A stretch of 64,000 nucleotides of DNA from Prostheceraeus crozeri (lineage: Eukaryota > Platyhelminthes > Polycladida > Euryleptidae). Below are positions 1 through 64,000 of this stretch, piece after piece. Both the position numbers and the translations under genes were made by a program. Position 1 is the stretch's first letter. Each line of letters opens with the position of its first letter. Where the stretch lies: the NCBI GenBank assembly GCA_907163375.1, contig CAJQUW010015625.1, forward strand, positions 372,001 through 436,000, in the 5' to 3' direction. Under the pieces are notes generated by a model. The model was not told where the DNA came from and searched no databases. It saw only the letters and a program-made list of their open reading frames with translations.

Positions 1-2
1 TT

Positions 3-998
3 AAAGAATTAGTTAAAAAATTAAAATCGTTTTCCAAGGAAAAAATTAGATTATTTGTTGATGAACAAAACCAATATAATATTCATATAGAAAGTAAAAA
101 ACATAATGAAGAATTATTATGTCAAGTTTATTACAGAGATACAATTTATAAACAAGAAACATTAGAAATGCCCTAAAAATATGATGATGATACTTATATA
201 GGATTATATTCAAATTTAAATATTAATTTGTTAAAATCTTATATAAATGGTTTAGCTCAACAAGAAAAACTTTATATGTGGACAACACCTTATACGTGGA
301 CAACACCTTATACTATTAACAATGACCATAATCATAATCATAAAAATTTTAAAGAATCTTATAATAATAAACGAACCGAAGGTTCTAGGGCTTTGCCCGA
401 TCTTAAAGAATCTTATAATAATAATGATGATGATAATATAGATGATGATAACATAGACGATGATTCTGAAACATCTGAAAAAGGTGTGAATGGTAAAAAA
501 GATTATAAAAATATTAGTAATTATAAAAATTTAAGTGAAGAAAAATTTATATCTCATACTGATGTACATGTTATTAATGCTGCATATAATCAAAATTTAT
601 CTAAATTTCATTTTCTTACAATTGAAAATAATAATGATGGTATAGTTGAAGATACTGTTAGACAACTATGTGTCGGGTCTACAAAATTTAAATTAGGATT
701 TACATCTAATCAATTTAAAATTTCATCATCTTTAATAAAAACTAAAAGTGATTCAGATTATGGTGGTGTTATTAAATTTTCCAAAAGAGATCAAAGACCA
801 ATATTTTTCTCTATTATATTATTATCAGATAAAAAATGTAATTTAGAGTTAGATATACCAATAAGAGAATGGTATCCAATCCCAAAAAGTGTAATTTATG
901 ATGATGATGAAGAATCAATTTATGATGATGAAGAATCAATAGTTAGTGAAAATAAATTTAAATTATCTTTTGATAAAACGTTATATGATAAAACTTAA
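3..998 (+). pseudogene. Unknown AT-rich virus-like protein, cut by window edge
   Basis: The frame is already open at base 3 and runs to TAA at 996-998, with one in-frame TAA at 174-176. The part after that stop has no early ATG, so a new start there is not obvious and I read this as one gene with a nonsense codon. The visible protein has a short WTTPYT duplication (about 285-320), an Asn/Asp-rich low-complexity stretch (about 410-470) and then a better-structured region from about 540 with mixed hydrophobic segments. A double-hairpin unit lies in frame at 372-400. It is followed on the same strand by polymerase sequences. I do not recognise the family. Position upstream of PolB suggests it belongs to the same element. 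Confidence 0.4.
372..400 (+). mobile_element. Double-hairpin palindromic unit, type A, in frame
   Basis: A 29-bp GC-rich unit in an AT-rich frame, with a small hairpin AACCGAAGGTT followed by GGGCTTTGCCC. It is flanked by a perfect 22-bp direct repeat, 349-370 and 403-424, giving a 54-bp offset that keeps the reading frame. The reverse-orientation relative is at 7376-7403, and the GGGCTTCGCCC half is shared with the type B units at 1527 and 2968. Confidence 0.65.
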
Positions 999-1053
999 TA
1001 TGATAAAACGTTATATGATAAAACTTAATATTATAAAACATTATATGATAAAG
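971..1053 (+). repeat. 30-bp tandem repeat at gene end
   Basis: Two identical 30-bp units (971-1000, 1001-1030) and a degenerate partial third (1031-1053), made of TGATAAAACG and TATATGATAAAACTTA. The first unit contains the stop codon of the upstream frame, so the repeat grew across the 3' end of that gene. Confidence 0.75.
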
Positions 1054-1172
1054 AAAGTAAAATAACTAAAGAACGTGAAATATATAATAATACAAAATAA
1101 CTCTCAAGACCTTGATATTAGAATGTTTATATCTAAAATTAAAACACAATTTTTTCTTTAAAAAATAAAAAA

Positions 1173-2111
1173 TTGGAAAATACCAGGTTTTATTGTGTCT
1201 TATGTAAAAAAAAGTTGCAAACAAAAAGAAGTTATCAATCTCATTTAAATAGTAAATTGCATTTAGAAAATGTAGATCGAGTTGATGAAGGAAATATATT
1301 AAAATTAAATAGTTATAAAAACTATCTAGAAACATTGCCTACTGATATAAAAGTTAAAAAAATGTTTGATGATTATTCACATTCGGAATATAAAAAAGTT
1401 TTTAATACTGAAGATGAGTCCATATCCGATGAAAGATATTTATTTAATGATACTGATGAATTTAACGAAATAGATGAATTTGATGAAGCCTTAGTAAATA
1501 TAAAATATTTATTTAATCAGACTGTACACGGGACATCAAAGATGTCTTCCAGGGCTTCGCCCGTTGAACATAATGAAACCGATGAAACTTTTTATAATGT
1601 ATTAAAAAACTTTTTCAAAATATTTAAGAAATCTTTCAAATGTTATATGAATGTAGAAGTACTTTATACAAAAAATGGACCTGATGGAATTCCTGAAGAA
1701 ATAATACAAGGACATTTTACAAATTCACAAGAAATTCATAATGTAAATGATATACAACCCATATTTGAATCGATGATACTTAAATTAGAAAATTGTATAA
1801 TTGAAGCCCAGTACAAATAATCAACATAAAAAATGAAGATGATTATTGTTTTCTGTGGAGTATTATAGCACATTTACATCCTGCAGAATATCATAAAGAA
1901 AGACTAAGTCATTATAATAAAGAAGAATACATAAATGAATTTGATCTTTCGGATGGTTTAGATGAATTTCCATATGATTATAATAGGTTAAAAAAGTTTC
2001 ATAAAAAGAATAAAAATTTAATAGAAGTAAATGTTTTTGAATTAAATGTGAATTATGTTTCTACTGGAAAAAAATTACTCCACTTTACTCAAATTCAAAA
2101 AAATTTTATTT
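1173..2111 (+). pseudogene. N-terminal region of the PolB gene, frame-broken
   Basis: This is the zinc-finger leader region that precedes the polymerase domains in large Polinton-type PolB proteins. The frame begins near 1173 with a C2H2-like finger (C..C at about 1194-1206, then H...H). It stops with TAA at 1818-1820, but coding-like sequence continues in another frame from about 1825, including the stretch CFLWSIIAHLHP, the usual Polinton PolB leader motif around a CFxW core. It then breaks again at about 2100 before the long open frame that starts at 2110. At least two frameshifts are therefore needed, at about 1816-1825 and 2095-2110. A type B double-hairpin unit lies at 1527-1563. Whether these breaks are decay, assembly error in A-runs, or introns cannot be told here. 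Confidence 0.55.
1527..1563 (+). mobile_element. Double-hairpin palindromic unit, type B
   Basis: A 37-bp GC-rich unit inside the PolB leader frame. Its two hairpins are GACATCAAAGATGTC and GGGCTTCGCCC. It matches the copy at 2968-3004 in all but two bases, both in the loop of the first hairpin. It adds HGTSKMSSRASP to the frame. Confidence 0.7.
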
Positions 2112-5100
2112 GAATAATAAAAATGTATGTCAATCAGAAATAGTGTACAATAAAAGAGGAAATTACATGCATCATAATATTTTTTACCAAGGAAAAATAA
2201 TATGTACTGAAAAATTTGAAATTGTTAAAACATTATCACCAATAATGATTAATCATAATAAGTATAAAGGACGTAATGATGATTATAATTACAAATATTC
2301 ATCTTTATCTTTAGAATATCAACAAATATTAGAAAATTTAAATAAAAGTTTACAAAAATGTAAAACAGATTATCAACAACAAACAAAAATATTAGTACAA
2401 GAATATGGCCATAAATATCAAAATAAGATAGAAACAATTCAAAAATTAAATGAAGACAATAAAGAATTAAATAATGAAGAAAATAAAGAATTAAATGAAT
2501 GTTTGAAAAAATGTCAACAGCAACATAAAGAACAATATAATAAAGAATATGAACAACAGCTACAAATATTAAATCAAAATTTTCATCGAAATACATTTAA
2601 TCTTACAAAAGAAATTGATGAAACACATGAAATATATCAAGATAAATTTGAAAAACTAGAACAGACAAAACAACCAGCACAAGCGAATATATTATATTAT
2701 CAGGGTCATTTTATATTGTGTAAAGATGTTTCTATATTTACAAAAACTTCAGATAATGCTAATTTTCCTTGTCTCCAATGCATGACAAGTTTTAGAACTA
2801 AAGAAGAAATGAATAGACATTTGGAGAATTGTCAACAAAACGAAGCAGTTGAAAATACTTTTCTTAAAGATGATTATTTAGAATACAATAAATGGTATTT
2901 CAAAAATAAAGTACCCTTTACAATATATTGTGATTTCGAAGCATATAATGTTAATATGACACAAAAGCACGGGACATCGGAGATGTCTTCCAGGGCTTCG
3001 CCCGATTCTGAAAATTATAATTCTGAAAATGATAATTATGAAAAAAGTGCAGCTGAACAAAGTAAAGAAAAATATTTATTTGAACAAAAACCATCATGTT
3101 GGGGAATGTACATTCATTCAAATTATGCTGAATTATTTAAATCAGAATATTATCAATACTATGGTAAAGATAGTTCAGAAAAGTTTACAAAGAAAGTAGA
3201 AGAATTACAAAATTATTTTTCACAATTGCTTGAAACAAATATACCAATGATGCCATTAACAGAAAAAGAAAAATTAAATTTTATTAATGAAACAAATTGT
3301 TATTACTGTGGAAAAGAATTTACAAAAAATTATAAAAATGGCAAAGGTAGATATCTTGATAAGGTAAAAGATCATGATCATCTAAATGGATTATATAGAG
3401 GTGCACCACATAATTCTTGTAATCTTAATGCTAATAAATTTAAATATAACTTTGTTCCTCTATATTTCTACAATGGTTCTAAATATGATTTCCATCTAGT
3501 AATGAAAGATTTATTTTCATCTGAAAAATTACAACAACAACAAATAAATGTACTATGTAAAACAGAAGAAGAATATTTTTCAATGCAATTAGGTTGTATT
3601 AGAATTTTAGATGCATTTAGATTTTTTACTCCTTATTCGTTAGATGTTATGGGAAAAACTTTGAAATCTAAACAATGTAAAATATTAAATAAATATAATT
3701 TAAAACCTTTAAAAGGCATATTTCCGTATGAGTACATAACTGGAGATTTTAATTCTGTGAATAAAATTATGGAAGAAAAACAACTTCCTCCAATAAATAA
3801 ATTTAAATCAACATTAAAACAATCACAATTATCTGAAGAAGACTATGCAGAAGCTGAAAAGAATTGGAGAGAGTTAAATTGTAAAACAATGTATGATTAT
3901 ACAATGAAATATCTTCAGATAGATGTATTAATCCTTACTGATCTTTTTGAAAACTTTCGTGACATGTGCATAGAATATTACGGAATAGATCCATGTTATT
4001 GTTATTCTACACCAGGTTTAACATGGTTAGCAGGATTAAAACATACAAATGTTAAACTTAAACATTATAAAGAGAATACATATGATAAATTATTATTTTT
4101 TGAATCTGGAATTAGAGGTGGAGTTTCATCAGTTTTAGGTAATAGATATGTTAAATGTTATAATAAGAAAGTAAATCCACAAGAATATGGAATAATGAAA
4201 CCTTTATCTCCAGAAGAAAAAGAAAAAATATTAGAAATTTTTCGAACGAAACGAGAAGGAGTAGAACGTGAAAATGCAATTGATGAATTCATGAGAGAAA
4301 ACTATTTGTTATATTATGATTTTAATAGCTTATATTCTTCTTGCATGATACAAGAATTACCAACAGGTGAGATGGAATGGTGTAATATTCTTGATTATCA
4401 AAAAACATATGATGGAAATTATAATCATGGTTATATATATGAAGTTGATTTAGTATATCCTGATGAAATAAAAGATAAAACAAAATATTTTCCTTTCTGT
4501 CCCGAAAACAAAACTCCCAATATAGAAGATTTTTCAGATTATCAAAAATCTATAATTCCTAAGAAATACAGACCAACAAAAAAACTTATGTTAACACAAA
4601 GTAATAAAGGAAAGTATGTTGTTGAAGGAAGAATGCTAGATTGGTATTTAGAACATGGAATGATTCTCACCAAAATACATCGAAAACTATTTTATCAAAA
4701 ATCTAAATGGTTAAAAGATTATATAGAGTTCAATATTGAAAAACGTAAAATAGCTAAAAGAAATAAAGATGATTTTGGAAACGTTTTCTTCAAATTAATG
4801 AATAATGCATTTTATGGTGAGACTTTAGAAAATGTGCGTAATAGACAAAATATTGAAATAGTTTATGATAAAGATAGGTTTCAAAATTTAACAAGGAAAC
4901 CTACATATAAAAGAACTACTAGATTTAGTGATGAACTATGTGCTGTACAGTTACGTCGAATTAGCGTAAAACATGATAAGTTTAATTTTATTGGTTTCAC
5001 TATATTAGAATTAGCTAAACTATTTATGTGTAGATTTATGTATGATTATTTAGCACCTGCTTATGGCAAAAACTATAAATTACACTTTACAGATACCGAT

Positions 5101-5520
5101 TCTGTTTTCTTAAAATTAATAGTACCGTATAATTCTACACTTGTTAAAGAAATAGATAAAATAAAAGATATCATTCATCCTTCTGATTTATGTAAAGTAA
5201 AAGATGAATTAGAAGGAAATGAAGATTTCATAACAGAAGCTATATTTCTAAAATCTAAATGTTACTGTTATGATACAACTAATAATATTAAAACACATAA
5301 AACATTAAAAGGAATTTCAAAGGCATCAGTGGCTAATCAAATAACATTTCAAGATTATAAAAATGTATTATTTAATAATGAAATAAAAACAGCATGTAAT
5401 TATAGACTTAATTCAAAGAAACATAAAATGTATTTAAAAGAAGAACATAAATTAGCATTAGATCCATTTGATGATAAAAGAAAAAATTTACCTGATGGAA
5501 TAACTACTTCACCTTTTTAA
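2110..5520 (+). CDS. Family B DNA polymerase, protein-primed Polinton type
   Basis: Replicative polymerase of a Polinton-like element, with exonuclease and polymerase domains complete. Exo I is YCDFEAYN (about 2926), Exo II ILDAFRFF (about 3602), Exo III YLQIDVLILTDLF (about 3910). Polymerase motif A is YYDFNSLYSS (about 4312), motif B KLMNNAFYGETLENV (about 4792) and motif C FTDTDSVFL (about 5090). Between Exo I and Exo II lies an endonuclease-VII-like Cys/His cluster (CYYCGKEF to NSCNLN, about 3298-3430), usual in this family. The open frame starts with TTG, because the true N-terminus lies upstream beyond a frameshift. Residues about 60-195 are a Gln/Lys/Glu-rich coiled-coil stretch that looks like an insertion between the leader and the next zinc finger (about 2765-2835). 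The C-terminus DPFDDKRKNLPDG is the usual family ending. Codon use is extremely A/T-biased, unlike the second PolB here. Confidence 0.9.
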   Translation: MNNKNVCQSEIVYNKRGNYMHHNIFYQGKIICTEKFEIVKTLSPIMINHNKYKGRNDDYNYKYSSLSLEYQQILENLNKSLQKCKTDYQQQTKILVQEYGHKYQNKIETIQKLNEDNKELNNEENKELNECLKKCQQQHKEQYNKEYEQQLQILNQNFHRNTFNLTKEIDETHEIYQDKFEKLEQTKQPAQANILYYQGHFILCKDVSIFTKTSDNANFPCLQCMTSFRTKEEMNRHLENCQQNEAVENTFLKDDYLEYNKWYFKNKVPFTIYCDFEAYNVNMTQKHGTSEMSSRASPDSENYNSENDNYEKSAAEQSKEKYLFEQKPSCWGMYIHSNYAELFKSEYYQYYGKDSSEKFTKKVEELQNYFSQLLETNIPMMPLTEKEKLNFINETNCYYCGKEFTKNYKNGKGRYLDKVKDHDHLNGLYRGAPHNSCNLNANKFKYNFVPLYFYNGSKYDFHLVMKDLFSSEKLQQQQINVLCKTEEEYFSMQLGCIRILDAFRFFTPYSLDVMGKTLKSKQCKILNKYNLKPLKGIFPYEYITGDFNSVNKIMEEKQLPPINKFKSTLKQSQLSEEDYAEAEKNWRELNCKTMYDYTMKYLQIDVLILTDLFENFRDMCIEYYGIDPCYCYSTPGLTWLAGLKHTNVKLKHYKENTYDKLLFFESGIRGGVSSVLGNRYVKCYNKKVNPQEYGIMKPLSPEEKEKILEIFRTKREGVERENAIDEFMRENYLLYYDFNSLYSSCMIQELPTGEMEWCNILDYQKTYDGNYNHGYIYEVDLVYPDEIKDKTKYFPFCPENKTPNIEDFSDYQKSIIPKKYRPTKKLMLTQSNKGKYVVEGRMLDWYLEHGMILTKIHRKLFYQKSKWLKDYIEFNIEKRKIAKRNKDDFGNVFFKLMNNAFYGETLENVRNRQNIEIVYDKDRFQNLTRKPTYKRTTRFSDELCAVQLRRISVKHDKFNFIGFTILELAKLFMCRFMYDYLAPAYGKNYKLHFTDTDSVFLKLIVPYNSTLVKEIDKIKDIIHPSDLCKVKDELEGNEDFITEAIFLKSKCYCYDTTNNIKTHKTLKGISKASVANQITFQDYKNVLFNNEIKTACNYRLNSKKHKMYLKEEHKLALDPFDDKRKNLPDGITTSPF
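2968..3004 (+). mobile_element. Double-hairpin palindromic unit, type B, inside PolB
   Basis: A 37-bp GC-rich unit with hairpins GACATCGGAGATGTC and GGGCTTCGCCC. It sits in frame just after Exo I of PolB, adding HGTSEMSSRASP in a low-complexity linker, so the polymerase frame stays open around it. Confidence 0.75.
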
Positions 5521-5605
5521 TTTTCTAATTTCTAAGATAGACAAATTTGATATATATATAAAATAAAAAAATAAAATATTATATCACTATATTTGTATAT
5601 TTTTA
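5521..5605. terminator. Convergent 3' intergenic region with AATAAA
   Basis: Short AT-rich spacer between the PolB stop and the convergent ATPase stop. AATAAA occurs on the plus strand at 5562-5567 and 5570-5575, about 45 bp after the PolB stop, fitting a polyadenylation signal. No matching minus-strand signal was seen. Confidence 0.45.
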
Positions 5606-6372
5606 TCACTCGGCAAACAAATGTTCTATAACTCTATCATGAATTTTTTTATCAGTATTAATTGTGATAAATCCATAATCTTTTGACCAAGCATTGTTAC
5701 ACGATTGTTTAAATTCATCTTTATTTCTTACACATAAATCTCTTAACAAATCACTTAAGTTTCTTGCATTTATTTCAAATAGTATAAATATATTTGCATT
5801 CTTTCTAATAACACTTCCGTCTAATGAATACATACTTTGTGTTAAATAAAATACACTACAGTTATTATGTCTACCTCTTGTGAAATAATTTCTCTGAACT
5901 GACTGATTTCTATCATTAACATTATCATCAAAAATTACACAATGTTTCATTGTTTTATCTAGTTTACTAGGATCTTGCATATTACCACTATCATCTATTA
6001 ATTGTATCTTTATATGCTTATTTTTATTGGATTCAACTAACTGATTATTTTTTGCTGCTTCTTCACACCACGAACTTATTTCTTCTTCATCTTCAGATTT
6101 TTCATATTCTTTGAATAATGAAGCAATTGCTGTTTTTTAAGATTATTTTCAAATCCATACTTTAAAAATTGATAGACGGGTTGTTCTGCTGTTGTTGTAT
6201 AAATTATAAGATTGTTATAATCCAAAAAATTTGGAGTCGTTAAAATTTTAAATAATAGATATGTTTTTCCACAACCTGATCTTCCGCAAATAACTGACAA
6301 AACTTTATTAGATAAATTTGGATGATGATTAAATTTAAGTTTTTTTTTATTTAATGGGGGTACTTCACTCAT
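5606..6372 (-). pseudogene. Packaging ATPase (FtsK/HerA, A32-like), one frameshift
   Basis: DNA-packaging ATPase of the virus-like element. The N-terminal part (6372 down to about 6130) carries Walker A GRSGCGKT. The C-terminal part (down to 5606) carries Walker B HCVIFDD and the downstream YLTQSMYSL segment typical of this family. The two parts are in different frames. The C-terminal frame reads on without a stop from about 6125 to its TGA, so a single one-base shift at the T6 run near 6131-6137 accounts for the break. That is either a homopolymer indel or an assembly error; programmed frameshifting is possible but unsupported. It is convergent with PolB and first in the minus-strand block by distance from PolB. 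No membrane segment is visible. Confidence 0.75.
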
Positions 6373-6450
6373 TTTTTAATAAAAAAATTTATTTTTATTT
6401 TATTTTTATTTTTAAAGAAGAAGAAGAAAATTAAACTTCTCTAGCTTCGC

Positions 6451-6537
6451 GTGGGAGTTTATACCTCCCGAACGGGAGTTTATACCTCTCGAACGGGAGT
6501 TTATACCTCCCGAACGGGAGTTTATACCTCTCGAACC
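6451..6537. repeat. 21-bp palindromic tandem repeat, four copies
   Basis: Four head-to-tail units of GGGAGTTTATACCTCCCGAAC, alternating CTCCCG and CTCTCG in the second half. Each unit is itself a hairpin (GGGAG/CTCCC). The stop codon of the minus-strand gene ending at 6522 lies in the last unit, so the repeat has grown at or into that gene's 3' end. It is GC-rich against an AT-rich background. Confidence 0.8.
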
Positions 6538-7307
6538 AAAAGATCTATCATAATCTCTTCACCTCCAAAATTTATTTCTTGTCCTTTCTCATCAGTGATT
6601 CTAATGCCAATGTTAATAGTTTTTCTTGTAATAGGAAAATATATTAATGTTTGGGGAAATACATTTAATCTATAACCAATGGGTACAGTAAAAGCTGGAA
6701 AACTGAATATTAAATTTGACAATTTACCATTTATATATCCTCCTTCAATAATGTCACAATGTACAACAATTGAATTTATTTCAGTTATTTTTGGAGTCTT
6801 CTCACCTAAATGATAACCTTGACTATAGGTTTGTTTATTAAATCCTAATAGCTTTGACAATGATCTATCATGATTAAAATCAACTTGATGATTTTCGTCT
6901 AAAGTAAGAGAAAATTTATTAACTGCCGGTTCAACTGCAAAATGTAATTGTTTCTTATCTTTAAATGGTATACCTAAATTTCTCTTAATTTCATTTGATA
7001 TTGATTCAACTTCGTAAGAACCTTGAAGAAAAGTTAATATTTTCCATGTTTTGCCTTTATCAGTAGAATATCTAAATTGATCATTCACATCTTTGATAAC
7101 GTTTTGAATAGTGTTAAATGTAGAGAAACTAGTCAATGCAATTTGATAATTTTTATTTTGTTCCAAATGTAGAATGGGTTCTAAATTACAAGTGTGTGAT
7201 GAAGTAGTTGTTATAATTTTTAACGTCGTACTAAATTTTGATGAACCCAAAATCTCTGTCAAATTTTCTAAATGATTATTAATTTTGTCTAAATCTGCTG
7301 AACACAT
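6522..7307 (-). CDS. Conserved virus-like element protein, unknown role
   Basis: A 261-residue protein starting at ATG with no frame break. From memory it belongs to a family seen beside Polinton-like PolB genes in arthropod and hydrozoan genomes, recognised by a YQIALTSFSTFNTI strand near residue 54, an LQGSYEVESISNEI motif near 95, a LLGF segment near 145, and a C-terminal half with GGYINGKLSNLIFSFP and PITRKTINIGIRI strands. The pattern of regular beta strands would fit a capsid or spike-type structural protein, but I have no direct evidence. It is third in the minus-strand block read 5' to 3', after the 7387 gene and before the ATPase. The stop lies in the 21-bp repeat at 6451-6537. Confidence 0.65.
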   Translation of the reverse strand: MCSADLDKINNHLENLTEILGSSKFSTTLKIITTTSSHTCNLEPILHLEQNKNYQIALTSFSTFNTIQNVIKDVNDQFRYSTDKGKTWKILTFLQGSYEVESISNEIKRNLGIPFKDKKQLHFAVEPAVNKFSLTLDENHQVDFNHDRSLSKLLGFNKQTYSQGYHLGEKTPKITEINSIVVHCDIIEGGYINGKLSNLIFSFPAFTVPIGYRLNVFPQTLIYFPITRKTINIGIRITDEKGQEINFGGEEIMIDLLVREV

Positions 7308-7375
7308 ATTTTAGTTAAAATTTTGAATAAATGTCTTTTATAAAAAAAATTAAAAACAACAACATATTTCAGCTA

Positions 7376-7403
7376 CGGGCGAAGCCCTAGAACATTCGGT
7401 TCG
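7376..7403 (-). mobile_element. Double-hairpin unit, type A, supplying a stop codon
   Basis: Reverse-strand copy of the unit at 372-400. Read on the minus strand it is CGAACCGAATGTTCTAGG followed by GCTTCGCCCG. The TAG of the next gene (7387-7389) lies inside it, so insertion probably created the present C-terminus. Confidence 0.6.
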
Positions 7404-8211
7404 TTATACTTTTATAATCCTCTTCATTTAGAATCTTCTTTTCTAACAGTCTTTTCAATATAGCATGAATTTCATTGAAACTAGAATTATGTCCTTCTTT
7501 TATTGCCGATATTAAAATATTTAATCTATTTAGTAATTCTTGTGGATCATCTGGTAAAAATACAGTTGTTTCTGTTTTCTGTTTTTCAGATAAACCTTTT
7601 CCTACTTTAACTCCCGTTGATAATAAATTTTCTAATTGTTTATAACGTCTAAGAGATTTTACTGCACCAACTCTATCTAACATAGCTTTATATTTTATGA
7701 GATCTTCTACAGCATAATTATTTAAATCTGCTCCTCTTAAAAGATCAACAAAATTTCTATCTAAATTAAAAAGAGATTTATCTGGTGAAAAAATTAAACC
7801 TCGAAAAGGTTGTTGAAATATTTCTTTTTGTCCGAGATAAAATCTAGGTATTGTTTTTCCATCTATAAATGAAATAGAATGTTCAAATTGCATAGATTTT
7901 GGTAATTTCTTATTAATGTTTGATTCTAGTAATCCATAGTCATCTAATATAGTTTTGTGCTCTGGATCTGTTATATCAATTTGTTTATCATTATTTGTAA
8001 GTTCTTTTTCAAGAGTTTTAAATGGTTTCATAGTTTTTTCAAAATCAGTTTTTACTTACTCGGTTTGCTGCATTTTTTCAAACATATCAGATTGAATACC
8101 AGCTTTTATCATTCTATGTTGAAGATGATTTTCTTTCATAATATTTCTTTGTTTTATTAACTCTTCTAATTGTTTTATTCTTTTAAAATTATCAGCTCTA
8201 ATTTTATCCAT
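7387..8211 (-). pseudogene. Conserved element protein (NNYxxEDL type), in-frame stop
   Basis: Two stretches in the same minus-strand frame, separated only by TAA at 8056-8058, so I read them as one gene. ATG at 8209-8211 opens MDKIRADNFKRIKQLEELI, a charged helical N-terminus usual for the family I recall from arthropod Polinton-like elements. Open frames before 8211 have no ATG. The C-terminal half contains PFRGLIFSPDK, LLRGADLNNYAVEDLIKYK and a basic segment, matching that family's characteristic YxxEDLxxY region. Function is unknown. If the TAA is real, the C-terminal part could restart at the ATG at 8029-8031. The natural C-terminus seems replaced by the double-hairpin unit at 7376-7403. 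Confidence 0.6.
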
Positions 8212-8332
8212 TTTTAAAATATAATATTTGAATTTTGTGGTAACATTGGAATACAACAAAATCATTTTACTGAACAAATTATTTTTTTATTGCTTTGTTG
8301 TCAGACATCTTTTCGTTTAAAGGTTTTTCGTT

Positions 8333-9046
8333 TTAAGTTTTGTTTAATAAAGTTTTGCATAAATTTTCGCTTAAAGTTTTTAGCACTTCTAAAAAAATTT
8401 TATCATTTTCTTCATTAGAAATTTTACTATCAGTAAAAGTTTTACCATCACTAGAAATTTTGCCATCCTGTTTATTCTTATCATCAACTTTTTCTGACTG
8501 TAATTGAAATAATATTTGATTTACTTCATTAGCTATTTGATCAAATTTTTCAATCTCATCTAACGTAATAACATTATCATTACATACTCTTTGAAAGTAG
8601 TAATGTAGTTTATCATAGACTTCTTTAATATGTAAATGCTTAGTTTTTAATGATTTTCGTTTCTTAGTTATTAAAGATTTATCTAACATTGTAACAAGTG
8701 AAGTTGCAAAAACACCCGTACCTGTTAAAGCTGTAGCAACTACTGGAATTACTAAAACACCTGAAGATATAACAATTGTTAAAGCACCTAAACTTATTGT
8801 TAAGAATATGCCAATTCCTTGTGTTAAATTCTTAACTTTTGTCCATCTCTTTCTTAATTTTTTATAATGCTCTAATCTTAATAATAATTGAGATTCTTTA
8901 TCTTTCATATACCCAACTCTGTCTTTATGTTTTTCTTTATTCATCTTTTCGATGTTTATCTTTTCAATGTCCATAAAAGTAGAACTACATTCATATGATA
9001 ACGAAGGATATATTTTTGCGGTTTCTTCCACTTTTGTTTCTTCCAT
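8333..9046 (-). CDS. Membrane protein with coiled-coil, conserved in the element
   Basis: I chose the ATG at 9044-9046 (MEETKVEETAKIYPS), because the frame before it begins only with GTG. The protein has a charged helical N-terminal region, then two adjacent hydrophobic segments (about residues 75-125, rich in Gly/Ala/Val/Ile: GIFLTISLGALTIVISSGVL and beyond), then a long charged helical region. Near the C-terminus a short repeat, built on DGKxxxDSKIS, occurs twice. From memory, proteins of this layout accompany PolB and the GSYE protein in arthropod genomes. A membrane or virion-membrane role is inference. It is first in the minus-strand block. Confidence 0.6.
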   Translation of the reverse strand: MEETKVEETAKIYPSLSYECSSTFMDIEKINIEKMNKEKHKDRVGYMKDKESQLLLRLEHYKKLRKRWTKVKNLTQGIGIFLTISLGALTIVISSGVLVIPVVATALTGTGVFATSLVTMLDKSLITKKRKSLKTKHLHIKEVYDKLHYYFQRVCNDNVITLDEIEKFDQIANEVNQILFQLQSEKVDDKNKQDGKISSDGKTFTDSKISNEENDKIFLEVLKTLSENLCKTLLNKT

Positions 9047-9078
9047 TTTTAAAGAAATATTTTTAGTCACATGATATA

Positions 9079-9453
9079 TTTTAAAAACCTGAAAGATGGA
9101 TAAAATTCATGAATTTGAGATTCTTAACTTTTATGATTTTTTCGGTGTCCTGGAACTATCATGATTTAAGCGAGAAAAGTGTAATTCTGAAATTTGAGAT
9201 TTTGAAAAATTTGAAAATTGGGTATTTTTAAAAACGCCCAAATTTAAGAATTTAGGTCTTCATAACCTGAAAAAGGGTTCAAATTCATAAATTTGGGTGT
9301 TTTTAAAAATACTATTTTTTCAAAAAATGATACTTTTTAAATGGACTAAATTTATGAATTTAGGTCTTAAAAACCTGAAAAAGGGTCTAAATTCATGAAT
9401 TTATGTCGTTTTTAAAGATAATATTTTTTGAATTTTATGGTGTCCTGGAACGG
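9079..9453. repeat. Degenerate AT-rich repeats at the element-array border
   Basis: No gene. A motif built on TTAAAAACCTGAAA followed by TTCATGAATTT recurs at about 9079, 9260 and 9364 with divergence. The 13-mer GGTGTCCTGGAAC occurs at 9144-9156 and 9439-9451, bracketing most of it. This may be terminal repeat of the AT-rich element, but its other end is outside the window. Confidence 0.5.
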
Positions 9454-10506
9454 TCTTTTGCCCATTACTGAAGCTAGACAGAAGTGGAGGAAACTGTCAT
9501 GAGAGACATGCCTGAGGACAGATTACCTTTGACTGATCGATTGAGGCCCACTGTATACACTTTGAAATATGCTCAACGAGTAAATTTTATAAAGGAGAAA
9601 TAGTTGTGTTTCATTGCTAAAATACTTGTCGTACAACCGTAGTGCAATGTCCGAAATGCAATTCGATCGGTCATCATGAATTAGTCCTCAGAAAAGGAAT
9701 CCAGTCGCAGTGCTGATCGTGAGCGTTCAAACATGCCGAGCAAAGTAAGAAATCACTTTGATGCCGATCGAGTGATTCGACTGCAATTGCTACATATTCC
9801 AGCAGCCAGAATGAGTTTCTGCAGGGAACGAGGACGAAAATGACACTTTCACACAGAATTGTACACCCCATGGAATCTGCGCGTCTGCCAAATTCTACAT
9901 CCCAGTGGAAAAATTTGTGTCGGCCCAATATCATCCATCTGATGTTGGCCCGATAAACAAAGTGGCCCAGCGCACTTGTATTGGACCAACGTCAGTTGCC
10001 AGCACTCACCCAATACGCGCCCAATACACGCCAACGCTCACCCGACACCGATCAAAACTTTGTTTTACATACTGCTGTTTAATTCGTCAATAGTATACTT
10101 GTGTGCCCATAGAGTAAGTATGTTAGGTAGAGTGGTAACTCCGCATTTATTAAATCCCCAATGTGTATACACTTTCGATTTTATTAAATGAACTCAAGGG
10201 AGATGCAATCGGAATTGTTTCAAACTGTGAGATATACACATTTATGCAGTTTTGAAGAAATTACAACGGAATTGACTGATCATGATAGGAAAGCAGAACA
10301 AAAAGATATTATTTTACAGATTGTCCGTGTCATGACAGCCATGGAGAGGTATTATTTGTTCAATTGGCAACTCGATAACCTGCTACTGCTTTCATGAATT
10401 AGAAATATGAAATCTCAGACGATGATATTAAGGTTTCATTTTAGTCTGGAACCTCCATATTAAGCACATTGGTGAAGTTTTATAGAAATCAGTCACAAAC
10501 CGACAT

Positions 10507-11119
10507 ACGAATCAGTCACAAACCTGCCCTTGTCAGGGTTAAGGTTCAGGGTGTCGAACTTCAACAGGACGAGTAATTCAAGTACTTAGGAAGTCATCTG
10601 ACTGCTAATGGAATAGCTGAAAAGGACATTAGGAATCGGATTGGAATGGCGAAGAGCGTGTTCAGAAAACTGTAGTGTGTGTTGACCGATGAAATGCGAC
10701 AGAAGGTAAGAAAAAAGTTGATCAAGATTCTGGTGTGGAGTGTAGTCATGTGTGGATCCGAAACGTGGAGTATACGGAAAGCGGTTATCGGGAGACTGGA
10801 AACATTTGAGATGTCGATCTGGAGACGGATGGAGAAAGTGAAATGGACCGAGAAGCTGATGAATGCTCAAGTTCTGAGTCTTGTGAACGAAGTGCCAAGC
10901 TTACTGGATAAAATCAAGAGGAGGAAAAGGAGATGGATCGGACATATCCTCAGACATGACAACCTGCTACGAACAGCCTTCGAATGTCGGATGGAAGGAA
11001 AATGGCCAAGAGGAAGGCAATGGCTTATGATGATGAGCAACATGAAGAATTGTGACTGATACGCGGAGATGAAGAGAAGAACAGAAGCTAGACAGAAAAA
11101 GAGGAAACTGTCATGAGAG
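10507..11119 (+). pseudogene. Non-LTR reverse transcriptase C-terminus, unit 1 (recurs in every unit)
   Basis: Fragment downstream of the RT catalytic core, recognised by FKYLGSHLTANG, KKLIKILVWSVVMCGSETWS, FEMSIWRRMEKVKWTEK, RKRRWIGHILRHDNLLRTA and EGKWPRGRQ, the usual order in arthropod LINE-type ORF2 proteins. No RT active site (YADD) or endonuclease is in the unit, so it cannot be autonomous. Fixed stops are TAA before FKYLGS and TAG before CVLTDEM; units 4, 16 and 17 have CAG at the latter. Main open segments recur at 12293, 13907, 15488, 17135, 18749, 20363, 21977, 23591, 25364, 26978, 28432, 30205, 31660, 33274, 34855, 36469 and 38117. Units 10, 11 and 13 carry an extra TAG (GGATGTAG). 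Unit 17 has a frameshift. Confidence 0.9.
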
Positions 11120-14100
11120 ACATGCCTGAGGACAGATTACCTTTGACTGATCGATTGAGGCCCACTGTATACGCTTTGAAATATGCTCAACGAGTAAATT
11201 TTATAAAGGAGAAATAGTTGTGTTTCATTGCTAAAATACTTGTCGTACAACCGTAGTGCAATGTCCGAAATGCAATTCGATCGGTCATCATGAATTAGTC
11301 CTGAGAAAAGGAATCCAGTCGCAGTGCTGATCGTGAGCGTTCAAACATGCCGAGCAAAGTAAGAAATCACTTTGATGCCGATCGAGTGATCCGACTGCAA
11401 TTGCTACATAGTCCAGCAGCCAGAATGAGTTTCTGCAGGGAACGAGGACGAAAATGACACTTTCACACAGAATTGTACACCCCATGGAATCTGTGCGTCT
11501 GCCAAATTCTACATCCCAGTGGAAAAATTTGTGTCGGCCCAATATCATCCATCTGATGTTGGCCCGATAAACAAAGTGGCCCAGCGCACTTGTATCGGAC
11601 CAACGTCAGTTGCCAGCACTCACCCAATACGCGCCCAATACACGCCAACGCTCACCCGACACCGATCAAAACTTTGTTTTACATACTGCTGTTTAATTCG
11701 TCAATAGTATACTTGTGTGCCCATAGAGTAAGTATGTTAGGTAGAGTGGTAACTCCGCATTTATTAAATCCCCAATGTGTATACACTTTCGATTTTATTA
11801 AATGAACTCAAGGGAGATGCAATCGGAATTGTTTCAAACTGTGAGATATACACATTTATGCAGTTTTGAAGAAATTACAACGGAATTGACTGATCATGAT
11901 AGGAAAGCCGAATAAAAAGATACTATTTTACAGATTGTCCGTGTCATGACAGCCATGGAGAGGTATTATTTGTTCAATTGGCAACTCGATAACCTGCTAC
12001 TGCTTTCATGAATTAGAAATATGAAATCTCAGACGATGATATTAAGGTTTCATTTTAGTCTGGAACCTCCATATTAAGCACATTGGTGAAGTTTTATAGA
12101 AATCAGTCACAAGCCGACATACGAATCAGTCACAAACCTGCCCTTGTCAGGGTTAAGGTTCAGGGTGTCGAACTTCAACAGGACGAGTAATTCAAGTACT
12201 TAGGAAGTCATCTGACTGCTAATGGAATAGCTGAAAAGGACATTAGGAATCGGATTGGAATGGCGAAGAGCGTGTTCAGAAAACTGTAGTGTGTGTTGAC
12301 CGATGAAATGCGACAGAAGGTAAGAAAAAAGTTGATCAAGATTCTGGTGTGGAGTGTAGTCATGTGTGGATCCGAAACGTGGAGTATACGGAAAGCGGTT
12401 ATCGGGAGACTGGAAACATTTGAGATGTCGATCTGGAGACGGATGGAGAAAGTGAAATGGACCGAGAAGCTGATGAATGCTCAAGTTCTGAGTCTTGTGA
12501 ACGAAGTGCCAAGCTTACTGGATAAAATCAAGAGGAGGAAAAGGAGATGGATCGGACATATCCTCAGACATGACAACCTGCTACGAACAGCCTTCGAATG
12601 TCGGATGGAAGGAAAATGGCCAAGAGGAAGGCAATGGCTTATGATGATGAGCAACATGAAGAATTGTGACTGATACGCGGAGATGAAGAGAAGAACAGAA
12701 GCTAGACAGAAAAAGAGGAAACTGTCATGAGAGACATGCCTGAGGACAGATTACCTTTGACTGATCGATTGAGGCCCACTGTATACGCTTTGAAATATGC
12801 TCAACGAGTAAATTTTATAAAGGAGAAATAGTTGTGTTTCATTGCTAAAATACTTGTCGTACAACCGTAGTGCAATGTCCGAAATGCAATTCGATCGGTC
12901 ATCATGAATTAGTCCTGAGAAAAGGAATCCAGTCGCAGTGCTGATCGTGAGCGTTCAAACATGCCGAGCAAAGTAAGAAATCACTTTGATGCCGATCGAG
13001 TGATCCGACTGCAATTGCTACATAGTCCAGCAGCCAGAATGAGTTTCTGCAGGGAACGAGGACGAAAATGACACTTTCACACAGAATTGTACACCCCATG
13101 GAATCTGTGCGTCTGCCAAATTCTACATCCCAGTGGAAAAATTTGTGTCGGCCCAATATCATCCATCTGATGTTGGCCCGATAAACAAAGTGGCCCAGCG
13201 CACTTGTATCGGACCAACGTCAGTTGCCAGCACTCACCCAATACGCGCCCAATACACGCCAACGCTCACCCGACACCGATCAAAACTTTGTTTTACATAC
13301 TGCTGTTTAATTCGTCAATAGTATACTTGTGTGCCCATAGAGTAAGTATGTTAGGTAGAGTGGTAACTCCGCATTTATTAAATCCCCAATGTGTATACAC
13401 TTTCGATTTTATTAAATGAACTCAAGGGAGATGCAATCGGAATTGTTTCAAACTGTGAGATATACACATTTATGCAGTTTTGAAGAAATTACAACGGAAT
13501 TGACTGATCATGATAGGAAAGCCGAATAAAAAGATACTATTTTACAGATTGTCCGTGTCATGACAGCCATGGAGAGGTATTATTTGTTCAATTGGCAACT
13601 CGATAACCTGCTACTGCTTTCATGAATTAGAAATATGAAATCTCAGACGATGATATTAAGGTTTCATTTTAGTCTGGAACCTCCATATTAAGCACATTGG
13701 TGAAGTTTTATAGAAATCAGTCACAAGCCGACATACGAATCAGTCACAAACCTGCCCTTGTCAGGGTTAAGGTTCAGGGTGTCGAACTTCAACAGGACGA
13801 GTAATTCAAGTACTTAGGAAGTCATCTGACTGCTAATGGAATAGCTGAAAAGGACATTAGGAATCGGATTGGAATGGCGAAGAGCGTGTTCAGAAAACTG
13901 TAGTGTGTGTTGACCGATGAAATGCGACAGAAGGTAAGAAAAAAGTTGATCAAGATTCTGGTGTGGAGTGTAGTCATGTGTGGATCCGAAACGTGGAGTA
14001 TACGGAAAGCGGTTATCGGGAGACTGGAAACATTTGAGATGTCGATCTGGAGACGGATGGAGAAAGTGAAATGGACCGAGAAGCTGATGAATGCTCAAGT

Positions 14101-17100
14101 TCTGAGTCTTGTGAACGAAGTGCCAAGCTTACTGGATAAAATCAAGAGGAGGAAAAGGAGATGGATCGGACATATCCTCAGACATGACAACCTGCTACGA
14201 ACAGCCTTCGAATGTCGGATGGAAGGAAAATGGCCAAGAGGAAGGCAATGGCTTATGATGATGAGCAACATGAAGAATTGTGACTGATACGCGGAGATGA
14301 AGAGAAGAACAGAAGCTAGACAGAAAAAGAGGAAACTGTCATGAGAGACATGCCTGAGGACAGATTACCTTTGACTGATCGATTGAGGCCCACTGTATAC
14401 GCTTTGAAATATGCTCAACGAGTAAATTTTATAAAGGAGAAATAGTTGTGTTTCATTGCTAAAATACTTGTCGTACAACCGTAGTGCAATGTCCGAAATG
14501 CAATTCGATCGGTCATCATGAATTAGTCCTGAGAAAAGGAATCCAGTCGCAGTGCTGATCGTGAGCGTTCAAACATGCCGAGCAAAGTAAGAAATCACTT
14601 TGATGCCGATCGAGTGATCCGACTGCAATTGCTACATAGTCCAGCAGCCAGAATGAGTTTCTGCAGGGAACGAGGACGAAAATGACACTTTCACACAGAA
14701 TTGTACACCCCATGGAATCTGTGCGTCTGCCAAATTCTACATCCCAGTGGAAAAATTTGTGTCGGTCCAATATCATCCATCTGATGTTGGCCCGATAAAC
14801 AAAGTGGCCCAGCGCACTTGTATCGGACCAACGTCAGTTGCCAGCACTCACCCAATACGCGCCCAATACACGCCAACGCTCACCCGACACCGATCAAAAC
14901 TTTGTTTTACATACTGCTGTTTAATTCGTCAATAGTATACTTGTGTGCCCATAGAGTAAGTATGTTAGGTAGAGTGGTAACTCCGCATTTATTAAATCCC
15001 CAATGTGTATACACTTTCGATTTTATTAAATGAACTCAAGGGAGATGCAATCGGAATTGTTTCAAACTGTGAGATATACACATTTATGCAGTTTTGAAGA
15101 AATTACAACGGAATTGACTGATCATGATAGGAAAGCCGAACAAAAAGATATTATTTTACAGATTGTCCGTGTCATGACAGCCATGGAGAGGTATTATTTG
15201 TTCAATTGGCAACTCGATAACCTGCTACTGCTTTCATGAATTAGAAATATGAAATCTCAGACGATGATATTAAGGTTTCATTTTAGTCTGGAACCTCCAT
15301 ATTAAGCACATTGGTGAAGTTTTATAGAAATCAGTCACAAACCGACATACGAATCAGTCACAAACCTGCCCTTGTCAGGGTTAAGGTTCAGGGTGTCGAA
15401 CTTCAACAGGACGAGTAATTCAAGTACTTAGGAAGTCATCTGACTGCTAATGGAATAGTTGAAAAGGACATTAGGAATCGGATTGGAATGGCGAAGAGCG
15501 TGTTCAGAAAACTGCAGTGTGTGTTGACCGATGAAATGCGACAGAAGGTAAGAAAAAAGTTGATCAAGATTCTGGTGTGGAGTGTAGTCATGTGTGGATC
15601 CGAAACGTGGAGTATACGGAAAGCGGTTATCGGGAGACTGGAAACATTTGAGATGTCGATCTGGAGACGGATGGAGAAAGTGAAATGGACCGAGAAGCTG
15701 ATGAATGCTCAAGTTCTGAGTCTTGTGAACGAAGTGCCAAGCTTACTGGATAAAATCAAGAGGAGGAAAAGGAGATGGATCGGACATATCCTCAGACATG
15801 ACAACCTGCTACGAACAGCCTTCGAATGTCGGATGGAAGGAAAATGGCCAAGAGGAAGGCAATGGCTTATGATGATGAGCAACATGAAGAATTGTGACTG
15901 ATACGCGGAGATGAAGAGAAGAACAGAAGCTAGACAGAAAAAGAGGAAACTGTCATGAGAGACATGCCTGAGGACAGATTACCTTTGACTGATCGATTGA
16001 GGCCCACTGTATACGCTTTGAAATATGCTCAACGAGTAAATTTTATAAAGGAGAAATAGTTGTGTTTCATTGCTAAAATACTTGTCGTACAACCGTAGTG
16101 CAATGTCCGAAATGCAATTCGATCGGTCATCATGAATTAGTCCTCAGAAAAGGAATCCAGTCGCAGTGCTGATCGTGAGCGTTCAAACATGCCGAGCAAA
16201 GTAAGAAATCACTTTGATGCCGATCGAGTGATCCGACTGCAATTGCTACATAGTCCAGCAGCCAGAATGAGTTTCTGCAGGGAACGAGGACGAAAATGAC
16301 ACTTTCACACAGAATTGTACACCCCATGGAATCTGTGCGTCTGCCAAATTCTACATCCCAGTGGAAAAATTTGTGTCGGCCCAATATCATCCATCTGATG
16401 TTGGCCCGATAAACAAAGTGGCCCAGCGCACTTGTATCGGACCAACGTCAGTTGCCAGCACTCACCCAATACGCGCCCAATACACGCCAACGCTCACCCG
16501 ACACCGATCAAAACTTTGTTTTACATACTGCTGTTTAATTCGTCAATAGTATACTTGTGTGCCCATAGAGTAAGTATGTTAGGTAGAGTGGTAACTCCGC
16601 ATTTATTAAATCCCCAATGTGTATACACTTTCGATTTTATTAAATGAACTCAAGGGAGATGCAATCGGAATTGTTTCAAACTGTGAGATATACACATTTA
16701 TGCAGTTTTGAAGAAATTACAACGGAATTGACTGATCATGATAGGAAAGCAGAACAAAAAGATATTATTTTACAGATTGTCCGTGTCATGACAGCCATGG
16801 AGAGGTATTATTTGTTCAATTGGCAACTCGATAACCTGCTACTGCTTTCATGAATTAGAAATATGAAATCTCAGACGATGATATTAAGGTTTCATTTTAG
16901 TCTGGAACCTCCATATTAAGCACATTGGTGAAGTTTTATAGAAATCAGTCACAAACCGACATACGAATCAGTCACAAACCTGCCCTTGTCAGGGTTAAGG
17001 TTCAGGGTGTCGAACTTCAACAGGACGAGTAATTCAAGTACTTAGGAAGTCATCTGACTGCTAATGGAATAGCTGAAAAGGACATTAGGAATCGGATTGG

Positions 17101-20100
17101 AATGGCGAAGAGCGTGTTCAGAAAACTGTAGTGTGTGTTGACCGATGAAATGCGACAGAAGGTAAGAAAAAAGTTGATCAAGATTCTGGTGTGGAGTGTA
17201 GTCATGTGTGGATCCGAAACGTGGAGTATACGGAAAGCGGTTATCGGGAGACTGGAAACATTTGAGATGTCGATCTGGAGACGGATGGAGAAAGTGAAAT
17301 GGACCGAGAAGCTGATGAATGCTCAAGTTCTGAGTCTTGTGAACGAAGTGCCAAGCTTACTGGATAAAATCAAGAGGAGGAAAAGGAGATGGATCGGACA
17401 TATCCTCAGACATGACAACCTGCTACGAACAGCCTTCGAATGTCGGATGGAAGGAAAATGGCCAAGAGGAAGGCAATGGCTTATGATGATGAGCAACATG
17501 AAGAATTGTGACTGATACGCGGAGATGAAGAGAAGAACAGAAGCTAGACAGAAAAAGAGGAAACTGTCATGAGAGACATGCCTGAGGACAGATTACCTTT
17601 GACTGATCGATTGAGGCCCACTGTATACGCTTTGAAATATGCTCAACGAGTAAATTTTATAAAGGAGAAATAGTTGTGTTTCATTGCTAAAATACTTGTC
17701 GTACAACCGTAGTGCAATGTCCGAAATGCAATTCGATCGGTCATCATGAATTAGTCCTCAGAAAAGGAATCCAGTCGCAGTGCTGATCGTGAGCGTTCAA
17801 ACATGCCGAGCAAAGTAAGAAATCACTTTGATGCCGATCGAGTGATCCGACTGCAATTGCTACATAGTCCAGCAGCCAGAATGAGTTTCTGCAGGGAACG
17901 AGGACGAAAATGACACTTTCACACAGAATTGTACACCCCATGGAATCTGTGCGTCTGCCAAATTCTACATCCCAGTGGAAAAATTTGTGTCGGCCCAATA
18001 TCATCCATCTGATGTTGGCCCGATAAACAAAGTGGCCCAGCGCACTTGTATCGGACCAACGTCAGTTGCCAGCACTCACCCAATACGCGCCCAATACACG
18101 CCAACGCTCACCCGACACCGATCAAAACTTTGTTTTACATACTGCTGTTTAATTCGTCAATAGTATACTTGTGTGCCCATAGAGTAAGTATGTTAGGTAG
18201 AGTGGTAACTCCGCATTTATTAAATCCCCAATGTGTATACACTTTCGATTTTATTAAATGAACTCAAGGGAGATGCAATCGGAATTGTTTCAAACTGTGA
18301 GATATACACATTTATGCAGTTTTGAAGAAATTACAACGGAATTGACTGATCATGATAGGAAAGCAGAACAAAAAGATATTATTTTACAGATTGTCCGTGT
18401 CATGACAGCCATGGAGAGGTATTATTTGTTCAATTGGCAACTCGATAACCTGCTACTGCTTTCATGAATTAGAAATATGAAATCTCAGACGATGATATTA
18501 AGGTTTCATTTTAGTCTGGAACCTCCATATTAAGCACATTGGTGAAGTTTTATAGAAATCAGTCACAAACCGACATACGAATCAGTCACAAACCTGCCCT
18601 TGTCAGGGTTAAGGTTCAGGGTGTCGAACTTCAACAGGACGAGTAATTCAAGTACTTAGGAAGTCATCTGACTGCTAATGGAATAGCTGAAAAGGACATT
18701 AGGAATCGGATTGGAATGGCGAAGAGCGTGTTCAGAAAACTGTAGTGTGTGTTGACCGATGAAATGCGACAGAAGGTAAGAAAAAAGTTGATCAAGATTC
18801 TGGTGTGGAGTGTAGTCATGTGTGGATCCGAAACGTGGAGTATACGGAAAGCGGTTATCGGGAGACTGGAAACATTTGAGATGTCGATCTGGAGACGGAT
18901 GGAGAAAGTGAAATGGACCGAGAAGCTGATGAATGCTCAAGTTCTGAGTCTTGTGAACGAAGTGCCAAGCTTACTGGATAAAATCAAGAGGAGGAAAAGG
19001 AGATGGATCGGACATATCCTCAGACATGACAACCTGCTACGAACAGCCTTCGAATGTCGGATGGAAGGAAAATGGCCAAGAGGAAGGCAATGGCTTATGA
19101 TGATGAGCAACATGAAGAATTGTGACTGATACGCGGAGATGAAGAGAAGAACAGAAGCTAGACAGAAGTGGAGGAAACTGTCATGAGAGACATGCCTGAG
19201 GACAGATTACCTTTGACTGATCGATTGAGGCCCACTGTATACGCTTTGAAATATGCTCAACGAGTAAATTTTATAAAGGAGAAATAGTTGTGTTTCATTG
19301 CTAAAATACTTGTCGTACAACCGTAGTGCAATGTCCGAAATGCAATTCGATCGGTCATCATGAATTAGTCCTCAGAAAAGGAATCCAGTCGCAGTGCTGA
19401 TCGTGAGCGTTCAAACATGCCGAGCAAAGTAAGAAATCACTTTGATGCCGATCGAGTGATCCGACTGCAATTGCTACATAGTCCAGCAGCCAGAATGAGT
19501 TTCTGCAGGGAACGAGGACGAAAATGACACTTTCACACAGAATTGTACACCCCATGGAATCTGTGCGTCTGCCAAATTCTACATCCCAGTGGAAAAATTT
19601 GTGTCGGTCCAATATCATCCATCTGATGTTGGCCCGATAAACAAAGTGGCCCAGCGCACTTGTATCGGACCAACGTCAGTTGCCAGCACTCACCCAATAC
19701 GCGCCCAATACACGCCAACGCTCACCCGACACCGATCAAAACTTTGTTTTACATACTGCTGTTTAATTCGTCAATAGTATACTTGTGTGCCCATAGAGTA
19801 AGTATGTTAGGTAGAGTGGTAACTCCGCATTTATTAAATCCCCAATGTGTATACACTTTCGATTTTATTAAATGAACTCAAGGGAGATGCAATCGGAATT
19901 GTTTCAAACTGTGAGATATACACATTTATGCAGTTTTGAAGAAATTACAACGGAATTGACTGATCATGATAGGAAAGCAGAACAAAAAGATATTATTTTA
20001 CAGATTGTCCGTGTCATGACAGCCATGGAGAGGTATTATTTGTTCAATTGGCAACTCGATAACCTGCTACTGCTTTCATGAATTAGAAATATGAAATCTC

Positions 20101-23100
20101 AGACGATGATATTAAGGTTTCATTTTAGTCTGGAACCTCCATATTAAGCACATTGGTGAAGTTTTATAGAAATCAGTCACAAACCGACATACGAATCAGT
20201 CACAAACCTGCCCTTGTCAGGGTTAAGGTTCAGGGTGTCGAACTTCAACAGGACGAGTAATTCAAGTACTTAGGAAGTCATCTGACTGCTAATGGAATAG
20301 CTGAAAAGGACATTAGGAATCGGATTGGAATGGCGAAGAGCGTGTTCAGAAAACTGTAGTGTGTGTTGACCGATGAAATGCGACAGCAGGTAAGAAAAAA
20401 GTTGATCAAGATTCTGGTGTGGAGTGTAGTCATGTGTGGATCCGAAACGTGGAGTATACGGAAAGCGGTTATCGGGAGACTGGAAACATTTGAGATGTCG
20501 ATCTGGAGACGGATGGAGAAAGTGAAATGGACCGAGAAGCTGATGAATGCTCAAGTTCTGAGTCTTGTGAACGAAGTGCCAAGCTTACTGGATAAAATCA
20601 AGAGGAGGAAAAGGAGATGGATCGGACATATCCTCAGACATGACAACCTGCTACGAACAGCCTTCGAATGTCGGATGGAAGGAAAATGGCCAAGAGGAAG
20701 GCAATGGCTTATGATGATGAGCAACATGAAGAATTGTGACTGATACGCGGAGATGAAGAGAAGAACAGAAGCTAGACAGAAGTGGAGGAAACTGTCATGA
20801 GAGACATGCCTGAGGACAGATTACCTTTGACTGATCGATTGAGGCCCACTGTATACGCTTTGAAATATGCTCAACGAGTAAATTTTATAAAGGAGAAATA
20901 GTTGTGTTTCATTGCTAAAATACTTGTCGTACAACCGTAGTGCAATGTCCGAAATGCAATTCGATCGGTCATCATGAATTAGTCCTCAGAAAAGGAATCC
21001 AGTCGCAGTGCTGATCGTGAGCGTTCAAACATGCCGAGCAAAGTAAGAAATCACTTTGATGCCGATCGAGTGATCCGACTGCAATTGCTACATAGTCCAG
21101 CAGCCAGAATGAGTTTCTGCAGGGAACGAGGACGAAAATGACACTTTCACACAGAATTGTACACCCCATGGAATCTGTGCGTCTGCCAAATTCTACATCC
21201 CAGTGGAAAAATTTGTGTCGGTCCAATATCATCCATCTGATGTTGGCCCGATAAACAAAGTGGCCCAGCGCACTTGTATCGGACCAACGTCAGTTGCCAG
21301 CACTCACCCAATACGCGCCCAATACACGCCAACGCTCACCCGACACCGATCAAAACTTTGTTTTACATACTGCTGTTTAATTCGTCAATAGTATACTTGT
21401 GTGCCCATAGAGTAAGTATGTTAGGTAGAGTGGTAACTCCGCATTTATTAAATCCCCAATGTGTATACACTTTCGATTTTATTAAATGAACTCAAGGGAG
21501 ATGCAATCGGAATTGTTTCAAACTGTGAGATATACACATTTATGCAGTTTTGAAGAAATTACAACGGAATTGACTGATCATGATAGGAAAGCAGAACAAA
21601 AAGATATTATTTTACAGATTGTCCGTGTCATGACAGCCATGGAGAGGTATTATTTGTTCAATTGGCAACTCGATAACCTGCTACTGCTTTCATGAATTAG
21701 AAATATGAAATCTCAGACGATGATATTAAGGTTTCATTTTAGTCTGGAACCTCCATATTAAGCACATTGGTGAAGTTTTATAGAAATCAGTCACAAACCG
21801 ACATACGAATCAGTCACAAACCTGCCCTTGTCAGGGTTAAGGTTCAGGGTGTCGAACTTCAACAGGACGAGTAATTCAAGTACTTAGGAAGTCATCTGAC
21901 TGCTAATGGAATAGCTGAAAAGGACATTAGGAATCGGATTGGAATGGCGAAGAGCGTGTTCAGAAAACTGTAGTGTGTGTTGACCGATGAAATGCGACAG
22001 AAGGTAAGAAAAAAGTTGATCAAGATTCTGGTGTGGAGTGTAGTCATGTGTGGATCCGAAACGTGGAGTATACGGAAAGCGGTTATCGGGAGACTGGAAA
22101 CATTTGAGATGTCGATCTGGAGACGGATGGAGAAAGTGAAATGGACCGAGAAGCTGATGAATGCTCAAGTTCTGAGTCTTGTGAACGAAGTGCCAAGCTT
22201 ACTGGATAAAATCAAGAGGAGGAAAAGGAGATGGATCGGACATATCCTCAGACATGACAACCTGCTACGAACAGCCTTCGAATGTCGGATGGAAGGAAAA
22301 TGGCCAAGAGGAAGGCAATGGCTTATGATGATGAGCAACATGAAGAATTGTGACTGATACGCGGAGATGAAGAGAAGAACAGAAGCTAGACAGAAGTGGA
22401 GGAAACTGTCATGAGAGACATGCCTGAGGACAGATTACCTTTGACTGATCGATTGAGGCCCACTGTATACGCTTTGAAATATGCTCAACGAGTAAATTTT
22501 ATAAAGGAGAAATAGTTGTGTTTCATTGCTAAAATACTTGTCGTACAACCGTAGTGCAATGTCCGAAATGCAATTCGATCGGTCATCATGAATTAGTCCT
22601 CAGAAAAGGAATCCAGTCGCAGTGCTGATCGTGAGCGTTCAAACATGCCGAGCAAAGTAAGAAATCACTTTGATGCCGATCGAGTGATCCGACTGCAATT
22701 GCTACATAGTCCAGCAGCCAGAATGAGTTTCTGCAGGGAACGAGGACGAAAATGACACTTTCACACAGAATTGTACACCCCATGGAATCTGTGCGTCTGC
22801 CAAATTCTACATCCCAGTGGAAAAATTTGTGTCGGTCCAATATCATCCATCTGATGTTGGCCCGATAAACAAAGTGGCCCAGCGCACTTGTATCGGACCA
22901 ACGTCAGTTGCCAGCACTCACCCAATACGCGCCCAATACACGCCAACGCTCACCCGACACCGATCAAAACTTTGTTTTACATACTGCTGTTTAATTCGTC
23001 AATAGTATACTTGTGTGCCCATAGAGTAAGTATGTTAGGTAGAGTGGTAACTCCGCATTTATTAAATCCCCAATGTGTATACACTTTCGATTTTATTAAA

Positions 23101-26100
23101 TGAACTCAAGGGAGATGCAATCGGAATTGTTTCAAACTGTGAGATATACACATTTATGCAGTTTTGAAGAAATTACAACGGAATTGACTGATCATGATAG
23201 GAAAGCAGAACAAAAAGATATTATTTTACAGATTGTCCGTGTCATGACAGCCATGGAGAGGTATTATTTGTTCAATTGGCAACTCGATAACCTGCTACTG
23301 CTTTCATGAATTAGAAATATGAAATCTCAGACGATGATATTAAGGTTTCATTTTAGTCTGGAACCTCCATATTAAGCACATTGGTGAAGTTTTATAGAAA
23401 TCAGTCACAAACCGACATACGAATCAGTCACAAACCTGCCCTTGTCAGGGTTAAGGTTCAGGGTGTCGAACTTCAACAGGACGAGTAATTCAAGTACTTA
23501 GGAAGTCATCTGACTGCTAATGGAATAGCTGAAAAGGACATTAGGAATCGGATTGGAATGGCGAAGAGCGTGTTCAGAAAACTGTAGTGTGTGTTGACCG
23601 ATGAAATGCGACAGAAGGTAAGAAAAAAGTTGATCAAGATTCTGGTGTGGAGTGTAGTCATGTGTGGATCCGAAACGTGGAGTATACGGAAAGCGGTTAT
23701 CGGGAGACTGGAAACATTTGAGATGTCGATCTGGAGACGGATGGAGAAAGTGAAATGGACCGAGAAGCTGATGAATGCTCAAGTTCTGAGTCTTGTGAAC
23801 GAAGTGCCAAGCTTACTGGATAAAATCAAGAGGAGGAAAAGGAGATGGATCGGACATATCCTCAGACGTGACAACCTGCTACGAACAGCCTTCGAATGTC
23901 GGATGGAAGGAAAATGGCCAAGAGGAAGGCAATGGCTTATGATGATGAGCAACATGAAGAATTGTGACTGATACGCGGAGATGAAGAGAAGAACAGAAGC
24001 TAGACAGAAGTGGAGGAAACTGTCATGAGAGACATGCCTGAGGACAGATTACCTTTGACTGATCGATTGAGGCCTACTGTATACACTTTGAAATATGCTC
24101 AACGAGTAAATTTTATAAAGGAGAAATAGTTGTGTTTCATTGATAAAATACTTGTCGTACAACCGTAGTGCAATGTCCGAAATGCAATTCGATCGGTCAT
24201 CATGAATTAGTCCTCAGAAAAGGAATCCAGTCGCAGTGCTGATCGTGAGCGTTCAAACATGCCGAGCAAAGTAAGAAATCACTTTGATGCCGATCGAGTG
24301 ATCCGACTGCAATTGCTACATAGTCCAGCAGCCAGAATGAGTTTCTGCAGGGAACGAGGACGAAAATGACACTTTCACACAGAATTGTACACCCCATGGA
24401 ATCTGTGCGTCTGCCAAATTCTACATCCCAGTGGAAAAATTTGTGTCGGCCCAATATCATCCATCTGATGTTGGCCCGATAAACAAAGTGGCCCAGCGCA
24501 CTTGTATCGGACCAACGTCAGTTGCCAGCACTCACCCAATACGCGCCCAATACACGCCAACGCTCACCCGACACCGATCAAAACTTTGTTTTACATACTG
24601 CTGTTTAATTCGTCAATAGTATACTTGTGTGCCCATAGAGTAAGTATGTTAGGTAGAGTGGTAACTCCGCATTTATTAAATCCCCAATGTGTATACACTT
24701 TCGATTTTATTAAATGAACTCAAGGGAGATGCAATCGGAATTGTTTCAAACTGTGAGATATACACATTTATGCAGTTTTGAAGAAATTACAACGGAATTG
24801 ACTGATCATGATAGGAAAGCAGAACAAAAAGATATTATTTTACAGATTGTCCGTGTCATGACAGCCATGGAGAGGTATTATTTGTTCAATTGGCAACTCG
24901 ATAACCTGCTACTGCTTTCATGAATTAGAAATATGAAATCTCAGACGATGATATTAAGGTTTCATTTTAGTCTGGAACCTCCATATTAAGCACATTGGTG
25001 AAGTTTTATAGAAATCAGTCACAAACCGACATACGAATCAGTCACAAACCTGCCTTTGTCAGGGTTAAGGTTCAGGGTGTCAAACTTGAACAGGACGAGT
25101 AATTCAAGTACTTAGGAAGTCATCTGACTGCTAATGGAATAGCTGAAAAGGACATTAGGAATCGGATTGGAATGGCGAAGAGCGTGTTCAGAAAACTGTA
25201 GTGTGTGTTGACCGATGAAATGCGACAGAAGGTAAGAAAAAAGTTGATCAAGATTCTGGTGTGGAGTGTAGTCATGTGTGGATCCGAAACGTGGAGTATA
25301 CGGAAAGCGGTTATCGGGAGACTGGAAACATTTGAGATGTCGATCTGGAGACGGATGTAGAAAGTGAAATGGACAGAGAAGCTGATGACTGCTCATGTTC
25401 TGAGTCTTGTGAACGAAGTGCCAAGCTTACTGGATAAAATCAAGAGGAGGAAAAGGAGATGGATCGGACATATCCTCAGACGTGACAACCTGCTACGAAC
25501 AGCCTTCGAATGTCGGATGGAAGGAAAATGGCCAAGAGGAAGGCAATGGCTTATGATGATGAGCAACATGAAGAATTGTGACTGATACGCGGAGATGAAG
25601 AGAAGAACAGAAGCTAGACAGAAGTGGAGGAAACTGTCATGAGAGACATGCCTGAGGACAGATTACCTTTGACTGATCGATTGAGGCCCACTGTATACAC
25701 TTTGAAATATGCTCAACGAGTAAATTTTATAAAGGAGAAATAGTTGTGTTTCATTGATAAAATACTTGTCGTACAACCGTAGTGCAATGTCCGAAATGCA
25801 ATTCGATCGGTCATCATGAATTAGTCCTGAGAAAAGGAATCCAGTCGCAGTGCTGATCGTGAGCGTTCAAACATGCCGAGCAAAGTAAGAAATCACTTTG
25901 ATGCCGATCGAGTGATCCGACTGCAATTGCTACATAGTCCAGCAGCCAGAATGAGTTTCTGCAGGGAACGAGGACGAAAATGACACTTTCACACAGAATT
26001 GTACACCCCATGGAATCTGTGCGTCTGCCAAATTCTACATCCCAGTGGAAAAATTTGTGTCGGCCCAATATCATCCATCTGATGTTGGCCCGATAAACAA

Positions 26101-29100
26101 AGTGGCCCAGCGCACTTGTATCGGACCAACGTCAGTTGCCAGCACTCACCCAATACGCGCCCAATACACGCCAACGCTCACCCGACACCGATCAAAACTT
26201 TGTTTTACATACTGCTGTTTAATTCGTCAATAGTATACTTGTGTGCCCATAGAGTAAGTATGTTAGGTAGAGTGGTAACTCCGCATTTATTAAATCCCCA
26301 ATGTGTATACACTTTCGATTTTATTAAATGAACTCAAGGGAGATGCAATCGGAATTGTTTCAAACTGTGAGATATACACATTTATGCAGTTTTGAAGAAA
26401 TTACAACGGAATTGACTGATCATGATAGGAAAGCAGAACAAAAAGATATTATTTTACAGATTGTCCGTGTCATGACAGCCATGGAGAGGTATTATTTGTT
26501 CAATTGGCAACTCGATAACCTGCTACTGCTTTCATGAATTAGAAATATGAAATCTCAGACGATGATATTAAGGTTTCATTTTAGTCTGGAACCTCCATAT
26601 TAAGCACATTGGTGAAGTTTTATAGAAATCAGTCACAAACCGACATACGAATCAGTCACAAACCTGCCTTTGTCAGGGTTAAGGTTCAGGGTGTCGAACT
26701 TGAACAGGACGAGTAATTCAAGTACTTAGGAAGTCATCTGACTGCTAATGGAATAGCTGAAAAGGACATTAGGAATCGGATTGGAATGGCGAAGAGCGTG
26801 TTCAGAAAACTGTAGTGTGTGTTGACCGATGAAATGCGACAGAAGGTAAGAAAAAAGTTGATCAAGATTCTGGTGTGGAGTGTAGTCATGTGTGGATCCG
26901 AAACGTGGAGTATACGGAAAGCGGTTATCGGGAGACTGGAAACATTTGAGATGTCGATCTGGAGACGGATGTAGAAAGTGAAATGGACAGAGAAGCTGAT
27001 GACTGCTCATGTTCTGAGTCTTGTGAACGAAGTTCCAAGCTTACTGGATAAAATCAAGAGGAGGAAAAGGAGATGGATCGGACATATCCTCAGACGTGAC
27101 AACCTGCTACGAACAGCCTTCGAATGTCGGATGGAAGGAAAATGGCCAAGAGGAAGGCAATGGCTTATGATGATGAGCAACATGAAGAATTGTGACTGAT
27201 ACGCGGAGATGAAGAGAAGAACAGAAGCTAGACAGAAGTGGAGGAAACTGTCATGAGAGACATGCCTGAGGACAGATTACCTTTGACTGATCGATTGAGG
27301 CCCACTGTATACACTTTGAAATATGCTCAACGAGTAAATTTTATAAAGGAGAAATAGTTGTGTTTCATTGCTAAAATACTTGTCGTACAACCGTAGTGCA
27401 ATGTCCGAAATGCAATTCGATCGGTCATCATGAATTAGTCCTCAGAAAAGGAATCCAGTCGCAGTGCTGATCGTGAGCGTTCAAACATGCCGAGCAAAGT
27501 AAGAAATCACTTTGATGCCGATCGAGTGATCCGACTGCAATTGCTACATAGTCCAGCAGCCAGAATGAGTTTCTGCAGGGAACGAGGACGAAAATGACAC
27601 TTTCACACAGAATTGTACACCCCATGGAATCTGTGCGTCTGCCAAATTCTACATCCCAGTGGAAAAATTTGTGTCGGCCCAATATCATCCATCTGATGTT
27701 GGCCCGATAAACAAAGTGGCCCAGCGCACTTGTATCGGACCAACGGCAGTTGCCAGCACTCACCCAATACGCGCCCAATACACGCCAACGCTCACCCGAC
27801 ACCGATCAAACTTTGTTTTACATACTGCTGTTTAATTCGTCAATAGTATACTTGTGTGCCCATAGAGTAAGTATGTTAGGTAGAGTGGTAACTCCGCATT
27901 TATTAAATCCCCAATGTGTATACACTTTCGATTTTATTAAATGAACTCAAGGGAGATGCAATCGGAATTGTTTCAAACTGTGAGATATACACATTTATGC
28001 AGTTTTGAAGAAATTACAACGGAATTGACTGATCATGATAGGAAAGCAGAACAAAAAGATATTATTTTACAGATTGTCCGTGTCATGACAGCCATGGAGA
28101 GGTATTATTTGTTCAATTGGCAACTCGATAACCTGCTACTGCTTTCATGAATTAGAAATATGAAATCTCAGACGATGATATTAAGGTTTCATTTTAGTCT
28201 GGAACCTCCATATTAAGCACATTGGTGAAGTTTTATAGAAATCAGTCACAAACCGACATACGAATCAGTCACAAACCTGCCCTTGTCAGGGTTAAGGTTC
28301 AGGGTGTCGAACTTCAACAGGACGAGTAATTCAAGTACTTAGGAAGTCATCTGACTGCTAATGGAATAGCTGAAAAGGACATTAGGAATCGGATTGGAAT
28401 GGCGAAGAGCGTGTTCAGAAAACTGTAGTGTGTGTTGACCGATGAAATGCGACAGAAGGTAAGAAAAAAGTTGATCAAGATTCTGGTGTGGAGTGTAGTC
28501 ATGTGTGGATCCGAAACGTGGAGTATACGGAAAGCGGTTATCGGGAGACTGGAAACATTTGAGATGTCGATCTGGAGACGGATGGAGAAAGTGAAATGGA
28601 CCGAGAAGCTGATGAATGCTCAAGTTCTGAGTCTTGTGAACGAAGTGCCAAGCTTACTGGATAAAATCAAGAGGAGGAAAAGGAGATGGATCGGACATAT
28701 CCTCAGACGTGACAACCTGCTACGAACAGCCTTCGAATGTCGGATGGAAGGAAAATGGCCAAGAGGAAGGCAATGGCTTATGATGATGAGCAACATGAAG
28801 AATTGTGACTGATACGCGGAGATGAAGAGAAGAACAGAAGCTAGACAGAAGTGGAGGAAACTGTCATGAGAGACATGCCTGAGGACAGATTACCTTTGAC
28901 TGATCGATTGAGGCCTACTGTATACACTTTGAAATATGCTCAACGAGTAAATTTTATAAAGGAGAAATAGTTGTGTTTCATTGCTAAAATACTTGTCGTA
29001 CAACCGTAGTGCAATGTCCGAAATGCAATTCGATCGGTCATCATGAATTAGTCCTCAGAAAAGGAATCCAGTCGCAGTGCTGATCGTGAGCGTTCAAACA

Positions 29101-32100
29101 TGCCGAGCAAAGTAAGAAATCACTTTGATGCCGATCGAGTGATCCGACTGCAATTGCTACATAGTCCAGCAGCCAGAATGAGTTTCTGCAGGGAACGAGG
29201 ACGAAAATGACACTTTCACACAGAATTGTACACCCCATGGAATCTGTGCGTCTGCCAAATTCTACATCCCAGTGGAAAAATTTGTGTCGGCCCAATATCA
29301 TCCATCTGATGTTGGCCCGATAAACAAAGTGGCCCAGCGCACTTGTATCGGACCAACGTCAGTTGCCAGCACTCACCCAATACGCGCCCAATACACGCCA
29401 ACGCTCACCCGACACCGATCAAAACTTTGTTTTACATACTGCTGTTTAATTCGTCAATAGTATACTTGTGTGCCCATAGAGTAAGTATGTTAGGTAGAGT
29501 GGTAACTCCGCATTTATTAAATCCCCAATGTGTATACACTTTCGATTTTATTAAATGAACTCAAGGGAGATGCAATCGGAATTGTTTCAAACTGTGAGAT
29601 ATACACATTTATGCAGTTTTGAAGAAATTACAACGGAATTGACTGATCATGATAGGAAAGCAGAACAAAAAGATATTATTTTACAGATTGTCCGTGTCAT
29701 GACAGCCATGGAGAGGTATTATTTGTTCAATTGGCAACTCGATAACCTGCTACTGCTTTCATGAATTAGAAATATGAAATCTCAGACGATGATATTAAGG
29801 TTTCATTTTAGTCTGGAACCTCCATATTAAGCACATTGGTGAAGTTTTATAGAAATCAGTCACAAACCTACATACGAATCAGTCACAAACCTGCCCTTGT
29901 CAGGGTTAAGGTTCAGGGTGTCGAACTTCAACAGGACGAGTAATTCAAGTACTTAGGAAGTCATCTGACTGCTAATGGAATAGCTGAAAAGGACATTAGG
30001 AATCGGATTGGAATGGCGAAGAGCGTGTTCAGAAAACTGTAGTGTGTGTTGACCGATGAAATGCGACAGAAGGTAAGAAAAAAGTTGATCAAGATTCTGG
30101 TGTGGAGTGTAGTCATGTGTGGATCCGAAACGTGGAGTATACGGAAAGCGGTTATCGGGAGACTGGAAACATTTGAGATGTCGATCTGGAGACGGATGTA
30201 GAAAGTGAAATGGACCGAGAAGCTGATGACTGCTCAAGTTCTGAGTCTTGTGAACGAAGTGCCAAGCTTACTGGATAAAATCAAGAGGAGGAAAAGGAGA
30301 TGGATCGGACATATCCTCAGACGTGACAACCTGCTACGAACAGCCTTCGAATGTCGGATGGAAGGAAAATGGCCAAGAGGAAGGCAATGGCTTATGATGA
30401 TGAGCAACATGAAGAATTGTGACTGATACGCGGAGATGAAGAGAAGAACAGAAGCTAGACAGAAGTGGAGGAAACTGTCATGAGAGACATGCCTGAGGAC
30501 AGATTACCTTTGACTGATCGATTGAGGCCTACTGTATACACTTTGAAATATGCTCAACGAGTAAATTTTATAAAGGAGAAATAGTTGTGTTTCATTGCTA
30601 AAATACTTGTCGTACAACCGTAGTGCAATGTCCGAAATGCAATTCGATCGGTCATCATGAATTAGTCCTCAGAAAAGGAATCCAGTCGCAGTGCTGATCG
30701 TGAGCGTTCAAACATGCCGAGCAAAGTAAGAAATCACTTTGATGCCGATCGAGTGATCCGACTGCAATTGCTACATAGTCCAGCAGCCAGAATGAGTTTC
30801 TGCAGGGAACGAGGACGAAAATGACACTTTCACACAGAATTGTACACCCCATGGAATCTGTGCGTCTGCCAAATTCTACATCCCAGTGGAAAAATTTGTG
30901 TCGGCCCAATATCATCCATCTGATGTTGGCCCGATAAACAAAGTGGCCCAGCGCACTTGTATCGGACCAACGTCAGTTGCCAGCACTCACCCAATACGCG
31001 CCCAATACACGCCAACGCTCACCCGACACCGATCAAAACTTTGTTTTACATACTGCTGTTTAATTCGTCAATAGTATACTTGTGTGCCCATAGAGTAAGT
31101 ATGTTAGGTAGAGTGGTAACTCCGCATTTATTAAATCCCCAATGTGTATACACTTTCGATTTTATTAAATGAACTCAAGGGAGATGCAATCGGAATTGTT
31201 TCAAACTGTGAGATATACACATTTATGCAGTTTTGAAGAAATTACAACGGAATTGACTGATCATGATAGGAAAGCAGAACAAAAAGATATTATTTTACAG
31301 ATTGTCCGTGTCATGACAGCCATGGAGAGGTATTATTTGTTCAATTGGCAACTCGATAACCTGCTACTGCTTTTATGAATTAGAAATATGAAATCTCAGA
31401 CGATGATATTAAGGTTTCATTTTAGTCTGGAACCTCCATATTAAGCACATTGGTGAAGTTTTATAGAAATCAGTCACAAACCGACATACGAATCAGTCAC
31501 AAACCTGCCCTTGTCAGGGTTAAGGTTCAGGGTGTCGAACTTGAACAGGACGAGTAATTCAAGTACTTAGGAAGTCATCTGACTGCTAATGGAATAGCTG
31601 AAAAGGACATTAGGAATCGGATTGGAATGGCGAAGAGCGTGTTCAGAAAACTGTAGTGTGTGTTGACCGATGAAATGCGACAGAAGGTAAGAAAAAAGTT
31701 GATCAAGATTCTGGTGTGGAGTGTAGTCATGTGTGGATCCGAAACGTGGAGTATACGGAAAGCGGTTATCGGGAGACTGGAAACATTTGAGATGTCGATC
31801 TGGAGACGGATGGAGAAAGTGAAATGGACCGAGAAGCTGATGAATGCTCAAGTTCTGAGTCTTGTGAACGAAGTGCCAAGCTTACTGGATAAAATCAAGA
31901 GGAGGAAAAGGAGATGGATCGGACATATCCTCAGACATGACAACCTGCTACGAACAGCCTTCGAATGTCGGATGGAAGGAAAATGGCCAAGAGGAAGGCA
32001 ATGGCTTATGATGATGAGCAACATGAAGAATTGTGACTGATACGCGGAGATGAAGAGAAGAACAGAAGCTAGACAGAAGTGGAGGAAACTGTCATGAGAG

Positions 32101-35100
32101 ACATGCCTGAGGACAGATTACCTTTGACTGATCGATTGAGGCCTACTGTATACACTTTGAAATATGCTCAACGAGTAAATTCTATAAAGGAGAAATAGTT
32201 GTGTTTCATTGCTAAAATACTTGTCGTACAACCTTAGTGCAATGTCCGAAATGCAATTCGATCGGTCATCATGAATTAGTCCTGAGAAAAGGAATCCAGT
32301 CGCAGTGCTGATCGTGAGCGTTCAAACATGCCGAGCAAAGTAAGAAATCACTTTGATGCCGATCGAGTGATCCGACTGCAATTGCTACATAGTCCAGCAG
32401 CCAGAATGAGTTTCTGCAGGGAACGAGGACGAAAATGACACTTTCACACAGAATTGTACACCCCATGGAATCTGCGCGTCTGCCAAATTCTACATCCCAG
32501 TGGAAAAGTTTGTGTCGGCCCAATATCATCCATCTGATGTTGGCCCGATAAACAAAGTGGCCCAGCGCACTTGTATCGGACCAACGTCAGTTGCCAGCAC
32601 TCACCCAATACGCGCCCAATACACGCCAACGCTCACCCGACACCGATCAAAACTTTGTTTTACATACTGCTGTTTAATTCGTCAATAGTATACTTGTGTG
32701 CCCATAGAGTAAGTATGTTAGGTAAAGTGGTAACTCCGCATTTATTAAATCCCCAATGTGTATACACTTTCGATTTTATTAAATGAACTCAAGGGAGATG
32801 CAATCGGAATTGTTTCAAACTGTGAGATATACACATTTATGCAGTTTTGAAGAAATTACAACGGAATTGACTGATCATGATAGGAAAGCAGAACAAAAAG
32901 ATATTATTTTACAGATTGTCCGTGTCATGACAGCCATGGAGAGGTATTATTTGTTCAATTGGCAACTCGATAACCTGCTACTGCTTTCATGAATTAGAAA
33001 TATGAAATCTCAGACGATGATATTAAGGTTTCATTTTAGTCTGGAACCTCCATATTAAGCACATTGGTGAAGTTTTATAGAAATCAGTCACAAACCGACA
33101 TACGAATCAGTCACAAACCTGCCCTTGTCAGGGTTAAGGTTCAGGGTGTCGAACTTCAACAGGACGAGTAATTCAAGTACTTAGGAAGTCATCTGACTGC
33201 TAATGGAATAGCTGAAAAGGACATTAGGAATCGGATTGGAATGGCGAAGAGCGTGTTCAGAAAACTGTAGTGTGTGTTGACCGATGAAATGCGACAGAAG
33301 GTAAGAAAAAAGTTGATCAAGATTCTGGTGTGGAGTGTAGTCATGTGTGGATCCGAAACGTGGAGTATACGGAAAGCGGTTATCGGGAGACTGGAAACAT
33401 TTGAGATGTCGATCTGGAGACGGATGGAGAAAGTGAAATGGACCGAGAAGCTGATGAATGCTCAAGTTCTGAGTCTTGTGAACGAAGTTCCAAGCTTACT
33501 GGATAAAATCAAGAGGAGGAAAAGGAGATGGATCGGACATATCCTCAGACATGACAACCTGCTACGAACAGCCTTCGAATGTCGGATGGAAGGAAAATGG
33601 CCAAGAGGAAGGCAATGGCTTATGATGATGAGCAACATGAAGAATTGTGACTGATACGCGGAGATGAAGAGAAGAACAGAAGCTAGACAGAAGTGGAGGA
33701 AACTGTCATGAGAGACATGCCTGAGGACAGATTACCTTTGACTGATCGATTGAGGCCTACTGTATACACTTTGAAATATGCTCAACGAGTAAATTTTATA
33801 AAGGAGAAATAGTTGTGTTTCATTGCTAAAATACTTGTCGTACAACCGTAGTGCAATGTCCGAAATGCAATTCGATCGGTCATCATGAATTAGTCCTCAG
33901 AAAAGGAATCCAGTCGCAGTGCTGATCGTGAGCGTTCAAACATGCCGAGCAAAGTAAGAAATCACTTTGATGCCGATCGAGTGATTCGACTGCAATTGCT
34001 ACATATTCCAGCAGCCAGAATGAGTTTCTGCAGGGAACGAGGACGAAAATGACACTTTCACACAGAATTGTACACCCCATGGAATCTGCGCGTCTGCCAA
34101 ATTCTACATCCCAGTGGAAAAATTTGTGTCGGCCCAATATCATCCATCTGATGTTGGCCCGATAAACAAAGTGGCCCAGCGCATTTGTATCGGACGAACG
34201 TCAGTTGCCAGCACTCACCCAATACGCGCCCAATACACGCCAACGCTCACCCGACACCGATCAAAACTTTGTTTTACATACTGCTGTTTAATTCGTCAAT
34301 AGTATACTTGTGTGCCCATAGAGTAAGTATGTTAGGTAGAGTGGTAACTCCGCATTTATTAAATCCCCAATGTGTATACACTTTCGATTTTATTAAATGA
34401 ACTCAAGGGAGATGCAATCGGAATTGTTTCAAACTGTGAGATATACACATTTATGCAGTTTTGAAGAAATTACAACGGAATTGACTGATCATGATAGGAA
34501 AGCAGAACAAAAAGATATATTTTTACAGATTGTCCGTGTCATGACAGCCATGGAGAGGTATTATTTGTTCAATTGGCAACTCGATAACCTGCTACTGCTT
34601 TCATGAATTAGAAATATGAAATCTCAGACGATGATATTAAGGTTTCATTTTAGTCTGGAACCTCCATATTAAGCACATTGGTGAAGTTTTATAGAAATCA
34701 GTCACAAACCTACATACGAATCAGTCACAAACCTGCCCTTGTCAGGGTTAAGGTTCAGGGTGTCGAACTTGAACAGGACGAGTAATTCAAGTACTTAGGA
34801 AGTCATCTGACTGCTAATGGAATAGCTGAAAAGGACATTAGGAATCGGATTGGAATGGCGAAGAGCGTGTTCAGAAAACTGCAGTGTGTGTTGACCGATG
34901 AAATGCGACAGAAGGTAAGAAAAAAGTTGATCAAGAATCTGGTGTGGAGTGTAGTCATGTGTGGATCCGAAACGTGGAGTATACGGAAAGCGGTTATCGG
35001 GAGACTGGAAACATTTGAGATGTCGATCTGGAGACGGATGGAGAAAGTGAAATGGACCGAGAAGCTGATGAATGCTCAAGTTCTGAGTCTTGTGAACGAA

Positions 35101-38100
35101 GTGCCAAGCTTACTGGATAAAATCAAGAGGAGGAAAAGGAGATGGATCGGACATATCCTCAGACATGACAACCTGCTACGAACAGCCTTCGAATGTCGGA
35201 TGGAAGGAAAATGGCCAAGAGGAAGGCAATGGCTTATGATGATGAGCAATATGAAGAATTGTGACTGATACGCGGAGATGAAGAGAAGAACAGAAGCTAG
35301 ACAGAAGTGGAGGAAACTGTCATGAGAGACATGCCTGAGGACAGATTACCTTTGACTGATCGATTGAGGCCTACTGTATACACTTTGAAATATGCTCAAC
35401 GAGTAAATTTTATAAAGGAGAAATAGTTGTGTTTCATTGCTAAAATACTTGTCGTACAACCATAGTGCAATGTCCGAAATGCAATTCGATCGGTCATCAT
35501 GAATTAGTCCTCAGAAAAGGAATCCAGTCGCAGTGCTGATCGTGAGCGTTCAAACATGCCGAGCAAAGTAAGAAATCACTTTGATGCCGATCGAGTGATT
35601 CGACTGCAATTGCTACATATTCCAGCAGCCAGAATGAGTTTCTGCAGGGAACGAGGACGAAAATGACACTTTCACACAGAATTGTACACCCCATGGAATC
35701 TGCGCGTCTGCCAAATTCTACATCCCAGTGGAAAAATTTGTGTCGGCCCAATATCATCCATCTGATGTTGGCCCGATAAACAAAGTGGCCCAGCGCATTT
35801 GTATCGGACCAACGTCAGTTGCCAGCACTCACCCAATACGCGCCCAATACACGCCAACGCTCACCCGACACCGATCAAAACTTTGTTTTACATACTGCTG
35901 TTTAATTCGTCAATAGTATACTTGTGTGCCCATAGAGTAAGTATGTTAGGTAGAGTGGTAACTCCGCATTTATTAAATCCCCAATGTGTATACACTTTCG
36001 ATTTTATTAAATGAACTCAAGGCAGATGCAATCGGAATTGTTTCAAACTGTGAGATACACACATTTATGCAGTTTTGAAGAAATTACAACGGAATTGACT
36101 GATCATGATAGGAAAGCAGAACAAAAAGATATTATTTTACAGATTGTCCGTGTCATGACAGCCATGGAGAGGTATTATTTGTTCAATTGGCAACTCGATA
36201 ACCTGCTACTGCTTTCATGAATTAGAAATATGAAATCTCAGACTATGATATTAAGGTTTCATTTTAGTCTGGAACCTCCATATTAAGCACATTGGTGAAG
36301 TTTTATAGAAATCAGTCACAAACCGACATACGAATAAGTCACAAACCTGCCCTTGTCAGGGTTAAGGTTCAGGGTGTCGAACTTGAACAGGACGAGTAAT
36401 TCAAGTACTTAGGAAGACATCTGACTGCTAATGGAATAGCTGAAAAGGACATTAGGAATCGGATTGGAATGGCGAAGAGCGTGTTCAGAAAACTGCAGTG
36501 TGTGTTGACCGATGAAATGCGACAGAAGGTAGGAAAAAAGTTGATCAAGATTCTGGTGTGGAGTGTAGTCATGTGTGGATCCGAAACGTGGAGTATACGG
36601 AAAGCGGTTATCGGGAGACTGGAAACATTTGAGATGTCGATCTGGAGACGGATGGAGAAAGTGAAATGGACCGAGAAACTGATGAATGCTCAAGTTCTGA
36701 GTCTTGTGAACGAAGTGCCAAGCTTACTGGATAAAATCAAAAAGGAGGAAAAGGAGATGGATCGGACATATCCTCAGACATGACAACCTGCTACGAACAG
36801 CCTTCGAATGTCGGATGGAAGGAAAATGGCCAAGAGGAAGGCAATGGCTTATGATGATGAGCAACATGAAGAATTGTGACTGATACGCGGAGATGAAGAG
36901 AAGAACAGAAGCTAGACAGAAGTGGAGGAAACTGTCATGAGAGACATGCCTGAGGACAGATTACCTTTGACTGATCGATTGAGGCCTACTGTATACACTT
37001 TGAAATATGCTCAACGAGTAAATTTTATAAAGGAGAAATAGTTGTGTTTCATTGCTAAAATACTTGTCGTACAACCATAGTGCAATGTCCGAAATGCAAT
37101 TCGATCGGTCATCATGAATTAGTCCTGAGAAAAGGAATCCAGTCGCAGTGCTGATTGTGAGCGTTCAAACATGCCGAGCAAAGTAAGAAATCACTTTGAT
37201 GCCGATCGAGTGATCCGACTGCAATTGCTACATAGTCCAGCAGCCAGAATGAGTTTCTGCAGGGAACGAGGACGAAAATGACACTTTCACACAGAATTGT
37301 ACACCCCATGGAATCTGCGCGTCTGCCAAATTCTACATCCCAGTGGAAAAATTTGTGTCGGCCCAATATCATCCATCTGATGTTGGCCCGATAAACAAAG
37401 TGGCCCAGCGCATTTGTATCGGACCAACGTCAGTTGCCAGCACTCACCCAATACGCGCCCAATACACGCCAACGCTCACCCGACACCGATCAAAACTTTG
37501 TTTTACATACTGCTGTTTAATTCGTCAATAGTATACTTGTGTGCCCATAGAGTAAGTATGTTAGGTAGAGTGGTAACTCCGCATTTATTAAATCCCCAAT
37601 GTGTATACACTTTCGATTTTATTAAATGAACTCAAGGCAGATGCAATCGGAATTGTTTCAAACTGTGAGATATACACATTTATGCAGTTTTGAAGAAATT
37701 ACAACGGAATTGACTGATCATGATAGGAAAGCAGAACAAAAAGATATTATTTTACAGATTGTCCGTGTCATGACAGCCATGGAGAGGTATTATTTGTTCA
37801 ATTGGCAACTCGATAACCTGCTACTGCTTTCATGAATTAGAAATATGAAATCTCAGACTATGATATTAAGGTTTCATTTTAGTCTGGAACCTCCATATTA
37901 AGCACATTGGTGAAGTTTTATAGAAATCAGTCACAAACCGACATACGAATAAGTCACAAACCTGCCCTTGTCAGGGTTAAGGTTCAGGGTGTCGAACTTG
38001 AACAGGACGAGTAATTCAAGTACTTAGGAAGTCATCTGACTGCTAATGGAATAGCTGAAAAGGACATTAGGAATCGGATTGGAATGGCGAAGAGCGTGTT

Positions 38101-38521
38101 CAGAAAACTGTAGTGTGTGTTGACCGATGAAATGCGACAGAAGGTAAGAAAAAAGTTGATCAAGATTCTGGTGTGGAGTGTAGTCATGTGTGGATCCGAA
38201 ACGTGGAGTATACGGAAAGCGGTTATCGGGAGACTGGAAACATTTGAGATGTCGATCTGGAGACGGATGGAGAAAGTGAAATGGACCGAGAAGCTGATGA
38301 ATGCTCAAGTTCTGAGTCTTGTGAACGAAGTGCCAAGCTTACTGGATAAAATCAAGAGGAGGAAAAGGAGATGGATCGGACATATCCTCAGACGTGACAA
38401 CCTGCTACGAACAGCCTTCGAATGTCGGATGGAAGGAAAATGGCCAAGAGGAAGGCAATGGCTTATGATGATGAGCAACATGAAGAATTGTGAATGATAC
38501 GCGGAGATGAAGAGAAGAACA

Positions 38522-38827
38522 GAAGCTAGACAGAAGTGGAGGAAACTGTCATGAGAGACATGCCTGAGGACAGATTACCTTTGACTGATCGATTGAGGCC
38601 TACTGTATACACTTTGAAATATGGTCAACGAGTAAATTTTATAAAGGAGAAATAGTTGTGTTTCATTGCTAAAATACTTGTCGTACAACCGTAGTGCAAT
38701 GTCCGAAATGCAATTCGATCGGTCATCATGAATTAGTCCTCAGAAAAGGAATCCAGTCGCAGTGCTGATCGTGAGCGTTCAAACATGCCGAGCAAAGTAA
38801 GAAATCACTTTGATGCCGATCGAGTGA
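38522..38827 (+). repeat. Truncated last satellite unit and array border
   Basis: The array follows the unit sequence to GATCGAGTGA and then changes abruptly to unrelated sequence at about 38828. The left border at 9470 lies at a different phase of the unit, inside the RT tail, so the array is not bounded by unit ends. Confidence 0.9.
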
Positions 38828-40638
38828 CACTAACCCGACTTTTGACCTTGTGGAAGCGGTGCAGTTTTACTGTGCAGGGCCCCGCTCAGGTGGGTTAGAG
38901 TGTTCAGGAATTGGGGCTGAAACACGAATCCTACCAGAGTTCCTGCTGTTGACTTCCTAGCTGGTACAGGGAACGCAAAACCAGTCCTTTTGAGGACTAG
39001 TTTCAATTTAATTTCATTTTATTTTCAGTATGTATTACATTATTCGTTTGTACTAATTTTTTTTGCAGTCTACTCATTTATTTTACACTAGTTTATTGTG
39101 ACTATCAATTTTATTTATTTATTCAGATTTTGAGTATTTTACCTAGTAATTTTCGTTTGTGCTGCTTATTTCCTTCCTTTTTCTTAATTAATTAATTTAT
39201 TCATTCATTCAATTTTTTTTCATTACCATTATTATTTTTTTTGTTACAATTTAAATATTCCATTACAGTTCGTACTGCACTAATCAATTTCAGCAGTTAA
39301 TCTTTCAGAATTTATTACCATCACTTTCCTTTTTTTCTGTATTTTAATTGTTAGCACGATCTACACTTTGATAATTTCTTGGTTAGCTTATTTTCTATAT
39401 TAAGTTAGGTAACAACGTGAATAATTATCTCCTTTCCCATCTGTAGTGAAATAGGTGATTGATAGCATCTTCCGTCGTATGCAGATTACGCTTGTCATAA
39501 TTGTTTGCGGATTAAAGCTAGATATGATGGGACACAGACCGGTCCTCTTGAGAGATAGATTAAATTTCATGAATAGTTAGACACCAATCGGTCCATTTAT
39601 AACAAGTCTAGTTCCTTATTTCATGTTCTTCATGGAGTATTTCCAGGTGAGACGTTGTAGGTCGATTCTAGCAAGTTCAGTACCCATACTCGTACTGTAG
39701 TTTTACTAGTATTTTATTTTATTTTTTCTTTTCTTCAAAGTTCATTATAAATTTATTCATGACAGTTATATTTTGTAGAGTAGGCTTAATCTTAGTTTAT
39801 TTTATGTAGTTGTAACTGAGATTCCTAGAGGATGATGATTTTCATTTAAATAGGCAAGAAAGCACAATAAGATGTCGACTTTTTCATGAAGACTTCCATT
39901 ATAAAAGAATCATGAAATTCCCTTGATAATCAGCTTGATTTCCGCTTAGTTAGGATGCTTTAGCAAACATTCATTCATTTTGATATCCAACTTGTTTCAT
40001 TCTACTTGGATAGAGGAGTCATCTCGGTAGTGTATAAATTGTCAAAATTTTGACTGTTTTAGAACTGCTCAAATGATTTTTTGAACCACGGGAACGTAAT
40101 CCGATGTCAGTTAATGTACAGTCATTTGACTGACCATTTGCTAGCCAACTGACGGCCCAGTGACACTTGAAATATCTCGCGTGATATTCCGTCTTTTGAC
40201 TACTTCTACAAATATTTTTAGTAGCATAATTGAGGAATCATGAAAGGAAATATACACACTAATTAACAGAATTTCTCTTCTTTCTAGTGCTTGTAGTCTT
40301 TCATTTTCATGCATGCGATTGACTTTAATACCGAAAAGTTTAGCTGTAGTGTATATTTTAGATGGAATTTGCATTCTGCAGAATGCAGAGTTTTAAGAAA
40401 CGAATAAAAGATCGGCCTTTCATACATTTTTATACATAAGTACTTATTTTTCTAGAATATGTGAGACTATACCCCTGCAGCATTGAGACGACAACGTATC
40501 ACGATTAAAGACAGCTCAGCTCGTCACAAAAAAGGATATCTCAGCTGATGTAAAATGTCCATGAACGTGTCGTCTCTAGGCATTACTTTTGAGACGAGTA
40601 ATGGCGAGTTTATGTGACCAGTTTTCTGACGAGATATC
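38828..40638. other. Host-like flank without recognisable gene
   Basis: About 1.8 kb of non-repeat sequence between the satellite and the Polinton. It is GC-balanced to 39000, then AT-rich. Only short open frames occur, none with recognisable domains. A 16-base hairpin, AGTCCTTTTGAGGACT, lies at 38983-38998. Confidence 0.5.
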
Positions 40639-40644
40639 TATCTA
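40639..40644. other. Target site duplication, left (TATCTA)
   Basis: The six bases next to the left terminal repeat, identical in the same orientation to 63287-63292. Six-bp duplications are characteristic of Polinton/Maverick insertion. Confidence 0.93.
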
Positions 40645-41165
40645 AGTAGTAAGTAAAACTCCACCACTGGACCGCGCAAGATGGCCGCCGTCGCTGACGT
40701 CCCCCCTCCTGTCAGTCGAGTCGGTCATGGTGTGCCGTCGTGTTGCTTCGTGTCTGACGTCCCCCCCTCTGGCCGGCCGACGTAGCGCGAGGTGGTGTGT
40801 GCTGCGCTCTCCAGGTTGGCGTGGTGTGCCGGCCAGGTTGGGGGGGTGGAATGTCGTAGCTCACCTGAAAAAATCCTAAGTGTTTTTGTCTAAGACGGAT
40901 TTTGTCTTACAGCTACTCGTTTGAAAGAGGAGAAAAAACTGCTCGACAACATTTTTTGTTGCGAGTCAATCGGACCAGCCGTTCAAAAGTTAGAGCGGTT
41001 ACAAGATTTTAGGTCGGAGCTCACCTGAAAAAATCCTAAATGTCAGAGTGACTTTGTATGGACAAAATTTTGAAAATTTTCCAAAGTGTGTCATTTCGAC
41101 CTGGGACCTTTACCAAAACATTTTTGATCAAATTTCTCCGAACGAGGGGGGAGGGGGGGTCCGTG
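40645..41165 (+). repeat. Left terminal inverted repeat
   Basis: The outer GC-rich block (40645-40862, beginning AGTAGTAAGTAAAACTCCAC) matches the reverse complement of 63005-63286 with one mismatch at base 43 and a missing 64-bp duplication. Inward, 40863-41165 matches about one inverted copy of the 291-bp units seen at the right end, with a deletion at about 40895. Confidence 0.9.
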
Positions 41166-41216
41166 AAATTTGATGAAAAATGTTTTGGTAAAGGTCCCTG
41201 GTCGAAATTCGGAAGT
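41096..41216. repeat. Fold-back around a poly-G tract in the left end
   Basis: TTCGACCTGGGACCTTTACC at 41098 and its reverse complement near 41190-41210 flank a G-rich centre (about 41143-41160). The left end therefore holds facing partial copies of the unit that is direct-tandem at the right end. Confidence 0.75.
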
Positions 41217-41442
41217 TTTAAATTTTTCAGAATTTTCACCACACTGGAGCTCCCACACTTAGGAATTTTTTCACTTGTGGCATGTTACATGGGCATGTGC
41301 TGACGCACCAACTTCCCGTGGTCATATGAGAATGGTTCAGGTGTCATATGATAGAGAATGATGAGACGAATCGTCTGCAACAAACCGCATGTCGCTACAA
41401 TGAATACTTTCGATAGAGCCATTTTAAGTTTTCTTCCGAGCA

Positions 41443-41450
41443 TATATAAA
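41443..41450 (+). promoter_or_regulatory. TATA box of the coiled-coil gene
   Basis: TATATAAA, with a likely start about 30 bp downstream (near 41475, CTTCATCG). The predicted first exon would be non-coding and end at the donor at 41491. Confidence 0.6.
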
Positions 41451-41490
41451 CCCCGACAACGTAAGTCTGATCACTTCATCGAAAGACGAG

Positions 41491-42053
41491 GTAAGCGACG
41501 GTCGTCGCTCTGAGCTCCCGATATCGGGTGTTTCAAAGGACTCTATCTTTTGAAGTAGGCAAGCTATCTTCTTATTTCAAAGTTTGTGTGATAGAGTGTG
41601 ATAGTGTCTTTACTACTGATAAATTTTTTTAAAAGTAGTATGAGTAGTAAAAATGCGGAATTTTTTAAAATTTCTTAATTTTCAGTTTTTTCAAAGTTTT
41701 AACATGTAGACTAAGGTTTTCAAGTATTCTGAGTTCAAATCTGCTATGAGATTTGAAATTTAACTAAGTCTAAGGCAGCTTTGAGGGGTTAGATTCCAGC
41801 TACTGATCACTACCTTTGACTCGGCGTTGCTGTTACCACTTCGGGGCAGTGACAATGATGTCTTCAGCTGTAAATAGCTGGTATCGGGGAAGATCTCTCA
41901 CTTCCCTAGTGATCAGTACAAGGCCTTCGGGCTGTCGACGGGATCGAGTGCCACTCACTACACTCAAATCTATCATTCCTCACTAAGTGTAGTGTTTAGG
42001 AATATGACTGCACTACATGATTCCAAACTTATACAAATTTCATTATCTTACAG
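41491..42053 (+). other. Predicted 5' UTR intron (563 nt)
   Basis: Donor GAG|GTAAGC at 41491 and acceptor ATCTTACAG ending at 42053, 19 bases before the ATG at 42073. Removing it joins the TATA-proximal exon to the coding exon. This is a prediction from splice signals only. Confidence 0.5.
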
Positions 42054-42072
42054 TTAACGAGAAATCTCAGGC

Positions 42073-43227
42073 ATGGCAAACGATAAGAATCGCAAATTCC
42101 ATATCAAAATGTGCACATGTGGGCGAATCAATCGCAGTGCGTACGCCAAGGCGCATGTAAAGAAGGCGGGCACTGACCACATGATTATCCTGAATAGGGT
42201 TGCGTGTGTAAAGTGTAGAGTGTTGAAGGGTGATGAGGATGAGGCGCGATTTTACAGAGTGCATGCAGATTGCAGTGGAGGTTTGGTGAATGACCTGAGA
42301 TTCACGCAGTTGATTGTTGAAGAGAGGGAGCGAATGTTGGCGATAGAGCGAGACGGGAAGGTGGAGAATGTTGTTGAGAATGATGAGTTGGCGAAAGCAG
42401 TTGCTTCGTTGGAGGCTGAGATTGAGCGAAAGAGAGTGCTTCAGAGTGATGATGAGGATGATGTGGATTTAGATAGGGAGCGTGTGAGGAAGTTGAGCTC
42501 TTCTTCCTCGGAGTTCTCCAACATAGTTGTTGAGGACCCCCCGCAGAGCTCATCTTCTCCAAAAGTGAAGAGTGGTGGGATTCGTGTGCAGTCGGCGAGG
42601 TGGTTAAAGGATGAAGAGAAGAAGCATGTGTCGCAGCAGATGGCGCATGATTTCTTGGTAAATAAGTATGAGAGTTTGAAGAAGGTGAAGGATGAAGTCG
42701 TGAATGAGTTAGATGCGTTGAAAAAGAAGGAACTGAAGTCGAAGGAGATAGCGGATGAGAATATTCGAATGAGGCGTAGTGTGACTGATTTGAAGAATAA
42801 GACGCGAGAGTTGGAAGAGAAGAATGATGACTGTGAGAAGAGGGCGAGTGCTGCAGAGAGAAGAATGAGAGATGCAGAAGCGAAGTTTGAGGAGATTATG
42901 AAGGAGATGAGTGTGTTGAGAGCGAGGAATGTTGAGTTGGAGAGGACTGTGGCTCGGTGGGGTGATGAGAGACAGGCATTTGAGAAGTTGGAGCGCATGA
43001 GGGATGAGTGGAATCGTGTGAATGAGGATAGGTTGTTTGAGTTTCACATCCCTATTCGGGATAATCATTTGGACGGTGAAGTCCTCGTCAACCGTAGTGT
43101 CGACGAGTCCATCATTTGTTACAATGGCTATCCGACCAAGAAATGTTTGCATGCCACACTGAGAATGCGCGGACATTTGCATAAATTTTCTGTTAGGAAG
43201 CGCGCGAGACTGCCTAAGGATGGCTAA
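42073..43227 (+). CDS. Cys-motif plus coiled-coil protein, unknown
   Basis: A 384-residue protein with ATG shortly after a splice acceptor. The N-terminal 80 residues hold a Cys pattern (MCTCGRI near 13, VACVKCRVL near 45, ADCSG near 67) that could bind zinc. Residues about 105-165 are acidic and Ser-rich (DDEDDVDL, SSSSSEFS). Residues about 185-315 are a long Lys/Glu-rich coiled coil, followed by a compact C-terminal part (FEFHIPIRDNHLDGEVL to the end), rich in basic residues. I do not recognise the family. It is the leftmost gene of the Polinton and has its own TATA box and 5' intron. Base composition (G-rich coding strand) differs from the capsid genes. A regulatory or DNA-binding structural role is only a guess. 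Confidence 0.7.
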   Translation: MANDKNRKFHIKMCTCGRINRSAYAKAHVKKAGTDHMIILNRVACVKCRVLKGDEDEARFYRVHADCSGGLVNDLRFTQLIVEERERMLAIERDGKVENVVENDELAKAVASLEAEIERKRVLQSDDEDDVDLDRERVRKLSSSSSEFSNIVVEDPPQSSSSPKVKSGGIRVQSARWLKDEEKKHVSQQMAHDFLVNKYESLKKVKDEVVNELDALKKKELKSKEIADENIRMRRSVTDLKNKTRELEEKNDDCEKRASAAERRMRDAEAKFEEIMKEMSVLRARNVELERTVARWGDERQAFEKLERMRDEWNRVNEDRLFEFHIPIRDNHLDGEVLVNRSVDESIICYNGYPTKKCLHATLRMRGHLHKFSVRKRARLPKDG

Positions 43228-43231
43228 CTTG

Positions 43232-43291
43232 GTAAGTGAAAAGCAAATAAGATAGTATATCCTATTCTAATACATATCATTTTCATTGCAG
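43232..43291 (+). other. Predicted short intron (60 nt)
   Basis: Donor TTG|GTAAGT five bases after the stop of the coiled-coil gene, acceptor CATTGCAG ending at 43291. It would be a 3' UTR intron, or join a small frame starting at the ATG at 43220-43222 to the duplicated segment at 43322. Either reading is uncertain. Confidence 0.4.
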
Positions 43292-43321
43292 ATCTTTTCC
43301 CCGCCTTCACCACCCCATCAC

Positions 43322-43470
43322 GTTACTCCCGAGAACGAACCATCGGCTCTCTTAAGGGCCACCTAGGGGCAAGACATGATAGAACCTCCACGCGGTTTGC
43401 CCTAGGCAGTCTTCGGACTGGCGAATACTATCATTAAGTTGAATCTGCTATCAGTCAACTTGAACGTTAT
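43322..43470 (+). repeat. Direct repeat copy 1 (about 148 bp)
   Basis: Nearly identical to 43859-44007. Both begin GTTACTCCCGAGAACGAACC and end at TCAACTTGAACGTT. Main differences are CTAGGGGC versus CATGGGGC and TAG (43403-43405) versus TGG (43940-43942). In copy 2 the frame VTPENEPSALLRAT stays open, while copy 1 has two TAG codons. Confidence 0.85.
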
Positions 43471-43533
43471 GCAGTCGATTGCCATCCCTGAAGCATTCTG
43501 ATTCGCTGTTGAGCAATTCATTGTTGAAAACCC

Positions 43534-43540
43534 TATATAA
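43534..43540 (+). promoter_or_regulatory. TATA box of the acidic repeat-protein gene
   Basis: TATATAA 42 bp upstream of the ATG at 43582, with an arthropod-type initiator-like TCATTC at about 43562. The short leader leaves no room for a 5' intron. Confidence 0.65.
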
Positions 43541-43581
43541 GCCAGAAGATTGTAGCGCTTCTCATTCAATTTTAAGTCACG

Positions 43582-43851
43582 ATGGAAGCAACATCTGCTA
43601 GTACCATTCCCGACTTCATCATCCTCGACGAGTGGGATGAAGACAACGCCATTCCCGACTTCATCATCCTCGACGAGTGGGATGAAGAGGATGAGAAGAA
43701 GGGGAAGATCAAGAAGATCGTTTGGACGGATGAGGTGTGGACTCCTAATACCACTCGCATCCGAAAGGTGCCAGATGCACCAGCACGGCTTAGGCGGTAT
43801 AGGGTATACGAGAACCTAACCGTCATACCTATTGACTATTCAAGCCAATAG
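43582..43851 (+). CDS. Small acidic protein with 15-residue tandem repeat
   Basis: An 89-residue protein directly downstream of a good TATA box. Residues 9-38 are two near-identical 15-residue units (IPDFIILDEWDEDNA and IPDFIILDEWDEEDE), a 45-bp DNA duplication. It continues with a Lys-rich stretch and a C-terminal basic part. The repeated hydrophobic-acidic motif resembles a short linear binding or transactivation motif, but I recognise no family. It lies between two copies of the direct repeat at 43322 and 43859 and may have been brought in with them. Confidence 0.55.
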   Translation: MEATSASTIPDFIILDEWDEDNAIPDFIILDEWDEEDEKKGKIKKIVWTDEVWTPNTTRIRKVPDAPARLRRYRVYENLTVIPIDYSSQ

Positions 43852-43858
43852 TCATTTT

Positions 43859-44007
43859 GTTACTCCCGAGAACGAACCATCGGCTCTCTTAAGGGCCACC
43901 ATGGGGCAAGACATGATAGAACCTCCACGCGGTTTGCCCTGGGCAGTCTTCGGACTGGCGAATACTATCATTAAGTTGAATCTGCTATCAGTCAACTTGA
44001 ACGTTGC
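43859..44007 (+). repeat. Direct repeat copy 2 (about 148 bp)
   Basis: Second copy of 43322-43470, 537 bp downstream, so the acidic-protein gene is bracketed by direct repeats. 44008-44344 holds no gene I can support. Confidence 0.85.
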
Positions 44008-44344
44008 AAATGAAGTTCGGTGTAATACTTCCTTTCGACGGGCGTTCCTGTAAAGGGCGGCGGTGAAACCCGTAGCTATGTATACCGCAAGGGACATTCG
44101 GCAATGGTCAATCTTGTTAAACCTCTCTGCGGCATGTTTGCAAGTGATTGCCTCTGTTTCAACGTAGTATGCATTCTCGCCAGGGCGACATTTAGCCAAC
44201 TGTCGAAGGTTGCCTAAAACTTTCCATTGCATACGTTATGAGAACCATGAGTTCTACCTGTCTCTATCAATGAGACGAATTGATGAATGGAATGAAATGG
44301 GAGGACACTCACGCGCCACACGCAACATAACACACTTCTCTCTT

Positions 44345-44755
44345 CCGTAGTCTAACAAGCTCTTTACACATGGATCGCAGTCGATTGCTATCCCTGTATC
44401 AGAAGTGTAAGCTATCTTAATTTTATTTGACACTATTTCATCTACCATCATCGCCCATATGAAATGTTATAAGATTTACAAGTTAGACTAAGCGTGCTAC
44501 TATTTCCAAATGAAAAAGTATACATGGTTAAATCATCCACTTAAGCCCATCCGTAGTCTAACAAGCTCTTTACACATGGATCGCAGTCGATTGCTATCCC
44601 TGTATCAGAAGTGTAAGCCATCTTAATTTTATTTAACACATTTTCATGTACCATCATCGCCCATATGAAATGTTATAAGATTTACAAGTTAGACTAAGCG
44701 TGCTACTATTTCCAAATGAAGAAGTATACATGGTTAAATCATCCACTGAAGCCCC
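44345..44755 (+). repeat. 206-bp tandem duplication
   Basis: Unit 44345-44550 is repeated at 44551-44755 with few substitutions (for example GACACTATT versus AACACATTT). Each contains TCGCAGTCGATTGC, also present in part at 43472. No coding sequence is convincing in it. Confidence 0.88.
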
Positions 44756-44804
44756 ATTCAAGTAAGTCAGTATGAAAGCAAAGATAATACGAAATAAAAA
44801 TTTA

Positions 44805-45254
44805 TTATGGCATGTATTTCAAAAGGTCTTCATCGTCAATATCGTCACAGAGTCTGACTTCTTCACATAGATCGCAAAAACAGTTCATTTGCTTCAGTCG
44901 TTCTTCTACCGCGAGCCTCACTTTGTCGATGTACTCCCACTCCACCATAGTTCGTGGCTGGGAGTTGGGGGTGTACCATTCCCATAATTGGTGGAGGAAT
45001 TTGGTGCTGGTGATCTCCATCACATCATCAGTATCGTACTGCAGATACTTCCACCTCACGCCTGTTAAGTCGGGACACTCCTTCTCACATACACTCTCTT
45101 CGTCGTCCGCTGGTAATGACAACTTTCTGATATTGTCCAGTCGGCATATTTTCTCCACCTTCCCCTTCGTTGGAGCGTTTGGTGCAACGAGCGCCATTGG
45201 TGTTGAGCATGGAGAAGAGAATTTTGTGCTCGGCGTTGTCGGAGGGCTTGTCAT
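44805..45254 (-). CDS. Unknown acidic protein, divergent from PolB
   Basis: A 149-residue protein starting at ATG 45252-45254. It has a Ser/Thr/Pro-rich N-terminus, then a folded-looking region with aromatic residues (WKYLQYDTDDVMEI, LHQLWEWYTPNS) and a C-terminal Cys set (CFCDLCEEVRLC) followed by an acidic tail. Four closely spaced Cys could bind one metal. I do not recognise the family. It is head-to-head with the PolB gene, and the palindromic TATATATATA at 45352-45361 could serve both. AATAAA-like sequence on this strand lies near its stop (TTTATT at about 44801 on the plus strand). Confidence 0.55.
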   Translation of the reverse strand: MTSPPTTPSTKFSSPCSTPMALVAPNAPTKGKVEKICRLDNIRKLSLPADDEESVCEKECPDLTGVRWKYLQYDTDDVMEITSTKFLHQLWEWYTPNSQPRTMVEWEYIDKVRLAVEERLKQMNCFCDLCEEVRLCDDIDDEDLLKYMP

Positions 45255-45311
45255 GTTGACTGTGAATAATAACTTTGAAATGTTTTCTAATTCTTAAGTA
45301 TCAACAAGCAA

Positions 45312-45363
45312 CCAATCAGAATGAACAGCCAATGAATGATGAATATGAAAGTATATATATAAA
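45312..45363 (+). promoter_or_regulatory. PolB promoter: two CCAAT boxes and TATA box
   Basis: CCAAT at 45312-45316 and 45329-45333, 17 bp apart, then TATATAAA at 45356-45363. The same plan, with the same 17-bp CCAAT spacing, occurs on the minus strand at 61984-62029 before another ATG-exon gene. Confidence 0.7.
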
Positions 45364-45535
45364 GTGACATTCGTGTCATTTCACTTTGTCTTTGAGACGT
45401 ATAAGTGAAGTGTTCTCTGGCGAATTCTGTTATTATTTGAGGCGTACAAGTGAACTCCTCTCTCGTGAATTAGAAGTTTGAGTGAAGTCTCTATCTTGTT
45501 GAAGTATCAACCTAAAACTTGATTTCGTTGAAATG

Positions 45536-45602
45536 GTAAGTTGAAAATTTCTTCACTCATCTCCCTCAAACGTGTGGCTAATAGCATCTTCCTCAATTTC
45601 AG
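45536..45602 (+). other. Predicted intron 1 of PolB (67 nt) directly after ATG
   Basis: Donor ATG|GTAAGT and acceptor CAATTTCAG|GCATCA. Identical in length and position to the intron at 61818-61884 in the gene at the other end of the element. Confidence 0.65.
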
Positions 45603-45663
45603 GCATCAACTTCATCACCAACACCCTCCCTTCTCGAGGAAAGTTTAGAGTTGTTGAGTCAAA

Positions 45664-45722
45664 GTAGGTTGTAACAATACACTGAGACTTGAACAGAGAT
45701 GATAGAATGATTTCTCTTTCAG
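45664..45722 (+). other. Predicted intron 2 of PolB (59 nt)
   Basis: Donor CAAA|GTAGGT and acceptor CTCTTTCAG|GTGATG. Removal restores the frame between the first coding stretch and the zinc-finger region. The donor is weaker than that of intron 1. Confidence 0.5.
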
Positions 45723-48700
45723 GTGATGTGAGTTCCAGCTCAGGACTCTCGCGACAAGGCAACGAGTGGGAATGTGCCGACTGCGGACATATGTTTACAA
45801 GGAAGCACAGTCTCCTTCGACACATCAAACAACGTGTGTGTCAACGCAAAGCGGCGTCAATCTCCGGAGGTGAAGTTGATTCTGACGATGACATCTCCTT
45901 TCCTTGCGATTTGTGCCCTCTTTCTTTTGATAGTCACTTTCAGCGATCTTCGCACAGACTTCAACACACGCATGCAAATGATCACTACACCAACGGTACC
46001 TCTACCATCTCCCTCATTAATGTTTCACATAATAATTTAGTACGCGACTACTGCATGGAGTCCAATACTCAAATAGTAGATTTTCCTGACTGGCTCCTTC
46101 AAAATTCAAACATTATCGAAGCGCTCTTCAACAATTTAGACAATTTTAGAATGAAGGCGCTCATCTACCTTAAACTAAAATATATTAAAATAGATTTTCA
46201 AACGGGTCAAGTGACGGAGAGAATACAGTTTCATGTTCCTTCCTCTTCCGCAACCGAAGTTGTAGACTGCGAGTCTTGGCTAAATTTTCACATTCAATGT
46301 TTAAAATCAAATGTAGATAAATTCAATCAACGCGACAGCGCTCTCATTTTTGATGGTGTGGACTCAGCCATATTCAAAATTTCCCTATTAGAAAGTCATG
46401 CAGCTCGAGGCACATTTAAACTACCAAAAACGTTGTATAATAAGAAAGCTGTCATCAATGTCGATTGTAAATAGCAGTGTTTCAAATACGCAGTCCTATC
46501 CATCCTTCACTATAATGATATCAACGCGCATCGAGATCGCACCTATAGCTATAGACAGTGGGAGGATGAACTAGACTTTGAAGGTTGTGATAGTAACAAC
46601 ATGAAAATCAAAGATGTAGAAACGTTCGAAAAACATAATAAGATTAAAATTGTCGTTCACGTGTGGGAGAAGGGGTTGAAGGGTGCCCGCTATAATTCAC
46701 GTTCAACTTGTTATGAACGTGTAGTCAACCTCTTATTAGTAAAACAAGATGATAGCGAGGAATGGCACTACTGTGGTATTCCCAAAATCTCTCGCTTGTA
46801 CACACACTTGGGGCACTCTAAAAGAGGTGAACATTTTGTATGCGACCCCTGCATCCGCTCCTTTTGGAGTAAAGATAAATTTGAAACTCACTATGAATGG
46901 TGCAAGCGAGGTAAATTACAAATGGAACGCATGCCCAAAGATAAAATATTTTCACATAGGGATAATGGTGACGAATTAAGTCCCCTGCGTGTCATTTACG
47001 CAGACATAGAATGCTACATTGATGATATCATCCACAAGCCAGCAGCCATATCCCGCTATGAAGTATGGCATGACCACTTTAGAAATAGGCAAAACAAAAT
47101 GCATGCTTGGCAAGGTGAAGATTGTATTTCAAAATTTCTAGAATTTCTCGATAAAGCTGCTAAATTTCAACAATCATATGATTCCCAATTGCAGCGTAAG
47201 TCACTACATATGTCAGATGAAGACAAACAAAAATTTGAAAGTTGCACATCCTGTCCTAAATGTCATAAAACGTTTGATGACGATAAAATTAAGAAAGTGC
47301 GTGATCATGATCACATCACTGGTAAATTTAGAAACGCACTCTGCTCCAAATGTAACTTTTCACTTAGGTTGAGACGTCGTGTACTACCCGTCATTTTTCA
47401 TGACTTTAAGGGCTATGACAGTCATATGCTCATAAAAGGAAGGTTGAGCCAGATGAAATCGTGGCCGTTTAATGTAATAGCGCAAATGAGAGAAAAATTC
47501 ATGGCAATGACAGCAAAAGTACCGGTAGATAAAACTAAAGAAAATAAGACAGTCTTCTTCGAAATAAAATTTTTAGATTCATTCCAATTCATGTCAGCGT
47601 CACTAGCTTCTCTCGTTCGTAATCTCAAGTTTCTTCCCCATAGTCAAACTTTGAAGAAACACTATCCAAACTTAACGGATGAAATAATCACTCGCAAAGG
47701 AGTCTTTCCTTATGCGTATTTTAGCTCAATGTCTAAACTAAATGAAACAACCCTTCCTTCCATTGACAAATTCCAAAACGATTTGACGGGTGAAGATTGT
47801 CCAGTAGAGGACTATGAACATGCTCAAGAGGCATGGTTAAAATTTGATTGTAAAACGTTTGGCGATTATATGATCGCTTACTTAGAATTAGATGTCATTT
47901 TGCTGGCTGATGTCTTTCAGGAATTTCGACGAGTGGCATTAGAAGAAGACAAATTAGATCCTGTCCACTTTGTCAGTATACCAGCCATGTCCTTTAAATC
48001 AGCCTTTAAAATGACTGGTGAGACCATCCATCTCTTACAAGACCCCAAGATGTATAATATATTTGAGCGCGGAATACGCGGTGGTCTCACATTTGTGAAT
48101 AAACATCACATAAAATCTAAAACAGTAGGTAATGATCATATCCACCTAAAGTACTATGACCAAAATAATTTATATGGCAGTTCACTGTCTAAACCACTAC
48201 ATCACTCCGAGTTTAGTTGGTTAAATCAAGATGAGCTTGCGTATTACTCCAACCCTTCAAACATTCTGAAGATTCCAGATGAATGTGATTGGGGATATTA
48301 TTTTGAAGTGGATTTGATTTATCCAAATAGTATTAAAAATAAAACTGCTGATTTCCCACTCGCACCTGAATCTGGTGAAGTGACTGAAGATTTGTTTTCA
48401 CCATTCATGTCACAATTTCATAATAACTTAACAGAGTGTGGACAGCCAAGGTACAAACCATGCCGCAAACTTTTGCTCACCCAATATGATAAGACAAATT
48501 ATCTCGTGCACTTCTGCATACTAAAATTCTATTTAGAAATGAGCATGCTTCTAAAGTCAGTTCACCGCATTATCAAATTTAGACAGAAAGCCTTCCTCAA
48601 ACCCTACATGGATAGTAACAGTCAAAAACGTGCACTAGCCCAAAATAATTTTGAAAAAGATTTTTATAAATATAAGAATAACAGTCTTTTCGGAAAGACC

Positions 48701-49657
48701 ATGGAGGATGTTAGAAAACGCATAAACTACAAACTAGTCACTGATGATCAAAAATATCACAAATTGACCTCATCACCTCTTTTCATTGATAGAGACATTA
48801 TCGATGAGGATCTTGTAGGTGTTAAAATGATAAAATCTGAAGTTGAGTTGTGCAAACCCATCTATATTGGGCAAGCCGTTTTAGATTATTCCAAGCTTGA
48901 AATGTATCAACTCTTCTACAAAATATTAAAACCATGCCCTCTCGTAAAAGAGGTTCGCTTGCTGGGTGGTGATACAGATAGTTTCTTTTTAGGAATTACC
49001 ACTCAAAAAGATTTAAATTTTAATGAAGTAGCTAAGTCATTAGAAAAATATTTCGATACATCTAACTACAATCCCACTCATCCACTCTATTCCATACAGA
49101 ATAAAGCCAAACTTGGTTGTTTTAAGGATGAAACAGCAGGAAAGGAAATAGATGAGATGATTCTCCTCCGTCCTAAAATGTATTCCATGAAATGAAAAGA
49201 ATGTGCAGATAGTATTAAGCGCGCTAAAGGTATATCAAAATCCATTGTTCACAAAATGAAACATCGGTCCTATAAGAAGGCCTATAAAAATAAAACTATA
49301 ACGTTTGTCAATATGACAATCTTAAAATCTCAAGTTCATACTGTGAAAATGCACACGTTCAAGAAACGAGCGCATTCAGCATTGGAGGATAAGAGGTGTT
49401 GGATAGGACATAACACATCTCTTCCACATGGACATCCTGACACAAACGTACCTCCACCCAAAAGAATAAAACTCACGCTACCACATTCAGGAGATGTATT
49501 GACATAATCAACTTTAACTCAGTATTTTGATGTTGCTTTTTGTAGATATACATGGTTGTTTTATGTATCGCATGAGATCGTTTCTTCCTTGTGATTATAT
49601 GCCTACAGTTAGCCCATTCCCCCTATATCTGTGAAAAGAATTTTTCATACACATATT

Positions 49658-49671
49658 TTTATTTCAATAAA
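49658..49671. terminator. Back-to-back polyadenylation signals
   Basis: AATAAA on the plus strand at 49666-49671 and on the minus strand (TTTATT at 49658-49663). The minus copy lies 24 bases past the stop of the 49687 gene. The plus copy lies 159 bases past the PolB stop, so the two convergent transcripts overlap slightly. Confidence 0.6.
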
Positions 49672-49686
49672 CATATCACAATGACT

Positions 49687-51245
49687 TCACTTTGTTTTCC
49701 GAAACACTAAAGTTACGAGGGATTTAGTATCTTTCACATGGATGCACTCTTGTAAACCATTGGTAATTTTGATAGCAATAGAGGGTATAGTTTGTTTGAC
49801 GACGGGATGATAGAAAATAGATTCAAACATCTTCTCGACTATTCCATATGAAGCGTCTTTATCATGAATGAAATCACGTAAAATGTATTCTTTTTTCTCA
49901 CCAACAGAAATAGGTATAATCAAATCACTTTGAATGTAAAGGTGCTGTTCATGATTATCAAGTGTCATTGGTGTTTCTATACCAATCGTATGCGCAGCAG
50001 CAAACACAGTTTGTAGCATTGAAAAACCAAAGAGTTTTTTCAAATTTTTACTCAATTGACATTGAATGTCATCACCCAGTTTCAGAACAACGCGTTGATT
50101 TTTAATTGAAAACGAAATGTGGTGTGTCTTTACATCATATTTACTTTTCATCACATGCTTCAACTTCTGTTGTATATAAGGATTTACTACATGAATGAAG
50201 CTTTCAACTGTATGATATAGACGCGGCATTATATTGATAGCAACTTTAGATTCTTCATAAGACTGGTAAATTTTTTTGATGCGATCACCAAAGATGTCCA
50301 CCCACCATTCATCATTAACTGAATCAGCTTTAGTGTGATATTCATGAGAAGCATATACCAGACCGCTTCCAATAATAGGGGTTGGATGTCTTACAAAATG
50401 ACGCAAGGTTGGAGAGAAATAAACTGTAAGTTTGTCATTATATTTCTGAATAACCAACTTATTTTTGTCCGCCATCATTTTCTCTCCATACTTCTTACCC
50501 ACAGTCTCATTCCATCGTTTTACTAACTCAATAAGTGATCAAGGTTGAACACCACGCTTTTTCAAATGATGCGTTCTTCGCATTCTACAACATCTTCATC
50601 AAATATTTTAAATTTATAATGAAATTTGTTGATTCGATTTGAATAAACTTTTTTAACATTTGCAGTAGCAATTGACGTTAGATGTAGTCCATGGCCAAAA
50701 CCGAGATATGGATAGAATTCATTATCCAACCTCAGTGTAGGACATTTAGTAAAAGAATGAAAGCGAAGGAACTGTCTCCCACTCCAATGATAGATAGTAA
50801 ACTCATAAACTTTCTGATCCTTATTCTTCATGATGGAAGTATTACCACTGTTGAATGCCTTAATAATTTTCTCATTCCCAAATGGACCATAATAATCTGA
50901 TTTTATCTGAATCCATTCATAGTTCCACTTTCCATCTGACGTTAAATTGTATGGGAACTGGAATGCATTATTCATCGTTATTCCATCATGGGTGCGAGGA
51001 GTCAATATCATTTCTTCCAAATCATTCACATTCTGAATATTGGTATCATAGCAAATACTAGAAACGCCAACCTCCCATTCACCTTCTAAATGTAGTGGGC
51101 GATTTAATTCTACTCGATAGTCTGATGGTTTATTATTAGGAAATTTATTCATAGAAGCATTACTGGGCAAGTAGATTAGAAACGAGCCCTTATTTTCACT
51201 TTCCATATTATTCACATTGGAAAATATATTAGCATACTTTTGCAT
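49687..51245 (-). pseudogene. Paralogous Polinton protein A (WEVG domain), split
   Basis: The N-terminal open part (51245-50562) begins at ATG and has FLIYLPSNASMNKFPNN and GEWEVGVSSICYD, a domain I recall as widespread in animal Polintons. The C-terminal part (from about 50502 to 49687) aligns by eye with the C-terminal half of the neighbouring gene 51304-52686, including the L..FV/LRH segment, PRLYHTVESFI and a final IPSIAIKI strand. The two parts differ in frame; bridging them needs one shift near 50565-50580, and a TGA lies at 50539-50541 in the second frame. I read this as one broken gene; two separate genes is the alternative, with the second starting at a Met a few codons in. Function unknown: minor capsid, penton or spike are candidates. 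Confidence 0.6.
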
Positions 51246-51303
51246 TAACTCTTCATTCGGAAATGGAGTGTGATACTTGTTACAGCATCTTTATGAAAAG
51301 GAA

Positions 51304-52686
51304 TCAACGCATCATCGCACAATCGTCATAAATTGCAATATCAATTTGTGGGATGTAGTTTGATTTCAGCTTTGTATAATGCACTTTCTTGAAAGTATGC
51401 TCAGATAAAATACTGCAGCTTTTTGGCTGGTATGGTATCATTGCTAGCAATGGAGCTTCAACATCTCCCACACGTACATCTTCACCAATATTGGAATATA
51501 TCTGAAAATAGTTAATACGACGCGATAGTGACATGTCTGCGCTAGCTTTGGTTACAGTACCACTTTTAAAGATATTTTGATCAAAACCCAAAATGTCCAT
51601 TAGAGTTTTATCCATAATTAGTTCAATACCTTTTCCACTTATAGTGAGAGACAAAACACCTTCTTTTTCAGAAAATGAAATATGTTGCTCATTAATCACT
51701 TCATTTAAATAATCTACAACCAATTTAACCGAAGTAATAATGCGAGGCATCAACACTCTTGTTTCATGTAAGATACCACCTAAAGGCTCTACACACTTTC
51801 TGTATAAAGATACGGTCCATTCTGTATCAAATTGATTTGACCTTTCACATGGTAAATGTTGCATATCAGATTTTCCATGAACAGCTGCAGAACGATGTCG
51901 TAAGAACTGATGAAAATCTTTTGAACAAACTAATACTAGATCATCATCATTTAATTTACTTATTGCAATATGATTAGATGATTTGATATAAGTCAATGTT
52001 GCTACTTGTTTACCATCAACTCGAAGGAGATAATTAAATTTCTTCAATAATGTTTCAGGAGTCATGTTTGTCTTTCGTGGCTTAATCACAATCTTCTTCA
52101 CCAACGTCTTCTCTTTTTTTGGAACAAGATCTACATAATAATCTTCCTCTCGATATATTAACTGTTTATGACCACTTGGGTGGTAATTAACGTTATAATT
52201 ATCATAGCTTGTTAAGGCGCTAGCGAGGTAACCTAAATCATTTCTTAAACTTGGACTTAAGCCAACAATCCAATCTTTCTGAACTACATGATGTACATAA
52301 TTATGATCATCATTGTGCGGAGTAAATTGGATGATGTTTCTACCCTCTTTATTCAGGAAATCATATATAAACTTTTTACATGATAAGAGATCTTTCTTTG
52401 GCCACTGTGGAATGTATACTCGGCATACCTTTTCACATTGGTAAGCAGCTGTACGTCTCATATTAATAGTCATCACCTCATGATCAAAAGTATAGACACA
52501 GTTGCTATAAACAAGTTGAGTGACACCCACTTCCCACTTTCCATTTAGCTGTTGTATATGATCAATGGGAGTAGAAAAGAGTGCGGCTCGATTACTAGCA
52601 AATCTATTTGCGGCCGCATTTTGCTAAGCAAAATATGATAAAACGACATTTTGATATTGCTGATCTGCGGCTTTGCATAACATCAT
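51304..52686 (-). pseudogene. Paralogous Polinton protein B (WEVG domain), one TAG
   Basis: The long open part starts without ATG inside the conserved GKWEVGVTQLVY segment. The same frame extends upstream to ATG at 52681-52686, broken only by TAG at 52624-52626 in the conserved N-terminal region (about codon 20). About 460 codons in all. N-terminal domain and C-terminal half parallel protein A, for example PRIITSVKLVVDYL and the closing IPQIDIAIYD strand, so the two arose by duplication. Its start codon overlaps that of the divergent plus-strand gene at 52685. Virion-surface or minor capsid role is inference from abundance beside capsid genes in such elements. Confidence 0.62.
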
Positions 52687-53041
52687 GAAGACTTGGATTT
52701 TGGACTCTCTGCAATATATCAGAGTTGATCGTGATGGAAACGTGCATTTCAAAAATTCTCATGGTCATGCATCAAGAGGTATTACATTAACATGGCGACA
52801 ATTTGTCAACCTCAATGATATCATGAGGGATTTGGAATATTTTGAAACATTAAGATTCATCTCCTTGGGTGATCAAGTTTGGCTTCAACATCACAGAAAT
52901 GAAATTCAAATTTGCCATTCTCATTCCGCAAACTGTTTCTCATTCCGCAAATACAATTGGGAGAAGTATAGAAGATACATACATCGCTCCATCATGACAT
53001 TTATTCGTCGTGAGTTCATCGCCCTACTATGCAAATCTTAA
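52685..53041 (+). CDS. PC4-like small protein, copy 1
   Basis: A 118-residue protein from ATG 52685-52687. The N-terminal half reads as short beta strands (ILDSLQYIRVDRDGNVHFKN) followed by RGITLTWRQFVNLNDIM, a layout like the ssDNA-binding fold of transcription coactivator PC4/p15, whose strand-turn-helix ends in a GIxLTxxQWxxL-type motif. The C-terminal half is basic and aromatic (WEKYRRYIHRSIMTF). The next gene is a clear paralog. It heads a plus-strand island inside a minus-strand block and is followed by a TBP-like gene, so a role in transcription or in binding melted DNA is plausible. Fold assignment is by eye only. Confidence 0.5.
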   Translation: MKTWILDSLQYIRVDRDGNVHFKNSHGHASRGITLTWRQFVNLNDIMRDLEYFETLRFISLGDQVWLQHHRNEIQICHSHSANCFSFRKYNWEKYRRYIHRSIMTFIRREFIALLCKS

Positions 53042-53063
53042 TCAGACATGACTACCACGCACC

Positions 53064-53618
53064 ATGAGTTGGAAATTAGATTCCCTACAACGTATTGAAA
53101 CGGATCATGATCGAAACGTCTATTTCAAAGATTCAACTGGAAATGTGGGAAGAGAGTTTGCTTTATCTTATCGTCATTTTCAATCTCTACATCATATCAT
53201 GAAGGATTTGAAATACTTCTATATGAAAAGACATTCACGTATTGGAAATCGCATCTGGTTGCGCGTCAACAAACGGCGAATTCAACTCTATCATTCCCAA
53301 CTCCATACTAACTTCACATTTCATCAAGGTAGTTGGGAAAAGTATAAAAGGAAGGTATATCGCTCAATTTACTCATTTTTTCATCATGAAGCGCCATCGC
53401 TACACCATCGTCAACATTCTCCGTCGCTTCAGACGCTACACCAAAATCGATCTCACAACATTACACCAACACCTTCCAAACAGCAAGTATTACCCGGGCC
53501 GTCCTCAAATGTTAGTGGTGAAGATGAACAATTCACGGAATCTTCAACTCTTCCCAAATGGGACTGTACAGATTCTCGGCGCCCTTTCTCATTCATCGGG
53601 CAGTCAATGCGCTTATAG
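53064..53618 (+). CDS. PC4-like small protein, copy 2
   Basis: Tandem paralog of the preceding gene, 22 bp after its stop, with the same order: WKLDSLQRIETDHDRNVYFK, REFALSYRHFQSLHHIMKDL, RIGNRIWLRVNKRRIQLYHS and WEKYKRKVYRSIYSFF. Similarity ends at about residue 112. Residues beyond that are low-complexity (Ser/Pro/Gln/His) and overlap the TBP-like gene in another frame, so the natural end may have been near 53400 and the tail may be run-on. The TATA box of the next gene (53343-53350) lies inside this coding sequence. Confidence 0.5.
   Translation: MSWKLDSLQRIETDHDRNVYFKDSTGNVGREFALSYRHFQSLHHIMKDLKYFYMKRHSRIGNRIWLRVNKRRIQLYHSQLHTNFTFHQGSWEKYKRKVYRSIYSFFHHEAPSLHHRQHSPSLQTLHQNRSHNITPTPSKQQVLPGPSSNVSGEDEQFTESSTLPKWDCTDSRRPFSFIGQSMRL
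53343..53350 (+). promoter_or_regulatory. TATA box before the TBP-like gene
   Basis: TATAAAAG, 43 bp before ATG 53386-53388, with a possible start near 53370 (CTCAATTTACTC). It is embedded in the upstream coding frame. Confidence 0.5.
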
Positions 53619-53930
53619 CTACAAAGACTACTACGTCGGATATGGAAGAGGGAGAGGTGTGTGATGTCGAATCTGACTGTGGACAATATGGTGATCTCTA
53701 CTCAATTGAATGAAAGTGTATCATTTTTGAAGATTCGTACCAGCAGTTACAATTTGTGTTATGAACCCGAACTTTTTCCTGCAGCTCTCATTAGTTGTTG
53801 GTTACCTGTGCATGTGTCAATCTTTCATAATAGTAAAGTGATCATTACTGGACTAAAATCTCATGTACAAGCAAATGTGATCCTAGACTATCTCATCGAG
53901 TATGTGCGTACCCAGCGGATTGTAAAATAA
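53386..53930 (+). CDS. TATA-binding-protein-like factor, two overlapping frames
   Basis: TBP is the saddle-shaped, two-lobed protein that binds TATA boxes. Lobe 2 is unmistakable: YEPELFPAALISCWLPVHV followed by SIFHNSKVIITGLKS (about 53759-53850), the YEPELFP-strand-TG pattern of the second TBP repeat. Lobe 1 is in the first frame: YYPGRPQMLVVKM, then LQLFPNGTVQILGALS (about 53487-53570). The first frame has a basic N-terminus (MKRHRYTIVNILRRFRRY) and ends with TGA 53662-53664; the second starts with ATG 53664-53666, so stop and start overlap as TGATG. Either a one-base frame change splits one gene, or two half-TBPs are made by stop-start coupling. TATAAAAG precedes it. Element-encoded TATA recognition is inferred. 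Confidence 0.7.
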
Positions 53931-53956
53931 AAAACAATTTTTCCAACATGATGTTT

Positions 53957-54418
53957 TTATTTCAAATCATGATAGAACTTACAAATCATTTTTTCATTAG
54001 AGGATGGATTACATGAAAAGTTTTGAATAACAGATACAAATCGAGATACATGTAAACGTTTTAAGATGAAGTACAGTACAAAAGCACCACACGTTGATGA
54101 AAGTGGATGTTGTAGTATGCGTTCATTTCGCTGATATTGACGCGTATGTTTTCTCAACCACTGCTGTGTTGGTATATTTGGAGGTTGAGCAAGAGAGTCA
54201 AATAGTTCACCACGTCGGTCTTCTCCAATAAAGATCGCTTTCCAATGCTCACCGCCTAAATTCTGCGAATGAGTGTTTAGCACAATAAAGATGGGATAGT
54301 GATTTACTGCAGGTGGTAAGGTATCGAGCGAATAGACATTATCGAAAGCTTTCAACGTCGCTTCGTCTGAATTACGCTGTACTTTAGTTTTAATATTGTC
54401 AGCAGTCAACCAACTCAT
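53957..54418 (-). CDS. Adenain-like cysteine protease
   Basis: Maturation protease of the adenovirus/Polinton type (C5/C48 clan), which cleaves virion precursors. A 153-residue protein with the expected order of catalytic residues: His in GGEHWKAI (about residue 58), Asp in GELFDSL (about 74) and Cys in SSTCGAFVLYF (about 110). Length is slightly below adenovirus protease, normal for Polintons. The start ATG overlaps the capsid gene stop as TAATG (54416-54420), so the two are probably expressed from one transcript. AATAAA on this strand overlaps the stop region (TTTATT at about 53954). No break seen. Confidence 0.87.
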   Translation of the reverse strand: MSWLTADNIKTKVQRNSDEATLKAFDNVYSLDTLPPAVNHYPIFIVLNTHSQNLGGEHWKAIFIGEDRRGELFDSLAQPPNIPTQQWLRKHTRQYQRNERILQHPLSSTCGAFVLYFILKRLHVSRFVSVIQNFSCNPSSNEKMICKFYHDLK

Positions 54419-55695
54419 TAACGATTATACTGAAGAATCACGTCACGATACTTTGTAATTTCAATATTTGAATCGAAGACTGCATAAATTAATACATTGA
54501 TCGTCTCAGGTAGTGTTCTTTTGAACGTCAAATCCAAACGAATATTATGAGGCACGTTCGCTTGACGATAGGGTGCACTAATATCGCTGTCAGCAGTCAA
54601 ATCAAATGCATAAATGGTATATCCACTCTTAAACTCTTTCATAGTCAGTCCGTTGGTGTCATCCGTATTGTAAAAGCCAAAGACATCCATAAAATCAACA
54701 TAACTGCGCATAAATTGATCCGAAGCAAAATCTGGTTTGTAGGGTGGACCAGGATGACTCACACCATTTACACGTAAAGCAATTTCACTTAACTGATTGT
54801 GTTTAAAATTGAAAGGATTCTTCTTTATATTACCATTAAATGCATCATTTTCAACCATTGCCACCATGAGGAGCTTCGGTGCTTCCGATGGAAAGAGGCC
54901 ATCTTTCATGAAACTCTTTTGATCTTTCGGAATTGTAAAGGTGAGAAGCTTTGTATGCTGAATGGGGTAAATGGCATTTTGGCGGTTAAGACCTTCAGCA
55001 TGCCCTCTAATGACACTTGGATTCGGTACTACTCGACGAATGTAAAGTGCAATATCTTCCACATGAATTCTAAGATTGTCAACTTTAGCAAATGCATTCA
55101 GCGCAAATTCAGGCTTATTCAATGTCAGCTTGAGTCGCATGCTGGTATTACAGAGTAAAAACTTTGACTGTCTAAAGAAGTCTAAATTCAGCGGACCATA
55201 TAGCTGACATACTTTACTATCTTTAATCATAGCAGATCGCTTTACAAAGCCACTGTTTGTTTCAGCATCACATTTTCCTGCTTCATCTCTGTACCATCCC
55301 ATGGCTTCCATATGACTTTTTTGTGCTGCTGGATGAAACTGTGATACATGATTGAAATATGATTTATAGGGATAATCACTTTCACCACCTTCCACCTGCT
55401 GCTCTCCAATCGTTAGAGAAACATCGCGAAGTAATGTAGTCAATGGTAAATTGTTCAGTCCAACTTTATGTGTATCGTCAATAGCAGTTCCATCTGCTTG
55501 CTGAATTCTAAACCTCAAATCAACCATCGCATAACTCAAATCTATGTAGTCATCACTACCACCAGGAATAACAAATTCAATGGGGCCAGCATTCTCAGCT
55601 GTTCGAGGATGATAATCTACAATACTTGAACTAAGAATATCTGTCTGTATGGCTTGTTGATCAAACAAACAAAACCCGGAAGTTTTACACTCCAT
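54418..55695 (-). CDS. Major capsid protein, hexon-like double jelly roll
   Basis: A 425-residue protein with an intact frame. Recognised by FDQQAIQTDILSSSIVDYHP, AGPIEFVIPGGSDDYIDLS, the SYAMVDLRFRI strand, NPFNFKHNQLSEIALRVNG, and a C-terminal half with YTIYAFDLTADSD and IRLDLTFKRTLPETINVLIY. This is the family annotated in many animal genomes as F54H12.2-like and attributed to Polinton capsids. Gene order capsid-protease and the preceding small basic protein (2-bp gap) match adenovirus-like late blocks. Identification as the double-jelly-roll protein is from family knowledge; the fold itself cannot be seen in sequence. Confidence 0.8.
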   Translation of the reverse strand: MECKTSGFCLFDQQAIQTDILSSSIVDYHPRTAENAGPIEFVIPGGSDDYIDLSYAMVDLRFRIQQADGTAIDDTHKVGLNNLPLTTLLRDVSLTIGEQQVEGGESDYPYKSYFNHVSQFHPAAQKSHMEAMGWYRDEAGKCDAETNSGFVKRSAMIKDSKVCQLYGPLNLDFFRQSKFLLCNTSMRLKLTLNKPEFALNAFAKVDNLRIHVEDIALYIRRVVPNPSVIRGHAEGLNRQNAIYPIQHTKLLTFTIPKDQKSFMKDGLFPSEAPKLLMVAMVENDAFNGNIKKNPFNFKHNQLSEIALRVNGVSHPGPPYKPDFASDQFMRSYVDFMDVFGFYNTDDTNGLTMKEFKSGYTIYAFDLTADSDISAPYRQANVPHNIRLDLTFKRTLPETINVLIYAVFDSNIEITKYRDVILQYNR

Positions 55696-55697
55696 GA

Positions 55698-56153
55698 TTA
55701 GAAGTTATGGCAGCGTCGTCGTTTAGCGCCTGATGAATGATTAGAGCCTCTGCGACGTTTGCGTGAATGCCTTTTGACTGAAGATCGCACCTTACCAGCT
55801 CCGCGATGTTTCCTCCTTCCTTTATTCATTCGTTTAGGCGATTTCTTTCCTTGAGTAACACCAGCAAAGGTCTGCTTCAATGTTTTTAAACCGCGTTCCT
55901 TCCCACGATTCAACAAACTGCTCTTAAAACTTCTACCTCTGGAAAGATCACTAGCAACATCACCAGGAAAGCCAACGGCATTACTTAAAACATTTCGTTT
56001 TAAAGATCTACCGACATTGGATATGAGAGGTGCTACAACAGATTTCAGTGCACCAAGTATGCTACCTCCACGTTGGCGGCGAGCGCCGCTGTAAATTTGT
56101 CCTCCACTACTTACATAGGAGGGTCGTGAATAAAATGAGGCAGTTGGATTCAT
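55698..56153 (-). CDS. Small basic virion-type protein (pVI/pX-like)
   Basis: A 151-residue protein. The N-terminus has YSGARRQRGGSILGALKSVV and APLISNVGRSLKRNVLS, a Gly-rich then amphipathic segment, followed by VASDLSRGRSFKSSLLNRG and a very Arg/Lys-rich C-terminus (KRHSRKRRRG). This layout, next to the capsid gene, is seen in Polintons and resembles adenovirus core or membrane-lytic precursor proteins. A GG-S/I step after RQR is a plausible site for the adenain-type protease. Two-bp gap to the capsid start suggests a shared transcript. Confidence 0.65.
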   Translation of the reverse strand: MNPTASFYSRPSYVSSGGQIYSGARRQRGGSILGALKSVVAPLISNVGRSLKRNVLSNAVGFPGDVASDLSRGRSFKSSLLNRGKERGLKTLKQTFAGVTQGKKSPKRMNKGRRKHRGAGKVRSSVKRHSRKRRRGSNHSSGAKRRRCHNF

Positions 56154-56194
56154 AGCTCAAACCCTAAACATTGTTAGTTACAACTTCGCATGAA

Positions 56195-57283
56195 TCACTG
56201 TTGATCACTTAGATGAAAGATATCGGCACGACGCATCCAAGAGTTCATACTTGAAGGATAACCAGTCCATTTAACAAGACACCATTCTTTACCTTGTCGT
56301 TTTTTACATCGAATGATTTTCTCTACCAAATATGTTTCACTTTCAGTGACTACCTCAATCTCATCGCGGTAAAAGCTACCCTCAATTTCTTCATTATCGT
56401 AATCTTTCAACTTGTAGGTGGTGGGAGAGTCTTTTTGATCAATCCTTGATACTGTAAATACCTCCTCTGTCCAATTCGGAAGGTACCCTTTAGCAAAAAC
56501 ACTCTTCACTTTTGAGATACGAACTTTATCACCAATTTTCACATCACTTTTCACATGAGTGCGTTTACGTTGGAATGATTCGCGCACTTTATCTACATTG
56601 TCAGCATTTACATCTACTGGTCTGAGTCCAATAGAACGATGGATAGAGTGATTGTAGGCATGGAGTGTATCTTGTAGAACCCTTGTCCAATTTTGTGTCA
56701 AGTTGGCAGTAAAATGTCGCCACAAGCGATTTTTTAATGTGCGATTAAAACGTTCAACGAGTGCAGCTTTATAGGCACTCTTTACACTAAACAACTCAAT
56801 GTCATGCCTCTCAAATAATCTTCTCACATGCTGATTTTCAAACTCTTTTCCTTGATCACTCTGAATTCATTTTGGAATGCGACCTTCTCGAAAAATTGTT
56901 TGGAATGCTTTTGCTACTCCTTTCCCTTCTTTAGCTTTTAAAGGTTGAGCCCACGCATAACGCGAGAAAATATCAATGACGGTTAAAATAAAATTATTGC
57001 CCGAGTTATGTTTTGAAATGGAGGCAACATCACACAAATCTGCTTGCCACTGTTCATCGATGTCATGAACAATATAATGGCGGGTGCGGTACTTCTTTTT
57101 CGCTTGTTTGTGGAGTGTATAGGTAGCCTGACCCTTTAACCATCGTTTCACTTGTGATTCTGGAAGACCACTGGCTTTTCATAATTTCTTGATAGATGCA
57201 AATCCTGCCGGATGTTTTACATCATAATAGATTGACTTCAAACGTTCAGTCGATGACGACTGACTCTTTTTCGTCCTTCTCAT
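56195..57283 (-). pseudogene. DDE integrase with chromodomain, two in-frame TGA
   Basis: RVE-type integrase that inserts Polinton DNA. I chose ATG 57281-57283, giving MRRTKKSQ then the typical IYYDVKHPAGFASIKKL. The catalytic core shows D in WQADLCDV, D in IQSDQGKEF and E in ALVERFNRTLKNRLW; SRYAWAQPLK lies between. The C-terminus is a chromodomain (ETYLVEKIIRCKKRQGKEW, CLVKWTGYPSSMNSW). Two TGA codons (57179-57181 after KKL, 56867-56869 after RIPK) break an otherwise continuous frame; the first sits where relatives usually have Trp. Without readthrough the enzyme would be inactive, the second stop lying just before the second catalytic Asp. Confidence 0.87.
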
Positions 57284-57458
57284 CTTTTTTTCTTGCCTTT
57301 CTACATTTACAACAACTGCAGCATTTAGCTTTAGCGGTTTTGCGATCGTGTTCACATTGCTTAGGGGTTTCATTGCGAGAGCTGGCGCAGCAAGTGCAAG
57401 TGACAACGACATTCACCTCTGGCGGCTCATTACATGGCAAGCAACACATCTGCTTCAT
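57246..57458 (-). CDS. Small Cys-rich protein
   Basis: A 70-residue protein with about 14 Cys in CCLPC, CTCCASS and CCSCCKCRK clusters, then a Lys/Asp/Glu tail. It starts one base after the stop of the preceding gene (TAA at 57460-57462, ATG at 57456-57458) and overlaps the integrase start by 38 bases in another frame. This tight placement in a compact gene block argues for a real gene. Metal binding is likely from composition. Alternatively the Cys region was once the integrase N-terminus. Confidence 0.5.
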   Translation of the reverse strand: MKQMCCLPCNEPPEVNVVVTCTCCASSRNETPKQCEHDRKTAKAKCCSCCKCRKARKKDEKDEKESVVID

Positions 57459-57459
57459 A

Positions 57460-58152
57460 TTAATAGTCTGAGAACATGTATTTCTTGGGAGGAGGTGTTT
57501 TGCGTTTTCCTTTTACTAGTTTTAGTGGTGGCGTAGATCTACGACGAGTTCTTCCTCTTGTTTGCTTATTGAGTGTGGGAGGGGATGTAGCAGGTGACGT
57601 CTTAAACCAATTTGTTGGCATTTTCATCGTCTGAAGCATTGGAGCAGTAGCCACTGTTGAATCAAGTTCTTTCAATGTCTCATTATTCAAAGCAAATTTT
57701 GGCACATTATGCTTTTTCAATAGTTTAAGAAAGTATGACCAACCAGGTGGAACATAGCCCTGACGGCACTTTCTACGTGTCGCATGCGGAATCAAGTCTT
57801 CATAACGTGAAGCATCAATCACTTTATTTTCATCTGTAATGATTTCTCCTCTATCATTTACATTGAGATGGGGTTCAATACTGTTGAAAAGAGATATGGC
57901 ATGTGCGCGAGATGCTAAAGGTGTAGCAGTCGATACCGAGTCACGCATCTTATTCTTCAAGCTTTTCAATTGCTCAACAGTTTCCGATTGTAATAATACA
58001 GCACGATGTGGATCTTTGATGTGAACATTTTGCTGATAATCTATTTCTTTCCTATACATTTGATTTGCAAGAGGTTGCTTTACTTGCTGCATGACAGTCA
58101 ATTGTACATATTCATCCTGAGGAATAACAATCATGCGAGAATAAGAACTCAT
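57460..58152 (-). CDS. Conserved Polinton protein, unknown function
   Basis: A 230-residue protein whose ATG overlaps the upstream ATPase stop as ATGA (58149-58152). N-terminal RMIVIPQDEYVQL is a motif I recall at the start of a protein found beside the ATPase in several animal Polintons. The middle is helical and charged, with a YVPPGWSYFLKLLKKHNVP segment near residue 150. The C-terminus is Pro/Arg/Lys-rich (RGRTRRRSTPPLK and PPPKKYMFSDY). The basic tail suggests DNA or virion-core contact. No catalytic motif seen. Confidence 0.65.
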   Translation of the reverse strand: MSSYSRMIVIPQDEYVQLTVMQQVKQPLANQMYRKEIDYQQNVHIKDPHRAVLLQSETVEQLKSLKNKMRDSVSTATPLASRAHAISLFNSIEPHLNVNDRGEIITDENKVIDASRYEDLIPHATRRKCRQGYVPPGWSYFLKLLKKHNVPKFALNNETLKELDSTVATAPMLQTMKMPTNWFKTSPATSPPTLNKQTRGRTRRRSTPPLKLVKGKRKTPPPKKYMFSDY

Positions 58153-58766
58153 AGTTTGTAGATAATCATGGGAGTTTTCAAAATATCACTTTGAAATCTA
58201 AATTCTTCCGGACACTCTTGCGTAAAGTCAATGAATAAGTAACCGTGTGGTTTTTCAGTAGCTGCTTGAAAAATTTCAATTAAGGCTTTTGATCCTCTGG
58301 GTGCAACTTGTCGCGCTAAAATTTCAAATTGACTTTTATCTCGCGGATTCTTGAAAACAGCATAATAGTGTGTATTCAGGTTTCGTGTACGAGCTTCTTT
58401 TCCATCAGGAAACAAATTTTGTGTGATATAGATGATAAAGCACCTTTTATGATGTGCTGCGCGAGTGAACATATCTGTAACATCTTTTGAATTTTTACTT
58501 TCTTTTAATAAATCATCCAATACAACAACATCATTAGACTGAAGTTTATCCACTGCAATAATTCCTTCATGTCGAATAAAGTTGCGACTTTGCAATTCCT
58601 GAAACAGCGACGGTTGATAAATACCATAACACAAAATCACTCGATTGATAGGTTCCTTAAACAACTCTCTTCTTTTATCCAATAAATTCAGCGTGAAAAC
58701 AGTTTTACCTGCATGAGATGGACCTGATACAGTCAGAACTTTATCACATTGAAGTCTGAAATCCAT
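58149..58766 (-). CDS. Packaging ATPase (FtsK/HerA, A32-like)
   Basis: DNA-packaging ATPase. I use ATG 58764-58766 (MDFRLQCDKVLTVSG); upstream in-frame sequence starts only with GTG. Walker A is GPSHAGKT, Walker B VVVLDDLL, and YITQNLFPDG follows as in the A32-like family, with an Arg-rich KEARTRNLNTHY after it that may supply the arginine finger. 206 residues, normal for Polintons. It sits between the QKGGFLPALL protein and the unknown 57460 gene, whose start it overlaps by four bases. Intact, in contrast to the ATPase of the AT-rich element at 5606-6372, with which it shares only the motifs. Confidence 0.87.
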   Translation of the reverse strand: MDFRLQCDKVLTVSGPSHAGKTVFTLNLLDKRRELFKEPINRVILCYGIYQPSLFQELQSRNFIRHEGIIAVDKLQSNDVVVLDDLLKESKNSKDVTDMFTRAAHHKRCFIIYITQNLFPDGKEARTRNLNTHYYAVFKNPRDKSQFEILARQVAPRGSKALIEIFQAATEKPHGYLFIDFTQECPEEFRFQSDILKTPMIIYKL

Positions 58767-58797
58767 TATAATACTTTGAGATTCAACATTTGCATAA

Positions 58798-59148
58798 TTA
58801 ACGTCTAGAGCCACAGATATTACCCAATACGTTGCCCACGATAGGAGCTAGCATCGGTAGTAACGCTGGAAGGAAACCGCCCTTTTGTGTTAGAGTTTCC
58901 CTCTTTCTTTGAAGGGTGACTTTAGGATTGGAGATGCAACGCAATTTCGTAGCATATCGCTTAAGTAACTTTCGTTGTTTTGGTGCTAATTTCTTCGTCC
59001 TCAACTTTCCGACATGAGAAATAATTTCACGAATGAATTTATCGTTAGCATGTCGTATAGCATTGTATCGCTGATTTGCTTTCATTCGTCGGAGAGTTTG
59101 AATGGCTGAAGAAAACTTTGAAGACTTTTGACTTTTACGTTTCGCCAT
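58798..59148 (-). CDS. Basic Polinton protein with hydrophobic C-terminus
   Basis: A 116-residue protein of a family common in animal Polintons: basic helical N-terminal two thirds (RRMKANQRYNAIRHAND, LAPKQRKLLKRYATKLR) and a conserved ending TQKGGFLPALLPMLAPIVG with a hydrophobic C-terminal helix. KGGF is a plausible viral protease site. A virion core or membrane-interacting role is inference. It lies 31 bases before the ATPase start. Confidence 0.6.
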   Translation of the reverse strand: MAKRKSQKSSKFSSAIQTLRRMKANQRYNAIRHANDKFIREIISHVGKLRTKKLAPKQRKLLKRYATKLRCISNPKVTLQRKRETLTQKGGFLPALLPMLAPIVGNVLGNICGSRR

Positions 59149-59199
59149 TTTCCGTGTTAGTCTTTGCTAAAACCTATCTTTACCACATTTGCATAGGTA

Positions 59200-59526
59200 C
59201 TAACTATTGCGGCATAAGTGGCACTCGAAATGAGCAGTATCACAGTGGTTACATTTGCAAAGTTGAATGCAATTACGTATGAAACAGCGTTGACAAAAAG
59301 CATGCTTACATCTCTTGAAGATGCGCTTTTCATTTCTATCCTTTCGCTTACATACATCACAACACATAGTTTCACCGTTACTGGTAACGTCTATAGCAAG
59401 TCTTTTTGAAGATATGAATTTGCTAGCCTTTTCTAAATAATAGACGCATGTACAGAAGGAATATACTTCGAGAGTGAGCAGACATAGCTCGAAAACCAGT
59501 TGTGCTACAATCAAGTACCACTGCAT
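59200..59526 (-). CDS. RING-like zinc-finger protein with N-terminal membrane helix
   Basis: ATG 59524-59526 (MQWYLIVAQLVFELCLLTLE), a hydrophobic helix fitting a signal anchor. From about residue 54 the Cys/His spacing is CDVC, then CKHAFCQRC, then CNHC and CHLC, close to a C3HC4 RING. RING proteins are usually ubiquitin ligases; a membrane-anchored one could act on host factors, but no substrate can be inferred. The start is two bases past the stop of the 59529 gene. Frames after the stop (59157-59199) add nothing. Confidence 0.6.
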   Translation of the reverse strand: MQWYLIVAQLVFELCLLTLEVYSFCTCVYYLEKASKFISSKRLAIDVTSNGETMCCDVCKRKDRNEKRIFKRCKHAFCQRCFIRNCIQLCKCNHCDTAHFECHLCRNS

Positions 59527-59528
59527 TT

Positions 59529-59939
59529 TCAATTTTTCTTTATAGAAAGTTGAATGTGAATATCTGAAATCGCTTCAATCACTAGACTGCTGCCATGATG
59601 GTTAAATGCGTTAAGACGTTCAGCAATTTTTATCATATGTCTTTTAAAAAATTCTTCGGGGTGATCTACCACTTCCATTGAATAAGAAGCAAAATGGAAA
59701 GAGCGACTTTCCACCTCTTCCTTTCCAAAATGACTAAACTTAATTTTCGCAACTAATCGTGCCATGACAATGCTATCAGAGAATGTATTCATTAACTCTA
59801 GAAATAGAGTGCTAGCATCATCGACCACTGCTTCGATGTCGGTCTCATCTTTATGAAAATTTATCACATAATCTTGAACAGCTCCTTTTAAACTTTGCCT
59901 ATGAAAATGTAATGTTCCGCAGTCGTTTGAGAAAGACAT
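59529..59939 (-). CDS. Conserved Polinton protein, unknown
   Basis: A 136-residue protein starting at ATG 59937-59939. It reads as alternating strands and helices (TLHFHRQSLKGAVQDYVINF, SDSIVMARLVAKIKFSHFG, HHGSSLVIEAISDIHIQL). From memory the final GSxLVxxxIxxIxIxL segment recurs in a small protein of arthropod Polinton-like elements, often with RSFHFASY-type core. Function unknown. No break. Confidence 0.55.
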   Translation of the reverse strand: MSFSNDCGTLHFHRQSLKGAVQDYVINFHKDETDIEAVVDDASTLFLELMNTFSDSIVMARLVAKIKFSHFGKEEVESRSFHFASYSMEVVDHPEEFFKRHMIKIAERLNAFNHHGSSLVIEAISDIHIQLSIKKN

Positions 59940-60211
59940 GATCGCCCTTTATCTAACCCATCCATTGCATGAAAAAAACTCTTCTGATAGTAACATTTAT
60001 TGAATAACGGTAACAAGCATGCATTATAAATCAATGGTTTGAAACATATAAAATAGATACAGCTGGTAACTATCATACAGCGAGCAATGATGACCATACA
60101 GGACTTTGGCAGTGTTGAGGTAAGGAAAGAAGCATTGGTTATGAACGTAGCTACTACAACGAACAGACAAAATAGGATCAGACAAATCCTTAAAACGTTT
60201 CGTGACTTCAT
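59888..60211 (-). CDS. Possible small membrane or secreted protein
   Basis: A 107-residue frame from ATG 60209-60211. The N-terminus, MKSRNVLRICLILFCLFVVV, is a convincing signal peptide or membrane helix, and a second hydrophobic Cys-rich stretch follows (MVIIARCMIVTSCIYFICF). The C-terminal 17 codons overlap the next gene. No family recognised. It could be a chance frame. Confidence 0.35.
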   Translation of the reverse strand: MKSRNVLRICLILFCLFVVVATFITNASFLTSTLPKSCMVIIARCMIVTSCIYFICFKPLIYNACLLPLFNKCYYQKSFFHAMDGLDKGRSCLSQTTAEHYIFIGKV

Positions 60212-60260
60212 GGTAGTGTTGATTCACTCTACTATCCCAAGGTGGGAGCAAAATGTCATC

Positions 60261-60298
60261 AATAAGTCAATAAGTCAATAAGTCAATAAATGTTTATT
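60261..60298. repeat. 8-bp microsatellite and minus-strand AATAAA
   Basis: AAGTCAAT repeated about 3.5 times (60261-60290). TTTATT at 60293-60298 is AATAAA on the minus strand, about 220 bases past the stop of the 60520 gene. The rest of 60212-60519 has only an unconvincing 84-codon plus-strand frame (60328-60582). Confidence 0.6.
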
Positions 60299-60519
60299 TC
60301 CAAATACTTTGGGAAACATGGAAAAATATGGGGAACATGTGTGTGAACAAAAACATTCGTGTTTCAAACACAACTATTGAAACTCAGACATCAAAAGTAC
60401 ATTTCAAGCGTGCGGTCAATTTCAACAATAAAAGAATTCGTATTCAGGAAGGAGAGGAGAAAAATTTGCTTCTAAATGTCATTCAGTTTGTGTTCTCTGT
60501 AGTAGACTGTCGCAACTCT

Positions 60520-60900
60520 TTAGCTTTTTTGAAGAAATTTAGCAATGCATTTAAGATTATTTGGAATATGCGTGTATTGTGATTGTATATGTGATTTGGA
60601 ATATCCATCATTAATTAGATTGGGAAATACTTTCCTCTCCTTACCAGGATTATTACAAAAGATGCGTATAACATTGAAAGCAGCTAACCATCGTTTAAAG
60701 TCAATAAGAAGAGGACTCTCACAAGAAAAGCCATAGTCTTGCAAATATTTCAGATTAAGTCCATGAATGTGTTTTCTCGCCCATTGATCAACATTGGGAT
60801 CGCAGTTGGCATGTTGATGATAGACACTAACAATCTGATATGTCCAATTGTTCATAGCAATAGCACTGAGCTCTTGTACAGGTTCACCCTCACAATCCAT
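60520..60900 (-). CDS. Exonuclease-like protein (DxE motif), possibly truncated
   Basis: A 126-residue protein. It opens MDCEGEPVQELSAIAMN, where D3-x-E5 fits the first motif of a DEDD-type 3'-5' exonuclease (RNase H fold), followed by QIVSVYHQHA strands. The middle has DQWARKHIHGLNLKYLQDYG and a WLAAF segment, a combination I recall from small proteins in animal Polinton-like elements. Later DEDD motifs are not clear in 126 residues, so the domain may be incomplete or divergent. It may act in replication proofreading or interfere with host RNA or DNA; neither is shown. 60901-61112 downstream of its start holds only a short Cys-containing frame. Confidence 0.45.
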   Translation of the reverse strand: MDCEGEPVQELSAIAMNNWTYQIVSVYHQHANCDPNVDQWARKHIHGLNLKYLQDYGFSCESPLLIDFKRWLAAFNVIRIFCNNPGKERKVFPNLINDGYSKSHIQSQYTHIPNNLKCIAKFLQKS

Positions 60901-61112
60901 AAAAATGATGATAGAAGCCTAAAACGGAAATTTACACATCTAAGGAAACGTTCTATAACATATTACAAAATGAAGAATTACATGGATGCTTTTCACGACA
61001 AAATACACAAATGATATGATGGCAACGAAGAATTAAAATGTATCTAATAAGACCACGTCTACGACACTCAAAGCGCATAAGCGAATTGTCATAGGGTAGA
61101 GTTAGGAAAGGA

Positions 61113-61887
61113 CTAGTAATTCTCCTTCTTTGATTTGCGTTTTGAGGCAGCATTCTTCTCCGACTTGCGCTTCGTACCACTGCTGTTGAGGATTTGATCA
61201 ATTATGTCATCCACGTTGGGTGGTTTTGGAATATATAGGATGGATTCCATATGCATGGAGAGCGAGGCTATTTTATTATCCTTGTGCCGACCATAATATA
61301 GCCCATTCACTTTGAAAAGGATATCCCAAGTACCTTCTCCGAGCTCGTCGCATCTGATGGGTGTTGAATGATCTCCCTCCTTCTTATAGTAAGTGCACCA
61401 ATGTGATACCGGTAGGCAAATTTGATTACCATCCCAAATCTTTCTATAGGGAGTATCCTTGTCATCTCTCGCCTTCCACTCTTGAGCAAGAGGAGTAGGA
61501 ATGTCCATATTTAATGTCACGTACTCCTCAATAATATCAAGTTGGTGGCGAATGTACGGACTCACGGGGATCAGTATGTAGTCCCCATACTGATTGTGCA
61601 TTATCTTGACATCCGTGGAAGGGAGCATTCCCGTTTGGAGTACTACGCTATGATCGTCATAACGCAAGACTTGTTTAAATTTACGCTGTAGCGGTGTAGG
61701 ATTATGTACCTTGGTTGTTTCTTCCACTGGCCTCAGTTGTAGATGATCTGATCGTAGCGAACCTTGTAACGTTTGATCGCCATTTTGTCCTACTAGTGCA
61801 GCAGATGGAGTAGATGCCTGAAAATGAAAAAGATTGTATTAAGTTTACGTTCAAGGGAGGAGAGGGAGGAAACTAGCGACTTACCAT
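61113..61887 (-). CDS. Unknown protein with ATG-only coding start exon
   Basis: The main exon is open from 61817 to the TAA at 61113; its longest uninterrupted frame lacks an ATG. A predicted intron (61818-61884) joins it in frame to ATG 61885-61887, so the start codon is the only coding part of exon 1. The body has TPLQRKFKQVLRYDDHSVVL, HNQYGDYILIPVSPYIRHQL, WDGNQICLPVSHWCTYYK, GTWDILFKVNGLYYGRHKD and a Lys/Ser-rich tail (KRKSEKNAASKRKSKKENY) like a nuclear localisation signal. I do not recognise the family. It is the rightmost gene, and its promoter and leader resemble those of PolB at the other end, suggesting joint regulation. Confidence 0.65.
61818..61884 (-). other. Predicted intron (67 nt) directly after ATG
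   Basis: On the minus strand: donor AAAATG|GTAAGT (61884) and acceptor CATTTTCAG|GCATCT (61818). Same length, phase and flanking exon bases as PolB intron 1. Confidence 0.68.
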
Positions 61888-61983
61888 TTTAGTTGGATAA
61901 TAGAATAGAGAGAGAGAGAAAATGTGCGTCCGTCACTCGTGCGATTCAACGATGGAATGATTCTCACTGTGGAAGGCTCGCTA

Positions 61984-62029
61984 TTTATATAGAAATGCTT
62001 GATTCTCATTGGATGATGATCCTCATTGG
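61984..62029 (-). promoter_or_regulatory. Promoter: two CCAAT boxes and TATA box
   Basis: Minus strand: CCAAT at 62029-62025 and 62012-62008, 17 bp apart, then TATATAAA at 61991-61984, about 100 bp before the ATG. Matches the plan of the PolB promoter at 45312-45363. Confidence 0.7.
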
Positions 62030-62212
62030 ACAATAACATCAATTTGATTCCAAATCTGGCCTCCGTTTACCAATCCGAGCCTTCGTTCGCCCGCTGGAGC
62101 TGTTTCTTGGGAAATTCTAACTCTGTCGTTTTTCGTCAATGTCCCAAATCTTGAATGGCGTCTCACATCTAAACGAAGACAGATATGAACAAGCCGTTTC
62201 TTTCAGTGAATT

Positions 62213-63286
62213 TGTCTCACTCTTAGCTTTCAAACGAGCTATTGCACGACAAAATCCATCCACTAGAAGCAAAATTGGAAGTTTGGTGTCGGGGGGGGGC
62301 GGGTCGGTGAAATTTGATGAAAAATGTTTTGGTAAAGGTCCCAGGTCGAAATGCCACACTTTGGAAAATTTTCAAAATTTTACCCATACAAAGCCACTCT
62401 GACACTTAGGATTTTTTCAGGTGAGCTCCGACCTAAAATCTTGTAACAGCTCTAACTTTTGAACGGCTGGTCCGATTGACTCGCAACAAAAAATGTCATC
62501 GAGCAGTTTTTTCTCCTCTTTCAAACGAGTAGCTGTAAGACAAAATCCGTCCACTAGAACCAAAGTTAGAAGATCGCTGTCGGGGGGGGGGGGTCGGTGA
62601 AATTTGATGAAAAATGTTTTGGTAAAGGTCCCAGGTCGAAATGCCAAAGCTTTGGAAAATTTTCAAAATTTTACCCATACAAAGCCACTCTGACACTTAG
62701 GATTTTTTTAGGTGAGCTCCGACCTAAAATCTTGTAACCGCTCTAACTTTTGAACGGCTGGTCCGATTGACTCGCAACAAAAAAATGTCATCGAGCAGTT
62801 TTTTCTCCTCTTTCAAACGAGTAGCTGTAAGACAAAATCCGTCCACTAGAACCAAAGTTAGAAGATTGCTGTCGGGGGGGGGGGGGTCGGTGAAATTTGA
62901 TGAAAAATGTTTTGGTAAAGGTCCCAGGTCGAAATGACACACTTTGGAAAATTTTCAAAATTTTGTCCATACAAAGCCACTCTGACACAGGATTTTTTCA
63001 GGTGACCTACGACATTCCACCCTCCCAACCTGGCCGGCACACCACGCCAACCTGGAGAGCGCAGCACACACCACCTCGCGCTACGTCGGCCGGCCAGAGA
63101 GAGGGGGGACGTCAGACACGAAGCAACACGACGGCACACCACGACCGACTCGACTGACATGAGGGGGGGACGTCAGACTCGAAGCAACACGACGGCACAC
63201 CACGACGGACTCGACTGACAGGAGGGGGGGACGTCAGCGACGGTGGCCATCTTGCGCGGTCCAGTGGTGGAGTTTTACTTACTACT
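62213..63286 (-). repeat. Right terminal inverted repeat with three 291-bp units
   Basis: The outer GC-rich block 63005-63286 mirrors the left end and contains an extra 64-bp tandem copy (GACGTCAGACTCGAAGCAAC compared with GACGTCAGACACGAAGCAAC). Inside it are three direct units, each with a poly-G tract (62288, 62579, 62871), giving periods of 291 and 292 bp; the innermost, 62213-62509, is the most diverged. Confidence 0.88.
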
Positions 63287-63292
63287 TATCTA
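63287..63292. other. Target site duplication, right (TATCTA)
   Basis: Identical to 40639-40644, immediately outside the right terminal repeat. Confidence 0.93.
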
Positions 63293-64000
63293 TATGCTAT
63301 TATTATTGATGCATCCAAGCATAGCGCCCTTCCAAATTCTCTGAAGACAGCCCTAGAGCCGAGAAAATGATGAACTCGAACCATCTGACGCACTCAGACG
63401 CACCAAATCGATGATAAGCTACAGTATTTTTTATCACTTAGCTATTTAAGATAAGCGCGCGCAATGTCAAAATATGTTAGTGATGAAGATTTTGATCAAA
63501 TTTTAATATTCCAAAAATTACACATTTCAATTTATAACTAATACATGAATGTAATACACATTATCTGAATATATGCATTATTGCAATACATGTACATTTT
63601 ACAATTGCATAAAACATTTACAAGTTAAGTACAAGTCTATTCGAGAAGACCTGCATTTATAATTAGGAATCATATGGTCATCCAAAAGAATCGCATACCG
63701 ATACATGGAAAATTTGATGGAATTATGCAGTAAAATCAAGTATAATTTCATACAATAATTTCAGGATGTATAGGCTAATGATAAACAATTAATATTCACA
63801 CTAATTTTTTCAAAAAATTGTGATTTTATCAAGCCCTGAATAAAAATGGACTTACCCATGGCTAACTTACCACATTCTCTCTCTCTCTTCTATATCTGCA
63901 TTCAGTCGTGGCAATCAATTCTTCCGGAGATTTTTTCCTGGTGAAAGGTGCCGTTGGTGCTAATATCTATGCTGGCCCTCTCTCTCAACGCCAAAGACAA
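63293..64000. other. Right flank, no gene seen
   Basis: AT-rich sequence without a usable open frame, then from about 63840 a mixed stretch with a CT microsatellite (TCTCTCTCTC near 63880). Nothing further is supported. Confidence 0.5.

Follow-up and report, generated by a model that had tools for sequence, protein, structure and literature searches.

The window, by which we mean the whole stretch of 64,000 nucleotides of Prostheceraeus crozeri DNA analysed here, contains a Polinton at positions 40645-63286 (22,642 bp). The preliminary description of this DNA had proposed a bounded element; its boundaries are inverted repeats and a 6-bp target duplication, the hexamer TATCTA being present on both sides. 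Inside these boundaries lies a gene with the two lobes of a TATA-binding protein (TBP), and the features used below are the following.

40639..40644, no strand: target-site duplication TATCTA, left copy
40645..41141, plus strand: left terminal inverted repeat
46475..49507, plus strand: DNA polymerase B (PolB) and endonuclease VII region, with a stop inside in the window copy
52685..53041, plus strand: DSa, a tandem paralogue of DSb (43% identical)
53064..53618, plus strand: DSb, the upstream ORF, of 184 aa in the window copy; part of it coincides with lobe 1 in a different frame
53343..53351, plus strand: TATAAAAGG box, 43 bases 5' of the lobe 1 ATG and within the upstream ORF
53386..53664, plus strand: TBP lobe 1 frame, 92 aa, the 3' end of which leaves the lobe 2 frame
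53664..53930, plus strand: TBP lobe 2 frame, 88 aa, with a YEPELFP stirrup
53957..54418, minus strand: adenain/Ulp1-like protease, a weak match (Peptidase_C48 E 0.001, Peptidase_C5 E 0.044, both below the cut-off)
54418..55695, minus strand: candidate major capsid protein, 425 aa, named from position and size only
56195..57178, minus strand: integrase with chromodomain, with a stop inside in the window copy
58149..58814, minus strand: candidate packaging ATPase (AAA_14 E 0.0027, Pox_A32 E 0.031, both below the cut-off)
62304..63286, minus strand: right terminal inverted repeat, with 291-base sub-repeats
63287..63292, no strand: target-site duplication TATCTA, right copy

The polymerase and TBP genes of the window element

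The element shares with Polintons (Mavericks) the terminal inverted repeats, the 6-bp duplication, PolB and an integrase with chromodomain, together with putative protease-like and ATPase-like genes whose matches stay below the cut-offs, and differs from the known ones by the addition of the TBP and DS genes. The PolB region matches Endonuclease_7 with an E-value of 7.6e-7 and has no Pfam polymerase match of its own; it is 27% identical over 888 columns to an ORF matching DNA_pol_B_2, and by this homology it is assigned to PolB, presumably of the protein-primed type of Polintons. The integrase, which scores above the cut-off for Chromo (E 1.1e-7) and below it for rve_3 (E 0.0034) and rve (E 0.0028), is taken to be of the retroviral type that Polintons carry. 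The candidate capsid protein gave neither a Pfam match nor a PDB sequence match that would tie it to the double jelly-roll capsids of Polintons, and has homologues in two of the three lineages described below (A and B). At the place of the PolB stop the frame is open in all six other copies checked, and at that of the integrase stop in all eight, so the window holds a decayed copy, belonging to lineage A.

The TBP-like gene extends over 53386..53930, as the preliminary description had placed it. When both frames were searched against the PF00352 profile, two matches above the cut-off of 22.9 bits were obtained, one for lobe 1 (53386-53664; E 6.7e-9, 35.9 bits) and one for lobe 2 (53664-53930; E 9.3e-9, 35.4 bits). 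The suggestion that lobe 1 is the weaker of the two thus does not hold for the profile, where the lobes score alike, while it does hold against the sequences of solved TBPs (phmmer), where lobe 2 finds the M. jannaschii TBP at a best E of 1.5e-13 and lobe 1 an archaeal TBP at a best E of only 0.0028. In the window copy the lobes lie in different frames, the start of lobe 2 overlaps the lobe 1 stop codon, and the lobe 2 frame is closed by a stop ahead of the lobe itself; this copy is unable to yield a two-lobe protein through ordinary translation.

Some further features of the window were observed in passing. Duplicated stretches of 147 and 205 bases, the second in tandem, occupy 43322-44754 in the left part of the Polinton. 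A second virus-like element, which is AT-rich, at 228-9070 encodes a PolB of 1136 aa (DNA_pol_B_2, E 3.7e-15) and, at 5606-6372, something that by eye resembles packaging-ATPase fragments; among its ORFs that were scanned there was no TBP match. Between about 9600 and 38500 there is a tandem array with a period of approximately 1614 bases, judged from the spacing of repeated ORFs, and one ORF of its unit resembles by eye the end of a LINE reverse transcriptase.

Copies, relatives and descent of the Polinton TBP

The P. crozeri genome (2.05 Gb) was searched with the PF00352 profile, and the best 150 of 10,982 candidate places were scored. Four of these belong to the standard host TBP (C9306) and to a TRF2-like host gene (C3829, L002), which leaves 146, and a stop interrupts the matched stretch in 8 of them. 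With the full-length relative P0036 (see below) as query, 147 of the best 150 of 11,747 candidates contained no stop, and most of them lay in open frames 234 residues long. Both sets consist of top-scoring places and will favour intact copies, and 20 loci from the head of the PF00352 list, fetched as stretches of 8 to 9.9 kb, were inspected individually. When these were searched with the window proteins, PolB or the candidate capsid gene was found within the fetched stretch at every one of the 20. The search in related Polintons that the preliminary description had called for thus places the gene beside Polinton genes throughout, and together with its position inside the inverted repeats and target duplication of the window element this supports the view that TBP is carried by a Polinton. 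The 20 loci fall into three diverged lineages.

Lineage A: L015, L016, L017, L019, L020, L021, L025; TBP lobes 92-98% identical to the window
Lineage B: L009, L010, L012 and the rearranged L014; TBP lobes 39-48% identical to the window
Lineage C: L011, L013, L018, L022, L023, L024, L026, L027, L028; TBP lobes 37-55% identical to the window

Both lobes stand in one open frame in 14 of the 20 loci, the interrupted ones being L011, L013, L014, L018, L019 and L027. In lineage A and in L009, L010 and L012 the TBP gene sits between the P408/P227 genes and the protease, and in lineage A the DS genes intervene there as well. The matches to P271, P227 and P408 lie on the TBP strand in L014 and on the opposite strand in L009, L010 and L012. 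The many unbroken copies of the gene in the genome suggest that the element helps to steer its own gene expression.

In a protein collection the lobe 2 query found 35 proteins, of which 31 are stand-alone ORFs of 77-90 aa, while P0007, a protein in which lobe 2 is preceded by the last part of lobe 1, retrieved 26, with 22 of a single lobe. The lobe 1 query returned no candidate for a stand-alone lobe 1 homologue from this collection, possibly an effect of gene calling. Three of the proteins retrieved with P0007, namely P0036, P0037 and P0038 (177-202 aa), contain both lobes, and each matches PF00352 in two stretches (E 7.2e-23 to 7.4e-19). The best match of P0036 in the P. crozeri genome is just 71% identical, and we therefore take it to belong to another genome or to a lineage that the assembly does not include. 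The fold of P0036 was predicted with AlphaFold2 from an alignment with 26 further sequences (the window lobe 2 and 25 of the 39 remaining database proteins), giving a mean pLDDT of 80.4, with the five models spanning 55.7-80.4. In Foldseek searches the model matched archaeal and eukaryotic TBP structures with a best E of 4.5e-12 (query TM 0.66-0.74 over the 44 matches with E <= 0.001; highest target TM 0.81), so that the two-lobe saddle is found in the predicted structure of this relative of the window protein. Among viral structures the named top matches were giant-virus TBPs. Scanning of viral contigs with the element proteins, and also with the host TBP, produced no confirmed relative. Profile, solved-structure sequences and predicted fold of the full-length relative are thus in agreement with the identification of both lobes as TBP in the preliminary description.

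For the descent of the gene a tree was made from 9 of the 14 intact loci, P0036-P0038, the host TBP, the host TRF2-like gene, and one fungal and one archaeal TBP; it contained no viral TBP. All Polinton TBPs formed a single clade, set apart by a branch of support 1.000, and the host TBP was not their closest relative. Among themselves the lineages are 41% (A-B), 43% (A-C) and 55% (B-C) identical, and six representative Polinton TBPs are 23-26% identical to the host TBP. The separate clade together with this low identity argues against a recent capture of host TBP. Of the two outcomes named beforehand as speaking against a Polinton TBP, neither was seen: there are profile matches, and there is no capture of host TBP in a single copy. 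From the single clade and the place beside Polinton genes, it is most likely that TBP was present in this Polinton group before lineages A, B and C split. Among the 14 intact, high-scoring copies the pooled pN/pS values are moderate (0.42 for the 6 copies of A, 0.50 for the 3 of B and 0.56 for the 5 of C), with single pairs ranging widely; between lineages the synonymous sites are near saturation and mean dN is 0.43-0.63.

The residues of the Polinton TBP can be compared with work on yeast and human TBP, from which we assume the roles in DNA intercalation (the four Phe), in minor-groove contacts and in contact with TFIIB (the YExEL stirrup of lobe 2). Like eukaryotic and archaeal TBPs (PF00352), the Polinton protein has two lobes of approximately 85 residues, with the TBP fold as predicted for P0036. 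The Asn of each lobe, the second Phe of lobe 1 and both Phe of lobe 2 are kept in every Polinton row covering them, i.e. three of the four presumed intercalating Phe and both Asn of the DNA-contact set. Most copies have YEPEL or YETEL as their stirrup, and L022, P0036 and L020 depart from this by one residue. Unlike the TBPs of eukaryotes and archaea, the Polinton proteins have Pro in place of the first lobe 1 Phe in all rows covering the position, Leu or Met (Phe in L017) in place of the usual lobe 1 Thr, and one residue fewer in a turn of each lobe, and they are 21-31% identical to the TBPs of the host, a fungus and an archaeon used for comparison.

The gene is also found in an element without matches to the capsid set or the integrase. 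A complete lineage C element at C2114:38887-58336 (L028-L030; 19,450 bp), read end to end in three pieces, is flanked by two copies of the hexamer TATATA and shares its terminal AGTAGTAAG with the window element; TATATA is a simple AT repeat and is for that reason weaker as a duplication than the TATCTA of the window. Besides TBP it contains a PolB with 62% identity to the window PolB, a DS gene and further ORFs, and it differs from known Polintons in that no match was found to the candidate capsid, ATPase and protease (E up to 0.01), nor to the integrase at an E of up to 0.001. In the remaining eight loci of lineage C, the stretches up to about 5 kb from TBP likewise gave no match to any of these four genes. 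In L010 of lineage B, where PolB is 64% identical to that of the window, there are capsid and ATPase matches at 54% and 65%. Since the C2114 element has TBP and PolB and none of the four other genes found a match in it, the TBP protein is likely to be needed inside the cell, for expression or replication, and not for the particle.

The TATA box and the overlapping DS frame

It was stated in the preliminary description that the genes of the element have clear TATA boxes, and the counts do not support this. The element contains 23 TATAWAW sites against 20.6 +/- 5.3 in shuffled sequence, and such a site lies within 200 bases upstream of 3 of 22 gene starts, that of the TBP gene among them; TATAWAWR with at most one mismatch lies within 120 bases of 8 of 22 gene starts, compared with 34% of random windows. 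At the TBP gene itself the box is conserved. The exact TATAAAAGG is found in 16 of the 20 TBP loci, once in each and at the TBP gene, and nowhere else on either strand of the fetched stretches, at a distance of 43 bases upstream of the TBP start codon in the window, lineage A and L028, and of 46 in L010. Near matches are present in L009, L022 and L024; L014 has neither the box nor a near match in the 60 bases read. As the box covers Tyr-Lys-Arg codons of the upstream DS gene, its conservation may be partly due to coding. A shared motif upstream of the element genes did not emerge, the best 8-mer being present at 9 of 20 and at up to 9 in shuffles, with 7-mers and 9-mers behaving likewise.

The overlap of a DS frame with TBP lobe 1 recurs in lineages A, B and C, and in 13 of the 20 loci, from all three lineages, a DS ORF extends 293-329 bases into TBP before it stops. 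Among the 14 intact loci, 12 have an uninterrupted alternate frame of 102-108 codons, L026 one of 97 and L012 one of 47; under simulated synonymous recoding, no more than 0.2% of runs gave a frame as long as that observed at 13 of these loci, and 3.7% did so at L012. In a comparison of 12 of the intact loci, leaving aside L012 and L026, neither amino acid identity of the alternate frame between lineages nor synonymous divergence improved on the values for lobe 2. An open frame is thus established, and selection on its product is not supported. The extension of P0036 resembles the DSb frame at 12 of 17 positions, a result obtained in 0.0005 of shuffles; as evidence for the overlap this comparison is superseded by the genomic loci.

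A short FSF motif recurs in those tails of the DS proteins that were compared, as does an acidic stretch that carries SIE at its end or close to it. By eye the DS genes had appeared PC4-like, a reading that was dropped: there was no PC4 match in Pfam, the best PDB sequence matches had E-values of 0.0061 (adiponectin) and 0.1, and the model was poor (mean pLDDT 48.3), with no fold match under E 0.001.

Possible roles of the Polinton TBP

In the model that we prefer, with a probability of roughly 0.6, the Polinton TBP would recruit host TFIIB and RNA polymerase II to the promoters of the element, while its own gene would be read by the host from TATAAAAGG. Judging from the box, host TBP and RNA polymerase II would transcribe the TBP gene from this canonical site, and the conserved motif suggests that the product would then bind element promoters and bring host TFIIB and polymerase II with it. 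The retained TFIIB-facing stirrup of lobe 2 and the three intercalating Phe support such recruitment. With its altered DNA face, lobe 1 may prefer a site other than the standard TATA box, which would fit the absence of TATA boxes before most other genes; that no motif upstream of the element genes rose above shuffles weighs against the model. A tentative extension, possible and rather doubtful, is that the changed lobe 1 reads a promoter class of the element's own and switches polymerase II from a TATA-driven early TBP gene to TATA-less element genes. The Polinton group would on this account carry a complete, diverged general transcription factor, whose gene is nested by overlap with the upstream gene, both persisting where the capsid set is not found.

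The same changes could be read as those of a decoy protein, which would deprive the host TBP of TFIIB or of TATA sites and so dampen transcription in the host or its response, with no initiation at the element. The TFIIB-facing motif stays while the lobe 1 DNA face is changed, and the loss of one intercalating Phe and of the usual Thr in all covering rows could weaken productive binding. We find this rather improbable, because the DNA face of lobe 2 is kept along with the motif, and because the gene is retained in the lineage C copy without a capsid match, where damping of an antiviral response seems less needed. That same copy, with TBP and PolB retained and capsid, ATPase, protease and integrase unmatched, would suit a DNA-bending protein that serves replication or integration, for example at the inverted repeats, and is no longer a transcription factor; replication would not need the YExEL stirrup kept in most copies, and the gene has its own TATA box, so we regard this role as unlikely, slightly more so than the preceding one.

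Two further explanations concern the state of the gene. If two single-lobe proteins were the working form, the split in the window would be by design and not by decay, and the predominance of single-lobe proteins among the database relatives of lobe 2 and P0007, as well as the overlapping stop and start in the window, could be cited for it. It is nonetheless very improbable in view of the single open frame in most of the inspected loci and the near absence of stops among the best P0036 matches; moreover, the ORF overlapping lobe 1 may have led gene callers to split the gene artificially, and PolB and integrase of the window carry stops too. For a host TBP captured once by the window copy, or a chance resemblance, nothing was found in favour, and the many copies in three lineages, the separate clade and the low identity of the six representatives to host TBP leave it with hardly any credibility.

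A second, diverged protein of the TBP type is known from animals in the form of the TRF2 gene, and the presence of such a gene in addition to a standard TBP points to an animal host. The TRF2-like gene of the host (L002) is similar to the Polinton TBP in this respect, and differs in sequence, with 18-26% identity and with His and Tyr at the two lobe 2 Phe positions; fly TRF2 is treated in the available passages of PMC11125864. The TBPs of giant viruses and mirusviruses resemble that of the Polinton in being virus-encoded, giant-virus proteins being among the top viral fold matches, and differ in belonging to large genomes, while the elements here are transposons of 22.6 and 19.5 kb. Several of the large-genome viruses with a TBP encode their own RNA polymerase. 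In the portions available of the respective papers, a TBP cluster is given for 59% of mirusvirus genomes (PMC10132985), TBP is listed in a gene table of the Mimiviridae (PMC3620924), and TBPs are described as sporadic in elements of putative mirusvirus origin (PMC10675990). We found no report of TBP in a Polinton in the open-licence PMC literature on Polintons/Mavericks, adintoviruses and virophages, although one in a subscription paper or preprint is possible. In the available passages of four papers, mention of TATA or TBP was confined to the reference list (PMC12220804), to unrelated uses (PMC7786948) and to a primer sequence (PMC11640650), or did not occur (PMC12721341).

With a TBP encoded by a transposon that in other respects relies on RNA polymerase II of the host, a general transcription factor would be in the service of a selfish element. 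The expression of such elements, and a possible disturbance of host promoters by them, could then be studied directly, and the many intact copies in one genome make its role testable. Because Polintons are proposed relatives of several groups of eukaryotic DNA viruses, the finding also bears on the origin of the TBPs of giant viruses and mirusviruses.
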